Below are positions 1-64,000 of a DNA stretch of 64,000 nt, piece by piece. The DNA comes from Leisingera thetidis (lineage in GTDB: Bacteria; Pseudomonadota; Alphaproteobacteria; Rhodobacterales; Rhodobacteraceae), in contig NZ_CP109787.1 in NCBI RefSeq assembly GCF_025857195.1, forward strand, positions 2,545,501 through 2,609,500, given 5' to 3'. The position numbers were made by a program, and so were the translations under genes. A model generated the notes under the pieces. That model was given only the letters and a program-made list of their open reading frames with translations. It ran no database searches and was not told the origin of the DNA. The first letter of the stretch is position 1; every line of letters begins with the position of its first letter.

Positions 1-134
1 CCCAGCGCGCCGCAGGCCAGCGTCACCGCCAGCGCCCGGGCGTGCCAGTCCTCGGCAAAGACCGGCGCGTCCTCTGCCCCGGGCACCACCGGCCCGTCGC
101 CGAATCGCCCGCCCATGTCATGCACCCGGGTCAT
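1..134 (-). CDS. Nitrile hydratase subunit beta (N-terminal fragment, cut by window edge)
   Basis: Only the first 44 codons lie in the window; the gene runs off the left edge. The translation begins MTRVHDMGG and continues with FGDGPVVPG, the usual opening of nitrile hydratase beta subunits (M-x-R-V/I-H-D-M-G-G). The start ATG overlaps the stop of the alpha gene in an ATGA arrangement (131-134), so the two subunits are almost certainly translationally coupled. The beta subunit pairs with alpha to form the enzyme that hydrates nitriles to amides in the cytoplasm. An activator or cobalt chaperone gene may follow outside the window. Confidence 0.85.
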
Positions 135-745
135 GCCGGCACCTTCGGCTGGCCGGTGCCGATCATGCTGTCGCGGGTGACCAGCGCCGCCAGCTCCTCC
201 TCGCCCAGCCCCTCCGTGCCTTCGGGCCGCAGCGGCAGCACCAGATAGCGGACCTCGGCGGTCGAATCCCAGACCCGCACGGCGCAGTCCCCGGGCAGCG
301 TCACGCCGAAGTCCGCCAGCACCTTGCGCGGCTCGCGCACCGCGCGGGCGCGGTAGGCGTCGGATTTGTACCAGCCCGGCGGAATGCCCAGCAAAGGCCA
401 CGGGTAGCAGCTGCACAAGGTGCACACGACCATGTTGTGGCGCTGGGGCGTGTTTTCCACCACCACCATATGCTCGCCCTGCCGCCCGTAATAGCCCAGC
501 TCCGCCAGCACCGGGTCCGCATCCGCCAGCAGCGCTGCCTTGAATTCCGGGTCGCTCCAGGCGCGGGCCACCACCCTTGCGCCGTTCTGCGGGCCGATCC
601 GGTTCTGGTAGGTGTCGATGATCTCCTCCAGCGCGGCCGGGTCGATCAGGCCTTTTTCGGTGAGAATCGTCTCCAGCGCCTTCACCCGCAGGGCAGGATC
701 GGGCGGCAGAAGGGCGTGCGGGCTGTCGGGGTGATCATGCGGCAT
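131..745 (-). CDS. nthA: Nitrile hydratase subunit alpha, cobalt type
   Basis: A 204-residue protein of normal family length. The metal-binding claw VCTLCSC lies at residues 107-113 (Cys108, Cys111, Ser112, Cys113), followed by YPWPLLG. Thr in the second position of C-T-L-C-S-C is characteristic of Co(III) enzymes; iron enzymes carry Ser there. In characterised enzymes two of the cysteines are oxidised to sulfinic and sulfenic acid. The enzyme converts nitriles to amides. The gene is transcribed away from secG and overlaps the beta subunit by four bases. No strong Shine-Dalgarno is visible before the ATG. Substrate range cannot be told from sequence; indole-acetonitrile or plant and algal nitriles are typical guesses. 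Confidence 0.93.
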
Positions 746-920
746 GCCCCATGCTGCGCCGCTGCGGGCGGCCCTGTCCAGTCACGTTTCATGATGCAGG
801 CAATCACGGTGCGTGACCTCCCCGGCAGCTTGTGCGCCAAGCCTGCAAACTCCGCCCTTGCCCCCCCGGGCAATCTTGCCTATTTACCGCCCGATACTCA
901 GCCAACCGCCGCAGGGACCC

Positions 921-1286
921 ATGGAAAACGTTGTTCTCATCATCCATCTTCTTCTGGCTCTCGGCCTCATTGCCGTGGTTCTGCTGCAGCGCTCCGAGGG
1001 CGGCGGTCTGGGCATGGGCGGCGGCGGCGGCGGTGCCGTCTCGGGCCGCGCCGCAGCCACCGCGCTCAGCAGGCTGACCTGGATCCTGGCGATTGCCTTC
1101 ATCTGCACCTCGATCACCCTGACCGTCCTTGCCGCGCAGAAATCCGCGGGCTCCTCGGTCACCGACCGGATCGTCGCGCCGCAGAGCGAACAGGACGGCA
1201 CCCCGGCGGTTCCGGCCCCGCTGGGCAGCGATCTGCTGCCGCCGAGCGAAGGCGACAATGCGCCGCTGGTTCCCAGCGCCGACTGA
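921..1286 (+). CDS. secG: Preprotein translocase subunit SecG
   Basis: A 121-residue inner-membrane protein. The first hydrophobic segment (about residues 3-21) is followed by the family hallmark LLQRSEGGGLG and a glycine-rich cytoplasmic loop, then a second membrane segment (about 50-70) and a Pro/Ser-rich tail. SecG associates with SecYE and assists SecA-driven export. The ATG at 921 was preferred over upstream in-frame starts because it gives the canonical N-terminus MENVV and follows AGGGA. It sits upstream of pyrG in the same direction, separated by 160 bases that carry a plausible promoter, so the two may be transcribed separately. Confidence 0.95.
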   Translation: MENVVLIIHLLLALGLIAVVLLQRSEGGGLGMGGGGGGAVSGRAAATALSRLTWILAIAFICTSITLTVLAAQKSAGSSVTDRIVAPQSEQDGTPAVPAPLGSDLLPPSEGDNAPLVPSAD

Positions 1287-1339
1287 TCCACTACACCTTG
1301 ACGGGTTTTCAGGGGCCGCAACAGCATCTTGCGGTTCCC

Positions 1340-1368
1340 TTGCGCTTATTGTGCGAATCCTTTATATA
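1340..1368 (+). promoter_or_regulatory. Candidate sigma70-type promoter of pyrG
   Basis: TTGCGC (1340-1345) and TATATA (1363-1368) are separated by exactly 17 bases in an otherwise GC-rich region, about 80 bases upstream of the pyrG ATG. This is a pattern match only; no transcript start is known. Confidence 0.45.
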
Positions 1369-1446
1369 TGAAGTCCCGTGGTGCTGCGGTTTTTTGGACC
1401 GCCGGGCAGCTAGATTCTGACTTCTCACGGGGGCAGCCGAACACTC

Positions 1447-3090
1447 ATGGCGCGTTTTATCTTCATCACTGGCGGTGTTGTTTCATCTCTGGGCAAAGGC
1501 CTGGCTTCGGCAGCGCTGGGGGCGCTTCTGCAGGCCCGCGGCTACTCCGTCCGCCTGCGCAAGCTGGACCCCTATCTGAACGTCGATCCGGGCACCATGA
1601 GCCCGTTCGAGCACGGCGAGGTCTTCGTCACCGACGACGGCGCCGAGACCGACCTCGACCTCGGCCACTACGAGCGCTTCACCGGGGTGCCGGCCCGCAA
1701 GACCGACTCGATCTCTTCGGGCCGGATCTACACCAACGTGCTGGAGAAGGAGCGCCGCGGCGACTACCTCGGCAAGACCATCCAGGTCATTCCGCACGTC
1801 ACCAACGAAATCAAGGACTTCATCTCGATCGGCGAGGATGAGGTCGACTTCATGCTCTGCGAGATCGGCGGCACCGTCGGCGACATCGAGGGCCTGCCCT
1901 TCTTCGAGGCGATCCGCCAGTTCGCCCAGGACAAGCCGCGCGGCGAATGCATCTTCATGCACCTGACCCTGCTGCCCTACATCAAGGCAAGCGGCGAGCT
2001 GAAGACCAAGCCGACCCAGCACTCCGTCAAGGAGCTGCGCTCGATCGGTCTGGCGCCCGACATCCTGGTCTGCCGCTCCGAGGGCCCGATCCCGAAGAAG
2101 GAGCGCGAGAAGCTGGCGCTGTTCTGCAACGTGCGCCCCGACTCGGTGATCGCCGCGCAGGACCTGAAATCGATCTACGAGGCGCCGCTGGCCTATCACC
2201 GCGAGGGCCTGGACCAGGCGGTTCTGGATGCCTTCGGCATCGCCCCTGCCCCCAAGCCCAACCTGGAGCGCTGGGAAGATGTGGCCGACCGCATCTACAA
2301 CCCCGAAGGCGAGGTGAAGGTGGCCATCGTCGGCAAGTACACCCAGCTGGAAGACGCCTATAAGTCGATCGCCGAGGCGCTGACCCACGGCGGCATGTCG
2401 AACCGGGTGAAGGTGAAGATCGAATGGGTCGACGCCGAGCTGTTCGACAAGGAAGACGCCGACCCGTATCTGCAGGGCTTCCATGCGATCCTGGTGCCCG
2501 GCGGTTTCGGCGAGCGCGGCACCGAGGGCAAGATCAAGGCGGCGCAATACGCCCGCGAGAACAAGGTGCCCTATCTGGGCATCTGCCTGGGCATGCAGAT
2601 GGCGGTGATCGAAGCCGCGCGCAACGTCGCGGGCATTGCCGAGGCGGGCTCCGAGGAATTCGACCACGAGGCCGGCAAGAAGCGGTTCGAGCCGGTGGTC
2701 TACCACCTCAAGGAATGGGTGCAGGGCAACCACAAGGTCAGCCGCAAGGCGGATGACGACAAGGGCGGCACCATGCGCCTTGGCGCCTATGACGCGGCGC
2801 TGCAGGACGGCTCCAGGGTCGCCGGGGTTTACGGCAGCACCCATATCGAGGAACGCCACCGCCACCGTTACGAGGTGGACATCAAGTACCGCGAGAAGCT
2901 GGAAGAATGCGGCCTGAACTTCTCGGGCATGTCGCCGGACGGCCGCCTGCCGGAGATCGTCGAGTGGACGGACCACCCGTGGTTCATCGGCGTGCAGTTC
3001 CACCCGGAGCTGAAGTCCAAACCGTTTGCGCCGCATCCCCTGTTCGACGATTTCGTGCGCGCGGCCAAGGACGCCTCGCGGCTGGTCTGA
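1447..3090 (+). CDS. pyrG: CTP synthase (glutamine hydrolysing)
   Basis: A full-length 547-residue CTP synthase, which aminates UTP to CTP using ATP and glutamine-derived ammonia, the last step of de novo pyrimidine synthesis. The N-terminal amidoligase domain starts [18 protein letters not shown] with the P-loop-like motif. The C-terminal class I glutamine amidotransferase domain has the nucleophile elbow GICLGMQ (Cys380) and the catalytic His519 and Glu521 in QFHPE. GGGGGCAGC lies upstream of the ATG. A bidirectional terminator follows at 3195-3221. Confidence 0.98.
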
Positions 3091-3112
3091 CGGCCTTCGC
3101 GGCTGGCGGGCC

Positions 3113-3163
3113 CTCCCGCCCGTCGCCTGCTCAGGACACCTGAGCGGCTCCCGTTGGGCCCGG
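3113..3163 (-). repeat. Intergenic palindromic repeat, copy A
   Basis: Read on the minus strand this element starts CCGGGCCCAACG and ends CGGGCGGGAG, with a 29-base core whose hairpin is GCTCAGG, ACA, CCTGAGC. The same flanks enclose different hairpins at 43907-43952 and 60777-60828. It lies just downstream of pyrG. Confidence 0.55.
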
Positions 3164-3194
3164 CGCCGCCAAGGCGGCGCTGGGAGAAACCGGA

Positions 3195-3221
3195 AAAAGG
3201 CGGGCCAATGGCCCGCCTTTT
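3195..3221. terminator. Bidirectional intrinsic terminator between pyrG and the DUF983 gene
   Basis: A perfect 12-bp stem (AAAAGGCGGGCC with its complement) closes a 3-base AAT loop and ends in a T run on both strands. It lies between two convergent genes and can serve both. Confidence 0.88.
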
Positions 3222-3258
3222 GCATTCTGGCCGATTGGCCGATTGCCCCCCGGCCTGC

Positions 3259-3639
3259 TCAGAAGCCGTGCATCCGCTTGGCCCATTGATAGGCCACCAC
3301 CAGCCCCTTCATCCGCGGCAGCATCAGCAGCGAGGCCCCGACCGTGATCACCGACATGATAATTGCAAGGGTCCAGGGATCCGGGCGCATCTGGGTGTAG
3401 ACGATGTGCAGCGCAAAACCGAGGATGTGGCCGACCACCAGGATGGTCAGATAGGCCGGACCGTCGTCGGCGCGCTGGTGGTGCAGCTCCTGGCCGCACT
3501 CGCTGCAGCCGTCGTTCACCTTCAGGTAGCTGTGCAGCAGCCTGCCGCCGCCGCAGTTCGGGCAGCGCAGCCGCAGCCCTTTCAGCAAGGCAGGCTTCAG
3601 CGCCCGCGGCTCCTCTTCCACTAGATCAATCCCGGTCAT
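3259..3639 (-). CDS. DUF983 family membrane protein
   Basis: A 126-residue protein with an N-terminal zinc-ribbon-like pair CPNC (Cys26, Cys29) and CSEC (Cys45, Cys48), followed by two hydrophobic helices (about residues 62-82 and 90-108). This layout is typical of DUF983 proteins, common in Alphaproteobacteria and of unknown function; some lie near cytochrome oxidase genes, but not here. It is convergent with pyrG and divergent from the MocR-type regulator, leaving about 165 bases for promoters of both. Confidence 0.85.
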   Translation of the reverse strand: MTGIDLVEEEPRALKPALLKGLRLRCPNCGGGRLLHSYLKVNDGCSECGQELHHQRADDGPAYLTILVVGHILGFALHIVYTQMRPDPWTLAIIMSVITVGASLLMLPRMKGLVVAYQWAKRMHGF

Positions 3640-3804
3640 CGCGGCGTCTCCTTGGGTTTGCCGCCTGATACAGCGATTCCATGATTGAATGCAAACAATA
3701 TGCCATCATTTATGTTGCATTAATGGCCCTGCTCTGACATTGAACCAATCAATCACGACACACTGCGCCGCTCCCCGGCAGCGCGCCACCCGGAGATGCT
3801 GCAG

Positions 3805-5175
3805 ATGAAACAGTGGACTCCCGCCCGCCTGGACAGCGGCAAGCCCCGCTACCTGGAAATCGCCGAGGCGATCAGATCCGACATCGACGCGGGCGTGCTG
3901 TCGCCCGGCGACCGGCTGCCGCCGCAGCGGCGGGTGGCGCAGGATCTGGGCGTCGATTTCTCCACCGTGTCGCGGGGATACGCGGAAGCGGTGCGGCGCG
4001 GCTACATCGAGAGCTTTGTCGGCCGCGGCACCTTTGTCCGGCCGCCGGAGGCGCTGCCGGAACGCCCCGACCCGCGCCGCGCACTGGAGGAAGACCCGAT
4101 GATGAACATGCCGCCGGAGCCGGACGATCCGGCGCTGCTGGCGCGGATGCGGCAGGGGCTGGAGCATGTCTCGGCCAACCTGCTGCCGCTGCTGCGGTAT
4201 CAGTCGGTGACCGGCAGCCCGCAGGACCGTGCCATCGCGGCAGGCTGGATGCAGGCCAACGGGCTGACCTGCGCGCCGGAGCGGCTGGTGATCACGCCGG
4301 GGGCGCATGCGAGCCTTTATGCGATCCTGACGGTTCTGTGCGAGCCCGGCGCAACCGTGCTGTGCGAGGAGGTGACCTATCCCGGGCTGCGCTCCATCGC
4401 GGCGCGGCAGGGGATCCGGCTGGCGGGGCTTGCCGCCGACACCCACGGCATCCTGCCGGAAGCGCTGGAGAAGGCCATCACCGGCCACGGGCCGGCCGCG
4501 CTGTACCTCAATCCGACGCTGCAGAACCCGACCACCCGCACCCTGCCGGCCAAGCGGCGGCAGGAGATTGCCGCGGTGCTGCGGAAACATGCCCTGCCGC
4601 TGATCGAGGATGACGCCTACTGCTTTGTCGACAATGGCGCGCCGCAGCCGGTCAGCAGCCTGATCCCCGATCTGGGCTGGCATATCGCGGGCCTCTCCAA
4701 ATGCTTTGGCGCCGGGCTGCGGCTGGCCTATACCACGGTGCCGCAACGCGCCCTGCTGGGCCAGTTCAGCCAGGCCCTGCGGTCGATGCATGTGATGGTG
4801 TCGCCCTTGAACCTGGCGCTGCTGGGCCGCTGGATCGAGGATGGCACCGCGGCGGACCTCCAGCGCTTCATCCGCAAGGCCGCCGCGGAACGGCAGGCGC
4901 TGGCCGGTGCCGTGCTGCAGGGCTGCTTCGCCGAGAGCGACCCGCTGGCCTTCAGCCTGTGGCTCACCCTGCCGCGCGGCACCAGCCGGGCCGAGGTGAT
5001 GGGCCGCATGGCAGGCCGCCAGATCGGCATCATGCCCAGCGATGCCTTCACCGTCTCCGGCCTGCCGGAGGAGGCGGTGCGGGTGTGCCTGGGCGGGCCG
5101 ATCGGGCTGGAGGAGCTGCGCGAGGACCTGATTGCCCTGAACGACGCGGTCACCCGCAAGGACTGGCTGGGGTAG
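3805..5175 (+). CDS. MocR/PdxR-type transcriptional regulator (GntR winged helix fused to aminotransferase-like domain)
   Basis: The protein has a GntR-type winged helix at about residues 12-80 (LEIAEAIRSDIDAGVLSPGDRLP, an SD-like G-x-L-x-x-G-x-x-LP motif, quoted here only by class), then a fold-type I aminotransferase domain to the end. The PLP lysine sits in GLSKCFGAG (about residue 299). MocR regulators sense PLP or an amino-compound aldimine and control PLP synthesis, GABA, taurine or amino acid metabolism. I chose ATG 3805 because GGAG lies nine bases upstream; the ATG at 3796 directly abuts that GGAG. The target is unclear: the divergent DUF983 gene and the downstream aldolase are the only neighbours. 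Confidence 0.88.
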   Translation: MKQWTPARLDSGKPRYLEIAEAIRSDIDAGVLSPGDRLPPQRRVAQDLGVDFSTVSRGYAEAVRRGYIESFVGRGTFVRPPEALPERPDPRRALEEDPMMNMPPEPDDPALLARMRQGLEHVSANLLPLLRYQSVTGSPQDRAIAAGWMQANGLTCAPERLVITPGAHASLYAILTVLCEPGATVLCEEVTYPGLRSIAARQGIRLAGLAADTHGILPEALEKAITGHGPAALYLNPTLQNPTTRTLPAKRRQEIAAVLRKHALPLIEDDAYCFVDNGAPQPVSSLIPDLGWHIAGLSKCFGAGLRLAYTTVPQRALLGQFSQALRSMHVMVSPLNLALLGRWIEDGTAADLQRFIRKAAAERQALAGAVLQGCFAESDPLAFSLWLTLPRGTSRAEVMGRMAGRQIGIMPSDAFTVSGLPEEAVRVCLGGPIGLEELREDLIALNDAVTRKDWLG

Positions 5176-5259
5176 CGGAGATCCGGGCGGGCGGCGCTTT
5201 GCCATCCGCAAACTGCCGCCGGCCGCCGCAAATCCTGCTTCCGTTAGCGCAACACCCCG

Positions 5260-5287
5260 TTGTTTCCCGGCGGATTCGCGCTATAGA
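5260..5287 (+). promoter_or_regulatory. Candidate promoter of the aldolase gene
   Basis: TTGTTT (5260-5265) and TATAGA (5282-5287) are spaced by 16 bases, about 40 bases upstream of the aldolase start. Pattern match only. Confidence 0.4.
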
Positions 5288-5327
5288 CAGCGCCAAGACA
5301 GACCATTCCCAAGAAGAGTGACGCATT

Positions 5328-6230
5328 ATGGCAAAAGACGCTTCCGTACAGCAGGCACAACTCGACCGTATCGCCTCCGGCCAAGGCTTCATTGCGGCGC
5401 TGGACCAGTCGGGCGGTTCGACCCCGAAGGCGCTGGCGCTTTACGGCGTGAACCAGGACGCCTATTCGAACGACGACGAGATGTTCGCCGAGATCCACAA
5501 GATGCGCACCCGCATCATCACCTCGCCGAGCTTCACCAGGGACCGCATCCTGGGCGCGATCCTGTTCGAGAAGACCATGGACGGCGAGATCGAAGGCACG
5601 CCGGTCGCGGATTACCTGTGGAACAGCTGCGGCGTGGTGCCGTTCCTGAAGGTCGACAAGGGCCTGGCGGATGAGCAGAACGGCGTGCAGATGATGAAGC
5701 CGATGCCGGAGCTGGACGCGCTGCTGGCGCGCGCAGTCGGCAAGGGCATCTTCGGCACCAAGATGCGCTCGGTCATCAAGGACGCCAATGCCGCAGGCAT
5801 CAAGGCGGTTGTGGCACAGCAGTTCGAGGTCGGCAAGCAGATCGTCGCGGCCGGCCTGGTGCCGATCATCGAGCCGGAAGTCGACATCCACTCCGCCACC
5901 AAGGCCGAGGCCGAGGAGCTGCTGAAGGCGGAGATCCTGGCGCAGCTGAACGCCCTGCCCGCGGACAGCAAGGTGGCGCTGAAGCTGACCATCCCGGTGA
6001 AGCCGGGCCTGTATGACGAGCTGGCCGGCCACGCCAATGTGGTGCGGGTGGTGGCGCTGTCGGGCGGCTACAGCACCGATGACGCCTGCGCGCGCCTGGC
6101 GCAGAACCCCAGGATGATCGCCTCTTTCAGCCGTGCCCTGACCGAGGGGCTGAATGTGGCGATGTCCGATGAGGAATATGACGCCGCCCTCGGCGCCAAC
6201 ATCTCCAAGATCTACGACGCCTCGCTGTAA
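5328..6230 (+). CDS. fda: Fructose-bisphosphate aldolase, class I
   Basis: A 300-residue protein of the short bacterial class I aldolase family: [13 protein letters not shown] near the N-terminus, GAILFEKTM, and PIIEPEVDI. Class I enzymes use a Schiff-base lysine rather than a metal; K219 in LKLTIP is the likely residue. It cleaves or forms fructose 1,6-bisphosphate in glycolysis and gluconeogenesis. Roseobacters mainly use Entner-Doudoroff and gluconeogenesis, so a gluconeogenic role is the natural inference. It is monocistronic: its own candidate promoter lies upstream and a strong terminator at 6257-6286. Confidence 0.95.
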
Positions 6231-6256
6231 GGCGGATCGGATCCGGGTCTGAACAG

Positions 6257-6286
6257 GGCCGCGCCTGGCACCGGGCGCGGCCTTTT
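6257..6286 (+). terminator. Intrinsic terminator of the aldolase gene
   Basis: GGCCGCGCC (6257-6265) pairs perfectly with GGCGCGGCC (6274-6282) across an 8-base loop and is followed by TTTT, 27 bases after the stop codon. Confidence 0.88.
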
Positions 6287-6298
6287 CTGTGCTGCGGC

Positions 6299-6574
6299 TC
6301 AGCGGCCGGAGCGGCCGGCGCAGCAGACCGCGAGAACCAGCCCCGCACCGCTGAGAAACGGCAGCCAGAAAAAGCGCAAGGCGGTCAGGGTGAACCAGCC
6401 GGGCTGGGCTTCGGGCGCCTGGCCCGCGCCGCCAAGCCAGGACCAGAACACCAGCGCCGAGGCGGAGATCAGGATGCCGCTGAGGGCGAGCAGCCAGCGG
6501 GCCGAGCTAGGCATGGCCGCCTCGGCCGGCGCGTGCCGTTCCGCCGCCCGGCTGGCGGCAAGCCACCCGCTCAC
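6299..6574 (-). CDS. Small hypothetical membrane protein
   Basis: A 91-residue protein with two hydrophobic segments (about residues 27-48 and 65-85) separated by a short Pro/Gly-rich loop. I do not recognise a family. It starts with GTG inside a GTGA overlap with the stop of the upstream 65-residue gene, which argues for translational coupling and for both being real. It is convergent with the aldolase gene, and its stop lies only 12 bases beyond the aldolase terminator. Confidence 0.6.
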   Translation of the reverse strand: MSGWLAASRAAERHAPAEAAMPSSARWLLALSGILISASALVFWSWLGGAGQAPEAQPGWFTLTALRFFWLPFLSGAGLVLAVCCAGRSGR

Positions 6575-6768
6575 GCCGCCTGGGTCAGCGAGGGCCGCAA
6601 CCCGGTGCTGCTGACCCGGTTTTCATTCGACGCGAGGTAGCGCTGCGCCTCCTCGCGGTCCCCGAAGCTGAGCGCCTCATCGTAAAAATAGGTGATCCGG
6701 TCCCCGGTCCGGGACAGCAGGGCGCCGCTTTCAAACAGGATAAACCACTTCTTCTGCACCAGTTGCAT
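6571..6768 (-). CDS. Small hypothetical protein
   Basis: A 65-residue soluble protein starting MQLVQKKWFILFESGALL, with aromatic residues and a mid-region GDREEAQRYLASNE. AGGAGAG precedes the ATG at good spacing, supporting the start. It is the first gene of a probable two-gene unit with the membrane protein that follows. No family recognised; its composition looks like a folded small domain rather than noise. Confidence 0.6.
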   Translation of the reverse strand: MQLVQKKWFILFESGALLSRTGDRITYFYDEALSFGDREEAQRYLASNENRVSSTGLRPSLTQAA

Positions 6769-7161
6769 CAGCCTCTCTCCTTTCTGAAGACCGGGTCCGG
6801 AGCTGGGTCTGCCCGGGCCGGTTCCATTGCCTTTCCTGAGGGTGCAAACGGCCGATCCGGGACTCTGTCAGGCCTCCCGGCAGCTGTTTTCCAGGTGCGG
6901 TTCCAGCCCCTGCTGCGCCCTCCTGAAGGCAGATTTCGCCCCCATGTGTTGCCAAAAGGTTAACGGGGCTTTCTGCAGGTTTTGCGCGGCATCATTCTGC
7001 CGGCGGGCGGCGGTTTCCCGCTTGCATCGGCGGAATTGCGGAAAATTTGGCGAAAAACCGCTCTTGCGGAATCCGGCAGCGCCCGGAACGGGGCGCGCCC
7101 TGTCCGGGCGCGGCCTCCGGCGGGGGTATTGCGGACCGGAAAGACACGGCCCGGGCGTGGG
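6769..7161. other. Gene-free stretch of about 390 bases
   Basis: I see no convincing gene. Open frames here lack ribosome binding sites and recognisable protein features. The left end should hold the promoter of the small minus-strand pair; the right end follows the stop of the crotonase gene. No RNA gene or repeat was recognised. Confidence 0.5.
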
Positions 7162-7947
7162 TTAAGGGAATTCCGGCGTGCGTTTCATCAGCCCCGCGGC
7201 AACCGCCTCCATCTGCTCCGCGGTGCCAATGAGCTCTGCCTGTTCGGCGCTTTCGGCCAGCAGCACACCGGCCTCGGCCGCGCCGCTTTCGGCATATCCG
7301 ATCAGCCGTTTGGCGGCGCGGATCGCCGCGGGGCTTTGCGCCGCGATTGCGGTGGCCAGCTCATTGGCGCGGCAGAGCGGGTTGCCGGCCAGTTCGGTCA
7401 CCAGGCCCCAGTCCAGCGCCTGCCCGGCGTCGATTTTCTCTGCCGTGTAGGTGAGGCGGCGCAGCACGTCGGAGCGCAGCAGCCGCGGCAGCAGCGCCAT
7501 GCCGCCCATGTCGGGGATCAGCCCCCATTTCATTTCCATCACCGACAGCTGCGCCTCGGGGTGGGCAACCCGGATGTCGGCGCCCAGCGCAATCTGCAGG
7601 CCGCCGCCGAAACAGGCGCCGTGGAGGGCGGCGATCACCGGCACCGGCACCCGGCGCCAGACCATCGCCACCTCCTGAAAGGCGTTGGCGTCACCGTGGG
7701 TGCGCTCCATGATCAGGCTGCCGGGGTCCTGCTGCGCCAACCCCGCCATCGCCGCCATGTCGAGACCTGCGCAGAAGCTTTTGCCGGCCCCTGACAGCAC
7801 CACCGCGCGGGCATCGGAGGCGGCGACCTCCTGCCCGGCCGCGATGATTGCCCCGATCATCTCCTCGTCCAGCGCGTTGTGCTTGTCCGGGCGGGCTAGC
7901 GTGACATAGGCGATGCGGTCCTTGTAGCCGGTGGTGACTCTGGCCAT
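7162..7947 (-). CDS. Crotonase (enoyl-CoA hydratase/isomerase) family protein
   Basis: A 261-residue crotonase-fold protein. The oxyanion-hole segments are SGAGKSFCAGLDM (about residues 56-68) and HGACFGGGLQIALGAD (about 112-127). Family members act on acyl-CoA thioesters. Where mitochondrial enoyl-CoA hydratase has its first catalytic glutamate (GGGCELAM), this protein has Gln (GGGLQIAL), and the second site reads LIPDMGG with Asp. A simple hydratase reaction is therefore uncertain; isomerase, hydrolase or decarboxylase activity is possible. ATG 7947 was chosen over a longer frame because GGGAAGAA lies just upstream and MARVTTGY is a typical N-terminus. Confidence 0.88.
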   Translation of the reverse strand: MARVTTGYKDRIAYVTLARPDKHNALDEEMIGAIIAAGQEVAASDARAVVLSGAGKSFCAGLDMAAMAGLAQQDPGSLIMERTHGDANAFQEVAMVWRRVPVPVIAALHGACFGGGLQIALGADIRVAHPEAQLSVMEMKWGLIPDMGGMALLPRLLRSDVLRRLTYTAEKIDAGQALDWGLVTELAGNPLCRANELATAIAAQSPAAIRAAKRLIGYAESGAAEAGVLLAESAEQAELIGTAEQMEAVAAGLMKRTPEFP

Positions 7948-8025
7948 GGTTTCTTCCCTGCTGCTGATATCCGGCCAGCCTGCACCGGATCCGCGGCCGG
8001 ATGCCAGCACAACGTGAGGGCAGGC

Positions 8026-9096
8026 TCAGGGCCGGGCCGCCAGCGGCATCCGCGCGAACCACGGGGAATCGAGGGTCATCACATAAAGCTGCCCGTCCGC
8101 CACCCTGCCGCCAGTGGTGATGCCGAGGCGGCCGTCCGGGTCCTGCAGGGTGCGCAGGATGCGGCCCTGCCCGTCGAACTGCATCAGCATGCCGCGGCGG
8201 ACCGGCGCCGGGCGCACCATTGGCCCCAGCCGCCAGACCGCCTTGCGCAAGGCGGGATAGGGCATCAGTTTTTCCGACGGCACCCGCGGGCTGGCAAAGG
8301 CGAGCCAGTAGCTGCCGTCGCCCTGGGCCTCGAGATTGTCGGGGTAGCCGGGGAGGTTATCGAGGAACACCTCGCGCTCGCCTGCCCTGCCGCCCTTGAG
8401 CCAGAGCCGGTGGACGCGGGCGCGGCCGGTTTCGCTGATCAGCAGGAAATCCTCATCCGGCGACAGCGCGAGGCCGTTGGTGTAGACGAAGCCTTCGGCG
8501 ATCTTCTCGACGGTGCCGTCCGGCCGCAAGCGCGCGACGTAGCCGGTGTCCGACTGCTCCCAGATGGTCAGGATCGAGGTGGGCTTGGTGCCGCCCAGCA
8601 GCTCCGGGTCGAACCGGTCGGTGGAGTTGGAGAAATAAACCGTGCCGTCGCGCGCCACGTCGAGCTGGTTGGCATAGACGATGGGGGCGCCGCCGATGCT
8701 GCCGGCCAGCACCTGCAGCGTGCCGGGGCCGGACCAGCGCAGGATGCCGCGGAAGCTGTCGGCAATGTAGAGCGCCCCGTCCGGCCCCGCCCTGAGCCCC
8801 AGCGGGCGGCCGCCGAGGCGGTCCTCCAGCACCGGCGCCGGGCCGTCGATGCGGTAGAGATTGCCTGCCAGGCTGGTGGTGTAGATGCGGCCGTCCGGCA
8901 GCTCCGCCAGATCCTCGGGGCCGGTTTCGCCCTCGGGCAGCCGGACCGGCTCTGCCGCGTCGAGGGCGCGGTTTGCGGCATAGGCGCCGGTGAACCCCGG
9001 TGCCGCGGGCGGGTCATAGGCGACCGGGTCCACCGGCACCGGCCAGAACAGCAGATAGGCCAGGGCGGCGGCCGGCAGAACAAACAGAATGCGCAT
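8026..9096 (-). CDS. SMP-30/strictosidine synthase-like beta-propeller protein
   Basis: A 356-residue protein beginning with an uncleaved signal or anchor (MRILFVLPAAALAYLLFW). Beta-propeller repeats follow, with PEDLAELPDGRIYTT, GLRAGPDGALYIAD, YANQLDVARDGTVYFSNS and FVYTNGLALSPDEDFLLISET, the pattern of strictosidine-synthase-like/APMAP calcium-dependent lactonases. The reaction is unknown; lactone or ester hydrolysis at the periplasmic face is inferred. ATG 9096 was chosen because GGGAGAT lies upstream and it places the membrane segment at the N-terminus. It is divergent from the aminotransferase at 9191. Confidence 0.85.
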   Translation of the reverse strand: MRILFVLPAAALAYLLFWPVPVDPVAYDPPAAPGFTGAYAANRALDAAEPVRLPEGETGPEDLAELPDGRIYTTSLAGNLYRIDGPAPVLEDRLGGRPLGLRAGPDGALYIADSFRGILRWSGPGTLQVLAGSIGGAPIVYANQLDVARDGTVYFSNSTDRFDPELLGGTKPTSILTIWEQSDTGYVARLRPDGTVEKIAEGFVYTNGLALSPDEDFLLISETGRARVHRLWLKGGRAGEREVFLDNLPGYPDNLEAQGDGSYWLAFASPRVPSEKLMPYPALRKAVWRLGPMVRPAPVRRGMLMQFDGQGRILRTLQDPDGRLGITTGGRVADGQLYVMTLDSPWFARMPLAARP

Positions 9097-9190
9097 GTGA
9101 AAATCTCCCGCAATATCGCAGCCTTCTTCCGCCGGACCGGCCCGCAACGCAAGCCTTGCCCGCGGGCGGAGGTTGCGGTTATCTGCCGCC

Positions 9191-10300
9191 ATGACTGGAC
9201 CCCGCTATACCCCGCTCGCGCAATCGCTGCCCGCCACCGTGCCGTTTGTCGGCCCCGAAACCCAGGAGCGCGCCCGCGGCGAAGCCTTTGCCGCCCGGCT
9301 GGGCGCGAACGAGAATATCTTCGGCCCCTCCCCCAGGGCCATCGAGGCGATGGCCCGGTCGGCGGCGGAAATCTGGAAATACGGCGATGCGCAAAGCCAT
9401 GATCTGCGCCTCGCGCTGGCCGCCCACCACGGGACCGCACCGGAGAACATCCTGGTCGGCGAGGGCATCGACGGGCTGCTGGGCTGCCTGGTGCGGCTGC
9501 TGGTCGGGCCGGGCGATGCGGTGGTGACATCGATCGGGGCCTATCCGACCTTCAACTACCATGTTGCAGGGTTCGGCGGGGTGCTGCACGCGGTGCCCTA
9601 CAGGGACGACCGGGAGGATATCGGGGCGCTGTTTGCCAAGGCGGCAGAGGCGGATGCCAAGATCGTCTACCTGGCCAATCCCGACAACCCGATGGGCAGC
9701 TGGCATCCCGGCGCGGACATCGCCGCGGCGCTGGACCGCCTGCCGGAGGGCTGCCTGCTGCTGCTGGACGAGGCCTATGTGGAATGCGCGCCGGACGGCA
9801 CCGCAGCACCGGTCAGCGCCGATGATCCGCGGCTGATCCGGATGCGGACCTTTTCCAAGGCCTACGGCATGGCGGGCGCGCGGATCGGCTATGCGATCGG
9901 CCATCCGGAGCTGATTGCCGCCTTCAACAAGGTGCGCAACCATTTCGGCGTGAACCGCGCCGCCCAGGCCGGGGCGCTGGCGGCGCTGCAGGACCGGGAG
10001 TGGCTGGCGCGGGTGCAGGCGCAGATCGCAGGCGCGCGGGCGCGGATTGCGGAAATCGCGGCAGAGAACGGCCTCGCCGCCCTGCCCTCGGCCGCCAATT
10101 TCGTGGCCATCGACTGCGGCGGCGGCGGCGGGTTTGCCAAGGCGGTGCTGGACTCGCTGGTGGCCCAGGGGATCTTTGTGCGGATGCCCTTTGCGGCGCC
10201 GCAGAACCGCTGCATCCGGGTCAGCTGCGGCCCGGCCGCCGAGCTGGACGCTTTTGCCGCCGCATTGCCCGCAGCCCTGTCGGCGGCGCGGGCCGGCTGA
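9191..10300 (+). CDS. PLP-dependent aminotransferase, histidinol-phosphate aminotransferase-like (class I/II)
   Basis: A 369-residue fold-type I aminotransferase. Visible motifs are GANENIFGPSP near residue 38, the aspartate region NPDNPMGSW, LLDEAYVE, and the PLP lysine in TFSKAYGMAGARIGY (about residue 223). It resembles HisC and HisC-like amino acid aminotransferases, but no his genes are nearby, so a role with another amino acid is equally possible. ATG 9191 is preferred to the in-frame TTG at 9173. The adjacent small membrane protein gene follows in the same direction after 91 bases. Confidence 0.88.
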   Translation: MTGPRYTPLAQSLPATVPFVGPETQERARGEAFAARLGANENIFGPSPRAIEAMARSAAEIWKYGDAQSHDLRLALAAHHGTAPENILVGEGIDGLLGCLVRLLVGPGDAVVTSIGAYPTFNYHVAGFGGVLHAVPYRDDREDIGALFAKAAEADAKIVYLANPDNPMGSWHPGADIAAALDRLPEGCLLLLDEAYVECAPDGTAAPVSADDPRLIRMRTFSKAYGMAGARIGYAIGHPELIAAFNKVRNHFGVNRAAQAGALAALQDREWLARVQAQIAGARARIAEIAAENGLAALPSAANFVAIDCGGGGGFAKAVLDSLVAQGIFVRMPFAAPQNRCIRVSCGPAAELDAFAAALPAALSAARAG

Positions 10301-10391
10301 AACCTGCCGGCCGCCGCCGGATCGCAGCAGTTTTACCAGACATTCACCACTCCCGGCCTACTATTTATGCGTAGTACCCCGGAGAAATGTC

Positions 10392-10586
10392 ATGCGTGAA
10401 CCTGAACTGCCGGACGGCATGCCGGACTTTTTCACTGCCGCCATCACTTTTGCCGGTATCAACCTGATGTGGATCTTCTTCGTGATCTGGGTGATGTACG
10501 GACTGGTGCCTGTTCTGGTGCTGGCCGTGCTGATCAACCATCTGATCACCAGGCTGGACATCCGGCTGAATTCGCAGAAAGCGTGA
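10392..10586 (+). CDS. Small hypothetical single-pass membrane protein
   Basis: A 64-residue protein with an acidic N-terminus (MREPELPDGMPDF) and one long or two short hydrophobic helices (about residues 17-50), ending in a basic amphipathic tail. GGAGAAATGTC precedes the ATG at 10392 with good spacing. I do not recognise a family. The context gives no function. Confidence 0.65.
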   Translation: MREPELPDGMPDFFTAAITFAGINLMWIFFVIWVMYGLVPVLVLAVLINHLITRLDIRLNSQKA

Positions 10587-10616
10587 CGGCGCCGTCCTGC
10601 TGCAAGGGGCGGGCCG

Positions 10617-11825
10617 CTACCGGCCTGCCAGTGCCATTGCAGCAGCTTCCAGCGCGCCCGGCCCATGCGGAATGTTCAAGGCTTCGAGGCCGGTTTCGAT
10701 ACCGCCCAGAAGCCCCATCACCATATGGCCGTTGACATGGCCCATATGGCCGATCCGGAAAAACCCGTGCCAGCCGCTGCTGCCGGCCGGTGCCATGCCC
10801 AGGCCGATGCCAAGAGTCAGGCCCAGATTCCGTTCCAGCCAGTGGCGCAGCTCGGTGCCGAGCGGCGATCCGATATGCAGGGCGGTGACCGCGTTGGAGC
10901 GCAGCCGCCGGTCCGGCACATTCATCCGCAGCGGGCCATCCGCGCCCCAGGCCTCGCAGGCGGCCCAGATGGCGCGGGCCAGATGCGCGTGGCGGGCCCA
11001 GACATTTTCGATGCCTTCGGCGTGGATCATGCCGAGCGCGGCGCGCAGCCCGTACAGGTGGTGGGTGGGCGCGGTGCCGCCGAAATACTGGTAGAACTCG
11101 TCCGGGCTGGCGCGCGGCGCCCAGTCCCAGTAGCGGCTGACCCGCGGCAGCGCCGCCCGCGCCGCCGCCGCCCTGCCGTTGAAGAACACAAAGCTGAGCC
11201 CCGGCGGCACCATCAGCCCCTTCTGGCTGGCGGAGACCATCACATCCACCCCCCAGGCGTCCATCTCGAACCGCTCGCAGCCGAGCGAGGCGATGCAGTC
11301 GGCCAGCAGCAGCGCCGGGTGGCCGGCCGCGTCCAGCGCCCGGCGCAGCGCCGCCACGTCGTTGCGGATCGAGCTGGAGGTGTCCACATGCACCCCCAGC
11401 ACCGCCTTGATGCGGTGCTCCCGGTCGGCGGCCAGCCGTTCGGCGATCCGGTCCATGTCCCAGGGCGCATGGGGGCCGAAGTCGAGGATCTCCGCGTCGA
11501 TCCCCAGCGCTTCGGCCATTTCCGACCAGCCGATGGCAAAGCGCCCGGACGCGGGCACCAGCACCCGGTCGCCCGGCTGCAGCGTGTTCTGCAGCGCCGC
11601 CTCCCAGGCGCCGTGGCCGTTGGCGATGTAGATCGCCGCGTCATGCTGCGTGCGGGCCACTTGGCGCAGATCGGGGATCAGGGCGGCGGTCATTTCAACC
11701 AGTTCGCCCGCGTAGATGTTGGGCGACGGCCGGTGCATCGCCTGCAGCACCTGGTCCGGCACCACCGACGGGCCGGGTATCGCCAGATAGGGCCGCCCGG
11801 CCGCCATGTTCCCTGATCCGCTCAT
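10617..11825 (-). CDS. Class V aminotransferase, serine-glyoxylate / alanine-glyoxylate aminotransferase family
   Basis: A 402-residue PLP enzyme. Family features are YLAIPGPSVVPD near the N-terminus, the region ADCIASLGCERF, and the Schiff-base lysine in SASQKGLMVPPG (about residue 202). Family members transfer the amino group from serine or alanine to glyoxylate; serine-glyoxylate aminotransferase serves the serine cycle and photorespiratory metabolism. The C-terminal MGHVNGHM matches the conserved R-I-G-H-M-G motif of the family. ATG 11825 follows AGGGGG; a second ATG at 11807 is possible. Its stop is convergent with the small gene at 10586. The substrate is not determined. Confidence 0.87.
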   Translation of the reverse strand: MSGSGNMAAGRPYLAIPGPSVVPDQVLQAMHRPSPNIYAGELVEMTAALIPDLRQVARTQHDAAIYIANGHGAWEAALQNTLQPGDRVLVPASGRFAIGWSEMAEALGIDAEILDFGPHAPWDMDRIAERLAADREHRIKAVLGVHVDTSSSIRNDVAALRRALDAAGHPALLLADCIASLGCERFEMDAWGVDVMVSASQKGLMVPPGLSFVFFNGRAAAARAALPRVSRYWDWAPRASPDEFYQYFGGTAPTHHLYGLRAALGMIHAEGIENVWARHAHLARAIWAACEAWGADGPLRMNVPDRRLRSNAVTALHIGSPLGTELRHWLERNLGLTLGIGLGMAPAGSSGWHGFFRIGHMGHVNGHMVMGLLGGIETGLEALNIPHGPGALEAAAMALAGR

Positions 11826-11971
11826 GGCTGATGCCCCCTGCAGCGCGGGGCGCGCCGCGGTTGATCCATGGCGCCACAGTAGCCGGCCGCCCCGCGGCGT
11901 CAATTCCACGCGCCGCAGCGTCACGGCGAATTGCTTGCACCGGGGGGCGCAGCTGCTTAAATGGCGCAGGC

Positions 11972-13882
11972 ATGTCAGAAAAGGCTTATAATGACCCGCA
12001 TTCCCTGCCGGACCCTCCCCGCATGAGCAAGCCGCATAAATCCTCCCGCGAGCTGTTCGGCTGGCTGTGGCGCGGCTACCTGCGCCATTACATCGGGCTG
12101 CTGGGCGTTGCCGTGGTCTTCATGCTGCTGGAAGGCGCCACCATGGGCGCGCTTGGCTACATGATGCAGCCGATGTTCGATCTGGTGTTTGTCGCCGGCA
12201 ACTCGGACGCGCTGGTCTGGGTCAGCCTGGCGTTTCTGGCGATCTTCACGCTGCGGGGGATTTCCAGCGTCACCCAGAAAGTGCTGCTGAGCAAGGTCTC
12301 GCAGACCTCGGCGGCGCATCTGCGCAAGGACATGCTGGCGCGGCTGATCCGCCAGGACCCGGCGTTCCACCAGCAGCATCCGCCGGGGCTGCTGATCCAG
12401 CGGGTGCAGTCGGATGTCTATGCCATCAACGCGGTCTGGCAGGCGGTGATCACCGGTGCCGGGCGCGATCTGGTGGCGCTGGTGGCGGTGCTGGGGGTGG
12501 CGTTCAGCATCGACTGGCGCTGGACCCTGATCCTGCTGATCGGGGTGCCGGTGCTCTTGCTGCCGATCTCCACCATCCAGCGCTATGTGCGCAAGAAGGC
12601 GTCGCGGGCGCGCGATCTGGGCGCCGATCTGGCGACCCGGCTGGACGAGATTTTCCACGGCATCGTGCCGGTCAAGCTGAACCGGCTGGAGGAATACCAG
12701 GTCCGCCGGTTCTCGGAGCGCACCGATGAATTTGTCCGCTCCGAGGTGAAGGCGGCGTTCGGCACCTCGTCGATCTCGGGCATGACCGACATCATGGCGG
12801 GTGTCGGTTTCATGGCGGTGCTGCTTTATGGCGGCAACGAGATCATTGCCGGCGACAAGACCGTCGGCCAGTTCATGAGCTTCTTCACCTCGATCGGGCT
12901 GTCGTTCGAGCCGATGCGGCGGCTGGCCAATATCTCCGGCGTGTGGCAGGGGGCGGCGGCGGCGCTGGAGCGGATCAAGGAGCTGCTGGATGAGCCGATC
13001 CTGCTCAACGAGCCGGAACACCCCAAGCCGGCGCCGGAGGGGCTGCCGGCCATCCGCCTGCACGGCGTCGAGCTGAGCTATGGCGATGCAAAGATCCTGA
13101 ACGGGCTGTCGCTGGAGGCCGAGGCGGGCCGGACCACCGCGCTGGTGGGCGCCTCCGGGGCGGGCAAGTCGACGATTTTCAACCTGCTCACGCGGATGGT
13201 GGATCCGCAGGCAGGTTCCGTCTCCGTGGGCGGCGTCGAGGTCACCGATCTGAACACCGCCGACCTGCGCAGCCTGTTTTCGGTGGTGACGCAGGACGCG
13301 ATGCTGTTCGACGAAACCCTGCGCGAGAACATCGTGCTGGGCCGCACGGATGTGAGCGACGAGGAGCTGCAGGCGGCGCTGGACGCCTCGCATGTGGCGG
13401 ATTTCCTGCCCAAGCTGGAGCACGGGCTGGAAACCCGGGTGGGGCCGCGCGGCTCGGCCCTGTCGGGCGGCCAGCGGCAGCGGGTGGTGATCGCCCGCGC
13501 GCTGCTGCGCAACACGCCGGTGCTGCTGCTGGACGAGGCCACCTCGGCGCTGGATGCGCAATCCGAGAAAGTGGTGCAGCAGGCGCTGGACAAGCTGGCG
13601 GGCGGCCGCACCACGCTGGTGATTGCGCACCGGCTGTCGACCATCCGCAACGCCGACAAGATTTTGGTGATGGACCGCGGCCGGGTGGTGGACCAGGGCA
13701 GCCACGACGAGCTGCTGGCGCGCGGCGGCATCTATGCCGACCTCTACCGGCTGCAGTTCCAGGACGGCAAGACGGTGGTGGACACCGCAGGCATAGCGGC
13801 GCAGGCGCGGCAGGTGCCGGGCGGAACAAGAAGCGGCAGGAAACGCTGGTTCCGCCGCTTTGCCCGCATGGTGTTCGGGTAG
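11972..13882 (+). CDS. ABC exporter, fused permease and ATPase (MsbA-like)
   Basis: A 636-residue half-transporter. An ABC type I transmembrane domain (about residues 35-330, six membrane segments) is followed by an ATPase domain with Walker A GASGAGKST (about 392), the Q-loop VVTQDAMLFDE, signature LSGGQRQR (about 496), Walker B LLLLDEATS and the H-loop IAHRLST. It would dimerise in the inner membrane and export lipids or hydrophobic compounds. Similarity in layout to MsbA is clear, but lipid A transport is only an inference. ATG 11972 was chosen for its position at the start of the conserved frame; an alternative Met is at MSKPHKS. The C-terminus is strongly basic. Confidence 0.9.
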   Translation: MSEKAYNDPHSLPDPPRMSKPHKSSRELFGWLWRGYLRHYIGLLGVAVVFMLLEGATMGALGYMMQPMFDLVFVAGNSDALVWVSLAFLAIFTLRGISSVTQKVLLSKVSQTSAAHLRKDMLARLIRQDPAFHQQHPPGLLIQRVQSDVYAINAVWQAVITGAGRDLVALVAVLGVAFSIDWRWTLILLIGVPVLLLPISTIQRYVRKKASRARDLGADLATRLDEIFHGIVPVKLNRLEEYQVRRFSERTDEFVRSEVKAAFGTSSISGMTDIMAGVGFMAVLLYGGNEIIAGDKTVGQFMSFFTSIGLSFEPMRRLANISGVWQGAAAALERIKELLDEPILLNEPEHPKPAPEGLPAIRLHGVELSYGDAKILNGLSLEAEAGRTTALVGASGAGKSTIFNLLTRMVDPQAGSVSVGGVEVTDLNTADLRSLFSVVTQDAMLFDETLRENIVLGRTDVSDEELQAALDASHVADFLPKLEHGLETRVGPRGSALSGGQRQRVVIARALLRNTPVLLLDEATSALDAQSEKVVQQALDKLAGGRTTLVIAHRLSTIRNADKILVMDRGRVVDQGSHDELLARGGIYADLYRLQFQDGKTVVDTAGIAAQARQVPGGTRSGRKRWFRRFARMVFG

Positions 13883-13964
13883 CTCCGCCGAGACCGGCGC
13901 CGGTCCGCGCCGCCGCCCCGGCGGGTGCCTGCGGCGCAGCGGCGGGCGGGCGCTGCCTGCGCGG

Positions 13965-14645
13965 TTATTTGCGGTAGGCCGCCGCCAGTTTCTCGGGGTC
14001 TGCGCCCGAAAAATACCGCATCAGCGTCCACAGGTTGCGCGCCCCGCGCCGGATCCAGCCCGCCCGCTGATAGCGCGCCGCACCGGTCAGCGCGGCGCAG
14101 GGCAGCGCCGTCAGCCCCGCGAGGCGGCGCACCAGCGCCACGTCCTCCATCAGCGGCTGGTCCGGGTAGCCGCCCGCAGCCTCGTAATCGGCGCGCCGCA
14201 CCAGCAGGCCCTGATCGCCATAGGGCAGCGCGAACAGCCGCGCCCGCAGGTTGGCCCAGCCGGCGACCCAGCCGGGCATCAGCCCGCGGGCCCGGAACCG
14301 CAGACGGAAATAGGCGGGACGACCCTGCCCTTCCTGCAGGTGCCGCGCCACCGCTGCGGCCCAGCCGGGCTCCAGACGGGTGTCGGCATGCAGCACCAGC
14401 AGCCACTCTCCGCGCGCCGCCGCACAGCCCCGGCGCAGCTGGCCGCCGCGCGAGGCCGGGCCGCTGATCCATTCGGCCCCGGCCGCCTGGGCGATGGCGC
14501 GGGTTTCATCGGCGGAGCCGCCGTCGCTGATCACCAGCTCACGGATCAGCCCGGCGCCCAGCCCTTCCATCAGGTGCTCAAGGCAGCCGGGCAGCTCATC
14601 GGCGGCGTTCAGGGCGGGAATGACGATGCTGACCGGTGCGGGCAT
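13965..14645 (-). CDS. Family 2 glycosyltransferase, TIGR04283 (arsenosugar-type) subfamily
   Basis: A 226-residue GT-A glycosyltransferase. It opens PAPVSIVIPALNAAD, has ISDGGSADET for nucleotide-sugar binding and the metal motif LLVLHADTRLE. Length and motifs fit the TIGR04283 subfamily, sometimes called arsenosugar biosynthesis glycosyltransferase, though most members have no demonstrated role. No arsenic genes are visible nearby. ATG 14645 was chosen because translation from upstream has no family similarity. It diverges from ygfZ with 88 bases between starts. Confidence 0.85.
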   Translation of the reverse strand: MPAPVSIVIPALNAADELPGCLEHLMEGLGAGLIRELVISDGGSADETRAIAQAAGAEWISGPASRGGQLRRGCAAARGEWLLVLHADTRLEPGWAAAVARHLQEGQGRPAYFRLRFRARGLMPGWVAGWANLRARLFALPYGDQGLLVRRADYEAAGGYPDQPLMEDVALVRRLAGLTALPCAALTGAARYQRAGWIRRGARNLWTLMRYFSGADPEKLAAAYRK

Positions 14646-14733
14646 GAGGCGATCCAGTGCGGATTTGCTGTTTTCTTCCAGCCTGCTTTCTATATCACTG
14701 GGCGCAGCAGTAAAACGGCTTTGGGAGAACCAC

Positions 14734-15468
14734 ATGAGCGACCGCGCCATCCTGCGCCTGACCGGCACCGATGCCATGAGCTTCCTGCAGGGGCTGGTGA
14801 CCAGCAATGTGAACAAGCTGGCCGGCGGGCTGGTCTATACCGCGCTGCTGACGCCGCAGGGCAAGTATCTGGCCGATTTCTTTCTGGTGCCGGACGGCGA
14901 TGCGGTGCTGCTGGACGTGGCGGCGCCGCTGGCCGGGGATCTGCTGAAGCGCCTGAACATGTACCGGCTGCGCGCCGATGTGCAGGTGGCGCAGACAGAG
15001 CTGCAGGTCCGGCGCGGCACCGGCACGGCGCCGGAGGGCGCCCATGCCGATCCGCGCCATCCGGATATGGGCTGGCGCCTGTACGGGGCTGAAGGCGGCG
15101 ATGACGGCAGCGATTGGGACGCCATCCGGGTGGCCCATTGCATCCCGGAAACCGGCATCGAGCTGGGGCCCGACACCTATATCCTCGAGGCCGGCTTTGA
15201 GCGGCTGGGCGGCGTCGATTTCCGCAAGGGCTGTTATGTCGGCCAGGAGGTGACCGCGCGGATGAAGCACAAGACAGAGCTGCGCAAGGGGTTCCGCACC
15301 GTGGCGGTCGAGGGCGCCGCGCCGGCAGGCACCGAAATCACCGCGGACGGCAAGCCGGTCGGCACGCTGTTCACCCAGGCGGGCGGCAGGGGCATAGCCT
15401 ATCTGCGGCTGGACCGCGCCAAGGGGGAGATGCTGGCCGGGGAGGCCCGGGTCGCCCTGCAGCCGTGA
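14734..15468 (+). CDS. ygfZ: Folate-binding protein YgfZ/GcvT-like
   Basis: A 244-residue protein of the GcvT-related YgfZ family, with the diagnostic K-G-C-Y-V-G-Q-E motif at residues 166-173. YgfZ is a tetrahydrofolate-dependent factor that maintains iron-sulfur enzymes such as MiaB. The protein is shorter than E. coli YgfZ (about 326 residues), as is usual in Alphaproteobacteria. GGGAG precedes the ATG. The downstream kinase-like gene overlaps its stop in a GTGA, so the two are coupled. Confidence 0.93.
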   Translation: MSDRAILRLTGTDAMSFLQGLVTSNVNKLAGGLVYTALLTPQGKYLADFFLVPDGDAVLLDVAAPLAGDLLKRLNMYRLRADVQVAQTELQVRRGTGTAPEGAHADPRHPDMGWRLYGAEGGDDGSDWDAIRVAHCIPETGIELGPDTYILEAGFERLGGVDFRKGCYVGQEVTARMKHKTELRKGFRTVAVEGAAPAGTEITADGKPVGTLFTQAGGRGIAYLRLDRAKGEMLAGEARVALQP

Positions 15469-16268
15469 GCGGCCTGGCGGACACGGTTTTTTCCCTGCTC
15501 GGCGCCGGGATATCGCGCGCCCGGCCGCTGCATGGCGGCGATCTGTCCGAGGTGCAGCTGCTGGAGCTGGAGGACGGCCGCCGGGCGGCGGCGAAGACCG
15601 GTCCGCTGGCGCTGCGGGAAGCCGCGATGCTGCAAGCCATCCGCGCAGCGGGCGCCCCCGCGCCGGAAGTGCTGGGCGCCGCAGACGGTGTGCTGCTGCT
15701 GCAGGCGCTGGAGGAAACCCGCGCCAGCCCGGCAGGCTGGCAGGCCCTGGGCCGGGCCCTGCAGCACTTGCACGCCGCCGAAGGGCCGCGCTACGGCTGG
15801 CCCGAGGATTATGCATTTGGCCCGGTGGCGATCCCCAACGCGCCTGCCGGGGACTGGCCGGCCTTCTGGGCCGCGCGCCGCCTGCTGGCGGCACCGGAGG
15901 CGCTGCCCCGCGATCTGCGGCTGCGGGTCGAGGCGCTTGCGGCGCGGCTGCCGGAGCTGCTGCCCGCCGCGCCTGCCGCCGTTCTGCTGCACGGCGACCT
16001 GTGGACCGGCAACGTGCTGTTCAGCGGCCCGGACGCCTATCTGATCGATCCGGCCTGCTATTACGGCCACGGCGAGGCCGACCTGGCGATGCTGCATCTG
16101 TTCGGCACGCCGCCGGCGGAATTCCAGGCGGCCTATGGCGCACCGGAGCCGGGCCATGAACAGCGCCGCCTGATCTACCAGCTGTGGCCCGCGCTGGTGC
16201 ATCTGCGGCTGTTCGGCGCCAGCTACCGGGGCATGGCGGAGAGCCGGCTGGATGCACTGGGCTTCTGA
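15465..16268 (+). CDS. Fructosamine kinase / aminoglycoside phosphotransferase family protein
   Basis: A 267-residue protein of the fructosamine-3-kinase-like group. It has the nucleotide-binding start RPLHGGDLSEV, the catalytic loop LLHGDLWTGNVLF (about residues 174-186), and the metal-binding YLIDPACYYGHGEADLAM. Relatives phosphorylate ketosamines, leading to deglycation, or ribulosamines. Starts with GTG in a four-base overlap with the ygfZ stop. The order ygfZ then kinase is consistent with an operon but gives no direct functional clue. Confidence 0.87.
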   Translation: MSGLADTVFSLLGAGISRARPLHGGDLSEVQLLELEDGRRAAAKTGPLALREAAMLQAIRAAGAPAPEVLGAADGVLLLQALEETRASPAGWQALGRALQHLHAAEGPRYGWPEDYAFGPVAIPNAPAGDWPAFWAARRLLAAPEALPRDLRLRVEALAARLPELLPAAPAAVLLHGDLWTGNVLFSGPDAYLIDPACYYGHGEADLAMLHLFGTPPAEFQAAYGAPEPGHEQRRLIYQLWPALVHLRLFGASYRGMAESRLDALGF

Positions 16269-16351
16269 CAAGAAACTGTTCATCCCCTTGCCCTAGGGTT
16301 GCGGCCGGAACTGCCGCACTGTTGGCGGCGGGCGATTGCAAAGGAAGATTG

Positions 16352-16897
16352 ATGCGTTGGATTATTGCACTGGCAGCCGGCGGTCTGGCAGCTGCGCCTG
16401 CCCAGGCGGATTATTGGAACTACAAGGACTGGCATGTCACCACCGAGCGGCATGAATCAGCCGAGGACAGCCACCTGACCTGCCGTGCGCGCACCGGCGG
16501 CGATGGCGATCCGCTGCTGGCGGTGGAGGTGTTCTCCGGCGATGCCGGCCCGCCCGCGTTTTACCCGATGGCCAAGGTGGAGGAATACGCGCCCCGGCAT
16601 TACCAGACGGTTCTGCAGCAGGGCGGCACGGTGGATTTCATCTTCGATTTCGACCGCACCGTCTCGATCGCGGCCGGCGTCAGCGCCCGGATCAATGACG
16701 AGGGCCTCGCCGAAGCCGAAACCGCGCTGAGGTTCCAGGACCACCTGCCGATGCTGCAGATGATGAAACAGGGCCGCTGGGTCGAGATCTGGAGCGGCAA
16801 TGACATGCTCTACGAGGCCTCGCTCAGCGGGTTTGCCGCCGCCTATGGCAAGATGATGGATGAATGCGGCTTCAGCCTGGAGCTGCCCGCGGGCTGA
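16352..16897 (+). CDS. Hypothetical periplasmic protein
   Basis: A 181-residue protein with a signal peptide, MRWIIALAAGGLAAAPAQA, and predicted cleavage after AQA. The mature part has a single cysteine early on and another near the C-terminus (DECGF), and looks like a beta-rich domain (WHVTTERHES, GTVDFIFDFDRTVSIAAG). AAGGAAGATTG precedes the ATG. I do not recognise a named family. It lies 83 bases after the kinase gene and may share its transcript. Confidence 0.75.
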   Translation: MRWIIALAAGGLAAAPAQADYWNYKDWHVTTERHESAEDSHLTCRARTGGDGDPLLAVEVFSGDAGPPAFYPMAKVEEYAPRHYQTVLQQGGTVDFIFDFDRTVSIAAGVSARINDEGLAEAETALRFQDHLPMLQMMKQGRWVEIWSGNDMLYEASLSGFAAAYGKMMDECGFSLELPAG

Positions 16898-17116
16898 GCC
16901 CCTGCGCTCCGCCCGCCATCCCGCGCAAAGCCCGGGCCCGGTTGCCCGGAACCGGGGGCGCGGGGTCCCTGCCGAAGCGGCATGGCAAGGGGCGGGGGCC
17001 AGCCCGCGGCCTGGACGGCCTGCACCCGCCATTCTGCGGGCAGCGGCCGGACGGCGCGCCTTCAGAGCCGGCTTGCCGAATTCATTGTCAAACGGCGGCA
17101 GGCAAGACTTCGCAGA

Positions 17117-19387
17117 TCAGCGGGCGCCGGCCTTGTTCCCGCAGATGCGCTGCACGGTTTCAATCAGCTCGCCGCGGAAAAAGGGTTTGGTGAGAACGGC
17201 ATCTATCTTCAGCTTTCTGGCCTGGTCATGCACGTCAGGCGTTTTCATGCCGCTGTAAATTATCACTGGCAGCTCCGGACAGGCGGCGCGGATCTTGGCG
17301 GCCAGCTCAACTCCGGTCATTCCCGGCATCGAGTAGTCCGTCATCAGCAGCTCATATTTTTCCGGGCAGCGCTGGAAGTGCTGCCAGGCTGCGGCAGGGT
17401 CTGAAAACGTCTCGACTTCAGCAAACAGCCCGGCCAGCGCGTGTTCGGTGAGGTCGATCAGCTGCTGTTCGTCATCGACAAGCAGGACGGTCCGGAACCT
17501 GCGTTCCGCGGCGCCGGGCGCGTGTTTCTCGGCACGGGGAGAGGCAGGCAGCGCATCGCGGCAGACAGGCAGGTATATGCTGAAGCAGCTTCCGCGTCCT
17601 GGCGCGCTGCTGACGGACAGATGGCCGCCGTGGCTGGTGATGATGCTGTGCGCCAGTGTGAGGCCCAGCCCGTGCCCGGTGCCCTTGGTGGTGAAAAAGC
17701 CATCGAAAATCCGTTTTGCCGTTTCTTCATCCATGCCGCAACCAGTGTCCGAGATGGTGAGTTTCAGAAGATCGGCGTGATCAGCCAGGGTTGGCACGGC
17801 GTCCTCCCCGCCGGTGCAGTGCGACAGGATCACATTGATTTTCCCGCCGTCAGGCATGGCGTCGGCGGCATTCAGAAGGATGTTGGTCACAACCTGGCTG
17901 ATTTGGACAGGGTCGGCATAGATGGCCAGAGAACCGGCAAGATTGGTGAATTCGACAGCTGTCGCGGCGGGTGCCGTTTCCCGGAACTGGTCTATGCAGG
18001 TGCCGGCAAGCTCTGCTGCGGGAATGCCGCTGCGGTGCTTGCTGGAGGGGCTGGAGAAGCTGAGGATCTGCTTGACCAGCGCCCGTCCCCGCGAGCCGGC
18101 CTCAAGCGTGCGGGCGACGTATTTCTGGGCGCTGCTGTCGGGGGGTATCAGGTCCGAGGCGATTTCGGCGGCCCCGATGGCAATCCCCAGAATATTGTTG
18201 AAATCATGCGCGATCCCGCCGGCCATCGTGCCGACGGCCTCCATTTTCTGGGATTGCGCCAGTTGCCGTTCCAGCAGGTCCCTTTCCCGCTGCATGGCTT
18301 TCCGGTGGGAAATGTCCCGCAGCTGCAAGACATAGAAGTTCTCCTGGCCCGTCCTGACACTGGAAATGGTAGCTTCGGCCGGAAACGCCGGCCGGTGCGG
18401 CGAAACCAGATCCGCCTCCTTGCGCCGGCCAACCATGCCATCCGAAAATGCCTCCATGAACCCGTCAAAGGCAGCTGCGGCCTCGGGCGCCTGTCCCTCC
18501 AGCCAGATCACGGTCTGGAACGGCCGGCCGACGGCGTTCTCCTTGGACACTGCAAAAGTTTTCTCGGCCGCCGGGTTGAACTGGACGATCCGGCCTGTAT
18601 CGGAAATCGTGACCAGGCAATCCAGCGTGCTGTCGATCACCGCCCGTTTCAGCGCCTCGCTGTCCTGCAATTCCTGCCGCTGGGTTTCGACCTGGGCGAA
18701 ATTGTCCCTGAGCGCCCGCCGCATGGCATCGAAGGAACTTCCGAGCCTGCCGACCTCGCCCCAGCCGGATGTGTCGACCTTGGAATCAAGCACGCCCTCG
18801 GCCACCGACTGCGCGTTCATCGCCAGCGACCGCAGCGGACGGATGACCTTGCGCTGCAGAAACAACAGGATCACAAGCAGGCTCACTGCGAACTGCGCTA
18901 CCGCCGCCAGCAGAATCCGCTGCTCCTCGGCTTCCAGAACCGCCTCCATCCTTGCTGTGCTCATCTCGACAACCACAAAGGCGATCTTCTCGTCGCCCCG
19001 GTAGATGGCCTTCTGCATCAGCAGGGGCCTGCCGACCGTGCTGCGCCGGGAAGGCTCGCTGGCTTGAAGGAAGCGCGGAATAAGCTCCGTGTAGACCGTG
19101 ATGTCCACGACGCGCTCATCGCTCATGACGGCATTCAGAAGCGGCCGCGCCGCTTCGGCGTCCAGGTTCCAGGTCGAGGAAACCAGACCGGACGCCAGAA
19201 CATCCGTGACTTCGCTCAGGTGCTGGCGAAGTTCATTCAGCAGCGCCTCCTTGCGTTCGGTGTGGGTATGAAAGGCCAGCAGGGAAATCGGAACGGTCAG
19301 GCCGATCACAAGCACCAGAAACAGGGACCATTGCAGCGAAAAGCCGGCAAAGAACGACCCGGTGCTGCGGGCGAGCTGCTTGATCAT
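17117..19387 (-). CDS. Hybrid sensor histidine kinase with C-terminal receiver domain
   Basis: A 756-residue membrane kinase. Order: transmembrane segment 1 (about residues 13-36), a periplasmic sensor region (about 37-160), transmembrane segment 2 (about 160-182), HAMP, a PAS domain (about 250-375), the HisKA box AHDFNNIL with His at about 394, an ATPase domain with N box NILLNAADAM and G boxes DTGCGMDE and GTGHGLGL, and a receiver domain with phosphoacceptor Asp in MTDYSMPGMTG (about 683) and Lys in LTKPF. The start is one base after the stop of the upstream binding-protein gene, so the two are one operon. Likely senses a periplasmic ligand related to the adjacent betaine-type transporter; this is inference. 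Confidence 0.92.
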   Translation of the reverse strand: MIKQLARSTGSFFAGFSLQWSLFLVLVIGLTVPISLLAFHTHTERKEALLNELRQHLSEVTDVLASGLVSSTWNLDAEAARPLLNAVMSDERVVDITVYTELIPRFLQASEPSRRSTVGRPLLMQKAIYRGDEKIAFVVVEMSTARMEAVLEAEEQRILLAAVAQFAVSLLVILLFLQRKVIRPLRSLAMNAQSVAEGVLDSKVDTSGWGEVGRLGSSFDAMRRALRDNFAQVETQRQELQDSEALKRAVIDSTLDCLVTISDTGRIVQFNPAAEKTFAVSKENAVGRPFQTVIWLEGQAPEAAAAFDGFMEAFSDGMVGRRKEADLVSPHRPAFPAEATISSVRTGQENFYVLQLRDISHRKAMQRERDLLERQLAQSQKMEAVGTMAGGIAHDFNNILGIAIGAAEIASDLIPPDSSAQKYVARTLEAGSRGRALVKQILSFSSPSSKHRSGIPAAELAGTCIDQFRETAPAATAVEFTNLAGSLAIYADPVQISQVVTNILLNAADAMPDGGKINVILSHCTGGEDAVPTLADHADLLKLTISDTGCGMDEETAKRIFDGFFTTKGTGHGLGLTLAHSIITSHGGHLSVSSAPGRGSCFSIYLPVCRDALPASPRAEKHAPGAAERRFRTVLLVDDEQQLIDLTEHALAGLFAEVETFSDPAAAWQHFQRCPEKYELLMTDYSMPGMTGVELAAKIRAACPELPVIIYSGMKTPDVHDQARKLKIDAVLTKPFFRGELIETVQRICGNKAGAR

Positions 19388-19388
19388 G

Positions 19389-20144
19389 TCAGGGCTCCTG
19401 CTCCAAGCCGTATTTGCGGCGCAAGGCGTCCAGGCGGCCGCTGCGGGCCAGCTGCGACATGCCGATGTCGAACAGGGCCGCATAGCGGCGGGAGTTGCGG
19501 GCGGCCGGCGAAAAGGCCACATAGACTTCGACCGGGGCGCCGACCGCGATCAGCCGGATCTGCTCCGACACCCCCTGCCGGCCGGCGAGATAGCTGAGGA
19601 CCGCCTGATGTCCAAGCAGGGCGTCAATGCGGCCCGCAAGCAGTTTCCGCAGACCAAGTGCGCCGGCGTTGCTCTGGAAAACAAGGTCTATCCGCCGCAG
19701 GTCGTTTGCATGCCGGGTCAGGTACCGGTCAATTTCGCCGGTGAAATTGTAGCCATGTTCGGCACTGACAAGAATGCCGTCAAAGGATTCGACCCCCTGG
19801 TAGCTGAAACCGCTTGCCGCGCGCACCGCGATAACGGGCTGCACCCTGGCCAGCGGCGTGGCGGGAATGACATAGCGCGCGACACCCTGCGGTGCTGCGC
19901 CGATGAGGCCGTCGAACATGCCCATCCTGGATTCCCGCAAGGCGCGGTTCCGGGGACGGTTTTCATATCGGATGCTGTGGCCTGAGTAGGCGAAGGCCTC
20001 GGTCAGCACCTCGACCATGTAGCCGGGCTGCTCACTTCCGGTTTCGCAGTTGTAGGGGCACCATTCGTTGCTGCGTATGGTGATGACATCCGCAAGTGCG
20101 GGCCCAGGCAGGACAGCGGCCGCAACGATTGCTATGCTGTGCAA
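19389..20144 (-). CDS. Periplasmic solute-binding protein (SBP family 3-like), linked to sensor kinase
   Basis: About 251 residues with a signal-like hydrophobic N-terminus ending in GPALAD, then a family 3 binding fold: ITIRSNEWCPYNC, GYMVEVLTEAFAYSGHSIRYE and GMFDGLIGAAPQG. No permease or ATPase follows; instead the stop is one base from a hybrid kinase gene, suggesting a ligand-presenting partner rather than a transport component. No ATG or GTG lies in frame before an upstream stop; TTG at 20144 is the best start, and leucine-rich codons upstream (L-I-R-L) would improve the signal peptide if a non-standard start were used. The start is therefore uncertain. Confidence 0.8.
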   Translation of the reverse strand: MHSIAIVAAAVLPGPALADVITIRSNEWCPYNCETGSEQPGYMVEVLTEAFAYSGHSIRYENRPRNRALRESRMGMFDGLIGAAPQGVARYVIPATPLARVQPVIAVRAASGFSYQGVESFDGILVSAEHGYNFTGEIDRYLTRHANDLRRIDLVFQSNAGALGLRKLLAGRIDALLGHQAVLSYLAGRQGVSEQIRLIAVGAPVEVYVAFSPAARNSRRYAALFDIGMSQLARSGRLDALRRKYGLEQEP

Positions 20145-20467
20145 CAGCCGGATGAGCGGGTTTGGACTCGTCTGATCTATCTAGGCCTCCTGGCTGCCGG
20201 GCGGGACGGCGTCTGCAGCGCCTGCGGCAGGCGGCCCTTGGGTCCGGTCGGCAAAGGCGGCCTTCCAGGCACCGCGGCTGCGGCATGCACCAAGGCTAGC
20301 GTTCCTTCCCGGCATCCGCCAACTCATTCCGCCGGCATTGTTTCAACTGAAATATTTCGAAATCCGATTTCAATGGAACTGAGCCCCGCGGCCAAGTGAA
20401 ATGAGGGGGCAACGGCCGCAGTCAAAAGAATGGCCGCCATCGGACGCAAAATGACAGAGAGGAAGCC
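20145..20467. other. Divergent intergenic region between the binding-protein/kinase operon and the transporter operon
   Basis: 323 bases with no gene recognised. It must hold the promoters for both divergent operons. The only marked structure is the AT-rich cluster of TTTC/GAAA inverted repeats at 20341-20371. A purine-rich GAGAGGAAG just before 20468 is the ribosome binding site of the transport binding protein. Confidence 0.6.
20341..20371. promoter_or_regulatory. Cluster of overlapping inverted repeats, candidate operator
   Basis: In an AT-rich island there are TTTCA-AC-TGAAA (20341-20352), the perfect palindromes GAAATATTTC (20349-20358) and ATTTCGAAAT (20354-20363), and GAAATC-C-GATTTC (20359-20371). 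These form a ladder of TTTC/GAAA half-sites about 97 bases upstream of the transporter operon. The arrangement suggests binding of a dimeric regulator; its identity is unknown. Confidence 0.45.
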
Positions 20468-21439
20468 ATGTTCAAACTGATGACACAGCGCGTGATGAGG
20501 AAGGGCATTTTGTGCGGCATTCTGATGGGATCGACAGCGCTTGCAGCGATGCCGCCCGCCTATGCCGGCTCGGCCGAGCCGATCAAAATCGTCGAAAACA
20601 ACTGGACCAGCCAGCTTGTGCTGTCGCGGATTACCGGCGCGCTTCTGGAAAAGGCCGGCTACAGCGTCGAATACAAGCCGGCTGACAACCAGCTGCAGTT
20701 CGTGGCCATCGGCAATGGCGACATGCATGTTCAGGTCGAGGTCTGGGAAGGCACCCACCGGACATCGTTCCAGCGCCAGCTTGATGCGGGCCGCATGGTC
20801 GATGCGGGAAGCCACGATGCTGTCACGCGCGAAGACTGGTGGTACCCGGCCTATATGGAGAAGACCTGCCCCGGCCTGCCCGATTACGAGGCGCTGAACA
20901 AATGCGCGGAAGCCTTTGCCACCCCGGAAACGGCACCCAAGGGACGCTATCTGGGCGGCCCGATCGACTGGGAAAAGCCCGACCCCGAGCGGATCGAAGC
21001 GCTGGGGCTGGATTTCGATGTGGTCAACGCCGGCCAGGCCTCGACGCTTTGGGCGGAACTCGACGCTGCATACCGGCGCGAAGAACCGATCGTGCTGTTC
21101 AACTGGACCCCGAACTGGGTGGAGGCGCGGTATGACGGCAAGTTCATCGAATTCCCCGAGCATGACGCCAAATGCGAAACCGATCCCGCCTGGGGATCGA
21201 ATCCCGAGCTGACCCATGACTGCGGCAATCCGCGGGCCGGCTGGCTCAAGAAGGGGGTCTGGTCGGGCATGGAAGACGAATGGCCCGGCGCATACGAAAT
21301 CATCCAGAACCTCAACTTCACCAACGAGCATATCGCCCAGGCGGCGGCCATGGTCGATGTGGACGGGTTGAAGCCGGAGGAAGCCGCCGAGCAGTGGATC
21401 AGGGAAAACGAAAACGTCTGGAGCGCCTGGCTGAACTGA
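20468..21439 (+). CDS. Glycine betaine/proline-type ABC transporter substrate-binding protein (OpuAC family)
   Basis: A 323-residue protein with a signal peptide ending AMPPAYA and a mature OpuAC domain: IKIVENNWTSQLVLSRITG, the aromatic-rich VLFNWTPNW, and DWWYPAYM. OpuAC proteins bind betaines or choline through an aromatic box; the repeated Trp residues fit that. It heads the operon with ATPase and permease. A strong hairpin terminator after the gene would make it more abundant than the membrane components, as is common for binding proteins. The exact ligand cannot be read; glycine betaine, proline betaine or a related cation is likely. Confidence 0.92.
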   Translation: MFKLMTQRVMRKGILCGILMGSTALAAMPPAYAGSAEPIKIVENNWTSQLVLSRITGALLEKAGYSVEYKPADNQLQFVAIGNGDMHVQVEVWEGTHRTSFQRQLDAGRMVDAGSHDAVTREDWWYPAYMEKTCPGLPDYEALNKCAEAFATPETAPKGRYLGGPIDWEKPDPERIEALGLDFDVVNAGQASTLWAELDAAYRREEPIVLFNWTPNWVEARYDGKFIEFPEHDAKCETDPAWGSNPELTHDCGNPRAGWLKKGVWSGMEDEWPGAYEIIQNLNFTNEHIAQAAAMVDVDGLKPEEAAEQWIRENENVWSAWLN

Positions 21440-21456
21440 TCCGACCCTGAAAGCCG

Positions 21457-21486
21457 GGCCGGGCAGCTCAGGTTGCCCGGCCTTTT
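21457..21486 (+). terminator. Intra-operon terminator/attenuator after the binding-protein gene
   Basis: GGCCGGGCA (21457-21465) pairs perfectly with TGCCCGGCC (21474-21482), 8-base loop, then TTTT. It separates the binding-protein gene from the ATPase gene and probably sets their expression ratio. Confidence 0.85.
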
Positions 21487-21514
21487 ATTGCGAAACCGAA
21501 AGAACGGGTCCGGG

Positions 21515-22537
21515 ATGAACAGCACAGCAAAAATATCATGCCGCGGATTGTGGAAAGTCTTCGGCCCTGACCCTCGGGGATTTCTGCGGCGGCACGGCCA
21601 TACCCCTGACCCTGGCGACTATGCGGCCACCAAGCATGTGGGGGCTGTTCAGGATGTTTCCTTTGACGTCTGCGAAGGCGAAATCCTGGTGATCATGGGC
21701 CTGAGCGGATCCGGCAAGTCGACCTTGATCCGGTGCCTCACGCGGCTGATCGAGCCGACCGAAGGGCAGCTGGACTTCGAAAACCGCGACCTTCTGCAGC
21801 TGAGCAAGCGCGAGCACATCGAATTGCGCCGCAAAAAACTGGGCATGGTGTTTCAGCACTTCGGGCTGCTTCCGCACCGGACAACGCTGGAAAACGTAGC
21901 GTTTCCGCTGGAAATTCAAGATGTTGCGCAGGAGGAAAGAAACGCCTGTGCCAGAAAATACCTGGCGCTGGTCGGATTGGACGGCAAGGAGGACTTCTAT
22001 CCGCGCGAACTGTCGGGCGGGCAGAAACAGCGCGTGGGCATTGCGCGCTCTTTGACGACCGATCCCGAAATCTGGTTCCTGGACGAACCGTTCTCGGCGC
22101 TTGACCCGCTGATCCGGCGCGAGCTGCAGGACGAGTTTCTCAAGCTGCAGCGGCGCTTGCGGAAAACCATCATCTTCATCACGCATGACTTCTCAGAGGC
22201 GCTCCGGCTGGCGGACCGCATTGCCATCATGCGGGACGGGCGGATTGTCCAGCTGGACACGCCGGAAATGATCGTCGCCCGCCCGGCTGACGAATATGTC
22301 GCGAAATTCGGCGCCGATGCTCCGAAGGAGGCCGTCCTTTCGGCCGGTGCAATTGCCGATCCGCAGCTGCCGGACGTGCTGCCCGCCCGGCAGGTCCGCG
22401 CGCACCAGAAACTGTCCGAAATCATCCCGCAAATGCTGATGGATGGCGAAAGCCGCGTGGTTCTCGACAGGGACAACCTGCCTGCAGGCATCCTCACCAA
22501 GGAACGCCTCCTGTCTGCCGTCTTCAGAGGAAACTGA
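21515..22537 (+). CDS. Betaine/proline-type ABC transporter ATPase (ProV/OpuAA family)
   Basis: A 340-residue ATPase. Walker A is GLSGSGKST (about residues 62-70), the Q-loop is VFQHFGLLPH, signature LSGGQKQRVG, Walker B IWFLDEPFSALDP and the H-loop FITHDFSEA. The insertion PGDYAATKHVGAVQDVSFDV before the P-loop is typical of ProV. The C-terminal 60 residues end in a short segment resembling half of a CBS-type module (SRVVLDRDNLPAGILTKERL). ATG 21515 follows GGGTCCGGG; an upstream frame start would begin inside the terminator. The permease gene starts three bases after its stop. Confidence 0.93.
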   Translation: MNSTAKISCRGLWKVFGPDPRGFLRRHGHTPDPGDYAATKHVGAVQDVSFDVCEGEILVIMGLSGSGKSTLIRCLTRLIEPTEGQLDFENRDLLQLSKREHIELRRKKLGMVFQHFGLLPHRTTLENVAFPLEIQDVAQEERNACARKYLALVGLDGKEDFYPRELSGGQKQRVGIARSLTTDPEIWFLDEPFSALDPLIRRELQDEFLKLQRRLRKTIIFITHDFSEALRLADRIAIMRDGRIVQLDTPEMIVARPADEYVAKFGADAPKEAVLSAGAIADPQLPDVLPARQVRAHQKLSEIIPQMLMDGESRVVLDRDNLPAGILTKERLLSAVFRGN

Positions 22538-22540
22538 ACC

Positions 22541-24544
22541 ATGACGACCGTGAACACCAATGCCGCCCGCTCCTCCGGCGGCGCAAGCGGGAACTCCCTG
22601 CCCTTTGCAATGGGCCTGCGCTGCTTGCATTTGGCGCTGGCCGCCGCGGCGGTGATTGCCGCCGGCTACCTCATGAACACTCTGTTTGCCTGGGCGCGGG
22701 AGTACCCGGAGTCCTGGGTCATGCCTCTGAGCAGGTATATTTCCGCTTTCTTCGACTGGCTCGGCTATGAGGCGGATTTCGGCCTGTTCACCTTCCGCGA
22801 ATTGACCCGCGCCGTTTCGCAGGTGCTGGAGTGGCCTCTTGCCTTCACCGAAGGCCTGCTGGTTTCCGGTTTCGGCGGCGTGCCGCTGCTGCCGCTGCCC
22901 TGGGTGACGGTCACGCTGATCTTCTCGACTGCCGGGCTGCTTCTTGGCGGCCGGCGGCTGGCTGCAATCCTGCTTGGGTGCTTCGCCTTTCTGGCGGTCT
23001 TCGGCGTCTGGGAACCCGCGATGGACTCGTTTTCGCTGGTGCTGGTCATTGTCCCGTTTGCCGCGCTGCTGGGCATCGCCGCGGGCGTTGTGCTGGCCGG
23101 GGCGCCGCGGCTGGAGCGGGTGCTCTCGCCGGTGCTGGATGTGATGCAGAGCACGCCGCATTTCGCCTACCTGGCCCCGATTGTCGTGCTGTTCGGGTTC
23201 GGTCAGGTGCCTGCGCTGATTGCCACCGTGATCTTTGCCGCCCCGCCGATGATCCGCTGCACGCTGGTCGGTCTGCGGTCGGTGTCGCCGGAGCTGATCG
23301 AATGCGGCCGGATGGCCGGCTGCACCAAGTGGCAGCTTCTTGCCAAGGTGCGTTTCCCCGCCGCCGCCGCAACGCTGCTGCTGGGCCTGAACCAGGTCAT
23401 CATGCAGACCCTGGCAATGGTGGTGATTGCCTCCCTTATCGGGGCGTCCGGTCTGGGCCACAACCTGCTGATTGCACTGAATTCCCTGAAGCTCGGCACC
23501 GCTCTGGAACTTGGGGTTGCCATTGTCGTGCTGGCCGTCGCGCTGGACCGGCTCAGCCTGGCGGCCTCACGCTATGATCCCTATAAGCGCGGCGAACAGA
23601 CACGCCGCCGCGGCATCCTTCTTCTTGCCGTTGGCCTGTGCGCCGCAACGGCTGCCGCCGCGCCCTTTGCCGAGGGCCTGCACCGTTATCCGGCGGCCTA
23701 TGCAGTTACATCCGCACCGTTCTGGGATGCTGTCGTCATCTATGTTTCGGATGAATGGTATGACGGGCTGCAGGCGTTCAAGAATGTCCTGCTGAGCTAT
23801 GTTCTCATCCCCAGCCGCAATGCGCTGCTCTGGCTGCCCTGGCCCGTTGTCATCGCCCTTGTTGGCCTGACCGGATACCGCGTCGGAGGCCGGAAACTGG
23901 CTGCAACGGTTGCCGCGCTGGCTGCCTTCCCGCTGGTCACCGGGTTCTGGGTGCCAACCATGATCACGCTTTACATGATCGCCATGGCGGTGGCTGTCAG
24001 CATCGTGATCGGCCTGACGGTGGGCCTGCTCGCCTCGCGCAGCGAACGGCTGTCGGGTTTCATCCTGCTGATCTGCGACACGCTGCAGACCTTCCCGTCC
24101 TTTGTCTACCTCATCCCCGTTGTCATGCTGTTCAAGGTGGGTGACGTGGCGGCCATCACCGCGGTCATCGCCTATGCCACGGTGCCGATGATCCGCTACA
24201 CCAACCTTGGCCTGCGGCGGGTGTCGGCCCAGACCAAGGAAGCGGCCGAGGCAATCGGCTGCACCAGGCGGCAACTGCTGTGGAAGGTCGAGCTGCCGCT
24301 GGCGCTGCCGGAAATCATGCTGGGGATCAACCAGACCATCATGATGGGCCTGTTCATGGTCGCGATTGCCGCGCTGGTCGGAACCAAGGACCTGGGCCAG
24401 CAGATCGCCCGGGCGCTGTCGGATGGCGACACCGGGCGCGGGCTGATCGCAGGGCTGTGCATTGCCAGCCTTGGCATCATCGCCGACCGGATCCTGCGCA
24501 CCTGGAGCCGCAAGCGCAGCGAAGCGCTTGGCCTCACCGGCTGA
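22541..24544 (+). CDS. Betaine-type ABC transporter permease with two tandem permease domains
   Basis: A 667-residue membrane protein, about twice the length of ProW/OpuAB. Two BPD_transp_1 domains are evident, each with its own EAA-like loop: ELIECGRMAGCTKWQL (about residue 250) and EAAEAIGCTRRQLLWKV (about residue 565). Each half is preceded by several hydrophobic helices. A central stretch (about 375-410) looks periplasmic. A single polypeptide carrying both permease halves would pair with an ATPase dimer. ATG lies three bases after the ATPase stop, so the genes are coupled. Similar double permeases occur for betaine importers in Rhodobacteraceae as far as I know. Confidence 0.9.
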   Translation: MTTVNTNAARSSGGASGNSLPFAMGLRCLHLALAAAAVIAAGYLMNTLFAWAREYPESWVMPLSRYISAFFDWLGYEADFGLFTFRELTRAVSQVLEWPLAFTEGLLVSGFGGVPLLPLPWVTVTLIFSTAGLLLGGRRLAAILLGCFAFLAVFGVWEPAMDSFSLVLVIVPFAALLGIAAGVVLAGAPRLERVLSPVLDVMQSTPHFAYLAPIVVLFGFGQVPALIATVIFAAPPMIRCTLVGLRSVSPELIECGRMAGCTKWQLLAKVRFPAAAATLLLGLNQVIMQTLAMVVIASLIGASGLGHNLLIALNSLKLGTALELGVAIVVLAVALDRLSLAASRYDPYKRGEQTRRRGILLLAVGLCAATAAAAPFAEGLHRYPAAYAVTSAPFWDAVVIYVSDEWYDGLQAFKNVLLSYVLIPSRNALLWLPWPVVIALVGLTGYRVGGRKLAATVAALAAFPLVTGFWVPTMITLYMIAMAVAVSIVIGLTVGLLASRSERLSGFILLICDTLQTFPSFVYLIPVVMLFKVGDVAAITAVIAYATVPMIRYTNLGLRRVSAQTKEAAEAIGCTRRQLLWKVELPLALPEIMLGINQTIMMGLFMVAIAALVGTKDLGQQIARALSDGDTGRGLIAGLCIASLGIIADRILRTWSRKRSEALGLTG

Positions 24545-24579
24545 CGCAGCCTGCTGCACGCGAATTACGGAGCTGAATC

Positions 24580-26946
24580 ATGGGCCTACCCACAGTGAAC
24601 ACAAGCCGGTGGAACCACCTTGTCGAACCGGGGGTCTCTCTCTGGCAGCAGGGGATCGAACGCGACGAGGTCGCCTCCAGGTCGCTTTCGGCCTGCCGGG
24701 TCTTTGCGGGCGATACGCTGCACGTCGTGGCAATCGAGGGCGGACAGCTCTGCGATCTTCTTTTCCTGACCCCGGACGGGCGCCGGGATCCTCATGGCAT
24801 CAAGGAGATCGAAGGGCAGTCCGGGGCCGCGGTTTTTGAGCAGGGCACGGGCACGCAGCATTACAGCGCCGGGGCGCTTGCCTGGCTGCGCAGTTTCATC
24901 AAGCGCAGGCAATTCGATCCGGCGGGACAGGCGGTGCTGCGGCTGTTCGAGACCCAGCCGCATCCCGGGGCGCGCCACAGCTTTTCCATTGCCGAAGACG
25001 GTCATTGCCTGTTCGCGGCGCCAAGCCCGGCCATGACAGTTGAAGGAGACCATGCGCCGGCCCGTCTGGAAGTTCTGATCAGGCGGGCCAATCCGGAAAC
25101 ATCCCTGCTGCGCAAACTGCCGGAGCCGCTGGCCGATCCGCTGCAGGACATCCATGTTCCCCACTCCTCTGCCGTCAGCTATGAAGTCAAAGTCGGCGAA
25201 TTCATCCAGATCATCGACGTCTCAGGCCGGCAATGCTCCGACTTCCAGGCGCTGACGCTGCGGGGGCTGGACCGGGGGCGCGCGCTGGACATTCACCACA
25301 CCACGACCCGCTCGCTGATGGGGGCAGCCTACCCCGCACCGGGGCTGCACTCCAAATTCTTCAATGTGGACCAGGAGCCGATGTTCGAGGTCATCCGCGA
25401 CACGGTCGGGCGGCACGATACGTTCGGCCTTGCCTGTTTCGCGCGGTTCTATGAAGAGATGGGCTATCCGGGCCATGTCAACTGCACCGACAATATCAAC
25501 GCAAGGCTCGCCGCCTATGACGTCGCGCCGCGGGCCGGTTGGGAGGCGGTGAACTTCTTCTTCAACTCCCGGACCGAGCATGACAATGCGCTGTCGTTCG
25601 ACGAGGCCTGGTCGCGGCCCGGCGACTATGTGCTGCTGCGCGCGCTGACCGATTGCGTCTGCCTGTCCACCTCCTGCCCGAACGACCTTGATCCGGCGAA
25701 CGGGTGGAACCCGACCGACATCCATGTCCGCACCTACAGCGGCACTGAACTCTTCTCCAAATCCGTGGCGGTAAGAATGACACCCGAAGCCAAACCAGAC
25801 CTGACACGCCAGTCGCCCTTTCATAGCCGGACCTCTGTCCTGACAGGGGATTACAGCGATTTCGGAGGTGTCTGGCTGCCGGCCAGCTACCGGAACCACG
25901 GCACCATCGGCGAATACCATGCCTGCCGCGAGAGGGTTGTCATGATGGATCTCTCCTCCCTGCGGAAGTTCGAGGTCACGGGGCCGGATGCGGAAGACCT
26001 GATGAACCTGGCGGTGACCCGCGATGTCCGCAGACTGTCGGCGGGGGAAGTTGTCTATACCGCAATGTGCCACGATACCGGCGGCATGATCGATGACGGA
26101 ACCCTGTTCCGGATGGGCGACGATCTGTTCCGCTGGGTCTGCGCCGAGGATTATTGCGGGGTCCGGCTGCGCGAGCTTGCCGCAAGAGAAAACTTCAAGG
26201 CCTGGGTGAAACCGTCGGCCGGGCAGCTGGCCAATCTGGCGGTCCAGGGCCCGTTCAGCCGCAGGACGCTGGAGAAGATCATCTGGACACGGGATTGCGA
26301 GACCCCGTTGGCGGAACTGGGATGTTTCCGGTTCTCGATCGCCCGCCTGCATGGGTTTGACGGCGTCCCGCTGGTGGTGTCGCGCACCGGCTATACCGGC
26401 GAGCTGGGCTATGAGGTGTTTTGCCATCACGCAGACGCCCCGGCCGTGTGGGATGCCATTGCCGAGGCCGGGGCGGAGTTCGGCATTGCGCCGTTTGGCA
26501 CCGATGCCTTGCAGATGGTGCGGATCGAGGCCGGACTTGTGATGGGCCATCATGAGTTCGATGACACGGTCGACCCGTTTGAGGCGGGCATCGGCTTCAC
26601 GGTTCCCCTTAAGTCCAAAACCGATGATTTTGCCGGAAAGCCGGCGTTGCAGCGCCGCAAGGAGCAGGGCCGTTTCCAGCTGGCCGGGCTGGAACTGGAC
26701 GGCAATGAGCTGGCCGGCCACGGTGATCCGCTCTTCTCGGGGCGCGCGCAGATCGGGGTGGTGACCAGCTGCACGCGCTCGCCGGTCCTGAAGAAGACCA
26801 TCGCGCTGTGCCGGATCGAAAAGGACTGCGCGGCTGCGGGCAGCTGTGTTGAGATCGGCAAGCTTGATGGGCACCAGAAGCGACTCAAGGCGCGCATTGT
26901 GCCAGTGCCGTTCTATGATCCCGGAAGAACGCGGGTGCGGTCATGA
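24580..26946 (+). CDS. Fusion of two DUF1989-like segments with a GcvT-type aminomethyltransferase domain
   Basis: A 788-residue protein. Residues about 195-400 are a clear DUF1989 domain: VGEFIQIIDVSGRQCSDFQA, HDTFGLACFARFYEE, NCTDNINARL, STSCPNDLDPANGWNPTDI. Residues about 40-165 look like a second, diverged copy (AGDTLHVVAIEGGQLCDLLF aligns with the first motif). Residues about 435-785 are a GcvT fold with VMMDLSSLRKFEVTGPDAE, SRTGYTGELGYEVF and MVRIEAGL. DUF1989 relatives CgdA/CgdB form carboxyguanidine deiminase, and GcvT domains transfer one-carbon groups to tetrahydrofolate. The gene is last in the importer operon (GGAG before ATG), so it likely acts on the imported compound. The reaction is unknown. 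Confidence 0.85.
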   Translation: MGLPTVNTSRWNHLVEPGVSLWQQGIERDEVASRSLSACRVFAGDTLHVVAIEGGQLCDLLFLTPDGRRDPHGIKEIEGQSGAAVFEQGTGTQHYSAGALAWLRSFIKRRQFDPAGQAVLRLFETQPHPGARHSFSIAEDGHCLFAAPSPAMTVEGDHAPARLEVLIRRANPETSLLRKLPEPLADPLQDIHVPHSSAVSYEVKVGEFIQIIDVSGRQCSDFQALTLRGLDRGRALDIHHTTTRSLMGAAYPAPGLHSKFFNVDQEPMFEVIRDTVGRHDTFGLACFARFYEEMGYPGHVNCTDNINARLAAYDVAPRAGWEAVNFFFNSRTEHDNALSFDEAWSRPGDYVLLRALTDCVCLSTSCPNDLDPANGWNPTDIHVRTYSGTELFSKSVAVRMTPEAKPDLTRQSPFHSRTSVLTGDYSDFGGVWLPASYRNHGTIGEYHACRERVVMMDLSSLRKFEVTGPDAEDLMNLAVTRDVRRLSAGEVVYTAMCHDTGGMIDDGTLFRMGDDLFRWVCAEDYCGVRLRELAARENFKAWVKPSAGQLANLAVQGPFSRRTLEKIIWTRDCETPLAELGCFRFSIARLHGFDGVPLVVSRTGYTGELGYEVFCHHADAPAVWDAIAEAGAEFGIAPFGTDALQMVRIEAGLVMGHHEFDDTVDPFEAGIGFTVPLKSKTDDFAGKPALQRRKEQGRFQLAGLELDGNELAGHGDPLFSGRAQIGVVTSCTRSPVLKKTIALCRIEKDCAAAGSCVEIGKLDGHQKRLKARIVPVPFYDPGRTRVRS

Positions 26947-27005
26947 CAGCGGGCAGCTGTTGCCAGCGGGAGGGAAGTCTACAATAATCGCTAGGCTTCC
27001 AATAT

Positions 27006-27761
27006 GTGAGTTCGATGGCGCCTGACCCGAAAACGATCCTGATAGTTGACGATGACCCCGGCATTTGCGGGCTGCTGAGCGACTATCTCGGAGACCAGGG
27101 GTTCCGGGTCCGGTCGTTTCCGACCTGTGCGGGCGCCCGCGGCTTTCTGCGCGAGGATGAAACGGACCTGCTGGTGCTTGACCTGAAACTGCCCGATGAA
27201 AACGGGCTGGTCTTTCTGCAGAAGTTCCGCAGGACCACCGAGACGCCCGTCATCATGCTCACCGGTGCCAGTGACGAAGCGGACCGGATTGTCGGCCTGG
27301 AACTGGGCGCCGACGACTATGTGACCAAGCCGTTCAGCCCGCGTGAACTGCTGGCACGTGTCCGCGCGGTCCTGCGCCGCGCGTCGCCTGACACAGAGCT
27401 GCGAAACACGGCCGGCGGCGGCAATCAGGAAGAGTTTTGCTTCAACGGCTGGACCCTCAAAATCATCGGCAGGAAACTGATCAGCCCCGACGGCACAGAG
27501 ACCGGCCTGTCCAACAATGAATTCAATCTTCTGCGCGCGTTGTGCCAGAACATGAACGTCCCGATGTCCCGCCAGGAGCTCATCGACTTCAGCAGGGTCA
27601 GCGGCGATGAGGTTTTCGACCGCAGCATCGATGTCCTCGTTTGCCGGCTGCGCCAGAAGATCGAACCGGATCCTGCGGTGCCGGTTGCGCTCAAGACCGT
27701 CCGCAATGTCGGATATGTGTTATGCGGCGAGCAGCTGCCGGGCGCGGCGGGACAGGTTTGA
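27006..27761 (+). CDS. OmpR-family response regulator
   Basis: A 251-residue regulator. Receiver domain: acidic pocket VDDDPG, phosphoacceptor Asp in LVLDLKLPDENG (about residue 60), Thr in MLTGASD and Lys in VTKPFSPREL. A C-terminal winged-helix domain follows (about 150-245), with DRSIDVLVCRLRQKIE and VRNVGYVL. The frame opens with GTG 27006; ATG 27015 is equally plausible and neither has a strong ribosome binding site. It lies 59 bases after the DUF1989-GcvT fusion gene and probably belongs to the same locus. The nearest kinase is the divergent hybrid kinase at 17117-19387, its likely partner by inference. Confidence 0.9.
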   Translation: MSSMAPDPKTILIVDDDPGICGLLSDYLGDQGFRVRSFPTCAGARGFLREDETDLLVLDLKLPDENGLVFLQKFRRTTETPVIMLTGASDEADRIVGLELGADDYVTKPFSPRELLARVRAVLRRASPDTELRNTAGGGNQEEFCFNGWTLKIIGRKLISPDGTETGLSNNEFNLLRALCQNMNVPMSRQELIDFSRVSGDEVFDRSIDVLVCRLRQKIEPDPAVPVALKTVRNVGYVLCGEQLPGAAGQV

Positions 27762-27996
27762 CAGGGCATCGGGAGGTGGATGGCCCTTCGCGGGCGGCTG
27801 CCGCTCCCGGCTTCCTGAGAACAGACACCGCAGAACACTGTGCCAGGCGGCATCGAGCAGCCAGTCCCGGCACAGACAGATCAGCGCTCCGTTTGTTCAG
27901 GTTCGAAGATGTGCAGCAAGGCTGTCCCTTGGTGGAAAGGAGGCCGCGCATGCTTGCGGACCCTCCCCGCTTCCAGGCTGCCGCGGCAGCGTCCTG

Positions 27997-28890
27997 CTAG
28001 CGCTTTTGGTGCCGGGCGCCGGCCAGCCAGTCAAAAACCAGCAGGGCCCGGTCGGAAGCCTGATTGTGCAGTTTGACATAGAACTCCAGCGGCGCAGAAA
28101 TCGTTTCTGGCAGCAGCTTGACCAGCTTGCCTGAAGCGACCAGATCCGCGGTCAGCCCTTCCCAGCCGAGCACGGCCCCCATGTCGTCCTGTGCGGCTTG
28201 CAGCGCGATGACATAATTGTTGACGCGGTGGGTGGATTTCAGCGGCCCTGAATAGCCCAGGGCCTGGGCCCAGGCGCGCCAGTCCGTGCCGCCGGTTTCC
28301 AGCGAATCGAGGTGGATCAACGGGACCTCCGCGATATCGCCGATGCTGCCGATCCGGTGCCGGGAGGCAAAGTGCGGGCTGCACAGTGCCATGATCCGAT
28401 CCCGGAACAGCACCCTGCAGCGGCCGTTGTCACGGGACATGTCGCCATAATGCAGGCTGAGGTCGCAGTCGCCGGCAGCTCTTTGTGTATCGCTGACGAA
28501 CTGTGCCACCGAGATATGCTCGTAGCTTTTCCAGAAGTGCGCCAGCCGCGGTGTCAGCCACAGGGAGCTGACGGCGGTGCTGGAGCGGATCGTCACCGAG
28601 CTGCGGCCGTGCTGGGCCCGCAGCTGCTCAAATGCATCGCTGATCCCCTCAAACCCCCTTTGCAAGGCGACCAGCAGGTAGGCGCCGCTTTCCGTCAGCT
28701 CCACGCCGCGGTGAAAGCGGTTGAACAGGCTGCACTGCAGCTCGCGCTCAAGCGTCTTGATCTGGTGGCTGACCGCGGCGGGGGTGACATTCAGCTCTGC
28801 CGCGGCCAGCTTGAAGCTGGTGTTGCGGGCGGCGGCTTCGAAGCTGACCAGGGAGCTCATCCGGGGCAGGTCATAGGGGCGGCTGGGCAA
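27997..28890 (-). CDS. LysR-family transcriptional regulator, GcvA-like
   Basis: A 297-residue LysR protein. The N-terminal helix-turn-helix region has SSLVSFEAAARNTSFKLAAA and VTPAAVSHQIKTLERELQ, very close to GcvA-type regulators; the effector domain follows, with FVSDTQRAAGDCDLSLHYGD. The best start is TTG 28890, with AGGAGG about a dozen bases upstream; ATG 28860 would lose conserved residues. It diverges from the GcvT-fused dehydrogenase operon starting at 29121, so it probably controls that operon from the 230-base intergenic region. Confidence 0.9.
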   Translation of the reverse strand: MPSRPYDLPRMSSLVSFEAAARNTSFKLAAAELNVTPAAVSHQIKTLERELQCSLFNRFHRGVELTESGAYLLVALQRGFEGISDAFEQLRAQHGRSSVTIRSSTAVSSLWLTPRLAHFWKSYEHISVAQFVSDTQRAAGDCDLSLHYGDMSRDNGRCRVLFRDRIMALCSPHFASRHRIGSIGDIAEVPLIHLDSLETGGTDWRAWAQALGYSGPLKSTHRVNNYVIALQAAQDDMGAVLGWEGLTADLVASGKLVKLLPETISAPLEFYVKLHNQASDRALLVFDWLAGARHQKR

Positions 28891-29120
28891 AGCGGGCTTA
28901 TCCTCCTGCCGGAAATGTTGATTGTTGCATGTCTCTTTTGTTGCCTTTGGGCAAATTCAGCTAAGCCAAGATGAGAATTTTTGCAATTGCCGGCTGCGGG
29001 AATGACGCCAGAATGCGGTATCATTGCCCGGGCTCGGGATCAGCACTGGCCGGGCGAGACCGTCAGGAATTCTGCCGCTGCAGCCAAAGCTGCCGGAAAC
29101 CCGCAAACAGGAGTTGGACT

Positions 29121-31550
29121 ATGAAGTCGCATGCAAAAGTGGTGGTCGTCGGCGGCGGCTGTGTCGGGGCCTCGATACTTTACGGCCTGACCCAGCACGG
29201 CTGCAGCGATGCGGTGATGCTGGAGCGCACCACGCTGACCTCGGGCTCCACCTGGCACGCGGCGGGCCTGCTGGTGACTTTTGTGCGCTCGCACAATATC
29301 TCGAAGATGACGATGGAAACCATCCGCATCTACGGCGAGGTGGAGAAGAAGCTGGGCACATCCGTCGGGCTGCGCCAGGTCGGCCAGCTGCGGGTGGCCA
29401 ACACCGAAAAGCGCTGGGACGAGTTCCAGTCCTATATCTCCATCGCCGAGGCCTCAGGCGTGCCCTGCCGCTTGGTGACACCGGAGGAGATCAAGGAGAT
29501 CCACCCGCTGCTGGCGCAGAACGAAAACATCCGCGGCGGCATCCTGCATGACCAGGACGGCTATGTGAACCCGGCCGACATCACCATGGGGCTGGCCAAG
29601 CTGGCGCGCGATCAGGGCGCCACCGTCTATCAGAACACCGAAGCGCAGGGGTATGAGAAGCTGGACAACGGCCACTGGAAGGTGACCACCAGCAAGGGCG
29701 ATATCACCTGCGAGCATCTGATCTTTGCCACCGGCAACTATGCCCGCGAGAACGCCCGCCGGGTGGGGCTGGATCTGCCCTGCATTCCGATCGTGCACCA
29801 GTATTGGACCACCGAAACCGTGCCGCTGCTGAAGGAGCGCCGCGCCGAAGGCCTGCCGGAGTTCCCGATCCTGCGGGATGAGGATTACGGCGCCTATCTG
29901 CGCGAGGATGTCGGCGGCTTCCAGTTCGGCCCCTATGAGTTCGAAAAGGACCTCAAGCTGTTTGCCGAGGACAAGGTGCCCGCAGATTTCGGCGCCGACC
30001 TGCTGCCCGAGGATTTCGAGGCGGTGGAAACCCAGTGGGAGCGCGCGCTGGAGCGGGTGCCTGCCTTAGGCGAAGTGGGCATCAAGGCCAACACCCGCGG
30101 CCCCTTCCAGATGACCCCGGACGAGCTGCCCTTGTGCGGTCCGGCGCCGGGGCATGACAATCTGTGGCTGGCCGAGGGCGTGCCCGGCGGCATCCTGTGG
30201 GGCGGCACCATGGGCGAGCGACTGGCGCGCTGGATTGTTGACGGCCATCCCGGCATCGACATGTCCGAAATCGACCCGCGCCGGTTTGGCGATTATGCCT
30301 CCAAGCGCTGGACCATGGACAAGGTGCGCGAGACCTGGGGCACCCATATGGACGCCCATGTTCCGGGCGAGGATCTTCCGGGGGCCCGGCCGATGAAGAC
30401 CATGCCGTCTTATGACCTGCTGACAGCACAGGGCGCCGTCTGGACCACCTTCAACGGCTACGAGTTCCCGCGCTGGTTTGCCAGATCGCCGGAGGAGGCG
30501 ATCCCCGAGCACAGTTTCCGCCGCACTGATCACATGGAGCTGGTGCAGGAAGAGGTGCGGGTGACGCGCGAGGAAGCGGGCTTCATCGAGATGTCGCCGA
30601 TGACCAAGTTCACCGTGCGCGGCCCCGGCGCCGCCAAATGGCTGGACGGGATCATGGCCAACAAGCTGCCCAAGGCTGGCCGCATGACCCTCGCCGTGGC
30701 GCTGAACCCGCAGGGCGGCATGGAGGGCGAATACACCATCGTCCGCTATGGCGAAAACGACTTCTACCTGGTCTCGACCCCGAACGGACAGGTCTACAAC
30801 TGGGATTATCTGTCGCGCCTCATGCCGGATGACGGTTCGGTGGTAATGGAGGATATCTCGGAACAGCTGGGGGTGATTGCCCTAGCCGGTCCGAAGTCCC
30901 GCGGGATCCTGCAGCAGCTGACCGACAATGACCTGTCGAACGAGGCCTTCCCCTGGCTCAGCGCGCAGATGGGCGAGGTCGGCTATGCCAAGGGCGTCCA
31001 CCTCTTGCGCGTCAGCTACACAGGCGAGCTGGGCTGGGAGCTGCATCACCCCGTCGGCTACAACCGGCATCTGGTTGATCTGCTGCTGAAGGCCGGGGTC
31101 AAACCCTTTGGCCTGGAGGCGCTGGAATCGATGCGGCTGGAGAAATCCTACCGCGCGATCAACCGCGAGATCTGCAAGGACATGACCCCCTTCGAGGCCG
31201 GTCTGGACCGTTTTGTGGCACTGGAGGGGCGGCAGTTCATCGGCCGCGACGCGCTGCTGAGGCAGAAGGAAGCGGGCGGCTACAGCACGCTGGTCACCCT
31301 GAAGCTGCCGTTCGGCGATACCTCGGTGCTGGCGGATGAGGGCGTCTACAAGGACGGGGCACTCATCGGGCGGGTCACCTCGGGCGGGTTCTCCTACTAC
31401 TGCAACCACGACATCGCAATGGCGCTGGTGCCGCAGGAATACACCGCCGAAGGCACGTCCATGCAGGTGATGGTCCACAACGAAATGCGCGACGCCGAGG
31501 TGATCGGCATCTGCGCCGTCGATCCAACCAGCGCACGCGCCCGGGCCTGA
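29121..31550 (+). CDS. FAD-dependent dehydrogenase with GcvT domain, dimethylglycine/sarcosine dehydrogenase family (module 1)
   Basis: An 809-residue two-part enzyme. N-terminal FAD domain: VVVVGGGCVGASILYG (residues about 7-22) and SGSTWHAAGL with His46, the residue that carries covalent FAD in this family. C-terminal GcvT domains: FIEMSPMTKFTVRGPGA (about residue 492), VSYTGELGWELHHP, and SMRLEKSYRAI. Such enzymes oxidise an N-methyl group and pass formaldehyde to tetrahydrofolate in the second domain. CAGGAG sits eight bases before the ATG at 29121. It heads an operon with an MttB-like methyltransferase and two more redox enzymes, and diverges from a GcvA-like regulator. Exact N-methyl substrate unknown. 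Confidence 0.92.
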   Translation: MKSHAKVVVVGGGCVGASILYGLTQHGCSDAVMLERTTLTSGSTWHAAGLLVTFVRSHNISKMTMETIRIYGEVEKKLGTSVGLRQVGQLRVANTEKRWDEFQSYISIAEASGVPCRLVTPEEIKEIHPLLAQNENIRGGILHDQDGYVNPADITMGLAKLARDQGATVYQNTEAQGYEKLDNGHWKVTTSKGDITCEHLIFATGNYARENARRVGLDLPCIPIVHQYWTTETVPLLKERRAEGLPEFPILRDEDYGAYLREDVGGFQFGPYEFEKDLKLFAEDKVPADFGADLLPEDFEAVETQWERALERVPALGEVGIKANTRGPFQMTPDELPLCGPAPGHDNLWLAEGVPGGILWGGTMGERLARWIVDGHPGIDMSEIDPRRFGDYASKRWTMDKVRETWGTHMDAHVPGEDLPGARPMKTMPSYDLLTAQGAVWTTFNGYEFPRWFARSPEEAIPEHSFRRTDHMELVQEEVRVTREEAGFIEMSPMTKFTVRGPGAAKWLDGIMANKLPKAGRMTLAVALNPQGGMEGEYTIVRYGENDFYLVSTPNGQVYNWDYLSRLMPDDGSVVMEDISEQLGVIALAGPKSRGILQQLTDNDLSNEAFPWLSAQMGEVGYAKGVHLLRVSYTGELGWELHHPVGYNRHLVDLLLKAGVKPFGLEALESMRLEKSYRAINREICKDMTPFEAGLDRFVALEGRQFIGRDALLRQKEAGGYSTLVTLKLPFGDTSVLADEGVYKDGALIGRVTSGGFSYYCNHDIAMALVPQEYTAEGTSMQVMVHNEMRDAEVIGICAVDPTSARARA

Positions 31551-31576
31551 TCCCGGCCGCCCCTTAGGAGCTGAAC

Positions 31577-33103
31577 ATGACGGAACTGAAAACACGGGCG
31601 CCGCGCGGCGCCCGGGGCGGACGGGCTGCGCGCGTCAAGGCCCGCACCAACCCGGCCCCGGTCTACCTGCCCGCGCTGAACCGCCAGGTCGGCCCCATTG
31701 ACCTGCTGGGCCCGGAAGGGGTGGACAGGATCCACAATGCGGCGATGACGATCCTGGAAACCACCGGCATCGAATTCCGCGATCCGGTCGCCCTGGCCGG
31801 CTGGAAACGCGCGGGCGCCGATGTGCGGGGCGCGCGGGTCCGCATTGGCCGCGACATGCTGATGGAGCTGATCTCCTCGGTGCCGTCGGAATGGGCCTAT
31901 GCCGCGCGCAACCCGGAGCGCTCGCTGCGGGTGGGCAACCGGCATTCGGTCTTTGCCAACGCCTATGGCGCGCCGTTCGTCTATGACCTGGAGGGCAAGC
32001 GGCGCCCCTCGAGGCTGGAAGATGCGCATAACTTCTTCAAGATGAGCCAGATGAGCCAGTCGATGATGGTTCCGGGCATCCTGCCGGTGGAGCCGCAGGA
32101 CGTGCCGGTGCCGCAGCGCCATCTGGAGCTGGTGCATGCGGCGCTGACGCTGACCGACAAGCCGGTCAAGGGGGCGGTGCAGTCGGAACAGGCGGCGCGC
32201 GACACGGTGGAGATGGTGCGCATCGTCTTTGGCGGGGAATTTGTCGACAGCAACGTGGTGCTGGCGGCGCTCCTGAACTGCAACACGCCGCTGGTCTGGG
32301 ACGAAACCATGCTGCAGTCCTTGCGGGTCTATGCGGCTGCCAACCAGCCCTGCCTGCTGTCGCCCTTTGTCCTTGCCGGCGCCTCGGCCCCGGCCAGCCC
32401 GCAGGGCGGCGTGGCGCTGCTGATCGCGGAAAGCCTGGCAGGCATGGCCTACAGCCAGATCATCCGCCGCGGCGCGCCGATGGTGCTGGGGGTGGCGATC
32501 ATGGGGGTGTCGATGAAGACCGGCGCGCCGATGATGGGCTCGCCCGAGCCGGGGCTGATGAACCTGCTGGTGGGTCAGATGGCCCGGTTCTACGGCGTGC
32601 CGTGGCGCACCTGCACCATGTGGACCGGGTCGAAATCGCCGGACATGCAGGCCGGTTTCGACACCGCCAATACCATGTGGCCGGTGCTCTTGGGCGGCGC
32701 CAATTACATCGTGCACTCGGCCGGCTTTCTGGAAGGGGCGCTGGGGGTCAGTTACTCAAAATGGGTGCAGGACACCCTGCAGCTGGAGAACTTCCACCGC
32801 TTCTTTTCAGGCCTTCAAGAGGAAAACCTGGACGCGCTGCTGGCAGATATCGAGGCCATTGGCCCTGGCGGCCATTTCCTGGGCACCGATCACACCCGCG
32901 AGAACCCGATGCACATGAACCCGCTGCAGAACAACGACAGTTTCGAGCAATGGGAAGCGGAAGGCGCCAAGACCGCGGACCTGGTGGGCCGCGAGGAGGC
33001 CCGGCGGATGCTGGACACCTACGTGCAGCCGCCGATGCCGGATGATCAGCGCGGCGCGCTGGATGAATTTGTTGCCAAGAAGCGCGCGTTGCACCAAGCC
33101 TGA
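31577..33103 (+). CDS. MttB-superfamily (trimethylamine methyltransferase-like) protein, module 1
   Basis: A 508-residue protein of the trimethylamine methyltransferase family, a TIM-barrel enzyme that moves a methyl group from a quaternary or tertiary amine to a corrinoid protein. Motifs include GVDRIHNAAMTILETTGIEF, CNTPLVWDETML, MWTGSKSPDMQAGFDTA and LGTDHTRENPM. The frame is continuous with no in-frame TAG, so it is a non-pyrrolysine member, as in glycine betaine methyltransferase MtgB and proline betaine methyltransferase MtpB. The extreme N-terminus is basic. TAGGAG precedes the ATG. No corrinoid protein gene is nearby, which leaves the methyl acceptor open. Confidence 0.9.
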   Translation: MTELKTRAPRGARGGRAARVKARTNPAPVYLPALNRQVGPIDLLGPEGVDRIHNAAMTILETTGIEFRDPVALAGWKRAGADVRGARVRIGRDMLMELISSVPSEWAYAARNPERSLRVGNRHSVFANAYGAPFVYDLEGKRRPSRLEDAHNFFKMSQMSQSMMVPGILPVEPQDVPVPQRHLELVHAALTLTDKPVKGAVQSEQAARDTVEMVRIVFGGEFVDSNVVLAALLNCNTPLVWDETMLQSLRVYAAANQPCLLSPFVLAGASAPASPQGGVALLIAESLAGMAYSQIIRRGAPMVLGVAIMGVSMKTGAPMMGSPEPGLMNLLVGQMARFYGVPWRTCTMWTGSKSPDMQAGFDTANTMWPVLLGGANYIVHSAGFLEGALGVSYSKWVQDTLQLENFHRFFSGLQEENLDALLADIEAIGPGGHFLGTDHTRENPMHMNPLQNNDSFEQWEAEGAKTADLVGREEARRMLDTYVQPPMPDDQRGALDEFVAKKRALHQA

Positions 33104-33109
33104 CACTGC

Positions 33110-33129
33110 GGGCGCCACGGCGCCCTTTT
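33110..33129 (+). terminator. Terminator or attenuator between the MttB-like and Ldh-like genes
   Basis: GGGCGCC (33110-33116) pairs with GGCGCCC (33119-33125) and is followed by TTTT. It begins seven bases after the MttB-like stop and 30 bases before the next start, so it may lower expression of the two distal genes. The two-base loop means the closing pairs would open in practice. Confidence 0.65.
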
Positions 33130-33158
33130 GACCCGACACAAGGACAGGATCCGAGCCG

Positions 33159-34181
33159 ATGACCACACGTTCGACAAAACCGCTCTCACTCGCCGAAGTG
33201 CGGGATTTGGCAAAATCCGTCCTTGTGACCGCGGGCATGGATGACCGGGGCAGCGATGTCATCGCCGATATCGTCACCCGGTCCGAACGCGACGGCCCGC
33301 GCAGCCACGGGCTGCGGATGCTGCCGGTCTATGCGCAAAGCTTCACCTCCGGCTATGCCAATGGCGCCGCGGCGCCCTCGGTCGAAAAGATCGCGCCGGG
33401 CGTGCTGCGCGGTGACGGCGACAATGGCTATTACCAGATTGCGGCCGCCGCCGCGCGGGATGAACTCATTGCCCTGGCGCGTGAGAACGGCATTGCCGCC
33501 TTTACCTGCGCCAATTGCCACCACCTGGGCGGGCTGCGGTTTGACACCGAGCCGCTGGCCGAGGCCGGGCTGGTGGCGCTGGCGGTGATCAACTCGCTGT
33601 CGATGGTGGTGCCGCAGGGCGGCGTGCGCCCGGTGTTCGGCACCAACCCGATGTCCTTTGCCTGCCCGCGCGAGGGCGCGGCACCTGTGGTCTGGGACCA
33701 GGCGGCCTCGATGGTGGCGCTGATGGATATCCGCATGGCCGCCGCCGAGGGCCACGAGCTGCCCCGGGCTGCCGGGCTGGATCCGGACGGCAACCCCAGC
33801 ACCGACCCCGAGGCGATCCTGGAAACCCGCAGCCTGCTGCCGTTCGGCGAGCACAAGGGCGCGGCGATTGCCTTCATGATCGAGGTGCTGGGCGCGGCGC
33901 TGGCGGGCGGCACGCTGTCGGTCGACAACCAGGAGCGCGAGTCCTTTGGCGCGCTCAACATCAAGGGCGGCGCCACCCTGATCGCGATTGACCCGAGCCG
34001 CTTTGGCAATGCGGCTTTTGGCGGCTACATCACCCGCATCTGCGCCGAGATCGAGGGCAATGGCGCCGCCCGCGTTCCGGGTGACGGACGGCTGAAGAAA
34101 CGCGCGGCAGCGGAAGCCGAGGGTGTCGCGGTCAGCACTGAGCTTCTAGCCCAGCTCGATGCGCTGGCGGCGCCCGCGTGA
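33159..34181 (+). CDS. Ldh-family NAD(P)-dependent oxidoreductase (malate/ureidoglycolate/pyrroline-2-carboxylate reductase type)
   Basis: A 340-residue protein of the type 2 malate/L-lactate dehydrogenase family, not the Rossmann kind. Conserved segments are SERDGPRSHGLRMLP, the catalytic His region CANCHHLGGLR, VFGTNPMSFA and GEHKGAAIAFMIEVLG. Family members include ureidoglycolate and sulfolactate dehydrogenases and the reductases of cyclic imino acids (delta1-pyrroline-2-carboxylate and delta1-piperideine-2-carboxylate) and of N-methyl imino acids. The overlapping D-amino-acid-dehydrogenase-like gene suggests the imino-acid group. AAGGACAGG lies upstream of the ATG. The stop overlaps the next gene by GTGA. 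Confidence 0.87.
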   Translation: MTTRSTKPLSLAEVRDLAKSVLVTAGMDDRGSDVIADIVTRSERDGPRSHGLRMLPVYAQSFTSGYANGAAAPSVEKIAPGVLRGDGDNGYYQIAAAAARDELIALARENGIAAFTCANCHHLGGLRFDTEPLAEAGLVALAVINSLSMVVPQGGVRPVFGTNPMSFACPREGAAPVVWDQAASMVALMDIRMAAAEGHELPRAAGLDPDGNPSTDPEAILETRSLLPFGEHKGAAIAFMIEVLGAALAGGTLSVDNQERESFGALNIKGGATLIAIDPSRFGNAAFGGYITRICAEIEGNGAARVPGDGRLKKRAAAEAEGVAVSTELLAQLDALAAPA

Positions 34182-35416
34182 AACGGGTGGTGATTGCCGG
34201 CGGCGGCGTTGCCGGCATTTCCTGCGCGCTGGCGCTGCAGGCGGATGGCCACAGCGTCACCGTGCTGGAGCCTGGCCCGGCTGGCGAGGGCGCAAGCTGG
34301 GCGTCCTGCGGCTGCATCGCGGTGGGGGAGATCGTGCCGCTGTCGCAGCCGGGCCTGCTGATGAAGGTGCCGGGCTGGCTGCTGGACCCGGAGGCGCCGC
34401 TGTCGCTGCGGCCCGCCAGCGTGCCGGGGCTGCTGCCCTGGCTTGCCCGTTTCACCGCCAATGCGCGGCCGTCGCGGATGCGGGCGATTGCCGCCGACCT
34501 GGCCCGGCTGACCTTTGCCGCCACCGCGGATGTCAGGGCGCAGCTGGCGGATGCCGGCGCCCCGGAGCTGCTGGTGGAGCGGCCGGTGATCAAGCTGTTC
34601 GACGGCGAACGCGACAAGGCCACCATGGGCGCGGCCTTTGGCCTGGCGCGGGAGCTGGGCTGCACCATCGACGAAATCAGCGGCCGGGAGGCGCAGGAGA
34701 TGGAGCCCGCCATCGCCGCCGGCTTCAAATATGCCGCGGTGCTGCGGGACTGGAGCTTTGTGGCCGATCCCAAGCGGCTGGTGGAAACGCTGCTGCAGGT
34801 GTTTGCGCAGCGCGGCGGCACGGTGCTGCCGCTGGCCTGCGCGGGGTTCGAGCGCGACGGCGCGCGGGTCACGGCCGTCCGGGCGGCGGACGGGCGGCGG
34901 CTGGCCGCCGACGAGGTGGTGATCGCGGCAGGCAGCCAGTCCAGGGGGCTGGCCCGGCAGCTGGGCATCCGGCTGCAGCTGGAAGGGCTGATGGGCTATT
35001 CGACCGGTCTGCAGGATGCCGGGGTGGAATTGAAGCACACGGTTTTCTACCCGGCGGGCGGCTTCGGCATCACGCCTTACGAGCGGGAACTGGCGGTGGC
35101 CGGCACGGTGGAATTTGCCGGTCTTGCCGCCGCGCCGGACTGGCGCCGGGCGGATGTGCTGGTCAATCGCGCCCGCCGGGTGCTGCCGGGGCTGCAGGCC
35201 GGCACGCGCAGACGGCGCATGGGGCGCCGCCCGTTCACCCCCGACACCCGCCCGATCATCGGCAGAACGTCGAAACTGGCCAATGTCTCCTTCGCCACCG
35301 GCCACGGCCAGCTGGGGCTGACGCTTGCCGCCACCACCGGGCGCCTGGTCGCAGATGCCATAGCAGGGCGGCGGCCGGACCAGGACATCGGAGCCTTCAG
35401 TCCGGACAGGTTTTAG
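34178..35416 (+). CDS. FAD-dependent oxidoreductase of the DAO family, D-amino-acid dehydrogenase-like
   Basis: A 412-residue flavoprotein. The dinucleotide-binding fold is VVIAGGGVAGISCALAL followed by the acidic strand end VTVLEPG; ASWASCGCIAVGEI replaces the covalent-FAD histidine motif of the dimethylglycine group, so this is a different subfamily. C-terminal TRPIIGRTSKLANVSFATGHGQLGLT is typical of DadA-like enzymes. It would oxidise an amino or imino acid and feed electrons to the membrane or a partner. The GTG start overlaps the Ldh-like stop, so the two enzymes are made together; oxidation to a cyclic imine followed by reduction to the L-amino acid is an attractive inference. Confidence 0.87.
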   Translation: MKRVVIAGGGVAGISCALALQADGHSVTVLEPGPAGEGASWASCGCIAVGEIVPLSQPGLLMKVPGWLLDPEAPLSLRPASVPGLLPWLARFTANARPSRMRAIAADLARLTFAATADVRAQLADAGAPELLVERPVIKLFDGERDKATMGAAFGLARELGCTIDEISGREAQEMEPAIAAGFKYAAVLRDWSFVADPKRLVETLLQVFAQRGGTVLPLACAGFERDGARVTAVRAADGRRLAADEVVIAAGSQSRGLARQLGIRLQLEGLMGYSTGLQDAGVELKHTVFYPAGGFGITPYERELAVAGTVEFAGLAAAPDWRRADVLVNRARRVLPGLQAGTRRRRMGRRPFTPDTRPIIGRTSKLANVSFATGHGQLGLTLAATTGRLVADAIAGRRPDQDIGAFSPDRF

Positions 35417-35498
35417 GGCCGCCCCGGATCCCCCTCACCGGCGGACCAGGCAGCGCGCAGAGTTTTCACCGCGCGCCTGTTCCGGGAGCTGCGCCGGT

Positions 35499-37907
35499 TC
35501 ATGCCTTCTGGCGTTCGTTGGCGGGGTCCCAAACCGGGGCGTCAAGCAGGGTAAAGGCCTTGCGTTCGCCCAGGATAACCACCTCCAGCCCTGCGGCAGC
35601 CGCCGGATCGACATAGGCGAAGCCGAGGCTCTTGCCTGTGGCATGGCCGTAGCCGCCCGAGGTGCAGACACCCACCACCCTGTCCCCTTGCATCACCGGC
35701 TCGCCGCCGTAGATGTCGCAATCGGTTGCGGCGGCCTCGCCATAGACCAATTTGGCGGCGATGCCCTGCTGTCGGACCGTTTCAGTTGCCGCACGGCCTT
35801 GAAACTCTCCTTTTTCCGGGGCGTAAAAGCGGGTGCTGCCGGCCTCGATCAGGGTGATTTCGTTGGTCAGTTCCGTGTTCATGCCGTGATAGGCCTTTTC
35901 CATGCGCAGGCTGTTCACCGCATGGACGCCGAAATCGGAAATGCCGTGCGGTTCGCCAGCCTCCCGGACGGCAGCGTAGAGTTCCGCCAGCCGGGTCATC
36001 GGCGCGTGCAGTTCCCAGCCCAGTTCGCCCACATAGTTCACGCGCAGGGCGCGCAGGGCGACGCCCGCGATGGTGATCTCCTGCCCCGACAGCCAGCGGA
36101 AGGAGGGCGTGGAAAGATCCGCCCCGGTCAGGGGCTGCAGCACGTCGCGCGCCTTGGGGCCGGCCACCACCAGGATGCCGAAATCATCGGTCACATTGGT
36201 CACTGTCACGCCGTTTCCGGCAACGCTGAGATGATCGCGCGCCTGCAGTTCGGCGCCCGCGCCGGTCAGCACATAGAAGCGGTCATCGGCGAGACGGGTA
36301 ATGGTCCATTCACCGATGATCCGGCCATTGCCGGACAGGACATGGGTCAGGGTGATACCGCCCTGTTTCTTCGGCAGCTTGTTGGCTGTCAGACGGTCCA
36401 GCAGCGCTTCCGCTTCCGGCCCGGTCACGTCGAATTTGGCAAAGCTCGACAGGTCGCAGATGCCCACGCGCTCGCGCACCGCCCGGCATTCCCCGGCCAC
36501 GATGGCGAAGGTATTGTTGCGCCGGAACTGCAGGTCTTCGGCAAAGCCCTCGGGCGCGAAATACTTCGGGCGCTCCCAGCCGAAGACCTGGGAATAAACC
36601 GCGCCCCTGGCCTTGAGCGGCTCATAGAGCGGCGTCGTGCGCACCTTGCGGCCGGCGGCGGCCTCGCGGCCCGGCAGCGGAGTCACGAACATCTCGTGAT
36701 AATCCTCGAAGCTCTTGGCGCGGGTGTAGGCCTGATCGGCAAAACCGCCGAAGCGGCGCGGATCGACGCAGGCCATGTTGATCTCGCTGTCGCCGTGCAC
36801 CATCCATTGCGCCAGGTATTTGCCGACGCCCGCGCCCTGCGCGATGCCGATGGACGAGCCGCAGCACTGCCAGAAATTGCGCAGCCCAGGCGCGGGCCCG
36901 GCCAGCGGATTGCCATCAGGCGTGTGCGGAATTGCGCCGTTGATGATGCGCTTGATCCCGGCCTCGGCAAAGATCGGCATCCGCTCGAAGGCCTGTTCCA
37001 GCCAGGGCGCGATCCGGTCGATATCGCCTTCGAACAGTTCGTTCTCGCTGTCCCATTCGGGGCAGCCGCCGCGATGGTCCCAGGCTTCCCTGGCGCCGTA
37101 GTGCTCATAGATGCCGACCAGGCCGGATTTCTGCTCCTGACGGTAATATCCGGCGGTGGCCGGGTCGCGCATCACCGGCAGTTCGCCATCCCAGGTCTTG
37201 AACGCGTCCAGCGCCTCGGTCACCAGGTAGTGGTGCTCCATATTGGTGATCGGCGTATCCAGCCCGACCCACAGGCCGACCTCGCGGGCGTAGCAGCCCC
37301 CGGCATTGACCACATGTTCGCAGGTGATGCTGCCGTGTTCGGTCACCACTTCCCATTCGCCCGAAGGCAACTGGCTGATACCCGTCACCCGGTTGCGGCG
37401 GATGATCGTGGCGCCCATCTGCCGCGCGCCGGCAGCCATGGCGTTGCAGGCGCTCGACGGATCCACATGGCCGTCCATATTGGTCCAGGCCCCGGCCAGA
37501 ATGCCGTCTGTTTCGAGCCAGGGGTTCAGCTCCTTGATCCGGTCGGGGCCGATGACCTCCATGTGGAAGCCGACATTGGCCGAGAACCCGGCGACGTAAT
37601 TGAACCAGTCCACCTCTTGCTGCGTGGTGGCCAGCCGGATGCCGCCGCAGCCATGCCAGCCGGCGGGCTGGCCGGTGATCTCCTCCAGCCGCGGGTAGAG
37701 CGTGTTGGAATAGTGGTGGATCTTGGCCATGTTGTAATTGCCGATGAAGCTGGGGCACTGGCCTGCCGCGTGCCAGGTCGAGCCGGAGGTCAGCTCTCCC
37801 TTTTCGATCAGCACCACGTCTTTCCAGCCCTCTTCGGCGAGGTGATAGGCGAGGCCCACCCCCATCATGCCGCCGCCGACGATCACCACTTTTGCATGAG
37901 ACTGCAT
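35499..37907 (-). CDS. FAD-dependent dehydrogenase with GcvT domain, dimethylglycine/sarcosine dehydrogenase family (module 2)
   Basis: An 802-residue paralogue of the enzyme at 29121. It opens VVIVGGGMMGVGLAYHLAE and has the covalent-FAD motif SGSTWHAAGQ (His46). The middle has the aromatic CGGIRLATTQQEVDW. The C-terminal GcvT half has VGICDLSSFAKFDVTGPEAE, VNYVGELGWELHAP, SLRMEKAYHGM and TSGGYGHATGKSLG. Expected chemistry is N-demethylation with transfer of formaldehyde to tetrahydrofolate. Only 23 bases separate it from the upstream MttB-like gene, so the pair is one operon. AAAGGA precedes ATG 37907. It is convergent with module 1. Confidence 0.92.
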   Translation of the reverse strand: MQSHAKVVIVGGGMMGVGLAYHLAEEGWKDVVLIEKGELTSGSTWHAAGQCPSFIGNYNMAKIHHYSNTLYPRLEEITGQPAGWHGCGGIRLATTQQEVDWFNYVAGFSANVGFHMEVIGPDRIKELNPWLETDGILAGAWTNMDGHVDPSSACNAMAAGARQMGATIIRRNRVTGISQLPSGEWEVVTEHGSITCEHVVNAGGCYAREVGLWVGLDTPITNMEHHYLVTEALDAFKTWDGELPVMRDPATAGYYRQEQKSGLVGIYEHYGAREAWDHRGGCPEWDSENELFEGDIDRIAPWLEQAFERMPIFAEAGIKRIINGAIPHTPDGNPLAGPAPGLRNFWQCCGSSIGIAQGAGVGKYLAQWMVHGDSEINMACVDPRRFGGFADQAYTRAKSFEDYHEMFVTPLPGREAAAGRKVRTTPLYEPLKARGAVYSQVFGWERPKYFAPEGFAEDLQFRRNNTFAIVAGECRAVRERVGICDLSSFAKFDVTGPEAEALLDRLTANKLPKKQGGITLTHVLSGNGRIIGEWTITRLADDRFYVLTGAGAELQARDHLSVAGNGVTVTNVTDDFGILVVAGPKARDVLQPLTGADLSTPSFRWLSGQEITIAGVALRALRVNYVGELGWELHAPMTRLAELYAAVREAGEPHGISDFGVHAVNSLRMEKAYHGMNTELTNEITLIEAGSTRFYAPEKGEFQGRAATETVRQQGIAAKLVYGEAAATDCDIYGGEPVMQGDRVVGVCTSGGYGHATGKSLGFAYVDPAAAAGLEVVILGERKAFTLLDAPVWDPANERQKA

Positions 37908-37930
37908 GACGGAATCCTTTCCTGCTTGGC

Positions 37931-39484
37931 TCACCAGACGCCGTTGCCGCCGGACATCCGGCCGCGGGGCAGAATGATGTTGAAATTCTCGCGCAGCTGC
38001 CGGTCCAGGGCTTCGGGGATGTGGCGGGGGTAGTGGTCCGCCAGGATCGTTTGCACCTTGTCCCGCGCCACTTCGCGCGCGTCGCGGGCGCCGGCGTCCT
38101 CCCATTCGCTGATGCTGCGGCGGTCGGCGATCTCCGGGTAAAGGTAGTCGGTCTTCATCCGGTTGAATGTCTGCGGGTGGCCAAGGTAATGGCCTTCGCC
38201 CAGCACAACGCCGCGGATCACGTCGAAACTGAGCGTGTCCTCGCTGACTTCGACACCCCTGACCGTGCGCAGGATGGCGCCGATCAGATCGTTGTCCAGC
38301 ACGTAGCTCTCAAAGCTGGTGCCCATCAGGCTGCCCTGCATGCCCGCGCATTCGTGAATCATCGAGGCCCCGGCATGGGCGGCGAGCGAAATGGTGTAGC
38401 CCTTCTCTCCGCCCGCCTGCATGTCCGGCAGCTTGCTGTCGGTCATCCCCGCAGGGACCGAATTCGGCAGGTCGTAGAAACCGGCCATCTGCGCGCAGGC
38501 GGCAGACAGCAGCGCCTGCTCGCCCGACCCGCCCGACATCGCGCCGGTGCGCAGGTCGCTGACAAAGGGCCAGGTGGCAAAGATGCCCCGGCAGTCCGGG
38601 TCGATGATGTTGCACAAAATCAATCCGGCCAGAACCTCGGCACAGGCCTGCGCCACGGCCCCGGCCAGGGCGGCAGGCGCGGTTGCCCCGGCCTGGCCCG
38701 CAGCCACGAGCAGGATCGGCATTCCCGCCTCCACCGCCGCCTCCAGCGCGTCGCAGCTTTCGGTCGCAAAGCGCATCGGCGGCACCACGTGGCAGCAGAC
38801 GGCAGTGCAGAAGGGACGTTCGCGGAACTTGCCGTCGCCGCCCGCCACCGCGTCCAGCATCGGCATCACTGCGCGGACACTGGCGCTGTCGGTATAGCTG
38901 ACGGCGATGGATTTCGCGGTGCCCGACAGGCAGGCGTAGGTGGTGTTGATATCCAGATCGAGGATCGTATGCGCATCCCGCGCCACGACCGAGCGGTGAT
39001 ACCAGTGGATATTGTCCATCCGGTCCACCAGCCGCGCGATATCATAAAGGTCGGCGACGGTGCTTTCGCGGTACTTGCCGCTGTGGAAATCCATAATCGT
39101 CGGCGCCGCGCCGCCGGTGCCCGCATGCACGCGCTTGCCGCCGATTTCGATGTCATGCGCCGGGTCGATGCCGTGCAGGGTGAACTTGCGCCTCGTGCGG
39201 GCAATCACATCCTCGACCAATGCGCGCGGAAAGCGCAGGCGGCCCGCATCGTCCACCCGGCAGCCCGCCGCGACGGCGCGCGCCTCAAGGCTGGGAGTGA
39301 CCTGGCTGAGACCCAGATCCGCCAGAAGCCGCAGCACCAGCTCGTGGATCCGCTCCATCTCTGACTGGCTGAGGGGCCGGTACCGCCCGCCAACCATTCC
39401 CGGGCTGACAGGGGATGCCGCGGGGGCGGCTTCGGGCTTGGCGCGGCCCCGGCGGTTCGGTTTTCGAATGGCGGTTGCAGGCAT
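37931..39484 (-). CDS. MttB-superfamily (trimethylamine methyltransferase-like) protein, module 2
   Basis: A 517-residue TIM-barrel methyltransferase of the same superfamily as the gene at 31577 but clearly diverged from it. Motifs: MERIHELVLRLLADLGL, HAGTGGAAPTIMD, CNIIDPDCRGIFA, GMTDSKLPDMQAGGEKG and LGEGHYLGHPQTFNRMKTD. No in-frame TAG, so no pyrrolysine. GAGG lies six bases before the ATG. It is followed at once by a GcvT-fused dehydrogenase, giving the same enzyme pairing as module 1, in the reverse gene order. The methyl donor is presumably a betaine or other quaternary amine; no corrinoid partner is present. Confidence 0.9.
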   Translation of the reverse strand: MPATAIRKPNRRGRAKPEAAPAASPVSPGMVGGRYRPLSQSEMERIHELVLRLLADLGLSQVTPSLEARAVAAGCRVDDAGRLRFPRALVEDVIARTRRKFTLHGIDPAHDIEIGGKRVHAGTGGAAPTIMDFHSGKYRESTVADLYDIARLVDRMDNIHWYHRSVVARDAHTILDLDINTTYACLSGTAKSIAVSYTDSASVRAVMPMLDAVAGGDGKFRERPFCTAVCCHVVPPMRFATESCDALEAAVEAGMPILLVAAGQAGATAPAALAGAVAQACAEVLAGLILCNIIDPDCRGIFATWPFVSDLRTGAMSGGSGEQALLSAACAQMAGFYDLPNSVPAGMTDSKLPDMQAGGEKGYTISLAAHAGASMIHECAGMQGSLMGTSFESYVLDNDLIGAILRTVRGVEVSEDTLSFDVIRGVVLGEGHYLGHPQTFNRMKTDYLYPEIADRRSISEWEDAGARDAREVARDKVQTILADHYPRHIPEALDRQLRENFNIILPRGRMSGGNGVW

Positions 39485-39575
39485 GAGCGACCTCGTGGCG
39501 TTTCCTGAGGTCCAATAAGCGGCGAATCGGCGGCTCTCTCAAACGATCATATTGAATGCAACGCATTCCCGCAGA

Positions 39576-40496
39576 TCATGCGAAACCTTCGCCAGATTCG
39601 CATTCTTCCATCATCCACTTCAGGAAGGCGGTAATCTCCGGCTGCGCCACCTTGTCCTGCAATGCGCCGATGTAATAGCTGTGCCGGGTTTCCAGCGGCA
39701 AATCCAATGGGCAGACCAGTTGCCCGCTTTCCAGCATTTCGTCGGTGATATAGCTCCACCCCAAAGCAACCCCGCGCCCGGCCTCCGCCCCCTGCAGCAC
39801 CATCGGATAGCTGTTCAGCCGGATGCCGCGGCGGACCGGCTGGCCGGTGACACCCTGCCGCGCCAGCCACACCTGCCAGTCAACGGCGCCCCAAATGCTG
39901 CCGCCGCCATCGAGATGCAGCAGCGTCTGATCGAGCAGATCGGCGGGGCGGCGCAAATTGGGATGATCGCGCAGATAGGCAGGGCTGCAGACCGGATAGA
40001 CCTTCTCGGCAAACAGCTTCCGGGCTTCAACGCCCTGCCAGGCGTTTTCGCCATAAAGCACGGCGACATCCGCCTCCTCTCGTGTCAGGTCGACCGCCTG
40101 GTCTGTCGCCAGAACGCGCAGGTCTATGTCCGGGTGGCGTTCGGAAAACCGTTCCAGCCGGGGCATCAGCCAGTAATAGGAGAAGGCAACCGAGGCCGCG
40201 ACCGTGATCTGGGGCGCCTCGCTGGTCACACGCAGCTCAGTCACGCAGCGCCCGATTTCATCCAGCCCCCGCGTCACCGCATCAAACAGCTGCCGCCCCT
40301 CAGGCGTCAACTCGATGGCGCGGTGCTTGCGCAGGAACAAGGGGCGGCCGAGCGCGGCCTCCAGAGCCTTGATCTGCCGGCTGACCGCGCTTTGCGTCAG
40401 GCATAATTCGTCGGCAGCGGCGGTGAAGCTCATCCGCCGGGACACGGCCTCAAACGTGTGAAGCTGCGACAAAGCCGGCAAGGCGTATTTTCTCAA
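39576..40496 (-). CDS. LysR-family transcriptional regulator, GcvA-like (module 2)
   Basis: A 306-residue LysR protein with QLHTFEAVSRRMSFTAAADE and LTQSAVSRQIKALEAALGRP for the DNA-binding helix, and an effector domain with VLATDQAVDLTREEADVAVLYG. The start is TTG 40496: AAGGAG lies six bases upstream (40503-40508), and the typical LysR opening (LRKYALPALSQLHTF) begins there. No ATG or GTG fits. It is transcribed in the same direction as the MttB-like/dehydrogenase pair, 91 bases upstream of it, so it likely controls module 2. Confidence 0.9.
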   Translation of the reverse strand: MRKYALPALSQLHTFEAVSRRMSFTAAADELCLTQSAVSRQIKALEAALGRPLFLRKHRAIELTPEGRQLFDAVTRGLDEIGRCVTELRVTSEAPQITVAASVAFSYYWLMPRLERFSERHPDIDLRVLATDQAVDLTREEADVAVLYGENAWQGVEARKLFAEKVYPVCSPAYLRDHPNLRRPADLLDQTLLHLDGGGSIWGAVDWQVWLARQGVTGQPVRRGIRLNSYPMVLQGAEAGRGVALGWSYITDEMLESGQLVCPLDLPLETRHSYYIGALQDKVAQPEITAFLKWMMEECESGEGFA

Positions 40497-41048
40497 TCGC
40501 AGCTCCTTTGAACCAATGGAACGGGAATAAACCTGTCGCTCGAAGAATTGCACGGCCTTGGGATAGCTTGTCCAGATCCAAGACGTCCCCGCACACGGCG
40601 GCCTGCGGGTTTTGGGATGCACTGTCTGCTTTGATCATGACAGGATTGGCCTGATGCGGAGGAGCCCCCCGCCCCGCCGGCGTTTGCGCGGTTGGAATTG
40701 ATCCACCGCAGACGGATGCAGTCGATCTTGCGCTATGACCTGAAGCGCGTTCCGGACACGGAACGCCCCCCGGCGGTTGCGTCCGGTATTCGATCACTGA
40801 TGGATGGTCCATGGCCCCGCAAGGCGCCCCTTGGAGAAGGCCGATCGCCTCAGGCGGCGCAACAGACGATGCGGCGGCACATCCAGTGTCAGGCCGCCCG
40901 GCAGCATCCGGCGTTTCAGACCATCCGGCCGGCTGTCCGGTGCTGCTGGTGCAGGCGCAGCCGGTTCATGCTTTGACACGCGCCCGCATAAGAAAAGCCC
41001 CGCGCAGTGCTGCACGGGGCGTTCTGTTTGGTGCTGACCTGTGCGGGA
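40497..41048. other. Gene-free stretch of about 550 bases
   Basis: No credible gene on either strand. Short open frames cross it but lack ribosome binding sites and recognisable features. It holds the promoter of the LysR gene at the left and the efp terminator at 40993-41020. It marks the boundary between the accessory block and conserved housekeeping genes. No integrase, repeat or tRNA was recognised. Confidence 0.5.
40993..41020 (-). terminator. Intrinsic terminator of efp
   Basis: On the minus strand GCCCCG (41015-41020) pairs with CGGGGC (40997-41002), with an inner GCAG/CTGC stem, and the hairpin ends in TTTTCTT. It lies 28 bases beyond the efp stop. Confidence 0.85.
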
Positions 41049-41612
41049 TTACGCCCGCTCGGAGTATTCCATGGTCTCGGTGTTGACCACGATCATCTCG
41101 TCCTGGCCGACAAACGGCGGCACCATCACCTTGACGCCGTTGTCCAGGATCGCGGGCTTGAACGAGTTTGCCGCGGTCTGGCCTTTGACAACCGGCTCGG
41201 TCTCGACGATCTTGCAGGTCACTTTCTGCGGCACGGTCGCGTTCAGCGCCTCGCTTTCGTAGAATTCCACCACGATGATCATGCCGTCCTGCAGGAACGG
41301 GCGGCGGTCGCCCAGAAGGTCCGCGGGCAGTTCAATCTGCTCGTAGGTTTCGGCGTCCATGAACACCAGCATGCCGTCGCTCTCGTAGAGGAACTGCTGG
41401 TCCTTCTGCTCCAGCCGGACGCGCTCCACCTTGTCCGCCGAGCGGAACCGCTCATTGAGCTTGGAGCCGTTGCGCAGGTTGCGCATCTCGACCTGGGCAA
41501 AGGCGCCGCCCTTGCCGGGTTTGACGTGATCGACTTTCACCGCTGCCCAAAGGCCGCCATTATGTTCCAGAACATTGCCGGGACGGATTTCGTTGCCGTT
41601 GATCTTGGGCAT
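41049..41612 (-). CDS. efp: Elongation factor P
   Basis: A 187-residue EF-P of normal length with KOW-like domain 1 and two OB domains. The loop tip reads VKPGKGGAF with Lys34, the position that is beta-lysylated in E. coli. No epmA or epmB gene is in the window, so the modification state is unknown. EF-P rescues ribosomes stalled on polyproline. A good promoter (41654-41682) and terminator frame the gene, so it is monocistronic. Confidence 0.97.
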
Positions 41613-41653
41613 GGGAAAATGCCTTTCAGATGGTTGTTGAAAACTTGCAAGAC

Positions 41654-41682
41654 CCTATATCTGGCAGGCAGAACGCTGGCAA
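41654..41682 (-). promoter_or_regulatory. Candidate promoter of efp
   Basis: On the minus strand TTGCCA (41677-41682) and TATAGG (41654-41659) are spaced by 17 bases, about 40 bases upstream of the efp ATG. Confidence 0.5.
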
Positions 41683-41831
41683 GACAAGGATATGGTATGG
41701 AGACTGGGCGGATAAGCTATGCGCAATTTGCATGAAAGCTATGCATCTGCGGGCTATCCGAATCGTCACAATTCCGCCATAAGCAGCGCTACGCCGAAAA
41801 TTGCAATAGCAAGAACAACAAGGGATACGAG

Positions 41832-42149
41832 ATGCGAGATTTCGTAGACGGCACCGCTTATAACAACGAGCAAGGCAACCGCGCCCGCAAACTCTTTGCC
41901 GCTGTTGTCCTGGCCGCACTGGATGATGCCATCGCCGATGACAAGAAATACGGCAATGGCCCGGAACAGATCGCCCGCTGGGCACGCTCGCGCGATGGCC
42001 GCGAAGTGCTGTCCTGTGCCGGGATCGACCCCAATGAGCGGGTGGTCGAAGGGCTGATGGACTTTGTCGGCCGCGGGGTGCGGACCTCGGTCGCGCTGTC
42101 GCGCGAAGAAAGCGAACGCCGCAATGCCGCACAGGCAGAAGCCGCCTAA
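41832..42149 (+). CDS. Conserved small protein, DUF6280-like
   Basis: A 105-residue soluble, mainly helical protein beginning MRDFVDGTAYNNEQGNRARK, then LFAAVVLAALDDAIADD and RWARSRDGREVLSCAGIDP. I recognise it as a small protein highly conserved across Rhodobacteraceae; the family name DUF6280 is from memory and not checked. Function unknown. The segment from GPEQIARWARSRDG to the end resembles a small DNA- or nucleoid-associated helix bundle, but this is a guess. It diverges from efp and has its own terminator at 42171-42199. Confidence 0.8.
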   Translation: MRDFVDGTAYNNEQGNRARKLFAAVVLAALDDAIADDKKYGNGPEQIARWARSRDGREVLSCAGIDPNERVVEGLMDFVGRGVRTSVALSREESERRNAAQAEAA

Positions 42150-42170
42150 GGGCTGCTGCCTGCAGTGCTG

Positions 42171-42199
42171 AAAAGCGCGTCCCTTTGGGGCGCGTTTTT
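42171..42199 (+). terminator. Intrinsic terminator after the DUF6280-like gene
   Basis: A stem of 13 pairs (42171-42183 with 42187-42199, two G-T wobbles) closes a TTT loop and ends in five T residues, starting 22 bases after the stop. Confidence 0.8.
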
Positions 42200-42343
42200 C
42201 TTTGCGCGCCCTGCTTTCCGCAGGGTCAAGCCGTCGCTCGGCGGCCGCCGGCTGGCGGTTCCGGCACAGCGCTTATGGACGGCGCGGCCTAACCTGCTAT
42301 GCAGGCCTGCACAGGCAGGCGCAGGCAGGGAGCTGGCAGCAAG

Positions 42344-43804
42344 ATGACACGGGCGCGTTCGATCATGATCCAGGGCACCGGCAGCAATGTCGGCAAGTCG
42401 CTCATTGTGGCGGGGCTGGCGCGCGCCTATGTGCGGCGCGGCCTGAAGGTGGCGCCGTTCAAGCCGCAGAACATGTCGAACAACGCCGCGGTCACGCCGG
42501 AGGGCGGCGAGATCGGCCGCGCCCAGGCGCTGCAGGCGCGCGCCGCCATGCGGCCGCCCCATACCGACATGAACCCGGTGCTGCTGAAGCCCGAGACCGA
42601 CACCGGCGCCCAGGTGATCGTGCAGGGCAAACGCCGCGGCACGCAAGGCGCCGGGTCGTTCCTGCGCGACAAATCGGGCCTGCTGGAGGCGGCGCTGGAG
42701 AGCTACCGGCGGCTGGCGGCGGATGCCGATCTGGTGCTGATCGAGGGCGCGGGATCGCCGGCCGAGACCAACCTGCGCAAGAACGACATCGCCAACATGG
42801 GCTTTGCCTGCGCCGCAGGGGTCCCGGTGGTGATTGCCGGCGACATCCACCGCGGCGGGGTGATTGCCCAGATCGTCGGCACCCATGCGGTGCTTGAACG
42901 CGATGACCTGGAGCGGGTCGCGGGCTTCATGGTGAACCGGTTCCGCGGCGACCTCAGCCTGTTCGATGGCGGCCGCGACGACATAGCCGCGCGCACCGGC
43001 TGGCCCTGCCTCGGCGTGGTGCCGTGGTTCTGGGATGCCTGGAAACTGCCGGCCGAGGACATGATGGACATTGCCTCGCACCAGGGCGGCGCCTGCAAGG
43101 TGGTGGTGCCGCAGCTGGAGCGGATGGCGAATTTCGATGACCTCGACCCGCTGGCGGCAGAGCCGGAAGTGACGGTGGAGATCGTGCCGCCCGGCCGCGC
43201 GCTGCCCGGCGATGCCGGTCTGGTCATCCTGCCCGGCAGCAAGTCGACCATCGGCGATCTGGCCTATCTGCGCCGCCAGGGCTGGGACATTGATATCCTG
43301 GCGCATCACCGGCGCGGCGGCCATGTGCTGGGGCTGTGCGGCGGCTACCAGATGCTGGGCCGGACCATCGACGATCCCGAGGGCGTCGACGGGCGTCCCG
43401 GCAAGGTGGACGGTCTTGGCCTGTTGGACGTGCACACGGTGATGGCGGGGGAAAAGCGCGTCACCCTGACCGAAGCGGTGACCCGCGCGGGCGGCCTGCC
43501 GGTCAGCGGCTATGAGATCCACATGGGCCGCACGACAGGCGCGGACTGCACCCGCGCCTGGCTGGACATCGACGGGCGGCCCGAGGGCGCGGCCTCGGCA
43601 GACGGGCGGGTGAAGGGCTCCTATCTGCACGGGCTGTTTTCCTCGGACGCGTTCCGCGCCAGCGTGCTGGACGCCTTGGGGCACGCAAGCCAGGCTGGAT
43701 ACGAGGACGGTGTCGAGGCAACGCTGGACGCGCTGGCGGATCATCTGGAGCGCTACATGGATCTGGACCGGCTGCTGGCGCTGTCCCGGCCCGTGCAGCT
43801 CTGA
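42344..43804 (+). CDS. cobQ: Cobyric acid synthase
   Basis: A 486-residue amidase of the cobalamin pathway, which amidates the b, d, e and g side chains of adenosylcobyrinic a,c-diamide with glutamine and ATP. The N-terminal ATPase half has [14 protein letters not shown] (P-loop) and [11 protein letters not shown]; the C-terminal amidotransferase half has the nucleophile in [12 protein letters not shown] and the histidine in [11 protein letters not shown] 42344 begins at the family N-terminus MTRARSIM. It stands alone, with no other cob gene in the window, and no cobalamin riboswitch is visible upstream. Its product supports B12 enzymes such as those needing MeaB. Confidence 0.96.
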
Positions 43805-43875
43805 CCCGGCAGCAGGCAGGCAGGGCCTCCCGCGCCCGCAGCCTGCCCTGGCCAGGGCCAGAACCGTCTGCGGTC

Positions 43876-43914
43876 TTGGGCCCGGCGCCGCGCAAAGCGC
43901 GGCGCCGGGCCCAA
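43876..43914. repeat. Perfect 18-bp inverted repeat downstream of cobQ
   Basis: Bases 43876-43893 pair perfectly with 43897-43914 around an AAA loop. The stem is almost entirely G and C, capped by TT/AA at its base. There is no T run on either side, so it is not a standard intrinsic terminator. It abuts and overlaps repeat copy B. Confidence 0.8.
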
Positions 43915-43952
43915 CTGGCAAGCGGCTTTCAAAGCCGCGCGCCGGGCGGGAG
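43907..43952 (+). repeat. Intergenic palindromic repeat, copy B
   Basis: Starts GGGCCCAAC (43907-43915) and ends CGGGCGGGAG (43943-43952). The 27-base core contains the hairpin GCGGCTTT-C-AAAGCCGC (43922-43938). Same flanks as copies A and C, different core. Confidence 0.55.
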
Positions 43953-43984
43953 CTGCCCCGCCCCCCCATCAGCAGAGACGGAAA

Positions 43985-44010
43985 AAGGCGCGCCTGCCAG
44001 CGCGCCTTCT
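43985..44010. terminator. Intrinsic terminator between cobQ and the PopZ-like gene
   Basis: AAGGCGCGC (43985-43993) pairs with GCGCGCCTT (44000-44008) over a six-base loop. Its A run on the left (43982-43986) gives a T run on the minus strand, so it fits best as terminator of the minus-strand gene that stops at 44075; it may also act on cobQ transcripts. Confidence 0.7.
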
Positions 44011-44074
44011 TGTCCGTGTCTTCCTGATCCTGCCTACCTGATCGTGCCGGAACCGGCCTGTCCTGCAGCCGGTG

Positions 44075-45118
44075 TCAGAGCAGATCATGCGCGGCCAGAG
44101 CGCGTTGGATCTCCCGGCGCACCAGCTTGCGCACGTTGCGGGTGATGCGTTCCCCGAGCGGACCCTGAAGCTCCTCGCGCACGATACTGGCGACAAGATC
44201 GCGCAGGCCGTCCTCATCAAGATAGCTGTCGCCGGAGTCCGCCAGCGTCTCCAGCGCCGCGCCGGCAATGGCGGCCTCCGCCAGGGATGCGGTGTCCGCC
44301 TCCTCCGCCCCGGCTGTCTTGCCGCCCGAAGCGGCGCGGCGGGCAGGCAGCGGTTCGTCGCGCCATTCAATGGTATCGGCACCGCTGGCGGCAAAGGGGG
44401 CCTCGGTTTGGCTGTCGGGCTCCCAGTGCTGCTCCACGCGGTCCTGCGAGCGGGAGGTGCGGGCCTCCAGTTCGGCAATCTTGCGCACCACCGAAGCGGC
44501 CCGCGATCCTGCCGTGCCCGAAACATAATCCTTTGCAGGGCTTCCCCAGTCCGGGCCGTCCCCCGGCTGCTTTGCCTCCGCTGCCGCGGCAAACAATGTG
44601 GCATCCGGATCGCCCCAAGGCGCTTCCGCCGCGGCAACCTCCGGTTCAGCCGTGTCCGATCCGGCCGGATCCGTTCCAGCCTGTGCCGCTTCCGGCACGG
44701 CGTCCGCTGGTCCGCCATCCTGCGCGGGTCCGGCCGGCGGCAAAGAACTGCGGTGGCGGAAGGCAATCGGCGGCTCTTCGGCCAGGATTGCGAAGCTGTC
44801 CGCTGGCCCGGCATCTTCGGCAGCAGGCGCATCCGCAGCGGCACCGCCGGGCTCAGCCGGCGCTGCCTGCTCCGCCTCGCCGGGAACCGGAGTCGCGCGC
44901 CCTGCCCCGCCAGCCTGCGGCGCATCGCCAGCCGGCGCATCGTCAGCCGGCGGATAGCTGTCGCGGGATTCGGGGGCCTGCACCCGCAGGGCCGGCGTCA
45001 GGACCAGCCGTGCCGCCGGTTCAGGCGCTGCAGACTCGCCACGGTTGTCATCACTCACCAAGCGGCGGATCGAGGACAATACATCTTCAATCTCGGCATG
45101 GGTAACTGGGTCGGACAT
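44075..45118 (-). CDS. PopZ-like (DUF2497-like) acidic, Pro/Ala-rich protein
   Basis: About 347 residues. A short conserved N-terminal helix (VTHAEIEDVLSSIRRLVSDD) and a C-terminal helical domain (DEDGLRDLVASIVREELQG followed by RKLVRREIQRAL) flank a long acidic linker rich in Ala, Pro, Glu and Asp. That layout matches the polar organiser PopZ of Caulobacter, where the C-terminal helices oligomerise and the N-terminal helix binds clients. Assignment rests on architecture only. ATG 45118 is used here; a GTG at 45130 with AGAGG upstream is a real alternative. It is convergent with cobQ and lies downstream of tolC in the same direction. Confidence 0.65.
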   Translation of the reverse strand: MSDPVTHAEIEDVLSSIRRLVSDDNRGESAAPEPAARLVLTPALRVQAPESRDSYPPADDAPAGDAPQAGGAGRATPVPGEAEQAAPAEPGGAAADAPAAEDAGPADSFAILAEEPPIAFRHRSSLPPAGPAQDGGPADAVPEAAQAGTDPAGSDTAEPEVAAAEAPWGDPDATLFAAAAEAKQPGDGPDWGSPAKDYVSGTAGSRAASVVRKIAELEARTSRSQDRVEQHWEPDSQTEAPFAASGADTIEWRDEPLPARRAASGGKTAGAEEADTASLAEAAIAGAALETLADSGDSYLDEDGLRDLVASIVREELQGPLGERITRNVRKLVRREIQRALAAHDLL

Positions 45119-45193
45119 TTTCTGAACCACTCTTGCCTCTTAAGACAGAGTGTAGCCGCCTTCCCGCCACCGCACAACCGATAGGATGAATTC

Positions 45194-46618
45194 TCAGTTC
45201 CGCCCCAAGGCCTTGAGAACACGGTCCAGATCCTTGCCGCGCTTGCTGTGCTGCGCAGGCGCGTTCCGCACCAGGTTGTAGTAGAGCGAGGGGTCGTAGA
45301 TCTCCACCGCCAGCCCCAGATGCTCTGCTGTCAGGAGCCCTTGCGCCTGCAGCAGCTGGTAGGCGGCAGTGGCCTGGTTGGCCCGTGCGTTGACCTGTTC
45401 GGTCTGGGCGTCGAGATACTCCTGCTCGGCCTGCAGCACATCCAATGTGGTCCGGGCGCCGAGGGTGGCCTCCTCGCGGATGCCGTCAAAGGCCACTTTG
45501 GACGCGCGCACCCGCTCGCCGGAGGAAATCAGGCTGACACGGGCCGTTTCGACGTTGAAATAGGCCGCGCTGACGCTCTGGCGGACTGAACGCTGCGTGT
45601 TGATCAGGGAGCCGCGTTCGGCATCGGCGCTGGCGATTGCGCGGCGCCGGGTCGCTGCATTGAGCCCGCCGGCATAGAGGTCCTGCGTCAGGAGGATTGA
45701 AGCCGCGGCATCGGTATCGGTCCCGGTGCTGTCGTTGATATTCTCACTCAGCCCGGCGGTGGCGCGGAAGCTTACGGTTGGACCCAACGCCTGGGTTGCG
45801 GCCTGCACCAGATAGTCAGCGGATTTGACCGAATGCTGCTGGCCGACCAGGTCCGGCTGATTCCGCGCCGCAATCGACTGGGCCTGGTCGATCGACACCG
45901 CCCGCGACGGCAGCCTGGGCTGGCCCGCAATTGCCCCCGGCGCGTGGCCGACGACCTGCAAATAGGTGGCACGGGCGGTCAGCAGCGTGCCTTCGGCATC
46001 CGTCAGGTTGGCGCGGGCCGCCGCCACCCGGCTTTCCGCCAGGGCGACATCGGTGCGGGTGACTTCCCCCACCTCGAACCGGTCCTGGGCCGCTTTCATC
46101 TCCTCCTGCAGCAGACGCAGGTTGTTGCGGCGCAATGCGACATTCTCCTGCCCCTGCAGCACCCCCACATACGCCTGCACGGCAGCAAAGAGCACCGACT
46201 GCTCGATGCTGAGCAGCTGCTGGCGCGCCGCCAGCACAAGCTCCTGCGCGGCCTGCTTGCGCAGCCGGGTCTCACCGCCGTCGTACAGCAGCTGGGTGAG
46301 CTGCAGCTGGGTACTGAGATCGTTGTCGGAGAACTCATTGAAGTTGCCGACCTGGTTGACGCCGCGGCTGTAGGCGTGGCTGGCCGTGATCGTCCATTGG
46401 ATCAGCGGACGCAGACGGGAGACGGCAATGGCCACATCCTCGTCCGCGGCCCGCAGCAGCGCCCGGTTCTGCTCCAGCAGGCCGCTGGTCTTGTAGGCGC
46501 CGATCATCGCATCGGACAGGTTGTCCGCCGCCGCCTTCAGCGGCATCAGAGCCGTGGCGGCCACGCCGCCGGCAAACACAAAAGCCTTGAACACACTCGC
46601 CGGAAATTTCATTCGCAT
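45194..46618 (-). CDS. tolC: TolC-family outer membrane channel
   Basis: A 474-residue outer membrane efflux protein with a signal peptide ending LMPLKAAA. Two internal repeats of the TolC type are visible; the first contains QLTQLLYDGGETRLRK and RFEVGEVTRTDVALAESRV, the second ILLTQDLYAGGLNAATRR and EEATLGARTTLDVLQAEQE. The protein would form a trimeric channel for type I secretion and drug efflux. AAGG precedes the ATG. It lies 134 bases downstream of a PIMT-like gene in the same direction, an arrangement often seen in Rhodobacteraceae. The C-terminus ends in a basic segment after YDPSLYYNLV. Confidence 0.95.
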   Translation of the reverse strand: MRMKFPASVFKAFVFAGGVAATALMPLKAAADNLSDAMIGAYKTSGLLEQNRALLRAADEDVAIAVSRLRPLIQWTITASHAYSRGVNQVGNFNEFSDNDLSTQLQLTQLLYDGGETRLRKQAAQELVLAARQQLLSIEQSVLFAAVQAYVGVLQGQENVALRRNNLRLLQEEMKAAQDRFEVGEVTRTDVALAESRVAAARANLTDAEGTLLTARATYLQVVGHAPGAIAGQPRLPSRAVSIDQAQSIAARNQPDLVGQQHSVKSADYLVQAATQALGPTVSFRATAGLSENINDSTGTDTDAAASILLTQDLYAGGLNAATRRRAIASADAERGSLINTQRSVRQSVSAAYFNVETARVSLISSGERVRASKVAFDGIREEATLGARTTLDVLQAEQEYLDAQTEQVNARANQATAAYQLLQAQGLLTAEHLGLAVEIYDPSLYYNLVRNAPAQHSKRGKDLDRVLKALGRN

Positions 46619-46752
46619 CGGTTGCCTTATCTTTTGCCGCGCCGCCAGCCGCGGTGAGTTGTCCCTGTCCAGGCGCCCGTTTCTGCCAGCGCCCGGCCTC
46701 TCCCCTTCCTGCGCGGCTGCACTCTGTCAGCCGCTGCGCCCGGCCTGTCCGG

Positions 46753-47406
46753 TCAGAGCGCGAATTCCTGTGCCTTGGCAAAGCCCGGCAGAACCGGCGC
46801 ACCGGCATTGAAGGCGAACCGCCAGGACACCTGGCCGCCGCTCTTGTAGCCGATCTTCACCTCGCCCAGCGACCCGGTCAGCATCAGCGCCGCAATCCGG
46901 CCGCCATCCTTGAGCTGCGCCAGCAGCCCTGCGGGCAGGTCCTCGGCACCGCCCTGCACCAGGATCACGTCATAGGGCCCATGCTCTGCCGCCCCCTCCG
47001 CCAGCGGGCCAGTGTGGACAATCGCATTGTCCGCGCCGGTCTCCGACAGCAGCCCCTGCGCATCAGCCGCCATGTCCTCGTCTTCCTCGACGCCGATCAC
47101 CATCTGCGCCACCCGGGCCGCAACCGCCGTGGAATACCCCAGCCCGCACGCCACATCGAGCACCAGCTCGTCGCTCTGGATATCCACCGCATCCAGCATC
47201 TTGGCCAGGGTCCGCGGCTCCAGCATCACCCGGCCGCCGCCGAGGTCTGCATTCTGGTCCGCATAGGCCGCTTCGCGCTGCGCGTCCGGCACGAACTGCT
47301 CGCGCGGAACCGCCAGCATGGCCTCGATGATCGGGTATTTCGTGACATCCGACGGACGGACCTGTGTATCCACCATCATGCGGCGGCGTTCGGCGAAATC
47401 TGGCAT
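46753..47406 (-). CDS. Protein-L-isoaspartate O-methyltransferase family protein
   Basis: A 217-residue methyltransferase-like protein. Family marks: MMVDTQVRPSDVT, VPREQFVPDAQ, AYADQNADLGGGR and the SAM-binding VLDVACGLGYSTAVAARV. It resembles protein repair methyltransferase Pcm, but the SAM motif is DVACGLG where Pcm has I-G-x-G-S-G, and members of this alphaproteobacterial group are not proven to repair isoaspartate. It precedes tolC, perhaps in one transcript. Confidence 0.88.
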   Translation of the reverse strand: MPDFAERRRMMVDTQVRPSDVTKYPIIEAMLAVPREQFVPDAQREAAYADQNADLGGGRVMLEPRTLAKMLDAVDIQSDELVLDVACGLGYSTAVAARVAQMVIGVEEDEDMAADAQGLLSETGADNAIVHTGPLAEGAAEHGPYDVILVQGGAEDLPAGLLAQLKDGGRIAALMLTGSLGEVKIGYKSGGQVSWRFAFNAGAPVLPGFAKAQEFAL

Positions 47407-47541
47407 CTGCTAAACTCATTTGTTCAGTCGGTCAGGCAGGTTGTGGCATATCCGGGCCGGCACGGCAACGGGGCCTTTGCGCGAATGCCTAAAGTAGTGC
47501 AGCGCTGCAGCGGGACAACTGGCTTTGCCCCCGCCCCGCAA

Positions 47542-47574
47542 AAAAGCCAGCGGGCTGGCGGCCCGCCGGCTTTT
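47542..47574. terminator. Intrinsic terminator of the DksA-like gene
   Basis: AAAAGCC-A-GCGGGC pairs with GCCCGC-C-GGCTTTT around a short loop, with one mismatch. Read on the minus strand it ends in a run of T and lies about 70 bases past the DksA-like stop. Confidence 0.7.
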
Positions 47575-47642
47575 GCGAAACGCAGGATGCATCGATGCCG
47601 GAACAACGGCCCCGGAAGACCCGGGCGGCGCGGCGTGCGCCG

Positions 47643-47957
47643 CTACAGCGCGCAGCTCCGGCAGAACGGCGAGGCCGGGCGCTGGTCCAGCCAGTCGTCG
47701 GCAATGTCATCGCCGCAGATCCGGCAATAGCCGTAAGACCCTTCGCGCAGCCGCGCCAGGGCCGCATCGATGCGGCGCAGCTCGTCCAGGCTGGCCTTGG
47801 CGGGCATGGTTATCGAACCGGCGCCCGCACGGCCTGCCCTGCGCTGCGGGGAGGAGCCCATCCGCGCCGCGTCCGGCGCCAGCCCGGCATTGGCGAGCGT
47901 TCCGGCCAGCTGCATCCGGCGCATTTCAAGCGTTTGTTTTCTGGTGGAAAAGTTCAT
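47643..47957 (-). CDS. DksA/TraR-type C4 zinc-finger protein
   Basis: A 104-residue protein. A helical N-terminus (NFSTRKQTLEMRRMQLAGTL) is followed by LDELRRIDAALARLREGSYG and the zinc finger CRICGDDI...FCRSC, with all four cysteines present. DksA-family proteins enter the RNA polymerase secondary channel; short forms such as this often regulate without ppGpp. The coiled-coil acidic tip seen in DksA is not obvious. GGAGGG before ATG 47957 fixes the start. Confidence 0.88.
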   Translation of the reverse strand: MNFSTRKQTLEMRRMQLAGTLANAGLAPDAARMGSSPQRRAGRAGAGSITMPAKASLDELRRIDAALARLREGSYGYCRICGDDIADDWLDQRPASPFCRSCAL

Positions 47958-48193
47958 ATCACATGCCCTCCAGTTCCAATTTCCGCACAGGTTACCGTGA
48001 CGACAAAGGTACAACGTTGATCAATATCAAGGTACTCGCGATTTTCGGGGATTGCACTACCTTATAAGTTGCAAATTTCTGGTAAATGCTCCGTCCTCCG
48101 CCGCGCCGCCGCTGCAAATCCGCTGGCCTGCGCCCGGGCGGCTTGCTAGATACTGCGGCAAAAGCCCTGGGCAGATATGAGGAGCCTTCGACG

Positions 48194-48331
48194 ATGATCC
48201 GGATTTTTGCGCTGGCGCTGATGCTGCTGGGCCTGGCCGCCTGTGAAACCGCCAAGGGCGCGGGCCGCGACATTTCCAAGGCCGGCCAGGCGATCAGCGG
48301 CGCGGCGCAGGACGTGCAGGACGCGCTGTAA
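48194..48331 (+). CDS. Entericidin A/B-type small lipoprotein
   Basis: A 45-residue lipoprotein, MIRIFALALMLLGLAAC at the N-terminus with the lipobox LAAC (Cys17), then an amphipathic helix ETAKGAGRDISKAGQAIS. This matches the entericidin family, small membrane lipoproteins of uncertain role (in E. coli EcnA is an antidote to the toxin EcnB). GGAG precedes the ATG. A perfect terminator follows at 48355-48383. Confidence 0.85.
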   Translation: MIRIFALALMLLGLAACETAKGAGRDISKAGQAISGAAQDVQDAL

Positions 48332-48354
48332 GCGGACCGATTTTTCAAGTCTGG

Positions 48355-48383
48355 AACGCCCGGCCAGCTGCCGGGCGTTTTCT
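48355..48383. terminator. Terminator between entericidin-type and periplasmic-protein genes
   Basis: AACGCCCGGC (48355-48364) pairs perfectly with GCCGGGCGTT (48370-48379), five-base loop, then T residues. Two convergent genes flank it. Confidence 0.87.
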
Positions 48384-48390
48384 GTTTGCG

Positions 48391-48648
48391 TTACTCGATG
48401 CCCAGCATCGCCTTGGCTTCAGCCAGGGTCTCGACCGAGGCGTCATGGTCGCCGCTGTCATGCAGCGCCTGGCCCTCGTCGCGCAGTTCCTGGACCGTTG
48501 CCAGATCCTCTTCCGACAGCGAGGTGCCCGCCTCCACCGCCGCGTCTATGGCAGCGATGTCCGACGGGCATTGCCCGGCAAAGGCCGGGGCTGCAAGCAG
48601 GCACAGCGCTGCAGCCAGGGTGGTGAATTTAACTGTTTGGATTGTCAT
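48391..48648 (-). CDS. Small hypothetical periplasmic protein
   Basis: An 85-residue protein with a signal peptide MTIQTVKFTTLAAALCLLAAPAFA-type opening (cleavage after AFA). The mature part has one cysteine and an acidic helical stretch with TPR-like spacing (SLSEEDLATVQELRDEGQAL). Its promoter would lie in the 292 bases to the right. No named family recognised; small proteins of this look are common in Rhodobacteraceae. Confidence 0.75.
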   Translation of the reverse strand: MTIQTVKFTTLAAALCLLAAPAFAGQCPSDIAAIDAAVEAGTSLSEEDLATVQELRDEGQALHDSGDHDASVETLAEAKAMLGIE

Positions 48649-48940
48649 GGCGCCATCCTCCTAAAGTGTGGCTGGGCGGAAGATAGCACGGGCGCGGCGA
48701 ATTCTCAGCAGCGATTGGCGGGTGCTTACAAAACCGGCGGAGAAAGGCGCATGGTTTTGGCACTAAACGCCGTTGCCATTTGGCTTATTGGAGCCTTTCA
48801 ACTTGCCTCACGGCTGAAAGCGGCGCGGTTGAAGCAGAATAGACCCGTGCGCCAAATTCTGGTATCGTAATTAGGTACTTCCACAGCTTCATCCATTCGG
48901 TTCGGCGCGAATAACAACTGCGTGCGCGGAGGTTTATAAC

Positions 48941-50023
48941 ATGTCACACGAAGATGATATTCCCGTCAAAACTTACGAACAGACCAGTAAACGTTCTAGG
49001 GACTACGTAATTGCGGCAGCTGGTATTTTTGCTTTGCTTGTTGCAACCCCAAGCTTTTTGACGGAACCGTTCGAACTTACCGCATGGGTTTGGGTCACGT
49101 TGGTTGCTGGAGCCATCGCGCTGATCTTGAGCCTCCTTATGAACGCGCTTGCAAACCACTTCGTGAATTGCGCCCTGCGGGACGAACCTGTGTCCGGCAA
49201 GAGTCTGTTTTACTGGCTCCAAAACCTCTCAACAGTTTCCCTCATAGTAGCCGGGGTCAGTTATGCCGTGTTTGTAGGAGCCAATCTGACGGATCGCCTA
49301 AAGCCGGTTCTCGGACCGATAGACATCCAAGTTTCTGAATCCGCCGTTCAACCTGGAGGCCATCTGCAATTCCGCGTCATTGGGAGCAAACTCCCGGACG
49401 ACGTTGAATTCAGGTGGGAGGCGAGCAGCGGGAAACTGCTGGACGAGGATGAGCAGACAGTAGAGTGGGAGGCTCCGGACAAATTCGAGGGCCGCAACAA
49501 AACAGTCAAAGTTTCTGTGACGGTCACAACCGCCTATGACGCGAAAACACAAAGCACGAATATAATCGTTAAGAAGCCTGTTCAAAAAACGGAGACGGAC
49601 AGCAGCTCCGGCGGCCCGAATTCCGAAGCCTCGCTCAAGATCCTCCGCAAAGATATCAGCGTTGAGAACGTCTGCAATTCGATCGCCTCCGGCTTGGTGC
49701 CTATCGGGACGGGATCTACGCCCGGTGTTGTTGCCGAACTCACGGCACGCTACCCGACCGCGAAGCAATCCTCCGATCCGGTCATGGCAGCGGCTGAAAC
49801 GGCCTGCAGGGATATATCCACTTGGATCGATTCCAGCGATAACTTCACTGAGGAAACCATCCGCTTGCTCTTTGCCAAGCAGGAAATAGACCGTCTCATC
49901 GAAACCGCCAATCTCAGAGGCTGGCTGCAAGGCAGGCGGTCCAGCGATACTTGTTGCGACATCAAGATTATCAAGATCCCAGGGTTCAATTGCACAACCG
50001 CAACTCCGCCCTGCAAGTACTAG
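48941..50023 (+). CDS. Orphan membrane protein of atypical composition
   Basis: A 360-residue protein with three hydrophobic helices near the N-terminus (about residues 22-40, 48-70 and 92-112), then a soluble region that includes a possible Ig-like beta sandwich (about 125-210: IDIQVSESAVQPGGHLQFRV and DEQTVEWEAP). The C-terminal third is helical, has six cysteines and ends in a C-C pair and PPCKY. The coding sequence is visibly AT-richer than its neighbours and uses codons that are rare elsewhere in the window. GGAGG precedes the ATG. I do not recognise it; recent acquisition is likely. The terminator at 50156-50183 may end its transcript. Confidence 0.75.
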   Translation: MSHEDDIPVKTYEQTSKRSRDYVIAAAGIFALLVATPSFLTEPFELTAWVWVTLVAGAIALILSLLMNALANHFVNCALRDEPVSGKSLFYWLQNLSTVSLIVAGVSYAVFVGANLTDRLKPVLGPIDIQVSESAVQPGGHLQFRVIGSKLPDDVEFRWEASSGKLLDEDEQTVEWEAPDKFEGRNKTVKVSVTVTTAYDAKTQSTNIIVKKPVQKTETDSSSGGPNSEASLKILRKDISVENVCNSIASGLVPIGTGSTPGVVAELTARYPTAKQSSDPVMAAAETACRDISTWIDSSDNFTEETIRLLFAKQEIDRLIETANLRGWLQGRRSSDTCCDIKIIKIPGFNCTTATPPCKY

Positions 50024-50168
50024 CGTTTCGGGTCGTTTGCCCTGCTCGCGCCGGGTTGCTCCTTTTGCTGCAGGACGCAAGGGCACCTCAGCCGCAGAAC
50101 GCCGGGGTGCGGGCACGCAATTGGCTGCGCCAACCGCTTTCGCCCGCCGTCCCCCAAAATGGACAGCT

Positions 50169-51968
<1,800 letters not shown>

Positions 51969-52346
51969 GCTCAGGCATATGATTTGGATTCGGGGTTTGG
52001 TCAAGCTCTGGCGTGCATTGATGGACAGGTAGAATTCGGCCGGGGCAGCACCTGCCCGGCGGGGCCGAAGTTTTTCGTCATGGTTTGCGCCTCTTCCCGA
52101 TAGCCCGCCGGGACGCGGTTCAAGAGCGGCAGCCCCAGGTCACGCTCCACGCCGCCGGCCAATGAGGCCGGCTGCGGCGGTGCTTCACCTTGCCCGCGGA
52201 CGCCGCCGGCCCGCACCGCACAGCACAAACATCTCAAATTCTCCCCGCCCCCTGCGCGCCGCCGCGAAATGCGCTATACTCGCCCCATTCCGCGAGACGC
52301 GCGCCCCGCTGACGGGTGATGACCACAGCAAAGGAGGACGACCCGC
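51969..52346. other. Intergenic stretch of about 380 bases
   Basis: No convincing gene. It holds the lepA promoter and that of the small gene at 52347. A 7-bp GC hairpin, GCCGGCC-AATGA-GGCCGGC, lies at 52154-52172, and a possible -10 element TATACT at 52275-52280. A short minus-strand frame near 52001-52237 has no ribosome binding site and was not called. Confidence 0.5.
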
Positions 52347-52529
52347 ATGGATGCAATCAAAGCGACCGAATATGCCCGCGCACTTTACAGTGCGCATGGC
52401 GACAAAGCCGAGCTTGAGGCCGCGCAGAAGATGCGTGAATGCGAAGAGGCCGGCAAAGACACCGAGGCGGCAGACTGGAAAGCCGTGCGCCAGGCGATCC
52501 GCGCGATGCGCGGGCCGAACCAGACCTGA
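52347..52529 (+). CDS. Small hypothetical protein
   Basis: A 60-residue charged, helical protein (MDAIKATEYARALYSAHGD, then AELEAAQKMRECEEAGKDTEAADWKAVRQAI). AAAGGAGG lies ten bases before the ATG, a strong ribosome binding site that supports expression. The protein resembles small helical hairpins seen next to housekeeping genes in Rhodobacteraceae. Function unknown. Confidence 0.75.
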   Translation: MDAIKATEYARALYSAHGDKAELEAAQKMRECEEAGKDTEAADWKAVRQAIRAMRGPNQT

Positions 52530-52678
52530 GTGCGGCCAGGGCTGGAGGGCCGCACTCAGCGGCGCTCCAGCGCCACGAATACCCCGTTTACCAAGATTGA
52601 AACGCGCTGTGGCTTTTGCCATACTGCCGCCAATTCCGCGGGCAGCAGACCCGCTTGCCAAAAACGGGGCACAAGCAG

Positions 52679-52990
52679 ATGAAACGTTTCCTGACCACCG
52701 CGCTTTGCGCAGGATTTCTTGCAGCAATGGCACCCGCGGGCGCCGAGGCCGGCGCTATCGAGCGCGCCTGCCGCCAGTCGGACCGCACCGCCGCCTCGCC
52801 GGGGCTGTGCAGCTGCATCCAGAAAGTGGCCGACCGCAGCCTGACACGGGCCGAGCGCAAGACCGTGTCGAAATGGTTTGCCGACCCGCATCAGGCGCAG
52901 GTGGTGCGCCAGTCCAGCAGCCGCAATGACGAACGGCTGTGGCAGCGCTACAAGGCCTTTGGCGATCACGCGGCGCGCAGCTGCGGCTGA
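52679..52990 (+). CDS. Hypothetical secreted protein with two early cysteines
   Basis: A 103-residue protein with a signal peptide (MKRFLTTALCAGFLAAMAPAGAEA) and a small helical mature domain with four cysteines (ACRQSDR, LCSCIQKVADRSL, SCG). The C-x-C and conserved LCSCIQ motif recall small periplasmic proteins of Alphaproteobacteria without known role. ATG 52679 was chosen since it gives the signal peptide. A terminator follows at 53029-53056. Confidence 0.75.
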   Translation: MKRFLTTALCAGFLAAMAPAGAEAGAIERACRQSDRTAASPGLCSCIQKVADRSLTRAERKTVSKWFADPHQAQVVRQSSSRNDERLWQRYKAFGDHAARSCG

Positions 52991-53028
52991 CGCCCCTCTG
53001 CCGGTTCCGCCGGTCCCCGAAACGGAGC

Positions 53029-53056
53029 AAGGGCGCCCTGCCAGGGCGCCTTTTTT
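53029..53056 (+). terminator. Intrinsic terminator after the secreted-protein gene
   Basis: GGCGCCCTG pairs with CAGGGCGCC (the stem runs from about 53032 to 53050, with flanking A-T pairs) and is followed by six T residues. Confidence 0.88.
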
Positions 53057-53171
53057 GGTTTGATGCATCTGCGCTGCGGCATTTTCGCAAGGGTGCAGGG
53101 CTGCCGCATTGGCCCCCTTGACCGGGCCGGCGCAACGCGGAAGAAACGGCGCAAGGCATTGGAGCAATTGC

Positions 53172-54137
53172 ATGTTGATCAAAGGCGTTACCCTGCGCGG
53201 GCTGGAAGTGTTCGAGGCTTTGGCCAAAACCGGGTCGGTGGCGCAGGCAGCCGAAATGACCGGCCTGAGCCAGCCCGCGGTCAGCCAGCAGATGCGCAAC
53301 CTGGAAAAGGCGCTGGACAGCGAGCTGATCGACCACGGCCGCCGCCCGATGGTGCTGACGGCTGCCGGGCGCAGCTTCCTGGCCCGCACCGAGGCGGTTC
53401 TGGGGGAGCTGCGGCTGGCGCAAAGCGAGCTGACGGTGATGGACCTCACCCACCTGCAGGCGCTGTCGATCGGGCTGATCGACGATTTCGACAACGACCT
53501 GACGCCGCGGCTGGCCACCATCCTGGCCGACAGCCTGACCCAGTGCCGGTTCAAGATGATCACCGCCTCCAGCCATGACATCGTGCGGGCGATGGAGGCG
53601 CGCGAGCTGCATATCGCCGTCGCCGCCACCACCGGTGAACTGCACGAAGGGCTGGTGGAATACCCGCTGGTGCGCGATCCCTTCATCCTGGTGGCGCCCA
53701 AGGGCACGGTGTCCGATGCGGCGCAGGCGGCGGAGCAGCTGCAGGGCCTGCCTTTCCTGCGCTATGCCCGCGAGCAGCTGATCTCGCAGCAGGTCGAAGG
53801 GCTGCTGGCCCGCCAGAAACTGGAGTTCGAGAACCGGTTCGAAGTCGGCTCGCATCTGGCGCTGATGGCGATGGTCGGGCGCCGGATCGGCTGGGCCATC
53901 ACCACGCCGCTGGGCTACATGCGGGCCGGGCGGTTCCACGGCCAGATCGACGCTTTCCCGCTGCCCTTTGGCGAGATGTCGCGAACGATCTCCTTGTTCA
54001 CCGCCGCCGATTGGGCCGACCGGGTGCCGCGGGATGTGGCCGAGACCGTCCGCCGCCTGGTGCAGACCCAGATGATCGATCCCGCGGTGCAGCAGCTGCC
54101 GTTCCTGGCGGGCGGCTTCCGGGTGATCGGCGAATGA
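53172..54137 (+). CDS. LysR-family transcriptional regulator
   Basis: A 321-residue LysR protein. DNA-binding region: LRGLEVFEALAKTGSVAQAAE and LSQPAVSQQMRNLEKALDSEL; the effector domain begins near LQALSIGLIDDFDND. GGAG lies seven bases before ATG 53172, which also gives the family N-terminus; the longer frame adds nothing conserved. Its stop abuts the stop of the convergent phosphatase with no base between. No obvious target is adjacent. Confidence 0.9.
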   Translation: MLIKGVTLRGLEVFEALAKTGSVAQAAEMTGLSQPAVSQQMRNLEKALDSELIDHGRRPMVLTAAGRSFLARTEAVLGELRLAQSELTVMDLTHLQALSIGLIDDFDNDLTPRLATILADSLTQCRFKMITASSHDIVRAMEARELHIAVAATTGELHEGLVEYPLVRDPFILVAPKGTVSDAAQAAEQLQGLPFLRYAREQLISQQVEGLLARQKLEFENRFEVGSHLALMAMVGRRIGWAITTPLGYMRAGRFHGQIDAFPLPFGEMSRTISLFTAADWADRVPRDVAETVRRLVQTQMIDPAVQQLPFLAGGFRVIGE

Positions 54138-54575
54138 CTACAGCGCAGCCTTGAGCCCCTTTGCGGCCTGTTCGATCAGGTCCAGGCAGCCGTCGAAGTC
54201 GCGGGTGTAATAGGGGTCCGGCACATGGTCGGCGCCGCTGTCCGGCGCGTAGCCGGTGAACAGGCGCACCGGGGTCCCGCAGCCCGCCGGGCGCAGTGCC
54301 TCGATGTTTTCCAGGTTGCTGTCATCCATCGCAATGATCAGGTCGAAAGCCTCGAAATCGCCGCGCCGGAACTGCCGCGCGCGCAGATCCGAGATATCCA
54401 GCCCCCGCGCCCGCGCCGCCGCCTGCATCGGCCCGTAAGGCGGCTCGCCGGCATGATAGGACGCGGTGCCGGCACTGTCGGTCTCCGCCTCCGGACACAG
54501 CGCGCGGAACACGCCTTCGGCGGCCGGCGAGCGGCAGATGTTTCCCAGGCAGACAAACAGAATACGGACAGGCAT
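54138..54575 (-). CDS. Low-molecular-weight protein tyrosine phosphatase
   Basis: A 145-residue phosphatase. The P-loop is VCLGNICRSP with nucleophile Cys9 and Arg15; the general acid is the Asp of VPDPYYTRDF near residue 116. Family members remove phosphate from tyrosine in proteins, and some arsenate reductases share the fold. It is an isolated gene here, with GGAG ten bases before the ATG. Its stop touches that of the LysR gene. Confidence 0.93.
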   Translation of the reverse strand: MPVRILFVCLGNICRSPAAEGVFRALCPEAETDSAGTASYHAGEPPYGPMQAAARARGLDISDLRARQFRRGDFEAFDLIIAMDDSNLENIEALRPAGCGTPVRLFTGYAPDSGADHVPDPYYTRDFDGCLDLIEQAAKGLKAAL

Positions 54576-54782
54576 CGGTGCGCGGCTCCTTCGGTCGGAG
54601 CCAGTGATAGGATGTTCCGGAGCCCAGGGAAAGAGCGCCGGGCGGAGTGCCGTCCGGGCCAGGGGCCGGCGTTTCCGCCTGATGCGGTCCGCCCGGCGAA
54701 GCGGCGGCCGCCATCCGGGCCGCGGGCGGGCTGCATCAGGCCGGCAGCGCGGCGGAGCTGCCCGGCTGCGGCCGGACGGCAG

Positions 54783-54806
54783 AAAGCCCGCCAGGCGGCG
54801 GGCTTT
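54783..54806. terminator. Intrinsic terminator downstream of the copper chaperone gene
   Basis: AAAGCCCGCC (54783-54792) pairs perfectly with GGCGGGCTTT (54797-54806) across AGGC. It lies 60 bases beyond the stop of the PCu(A)C gene on the minus strand. Confidence 0.75.
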
Positions 54807-54865
54807 GGGCGCGAGGGAGGGCTGCAGCGCAGCCTGACGCCGCGCCCGCCCTGCCCTTCCTGCGG

Positions 54866-55342
54866 TCAGTCCGCGTGGCCGCCGTGGCCGTCAGCCTTGC
54901 GCTCCAGGTCGACCGGCACTTCGATGTCCATCTCGCCGGCCTTTTCAAACACCAGCGTCAGCTTCACCACGTCGCCATGGCTCAGGGACCGCGTCAGCCC
55001 CATCAGCATCACATGATCGCCGCCGCGCTGCAGCATGCGGGTGCCGCCTTCCTCAATGGCAAAGCCCTCTTCGACATGCATCATCTGCATGACGCCGTCA
55101 TCGCCTTCCTTGTGGGTATGCAGCTGCACCTTGGCCGCGGCCTCCGAGCGGACGCCGATCAGCCGGTCATCCTCATGGGTCTGATTGACAATCTCCATGA
55201 AGGCGGCGCCGGCCTTGGCTGCGGGGGAAGACACCCGCGCGTAAGGCTCATGCACGATGATCTTATGGGCGCCGTCGGCAAAGGCGGATCCGGCCAGGGC
55301 GGCCGCTGCGGCGGCAGCAAGGAATAGGGATTTCAGGGACAT
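54866..55342 (-). CDS. Periplasmic copper chaperone PCu(A)C
   Basis: A 158-residue protein with a signal peptide (MSLKSLFLAAAAAAALAGSAFA) and a cupredoxin-like domain. The copper site pattern H-(M)x10-M-x21-H-x-M is matched in outline by QLHTHKEGDDGVMQMMHVEEG and the HVMLMGL region. A His-rich tail ends the protein (DGHGGHAD). PCu(A)C delivers Cu(I) to cytochrome oxidase, usually with Sco. The DUF2946-like gene lies 45 bases upstream in the same direction. ATG 55342 gives the proper signal peptide. Confidence 0.9.
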   Translation of the reverse strand: MSLKSLFLAAAAAAALAGSAFADGAHKIIVHEPYARVSSPAAKAGAAFMEIVNQTHEDDRLIGVRSEAAAKVQLHTHKEGDDGVMQMMHVEEGFAIEEGGTRMLQRGGDHVMLMGLTRSLSHGDVVKLTLVFEKAGEMDIEVPVDLERKADGHGGHAD

Positions 55343-55387
55343 TTCCTGTCTCCTCATATGTAAGCGTTTGAATACTGAAGGGTTTAG

Positions 55388-55747
55388 CTATGCCTGCGGC
55401 GCGGCGGCCGGCGGCGCCCGGGCGCTTGCCCGCAGCCTGGCATAGCAGCCGCTTGCGGCCGCTTCGGGTGCGGACACCCTGCGCGCCGCCAGCCGCTCCA
55501 GCGTCGGCAGCCCGGTCTGCGGCACCACCGCGTCCAGCAGGTGGAGGACGCAATCGGGACAGACATGCGGCGGCTTCACCGGCCGGCCTTCGCTGTCCGC
55601 ATAGACCGTGACCGCTCCGCTGCCGGTGCAGATCACCATCTGCCCCGCGATATCCCGGCGGCCCTGCAGCGCCGCGGCGCTATGGGCCGTCAGGGCGATG
55701 GCAAGGGCCATGAGCAGGCCGAGATATGTGCGCGCAGGCTGTTTCAT
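55388..55747 (-). CDS. DUF2946-like membrane or secreted protein
   Basis: A 119-residue protein with one N-terminal hydrophobic segment (about residues 7-27) and the motif MVICTGSGAVTVYADSEG followed by HVCPDCVLHLLD, typical of DUF2946 proteins often found near copper genes. The cysteines ICTG and CPDC could bind metal. It precedes the copper chaperone gene, so a linked role in copper handling is likely. The C-terminal half is low complexity in Ala and Pro. Confidence 0.7.
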   Translation of the reverse strand: MKQPARTYLGLLMALAIALTAHSAAALQGRRDIAGQMVICTGSGAVTVYADSEGRPVKPPHVCPDCVLHLLDAVVPQTGLPTLERLAARRVSAPEAAASGCYARLRASARAPPAAAPQA

Positions 55748-55818
55748 CGCTGCCAGATATGCCTCTGCCCCGCCGCCGCCGCAAGGGCCATCGCCGCGGC
55801 AGATTGCGCAAACGCAAA

Positions 55819-55846
55819 CACCGCGCATGAGTGCTCATGCGCGGTG
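55819..55846 (-). terminator. Intrinsic terminator of rpmB
   Basis: CACCGCGCATGAG (55819-55831) pairs perfectly with CTCATGCGCGGTG (55834-55846). On the minus strand it is followed by TTTGCGTTTG, 28 bases past the rpmB stop. Confidence 0.8.
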
Positions 55847-55873
55847 CCCGCAAATTGTAATCCGGTGAAGGGA

Positions 55874-56164
55874 TCAGGCCTGGGCGGTCTGCGCCTTGGC
55901 GATCTCTTTCTTCACTTTCAGCGCGTTGGCCGACAGCTCTTCGTCCTTGGCTTTGGCCAGGAAGGCGTCCAGGCCGCCACGGTGATCAACCGAGCGCAGG
56001 GCAGCTGCGGAGATCTTCAGCTTGACGCCGCGGCCCAGGGTCTCGGACTGCAGGGTCACATCATTCAGGTTCGGCAGAAACCGGCGGCGGGTTCTGTTTT
56101 TCGCATGGCTGACATTGTTGCCAGTCATCGGGCCTTTTCCGGTCAGTTCGCAACGGCGCGACAT
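55874..56164 (-). CDS. rpmB: 50S ribosomal protein L28
   Basis: A 96-residue L28 with the family start [23 protein letters not shown] and RRRFLPNL. The alphaproteobacterial form has the longer C-terminus seen here. GAAGGATGATGAT lies before ATG 56164. It is monocistronic, with a good promoter and a terminator in place. Confidence 0.97.
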
Positions 56165-56256
56165 ATCATCATCCTTCGTTTCTGGAGGTCCGGATCGGAT
56201 CCGGGCCATATCACAAGGGGCGCGGCCATTGGCTGCGCCCGAAAACTGGTCCGCTG

Positions 56257-56285
56257 CTCATACGATCAACCAGCAACAGCGTCAA
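56257..56285 (-). promoter_or_regulatory. Candidate promoter of rpmB
   Basis: On the minus strand TTGACG (56280-56285) and TATGAG (56257-56262) are spaced by 17 bases. The -35 matches five of six consensus bases. It lies about 90 bases upstream of rpmB, immediately past the stop of the hydrolase gene. Confidence 0.55.
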
Positions 56286-56295
56286 GTGATTCAAC

Positions 56296-57117
56296 TCAGC
56301 TTTCTTGCCCGCCGCTCAGCCCCGCGGCCTGCGCCGCTGCAAGCGCCTCGAGCCGGGCGTCCGCGGCGGCGCCAAGCGCCATCCGTCCCCGCTGCCGGGC
56401 AGCGCGCGCCAGACGGCGCCAGTAGGTCTGCGACAGCCTGCGCCGCTGCCGGTGCAGCGCCAGAACCCGCGCCGCCGCCAGCGGCCCGGACCGCAGCATC
56501 GACTGCAGGTCCCAGAAACTGCCGCCGTCGCGGATCACCTGGCTGGCCGGGTGCCCGCCGCAGGACAGCCGGCACAGCTGCAGGTCCGGGAACACCGCCT
56601 GGATGTACAGCGCGTGGTTCAGATCCATCTTGCGGAACGGGTCGAACAGCACCACCCCCTGCACGCCGTGGCGGCCATACCGCACCAGATCGCCCAAGCC
56701 GGCATCGAATGCCGCGGCTTCCCGCCGCCGCCGGTCATGCGGCACCACGCCCTGGGCAATTGTATATTGCGGGGAGACCGCGATCAGACGGCTCAGGTTC
56801 AGGTCGGCGGAAAACCGCAGCGCCCCGTAGCCGCCCATCGAAAACCCCATGGCCGCAACGTCGTCATAACCGCTGGCCAGCGCCCGCAGGCTGCGGGACA
56901 GCGCCTTGGTTTCGCTGTTCACATACCAGTCGTTGTTGCGGCACTGGATATGCAGATGGGCATAGCCGTGCTGCGTCATGTTCTTCACCGGGCCGCGGTC
57001 TTCGAACTCTCCGGCCACGGCAACCCGCTGGCGGAAGGTCACAAACAGGCGCTTGGCCTGCGGGTGGAACAGCGAGGCGCGCAGCTCTTCGCCGTCAAAA
57101 ACCCGGATCTCCCGCAT
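56296..57117 (-). CDS. Alpha/beta hydrolase-like protein
   Basis: A 273-residue protein. The nucleophile elbow is MGFSMGGYGAL (Ser at about residue 93), preceded by a strand with DDVAA, consistent with an alpha/beta hydrolase. A likely catalytic Asp lies in VVLFDPF and His in CGGHPAS. The C-terminal 60 residues are Arg/Ala-rich helix. The substrate is unknown; proteins of this type sit near polysaccharide genes in some genomes, but not here. Its stop is close to the rpmB promoter and the start is three bases from the meaB stop, so meaB and this gene may be one transcript. Confidence 0.75.
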   Translation of the reverse strand: MREIRVFDGEELRASLFHPQAKRLFVTFRQRVAVAGEFEDRGPVKNMTQHGYAHLHIQCRNNDWYVNSETKALSRSLRALASGYDDVAAMGFSMGGYGALRFSADLNLSRLIAVSPQYTIAQGVVPHDRRRREAAAFDAGLGDLVRYGRHGVQGVVLFDPFRKMDLNHALYIQAVFPDLQLCRLSCGGHPASQVIRDGGSFWDLQSMLRSGPLAAARVLALHRQRRRLSQTYWRRLARAARQRGRMALGAAADARLEALAAAQAAGLSGGQES

Positions 57118-57120
57118 ATG

Positions 57121-58098
57121 TCAGCCTTTCAGATGGTCCCGCAGCATCCGTTCCGCCGCCGCCGCCGGGGTCAAGGCCCCCTCCGCCACCTGGCCGGACA
57201 GTTCCGCCATGGCGGCCTGCGCGGCGGCGGTGTGCAGCCGCGCCAGCAAGGCCTGGCGCACTTCCTGATCGAACCAGTAGCAGGATTGATCGGCGCGGCG
57301 GCGGTCCCAATGGCCGTTCTGCCGGCGCCAGGCGGTCAGCGCCTGCATCTCCTCCCAGGCCTGCTCCAGCCCGTGTTCCTCAACCGCGGAGACCATCATC
57401 GCCTTGGGGTAGCCCTCGGGGTCCTGCGGCCGCTTGCGCAAGAGCCGCAGGGCGCCGGAGTAGTCGGCGCAGGTGCGGGTGGCCACCGGCTTCAGATCGC
57501 CATCCGCCTTGTTGACCAGAATGAGGTCGGCCATTTCCATGATGCCGCGCTTCACCCCCTGCAGCTCATCGCCGCCGGCGGGCGCCAGCAGCAGCAGGAA
57601 CAGGTCCGACATTTCCGCCACCACGGTTTCCGACTGCCCCACCCCGACGGTCTCGATCAGCACCACGTCGAACCCGGCCGCCTCGCACAGGGCCACCGCC
57701 TCGCGCGAGCGGCGGGCGACGCCGCCCAGGTGGCTCTGGCTGGGGGACGGGCGGATGAATGCGTTCCTGTCGCGGCTGAGGCGCTCCATCCGGGTCTTGT
57801 CGCCCAGAATGGAGCCGCCGGAGCGGGCCGAGCTGGGATCCACCGCCAGCACCGCCACCCGCAGGCCAAGGCCCGTCAGCATCATGCCGAAACTTTCGAT
57901 GAAGGTGGATTTGCCCACCCCCGGCGTGCCCGACAGGCCGATGCGCAGCGACTGGCGCTTGTGCGCGGCCAGATCCGACAGCAGCTCCTGCGCCCGGGCG
58001 CGGTGATCCTCGCGGCCGCTTTCCACCAGGGTGATGGCGCGGGCCAGCGCCCGGCGGTCGCCATCCAGGATTTTCTGCTTCAGCTGTTCGGTATCCAT
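57121..58098 (-). CDS. meaB: Methylmalonyl-CoA mutase-associated GTPase MeaB
   Basis: A 325-residue G3E-family GTPase. The P-loop is GTPGVGKST (about residues 57-65), followed by VLAVDPSSARSGGSILGDKTRM, the switch region VETVGVGQSE (as ETVGVGQSE) and the NKAD guanine motif. MeaB protects and loads adenosylcobalamin-dependent methylmalonyl-CoA mutase. The mutase gene is not in the window. ATG 58098 is typical (MDTEQLKQKIL). The alpha/beta hydrolase gene starts three bases after its stop. Confidence 0.95.
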   Translation of the reverse strand: MDTEQLKQKILDGDRRALARAITLVESGREDHRARAQELLSDLAAHKRQSLRIGLSGTPGVGKSTFIESFGMMLTGLGLRVAVLAVDPSSARSGGSILGDKTRMERLSRDRNAFIRPSPSQSHLGGVARRSREAVALCEAAGFDVVLIETVGVGQSETVVAEMSDLFLLLLAPAGGDELQGVKRGIMEMADLILVNKADGDLKPVATRTCADYSGALRLLRKRPQDPEGYPKAMMVSAVEEHGLEQAWEEMQALTAWRRQNGHWDRRRADQSCYWFDQEVRQALLARLHTAAAQAAMAELSGQVAEGALTPAAAAERMLRDHLKG

Positions 58099-58308
58099 GC
58101 GTGTCTTCCTGTCGTGATTGGCGGGACCTTGGCGCAAGCCCGCCCTGATTGTCCAGAGGCGGCCGGCTGCGGCCCGCTGCGCGGCGCAGACTACATCAGA
58201 CGCCGCCGCAGAAAAGGCGGCAAAACCGCCGCGTCTGATGCGGTTTGCGTATCGCGCGGCGTCCCAAGGCTGCTGGACCTGACCGTCGGCATTGGCGATA
58301 AGGCGGGC

Positions 58309-60768
58309 ATGACCAGATTGCCGATCGAAGACGCCCTCCCCGAACTCCTGGACGCCCTGCGGACGCGGGGCCGTGCCGTGCTGCAGGCGCCGCCCGGCGC
58401 GGGCAAGACCACGCGGGTGCCGCTGGCAATGCTCGAGGCGGGGCTGGCCAAGGGGCGCATCGTAATGCTGGAGCCGCGCCGTCTGGCCACCCGCGCCGCC
58501 GCCGAGCGGATGGCGGAGACGCTGGGCGAGCGGGCCGGGGAAACCGTCGGCTACCGGGTGCGCGGCGATGCCAAGGTGTCGCAATCGACCCGGATCGAGG
58601 TTGTGACCGAAGGCATCCTGACCCGGATGCTGCAGTCGGACCCGGACCTGCCCGGCGTCAGCGCGGTAATCTTTGACGAATTCCACGAACGCTCCCTGAA
58701 CGCCGACCTCGGCCTTGCCCTGTGCCTCGAGGTGGCGGGCGCGCTGCGCGAAGACCTGATCCTGCTGGCAATGTCGGCAACCCTGGACGCCGGGCCGGTA
58801 GCGCAGCTGATGGACGCGCCGATGGTGACCTCCGAGGGGCGCAGCTATCCGGTCGAGACCCGCTGGCTGGACCGCCCCCTGCCCGCCCAGGCCCGCCGTC
58901 TGGATGCGCTGGCCGATCTGGTGGTGCAGGCGGAGAAGGACACCCGCAGCGCAGACAGGGATCAGGGCGGCGGCATCCTGGTCTTCCTGCCCGGCGAGGG
59001 CGAGATCCGCCGCGCCGCCGGCGTGCTGGAAAAACGCCTGCCCGGCCACTGCCATGTCCGGCCGCTGTTCGGCGCCTTGCCCTTTGCCGAGCAGCGCGCC
59101 GCGATCCAGCCCGAGGCTCAGGGCCGCAAGGTGGTGCTGGCGACTTCCATCGCCGAAACCTCGCTGACGATCCAGGACATCCGGGTGGTGGTCGACATGG
59201 GGTCCGCGCGCCGTGCCCGGTTCGATCCCGGCTCCGGCATGTCGCGGCTGGTGACGGAGAAGGTCACCCGCGCCGAGGCGGCCCAGCGCCAGGGCCGCGC
59301 GGGACGGGTGGCGGCGGGCATCTGCTACCGGCTGTGGACCAGGGGCGAGGAAGGCGCGCTGATGGCGTTTCCGCCGGCCGGGATCGAAAGCGCCGACCTC
59401 ACTGCGCTGGCGCTGGAACTGGCGCTGTGGGGGGCTGCGCCGGAGGATCTGTCGTTCCTGACGCCGCCGCCCGCAGGCGCACTGGCAGAGGCGCAGGCGC
59501 TGCTTGCCATGCTGGGCGCGCTCGATGCGCAGGGGCGGATCACCAAACATGGCAAGGCGCTGGCGGCCCTGCCGCTGCATCCGCGTCTTGGCCATATGCT
59601 GCTGCAGGCCGGGCCTGCGGCGGCGCCTTTGGCGGCGCTTCTGGGGGAGCGCGATCCGCTGCGCGGCGCGCCTGCGGATCTGTCTTTGCGGCTGAAGGCG
59701 CTGAAGGATCCCAAGGGGTTTGAACGCGCCCACCCCTACCAGCTGAACCGCCCGGTGGCGGAGCGGATCAAAGCGGAAGCGCGGCGGCTGCAGAGGCAGG
59801 CAGGCCGCCGCGACGCCGGATTGTCTGCGGCAGCAATGGCCGCACTCGCCTATCCCGACCGCATCGGCCAGCGGCGCAAGGGGGACACCCCCCGGTTTGT
59901 TCTGTCCGGCGGCAAGGGCGCGGTGCTCGACGCAAGCGACACACTGGCGGGGGCGCCGCTCATCGTGGCGCTCGACACCGACGGCAACCCGCGCGAGGCC
60001 AGGATCCGCATGGCGGCACAGATTTCGCTGGCGGAAATCCGGGAGCTGTTTGCGGACCAGATCGCCTGGGAGGACACCTGCGATTGGTCCAGGCGCGACC
60101 GGAGGGTGGCCGCGCGCCAGCAGGAGCGGTTCGGCGCCGTGGTGCTGGACGACCGGATCTGGAAGGAGGCGCCGCCGGACGCGGTGGCGCGGGCGATGCT
60201 GGACGGGGTGCGCGATCTGGGCCTGCGCCTCACAGGCGCTGCGGCGCGGCTGGCGGCGCGGGTGGAACTGGTGCGCGCCGAGGGCTTTGATCTGCCCGAT
60301 TTCTCCCTGCCCGGACTGACGGACCGGCTGGAAGACTGGCTGCTGCCGATGCTGGACGGGGTAAAATCGGCCGAGGACTGGAAACGCTTCGATCTGCTGC
60401 CGGCGCTGCAGGCCGCGCTCAGCTGGGAGCAGACGCAGCTTCTGGACCGCGAAGCGCCGGGCAGTTTCCGCACGCCGCTGGGGCGGCGGATCCCGATCGA
60501 CTACGCCGGCGCGGCGCCGGAAATCTCCGTCCGCCTGCAGGAAATGTTCGGCGTCACCCGGCATCCGGCCGCGGGCGGGGTGCCGCTGAAGATCACCCTG
60601 CTGTCGCCGGCCCAGCGGCCGATCCAGATCACCCGCGACCTGCCCGGCTTCTGGGCCGGCTCCTATGCCGATGTGCGCAAGGACATGCGCGCCCAGTACC
60701 CCAGGCACCCCTGGCCCGAGGACCCGACGCAGGAAGACCCGACCCTCAGGGCGAAACGGCGCAAATAG
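58309..60768 (+). CDS. hrpB: ATP-dependent helicase HrpB
   Basis: An 819-residue DEAH-type helicase of normal HrpB length. Walker A is APPGAGKTTRVPLAML, the Walker B/DExH motif is DEFHERSLNADL, motif III SATLD, and motif VI QRQGRAGRVA. The HrpB C-terminal domain follows, with DLPGFWAGSYADVRKDMRAQ (within PW-type end HPWPEDPT). Its function is not settled; E. coli HrpB is related to the mRNA-processing helicase HrpA. It diverges from meaB with 210 bases between. Confidence 0.95.
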   Translation: MTRLPIEDALPELLDALRTRGRAVLQAPPGAGKTTRVPLAMLEAGLAKGRIVMLEPRRLATRAAAERMAETLGERAGETVGYRVRGDAKVSQSTRIEVVTEGILTRMLQSDPDLPGVSAVIFDEFHERSLNADLGLALCLEVAGALREDLILLAMSATLDAGPVAQLMDAPMVTSEGRSYPVETRWLDRPLPAQARRLDALADLVVQAEKDTRSADRDQGGGILVFLPGEGEIRRAAGVLEKRLPGHCHVRPLFGALPFAEQRAAIQPEAQGRKVVLATSIAETSLTIQDIRVVVDMGSARRARFDPGSGMSRLVTEKVTRAEAAQRQGRAGRVAAGICYRLWTRGEEGALMAFPPAGIESADLTALALELALWGAAPEDLSFLTPPPAGALAEAQALLAMLGALDAQGRITKHGKALAALPLHPRLGHMLLQAGPAAAPLAALLGERDPLRGAPADLSLRLKALKDPKGFERAHPYQLNRPVAERIKAEARRLQRQAGRRDAGLSAAAMAALAYPDRIGQRRKGDTPRFVLSGGKGAVLDASDTLAGAPLIVALDTDGNPREARIRMAAQISLAEIRELFADQIAWEDTCDWSRRDRRVAARQQERFGAVVLDDRIWKEAPPDAVARAMLDGVRDLGLRLTGAAARLAARVELVRAEGFDLPDFSLPGLTDRLEDWLLPMLDGVKSAEDWKRFDLLPALQAALSWEQTQLLDREAPGSFRTPLGRRIPIDYAGAAPEISVRLQEMFGVTRHPAAGGVPLKITLLSPAQRPIQITRDLPGFWAGSYADVRKDMRAQYPRHPWPEDPTQEDPTLRAKRRK

Positions 60769-60776
60769 GCGCGCTG

Positions 60777-60828
60777 CCCGGCCCAACGGCTGGCGGCGCA
60801 TCTGCGATGCGCCGCCAGCGGGCGGGAG
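60777..60828 (+). repeat. Intergenic palindromic repeat, copy C
   Basis: Starts CCCGGCCCAAC (60777-60787), ends CGGGCGGGAG (60819-60828). The core is a perfect 14-bp stem (60789-60802 with 60806-60819) around TGC. It lies directly downstream of hrpB. Confidence 0.6.
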
Positions 60829-60948
60829 CACGGCCTTCGCCTGCCTGCCTGCGTTTCGCATCGCCTTGCACCCCCGGGCAATCGGGCGTAGATTCCCACA
60901 AATGCACACAAAACACGGGATCTTCCCCAACAATAAGGCTGAGCACCA

Positions 60949-61407
60949 ATGACAAGCCCCCTGACCCGCGCCTGGAACGAGATCATCAAGCCAATGCTGC
61001 AGCGGCCTGCCCGCGTGCAGGTTGCCGCCCTGTGCTGCCGCACCGGCGCGGAGGGCAAGGAGGTGCTGATGATCACCAGCCGCGGCACCGGGCGCTGGAT
61101 CCTGCCCAAGGGCTGGCCGGTCGAGGGCAAGGACGGCCCGGAATCCGCGCTGCAGGAAGCCTGGGAGGAAGCCGGCGTCAAATCGGCCCGCATCTCGCCG
61201 CAGCCGATTGGCGACTATCATTTCACCAAGCGCCACGACAACGGCACCGAAGAGCCGGTGACCACGCTGATCTTCGAGGCCGAAGTGGAACAGCTGGAGG
61301 ATGACTATCCGGAATCCGCCGAGCGCACCCGCCAGTGGATGAAACCGGATCAGGCTGCACGCTTGGTGGATGAGCCGGAATTGCAGGCCGTTCTGCGCCG
61401 ATTGTAA
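60949..61407 (+). CDS. Nudix hydrolase family protein, DIPP-like, degenerate box
   Basis: A 152-residue protein with the start VAALCCRTG and WILPKGWPVEGKD, then ALQEAWEEAGV. The three consecutive metal-binding glutamates of the Nudix box are retained in EAWEEAG, but the consensus Glu at box position 7 is Lys and the Arg at 15 is Gln. Relatives hydrolyse diphosphoinositol polyphosphates or dinucleoside polyphosphates. AAGG precedes the ATG. Its stop is just six bases from the PHO-box-like site of the phosphate transporter gene, so the two genes are probably separate units. Confidence 0.82.
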   Translation: MTSPLTRAWNEIIKPMLQRPARVQVAALCCRTGAEGKEVLMITSRGTGRWILPKGWPVEGKDGPESALQEAWEEAGVKSARISPQPIGDYHFTKRHDNGTEEPVTTLIFEAEVEQLEDDYPESAERTRQWMKPDQAARLVDEPELQAVLRRL

Positions 61408-61412
61408 AAGTT

Positions 61413-61432
61413 ATGTGACATTTTCATGTCAG
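61413..61432 (-). promoter_or_regulatory. PHO-box-like site upstream of the phosphate transporter
   Basis: On the minus strand the 20 bases read CTGACATGAAAATGTCACAT, a close match to the E. coli pstS PHO box (16 of 20 positions by eye). It is also a perfect TGACAT-TTTC-ATGTCA inverted repeat at 61417-61432. It lies about 66 bases before the pit start. In Sinorhizobium PhoB represses orfA-pit; a similar arrangement is inferred here. Confidence 0.5.
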
Positions 61433-61497
61433 ATGCTTGATCCGTGGCCGGACCAGCGTTAGGCGCGTGCGCAGACCTCGGAATCAGGAATGCCACG

Positions 61498-62979
61498 ATG
61501 AGCGATGCAGATCCGCGCACTCAATGGAACACGCTGGATAAGGATCTGAACCGGATCTCCCAGCTCGAGCTGGCCACGGCCTATGCCTCCCGCCCGCTGG
61601 TGGCGCCCGGCATCGCGCTGGCCTTCATCGTGCTGGCAGGCCTCGGCGCCGGCGTGTTCTTCGGCGGCTCGGCGATGAGCATGGTGGTGGTCGCCGCCGC
61701 CGCCTTCGGCGCCTATATGGCGATCAACATCGGCGCCAATGACGTTGCCAACAACATGGGGCCGGCGGTGGGCGCCAATGCCCTGACCATGGGCGGCGCC
61801 ATCGTGATCGCCGCCATTGCCGAAAGCGCCGGCGCGCTGCTGGCGGGCGGCGATGTGGTCTCGACCATTTCCAAGGGCATCATCGACCCGGCTGCAGTCA
61901 GCAGCAGCAGTATCTTCATCTGGGCGATGATGGCGGCGCTGATCTCCTCGGCGCTGTGGGTGAACCTGGCCACCTGGGTCGGCGCGCCGGTCTCCACCAC
62001 CCATTCGGTGGTCGGCGGCGTGCTGGGCGCCGGCGTGGCCGCCGCGGGAACCGCCGCGGTGAACTGGCCCACCATGGGCAAGATCGCCGCCAGCTGGGTG
62101 ATCTCTCCGGTGCTGGGCGGGGTCATCGCCGCGCTTTTCCTGGCCTTCATCAAGGCCAAGATCATCTACCAGGAGGACAAGATCGCCGCCGCCCGCCGCT
62201 GGGTGCCGGTGCTGGTGGGGATCATGGCCGGCGCCTTTGCCGCCTATCTGGCGCTGAAGGGTTTGAAGCGGATCGTCAAGATCGACCTCGAGACCGCACT
62301 GCTGATCGGCGCCGGCACCGGCGCGCTGTCCTATGTGATCACCGCGCCGCTGATCAAGCGCCAGTCCGAGGGCATGGAGAACCGCAACAAGTCGCTGAAG
62401 GCGCTGTTCGGCCTGCCGCTGGTGATCTCGGCCGCGCTGCTGTCCTTTGCCCATGGCGCCAATGACGTGGCCAATGCGGTCGGCCCGCTGGCCGCCATCG
62501 TGCATGCGACCGAGTTCGGCGATTTCGCCACCAAAGTGGCAATCCCGACCTGGGTGATGGTGATCGGCGCCTTCGGGATTTCCTTCGGCCTGTTCCTGTT
62601 CGGCCCCAAGCTGATCCGCATGGTCGGCAGCCAGATCACCAAGCTCAATCCGATGCGCGCCTACTGCGTGTCGCTGTCGGCCGCCATCACCGTGATCGTG
62701 GCCAGCTGGCTGGGCCTGCCGGTCTCCTCCACCCATATTGCGGTGGGTGCGGTGTTCGGCGTCGGTTTTTTCCGCGAATGGCACATGGAGCGCCGCCTGA
62801 AGAAAACCGCCGAAGGCCGCCCGCCGGAAAAGCGCATCGCGCCGGAGGAACGCCGCCGCCGCAAGCTGGTGCGCCGCAGCCACTTCATGACCATCGTGGC
62901 CGCCTGGGTGATCACCGTGCCTGCCGCGGCACTGCTGTCGGCGGTGATCTACCTGCTGCTCAACACCTTCGTCGGCTGA
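61498..62979 (+). CDS. pit: Inorganic phosphate transporter, PiT family
   Basis: A 493-residue PHO4-type permease. The two halves carry the hallmark repeats: NIGANDVANNMGPAVGANA and AHGANDVANAVGPLA. About ten membrane helices; a long central cytoplasmic segment lies between. PiT transporters are low-affinity, metal-phosphate/proton symporters expressed when phosphate is plentiful. ATG 61498 was chosen over a longer frame because MSDADPRTQWNTL fits the family. The GC-rich hairpin at 63023 follows the gene. Confidence 0.95.
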   Translation: MSDADPRTQWNTLDKDLNRISQLELATAYASRPLVAPGIALAFIVLAGLGAGVFFGGSAMSMVVVAAAAFGAYMAINIGANDVANNMGPAVGANALTMGGAIVIAAIAESAGALLAGGDVVSTISKGIIDPAAVSSSSIFIWAMMAALISSALWVNLATWVGAPVSTTHSVVGGVLGAGVAAAGTAAVNWPTMGKIAASWVISPVLGGVIAALFLAFIKAKIIYQEDKIAAARRWVPVLVGIMAGAFAAYLALKGLKRIVKIDLETALLIGAGTGALSYVITAPLIKRQSEGMENRNKSLKALFGLPLVISAALLSFAHGANDVANAVGPLAAIVHATEFGDFATKVAIPTWVMVIGAFGISFGLFLFGPKLIRMVGSQITKLNPMRAYCVSLSAAITVIVASWLGLPVSSTHIAVGAVFGVGFFREWHMERRLKKTAEGRPPEKRIAPEERRRRKLVRRSHFMTIVAAWVITVPAAALLSAVIYLLLNTFVG

Positions 62980-63022
62980 GACCCAGGCCTCTCCGGCTGA
63001 CCACGCTTCACCAAGCACCCCC

Positions 63023-63044
63023 GCCCGCCGCGCCAGCGGCGGGC
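63023..63044. terminator. GC-rich hairpin downstream of pit
   Basis: GCCCGCCGC (63023-63031) pairs perfectly with GCGGCGGGC (63036-63044) across GCCA. It lacks a T run, so termination is possible but not certain. Confidence 0.45.
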
Positions 63045-63135
63045 ACGCGCCTGTCCGCCCGGGCAGACACGCACCGTGTTTCTCAACCCTGTATTTATTC
63101 CGTAGAAGCCTCTCCCAGCGGGGCGGTTCCCTGCG

Positions 63136-63855
63136 TCAGAACCGCTCCACCCAGGGCCGCAGCACCAGCTCGTCGCTCCAGGCGGAACGGTGCTGGCCGA
63201 TCAGATGCATGTATTCCCGCGCAATCGCATCCGGGTCGAGCATGCTGTCCGGATTGTCCGCGGCCTCAACCCGTTCGGGGCGGGCGGCATTGCGGATGCC
63301 GCCGTCGATATTGACCCAGGCGACATGGATGCCCTTGGGGTGCAGCTCCCGCGCCATCGCCTGCGCCAGGCCGCGCTGCGCGAACTTGCCCATCGCAAAA
63401 GGAGCGGACCGGGCAAACCCCTTCACCCCGGCCGAGGCGCCGGTGAACAGGATGGTGCCCAGCCGCCCGTCCGCGGGCTGCTGCGCCAGCATCCGCCGCG
63501 CCGCCGCCTGCCCCAGCAGAAAGGCGCCATAGGCGGTGACCTCCACGGCCTTGCGCACGGCATCAGGGTCCAGCTCCGCAAGCGCCCCGCGCACCCGGGC
63601 CGAGGGGTTGTAGCAGGCGACCCGCAGATCGCCCTGCACCCCTTCCACCAGCCGCCGGATCCCCTCCGCATCGGTGCCGTCGAGCGGATGCAGCTCTGCC
63701 CCGGTCTCAGCCGCCAGCGCCTCCAGCTTGCCGGTGCTGCGCGCCGCAAGGTGCAGCGCATAGCCGTCGCGCGACAGCGCCCGGGCAAAGGAGGCGGACA
63801 GGCCCGCCCCGGCCCCAACGATCAGCGCAACCGGTTTCGATGATGTCTCTGCCAT
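63136..63855 (-). CDS. Short-chain dehydrogenase/reductase family protein lacking the catalytic tyrosine
   Basis: A 239-residue Rossmann-fold SDR with the cofactor motif ALIVGAGAGLSASFARAL (Gly-rich loop of the TGxxxGxG type in altered form). The active-site serine is in LFTGASAGV, but the Y-x-x-x-K motif is replaced by FAMGK (Phe at the tyrosine position). Either a variant mechanism or a structural/regulatory role is possible. ATG 63855 was chosen as MAETSSKPVALIVG. It ends before the palindrome-rich region of pit, to which it is convergent. Confidence 0.85.
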   Translation of the reverse strand: MAETSSKPVALIVGAGAGLSASFARALSRDGYALHLAARSTGKLEALAAETGAELHPLDGTDAEGIRRLVEGVQGDLRVACYNPSARVRGALAELDPDAVRKAVEVTAYGAFLLGQAAARRMLAQQPADGRLGTILFTGASAGVKGFARSAPFAMGKFAQRGLAQAMARELHPKGIHVAWVNIDGGIRNAARPERVEAADNPDSMLDPDAIAREYMHLIGQHRSAWSDELVLRPWVERF

Positions 63856-63951
63856 GCCGGGGCCTCCTCTGCTGCGGCACTGGAAGGCGGGCGGCAAACC
63901 CGCCCCGGTTCAAGGACCCGCAGGCACGGGCCCTTGCGCCATCTTTGCGGC

Positions 63952-64000
63952 TCAGGCGGGCGCAGCTGCCGGCAGCTGCGCAAGAACCTCCGACGCGGGC
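63952..64000 (-). CDS. C-terminal fragment of an unidentified protein at the window edge
   Basis: The last 15 codons of a minus-strand frame end with a TGA complement at 63952-63954. The translation EVLAQLPAAAPA is a typical low-complexity protein C-terminus. Too little is present to name a family. It lies upstream of the SDR gene in the same direction, so it could be a co-transcribed neighbour. Confidence 0.4.
   Translation of the reverse strand, partial: PASEVLAQLPAAAPA

Follow-up and report, generated by a model that had tools for sequence, protein, structure and literature searches.

The locus described here raises the question of where two methyltransferases of the MttB superfamily, each encoded beside a fusion of an FAD dehydrogenase with a GcvT folate domain, deliver the methyl groups they remove, and from which substrates. 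The window, i.e. the whole 64,000-nucleotide stretch of Leisingera thetidis DNA that was analyzed, encodes neither a corrinoid protein nor an activase, as a first-pass annotation had stated, with all three PF02310 matches and the single PF14574 match of the genome located outside of it. The same annotation had claimed two pyrrolysine-free MttB genes, an FAD/GcvT dehydrogenase next to each of them and separate regulation of the two resulting modules; the genes and their pairing were borne out, and each module does have its own LysR gene. Both MttB1 and MttB2 represent full-length matches far above the curated PF06253 cut-off of 25 bits, their reading frames are continuous without an in-frame TAG and, at the position aligned with pyrrolysine 334 of MttB, MttB1 has W and MttB2 has M.

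Module 1 consists of a LysR regulator gene (27997-28890, minus strand; PF00126/PF03466) and a divergent four-gene operon on the plus strand. The regulator is GcvA-like, reaching 202 bits with the GcvA-type NCBIfam model, which is under the cut-off of 288. The first operon gene encodes the dehydrogenase DG1 (29121-31550; DAO, FAO_M, GCV_T and GCV_T_C domains), whose top PDB match is dimethylglycine dehydrogenase (4pab, 501.5 bits). While the mechanically called frame begins at 28971, the start at 29121 given in the first-pass annotation is likelier, being preceded by an AGGAG motif. It is followed by MttB1 (31577-33103; 508 aa, PF06253 557.9 bits), matching PDB entries 4yyc (423 bits) and MtgB 9yce/2qne (301 bits). 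Two further genes, overlooked so far, complete the operon and overlap by 4 bases. An Ldh_2-family oxidoreductase (33159-34181; PF02615, 287.8 bits) has delta1-piperideine-2-carboxylate reductase as its top PDB match (1wtj/2cwf/2cwh, 248.6 bits; runner-up 126.3). The DadA-like FAD D-amino-acid dehydrogenase (34178-35416; DAO, 170.3 bits) scores 186.6 bits with the DadA-type NCBIfam model, under the cut-off of 383, and its top PDB matches are glycine oxidases at no more than 62.5 bits. Module 2 lies entirely on the minus strand and comprises a second, distinct LysR gene (39576-40622; PF00126/PF03466) upstream of MttB2 (37931-39484; 517 aa, PF06253 404.1 bits), a member of a second clade, and the dehydrogenase DG2 (35499-37907; DAO, FAO_M, GCV_T and GCV_T_C domains), for which a start at 37907 appeared likelier on inspection than the mechanical one at 38105. 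A TMAO operon, not mentioned in the first-pass annotation, adjoins the modules.

The corrinoid machinery missing from the window is found in other parts of the L. thetidis genome, where Pfam domains and gene context identified both an MtgC-like corrinoid protein and a RamA-type activase, the two components that the first-pass annotation had proposed to look for. The MtgC-like protein (232 aa) contains B12-binding and B12-binding_2 domains and a DIHDIG motif, and its gene is located on the same contig about 1 Mb from the modules. A DUF1638 gene adjoins it and MtgE (homocysteine-binding), the single PF02574 match of the genome, follows about 2 kb further. Also encoded are an MtgD candidate (pterin-binding, PF00809) and a RACo/RamA-type activase with an N-terminal CxxxxxCxxC motif, the sole PF14574 match. 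Full-length MetH was not seen in PF02310 and PF02574 searches of the genome, since the other two PF02310 matches are methylmalonyl-CoA mutase-type proteins. Judged by Pfam domains and gene context, stand-alone MtgC, MtgD, MtgE, RamA and DUF1638 are all present in one genome. This set rules out the absence of a corrinoid partner as a puzzle, and the earlier suggestion that the chemistry may differ is not supported. A split methionine synthase/glycine-betaine demethylase was published for Ruegeria pomeroyi in 2025, with glycine betaine as the roseobacter substrate in the part of the report available (PMC12478193). The general mechanism is thus already published and the puzzle as originally posed is solved. 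The division of labor put forward in the first-pass annotation, with MttB removing the first methyl group and the FAD/GcvT enzymes transferring the remaining ones to tetrahydrofolate, is a plausible one, similar to the R. pomeroyi pathway as far as that source describes it (PMC12478193), but its emphasis on a missing partner did not stand. That annotation had also named corrinoid and activase genes elsewhere, accounting for the function of both MttB genes, as speaking against its reading; as regards presence, such genes do exist, and MttB1 and MttB2 may use them.

Among 198 genomes of the family, 182 encode both MttB and MtgC (threshold for an MtgC match E <= 1e-30), 5 encode neither, 8 MttB alone and 3 MtgC alone, showing a tendency of the two to occur together (Fisher p 2.7e-5; 2.4e-6 for the 174 better genomes), although these p values can serve as a guide only because the genomes are related. 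One genome with a close MttB2 orthologue (G119, 78% complete) has a top MtgC match of just 7e-33. The eight genomes with MttB and no MtgC match could be taken to indicate an acceptor other than MtgC or cobalamin-free chemistry, the alternative raised by the first-pass annotation, as could the position of the MttB2 clade apart from MtgB. G136 (97% complete) has six MttB matches and a B12 protein only of mutase size, and the B12 proteins of G068 and G118 are found in shorter frames of 323 and 393 aa. However, five of the eight exceptions are less than 90% complete and the B12 protein of G088 sits in a frame of 1276 aa, corresponding to the size of MetH. Given that MtgC, MtgD, RamA and DUF1638 are present in the L. 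thetidis genome itself and that MttB and MtgC co-occur across genomes, we regard this alternative as very improbable. The L. thetidis genome encodes 14 MttB genes in total, the 12 beyond those of the window having escaped the first-pass annotation. Eight of the 14 have a large frame with a GcvT domain no more than 3 kb away, compared with about 0.5 expected (binomial tail 8e-9), so that the pairing of MttB with GcvT proteins goes beyond chance.

Clues to the substrate of module 1 come from its conservation. The gene order of LysR, divergent from DAO-GcvT, MttB1, Ldh_2 and DadA-like, is kept with varying completeness in 34 related loci (35 loci less L104, which shows 36% identity). DG1 adjoins MttB1 in 33 of them, the contig of the remaining locus beginning at MttB1, the LysR-like gene occupies the same position in 28, Ldh_2 is present in 28 and the DadA-like gene in 23. 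Within flanks of up to 10 kb, less in several loci, tblastn showed seven loci (L073, L075, L079, L080, L086, L093 and L094) to carry a gene for an HpbD-type betaine epimerase/racemase within or close to module 1, with six state changes along the tree. The encoded proteins share 75-97% identity with the copy of L080, which was the one compared with the PDB and whose relatives there we take to be betaine racemases. Scores of the HpbD-type and c9 proteins, 251 and 309, fall short of the NCBIfam cut-off of 500, and L078, in which a c9-like sequence is distributed across two frames, was left out of the counts. HpbD occurs together with the DadA-like gene in L073, L075, L079 and L080, without it in L086, L093 and L094, and without Ldh_2 in L073 and L086; L093 shows the arrangement DG1-MttB1-Ldh_2-HpbD. 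Close to module 1, L087, L088 and L103 carry hydroxyproline-type genes for DHDPS-type and proline-racemase proteins, and L099 carries DHDPS and ALDH genes, bringing the loci linked to HpbD or hydroxyproline-pathway genes to 11 of 34 (seven plus four). The other 23 contain no intact proline-specific gene besides Ldh_2/DadA in the flank examined (at most 10 kb). A BCCT-type transporter, scoring under cut-offs, is encoded in L075, L086 and L094. In L. thetidis, HpbD is not found beside module 1; an 81% HpbD orthologue instead adjoins the MttB paralog L004 on another contig. MttB1 is sister to this HpbD-linked paralog with support of 100/98 in a tree built without the very divergent own_L014 (178 bits) and most MttB2 relatives; a second tree includes own_L014 and 23 MttB2-clade rows.

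Both MttB proteins may thus be viewed as substrate-specific front ends of the roseobacter cobalamin hub, with module 1 most likely responsible for proline or hydroxyproline betaine breakdown, a reading we consider reasonably probable. Starting from the observed gene content, synteny, family membership, phylogeny and co-occurrence, we infer the reactions, partner interactions and substrate as follows. Each MttB would transfer the first methyl group of a quaternary ammonium compound to MtgC, from which MtgD would pass it to tetrahydrofolate or, alternatively, MtgE to homocysteine, with the cofactor being re-reduced by RamA together with DUF1638. The neighboring FAD/GcvT enzyme would then oxidatively remove a subsequent methyl group, yielding methylene-tetrahydrofolate. 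In module 1, MttB1 is proposed to be a proline/hydroxyproline betaine:corrinoid methyltransferase converting proline betaine (stachydrine) or hydroxyproline betaine to N-methylproline. DG1, resembling dimethylglycine dehydrogenase, is a candidate N-methylproline demethylase that would release D-proline and donate the methyl group to folate. The DadA-like protein is a putative D-proline dehydrogenase forming delta1-pyrroline-2-carboxylate, which the Ldh_2 protein, a candidate delta1-pyrroline-2-carboxylate reductase, could reduce to L-proline. Members of the Ldh_2 superfamily are described to reduce proline ketimine in the portion of the literature source available (PMC4113996). HpbD, where present, may set the stereochemistry.

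It could be argued that module 1 represents the ordinary glycine-betaine pathway, with MttB1 taking the MtgB role in L. thetidis and DG1 that of dimethylglycine dehydrogenase, the closest relative of DG1 among solved structures; the 301-bit match of MttB1 to MtgB 9yce points the same way and glycine betaine is the substrate reported for roseobacters in the accessible part of the published work (PMC12478193). This would, however, leave Ldh_2 and the DadA-like protein, found in 28 and 23 of the 34 loci, without an evident role, and does not fit the HpbD or hydroxyproline genes linked in 11 of them. Other MtgB candidates moreover exist in the genome, for example L001 as the top PF06253 match, and we consider a glycine-betaine function of module 1 unlikely. 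The substrate might also be the betaine of a different amino acid, for instance alanine betaine, with the DadA-like and Ldh_2 proteins handling the resulting D-amino acid and keto acid. The NCBIfam scores of these two enzymes, all under the cut-offs of the listed families, leave room for such substrates, but HpbD-type and hydroxyproline-pathway neighbors in several lineages make this option decidedly doubtful. Proline or hydroxyproline betaine is our preferred substrate assignment for module 1.

Module 2 forms a compact LysR-MttB-dehydrogenase cassette that may apply the same scheme to another quaternary amine. MttB2 belongs to a separate clade together with the L. thetidis paralogs L012 and L013 (support 100/100). 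Orthologues with at least 83% identity were found in three other genomes of the 198 searched, a DG2-type gene adjoining MttB2 in all three, and a LysR gene beside MttB2 and DG2 is also present in L140, L141 and on a Roseovarius indicus plasmid. The examined neighborhoods of relatives at about 50% identity point to no consistent substrate. Taurine betaine was considered for a side group of MttB2, represented by the R. pomeroyi locus L172 with the order MttB, class-III aminotransferase, two FAD dehydrogenases and TPP enzyme; the TPP enzyme in L147 reaches 408 bits, less than the sulfoacetaldehyde acetyltransferase cut-off of 620. The additional genes of such loci are missing from the window.

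Taken together, both gene sets probably serve to demethylate algal osmolytes, with the first methyl entering B12-dependent methionine machinery encoded elsewhere. Stachydrine triggers a shorter lag phase in a Phaeobacter inhibens dmdA mutant, according to the available part of that study (PMC11306105), and the proposed pathway, if correct, would tie this effect to genes open to knock-out. Of the numerous MttB paralogs in marine bacteria that await assignment, one would also gain a named substrate, aerobes would have a first step in proline betaine breakdown that needs no oxygen, and vitamin B12 would be in wider demand for algal osmolyte use. More broadly, we see an even chance that roseobacters possess an aerobic cobalamin route for proline and hydroxyproline betaine via the corrinoid subunit of methionine synthase, in which LysR-MttB-dehydrogenase cassettes serve as exchangeable, partly plasmid-borne modules on one hub. 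If the first N-methyl group does pass through this subunit, methyl groups of algal osmolytes can become methionine.

HpbD-type proline/hydroxyproline betaine catabolism has reportedly been found in Paracoccus and Pelagibaca by Zhao (2013) and Kumar (2014), work cited in PMC4113996 and PMC11337228, and HpbD epimerase/racemase, DAAO-type and DHDPS/ALDH genes around some of the related modules resemble it. To our knowledge, the known aerobic N-demethylases of the proline/hydroxyproline betaine pathway are Rieske oxygenases, whereas the first step proposed here would be carried out by an MttB without oxygen. The Methanosarcina MttB (7xcl/7xcm; PMC9842639) is homologous over most of its length, with MttB2 aligning at 199.9 bits, but MttB1 and MttB2 lack pyrrolysine. 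A proline betaine system is known from Eubacterium limosum, MtpB/MtqC/MtqA/RamQ, in which pyrrolysine-free MttB enzymes for separate substrates are described as feeding one corrinoid protein; this organism is an anaerobic acetogen and an FAD/GcvT step is not part of the description in the portion available (PMC8604678). The strongest parallel is R. pomeroyi MtgBCD/MtgE, sharing PF06253, stand-alone PF02310, DUF1638, PF00809, PF02574 and RamA, with no full MetH seen; the accessible part of that report mentions up to seven MttB paralogs, compared with 14 here (PMC12478193). Unlike the R. pomeroyi Mtg system, the MttB genes of the window have their own FAD/GcvT partner and LysR regulator, and module 1 adds the Ldh_2 and DadA-like enzymes, its substrate probably being another one. 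The demethylation scheme is therefore an extension of the 2025 pathway and not new chemistry, and the substrate prediction is its new element.

Both MttB-family genes and their FAD/GcvT dehydrogenase neighbors lie at the positions reported in the first-pass annotation, forming two modules on opposite strands. Module 1 is preceded by a divergent LysR gene (27997-28890, minus strand) and encodes, head to tail on the plus strand, DG1 (FAD/GcvT dehydrogenase, 29121-31550, likely start at 29121), MttB1 (31577-33103), an Ldh_2-family protein (33159-34181) and a DadA-like protein (34178-35416), with intergenic gaps of 26, 55 and -4 bases. It had first been described as DG1 and MttB1, which are indeed present, yet this extent is too small as the latter two genes also belong to it. 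Module 2 consists of LysR (39576-40622), MttB2 (37931-39484) and the second FAD/GcvT dehydrogenase, DG2 (35499-37907), all on the minus strand. Both MttB proteins match PF06253 over their full length (MttB1: 557.9 bits, MttB2: 404.1 bits) and are non-pyrrolysine proteins as proposed, carrying W (MttB1) and M (MttB2) where Methanosarcina MttB has pyrrolysine 334. A TMAO operon adjoins module 1 (17117-27761), encoding an OpuAC binding protein, an ATPase, a fused permease and a protein resembling TMAO demethylase (NF053776, 1084.4 bits, under the cut-off of 1100); histidine kinase and response regulator genes lie to either side. In Leisingera aquaemixtae, a 48% demethylase-like gene and a related transporter likewise flank module 1. 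At 14380-15468 lies a gene for a CAF17/YgfZ-type protein, which matches GCV_T weakly.

The window holds neither corrinoid protein nor activase, with none of the PF02310 or PF14574 matches of the genome falling inside it. However, a likely corrinoid partner is encoded elsewhere in the genome: a genome-wide profile search (5.47 Mb, 8 contigs, estimated 100% complete) identified 14 PF06253 genes, three PF02310 proteins and one RACo-type activase, the latter located, like an MtgC-like protein, outside the window. This MtgC-like protein (232 aa) contains both B12-binding domains and a DIHDIG motif, while the other two PF02310 proteins are of the methylmalonyl-CoA mutase type. A DUF1638 gene adjoins mtgC, and MtgE, with its homocysteine S-methyltransferase domain, is encoded about 2 kb beyond. 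A candidate for the pterin-binding MtgD (L067:1429-2493) is distinct from a FolP-like gene (L066). Nine bases upstream of it lies a 320-aa gene (L067:457-1419) whose position recalls metF2 beside mtgD in R. pomeroyi; a Pfam search at E 1e-8 returned no match for it. Among the MttB paralogs, L014 (C1:2087900) is highly divergent, at 178 bits. Eight of the 14 MttB genes are found within 3 kb of a large GcvT-bearing frame, with one further at 3.7 kb; given the 24 such frames of 700 aa or more in the genome, the binomial tail for eight pairs is 8e-9. The arrangement is therefore a genome-wide habit rather than one peculiar to the window.

Co-occurrence was analyzed in 198 genomes, including our own, that sample the family at one per genus, with matches at E <= 1e-30. 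MtgC was matched in 185 and MttB in 190 genomes (both 182, neither 5, MttB only 8, MtgC only 3; Fisher p 2.7e-5). The 174 better genomes gave 163, 5, 3 and 3, respectively (p 2.4e-6); as the genomes are related, both p values serve as a guide only. B12-binding proteins are present in all eight MttB-only genomes: G088 carries one in a frame of MetH size (1276 aa), G068 and G118 in shorter frames. An exception remains in G136 (97% complete, about 120 contigs), where MttB is matched six times but MtgC not at all and the one B12 protein is mutase-sized, reflecting either an assembly gap or a different acceptor. Outside these eight, G119 shows a weak MtgC match (7e-33).

A scan of named genomes for module 1 yielded 35 loci, 34 of them orthologous (33 from Rhodobacteraceae/Roseobacteraceae genera or Alphaproteobacteria, one from Cohaesibacter). 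MttB1 is accompanied by DG1 in 33, Ldh_2 in 28, the DadA-like gene in 23 and same-type LysR in 28 of these 34. Surroundings outside the operon differ; proline-related genes recur. A gene of the betaine epimerase/racemase type HpbD is found in or near the operon in seven loci (L073, L075, L079, L080, L086, L093, L094), at 75-97% identity to the L080 copy. The solved structures closest to the latter (4e8g/4izg/4j1o, 607.7 bits; 2pmq/4h2h, 564 bits) were deposited as mandelate racemase/muconate lactonizing enzymes, and we take them to be the Paracoccus and Pelagibaca enzymes that racemize or epimerize (hydroxy)proline betaine. HpbD presence changes state six times on the tree of the 34 loci, so its linkage to module 1 is not one single inherited event. 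In L075, DG1, MttB1, Ldh_2, DadA and a BCCT transporter are followed by HpbD and a cis-3-hydroxyproline dehydratase-like protein (309 bits, cut-off 500), the latter also found in L073, L079 and L080. Near module 1 in L078 (14062-14975), a similar sequence is broken across two frames, reflecting either gene decay or an error in sequencing. L087, L088 and L103 encode a DHDPS-type protein (L088 copy: 530 bits to 2hmc), in all three followed by a proline racemase and a second DadA-like protein, and in L099 DG1-MttB1 precedes GntR, DHDPS, aldehyde dehydrogenase, a second MttB and a DAO protein. Overall, 11 of 34 loci hold at least one HpbD-type or hydroxyproline gene, with none in the read flank of the other 23. 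The Ldh_2 protein scores 248.6 bits against delta1-piperideine-2-carboxylate reductase (next entry 126.3). PMC4113996 assigns DAAO, DHDPS and ALDH members to the hydroxyproline pathway and shows malate/L-lactate dehydrogenase-2 members to reduce proline ketimine.

The HpbD orthologue of our own genome (81%) adjoins a different MttB paralog, L004 on contig C2, whose cluster further holds GntR, DHDPS, aldehyde dehydrogenase and two SDR genes. The MttB1 clade is sister to L004 and the second MttB of L099 (support 100/98), both on the side of the tree containing MtgB. We take MttB1 and L004 to be two related enzymes, probably for cyclic betaines. We infer that L004 would act on hydroxyproline betaine, because its cluster holds hydroxyproline genes, and MttB1 on proline betaine or its D-isomer, because its cluster holds the DadA-like and Ldh_2 genes, which may convert D-proline to L-proline. 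Stachydrine is reported to shorten the lag phase of a Phaeobacter inhibens dmdA mutant (PMC11306105), thus one roseobacter responds to this compound.

MttB2 falls into a separate clade with paralogs L012 and L013 (support 100/100) and scores 350.6 bits against the pyrrolysine-MttB model versus 229.9 for MttB1 (cut-off 525). Of the 198 genomes, 120 hold relatives at E <= 1e-100, but orthologues of at least 83% identity are limited to three besides our own; at these three loci, DG2 always adjoins MttB2 and LysR does so in two. A cassette of LysR, dehydrogenase and an MttB2 orthologue (88.8%) sits on a predicted conjugative plasmid of Roseovarius indicus (L171:8986-14774), with a tyrosine recombinase gene on each side, one of them about 4 kb away. 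This plasmid-borne cassette suggests a self-contained module relying on a hub encoded elsewhere. The neighboring genes examined gave no substrate pointer. On a Ruegeria pomeroyi megaplasmid (L172:6941-17237) and in L145, an MttB2-like gene precedes those of a class-III aminotransferase and two FAD dehydrogenases, joined in R. pomeroyi by a TPP enzyme, an arrangement suggestive of the loss of several N-methyls followed by transamination. At the corresponding place, L143, L146 and L148 carry a gene of 429 aa.

Both modules are real and functional-looking, and the puzzle of their corrinoid partner is answered by a published system; what is new and testable is the substrate assignment of module 1. 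Titles and abstract openings searched in open-licence PubMed Central did not report any cobalamin-dependent route for proline betaine in aerobic bacteria. The hub components match the list published for Ruegeria pomeroyi (PMC12478193), in which mutation of mtgC or mtgD causes methionine auxotrophy and abolishes the use of glycine betaine even with methionine. The authors of that paper suggest that other compounds are demethylated via the same route by extra PF06253 paralogs, numbering up to seven, whereas our genome encodes twice that number. The same design, one hub serving many MttB proteins, is described for Eubacterium limosum (PMC8604678).
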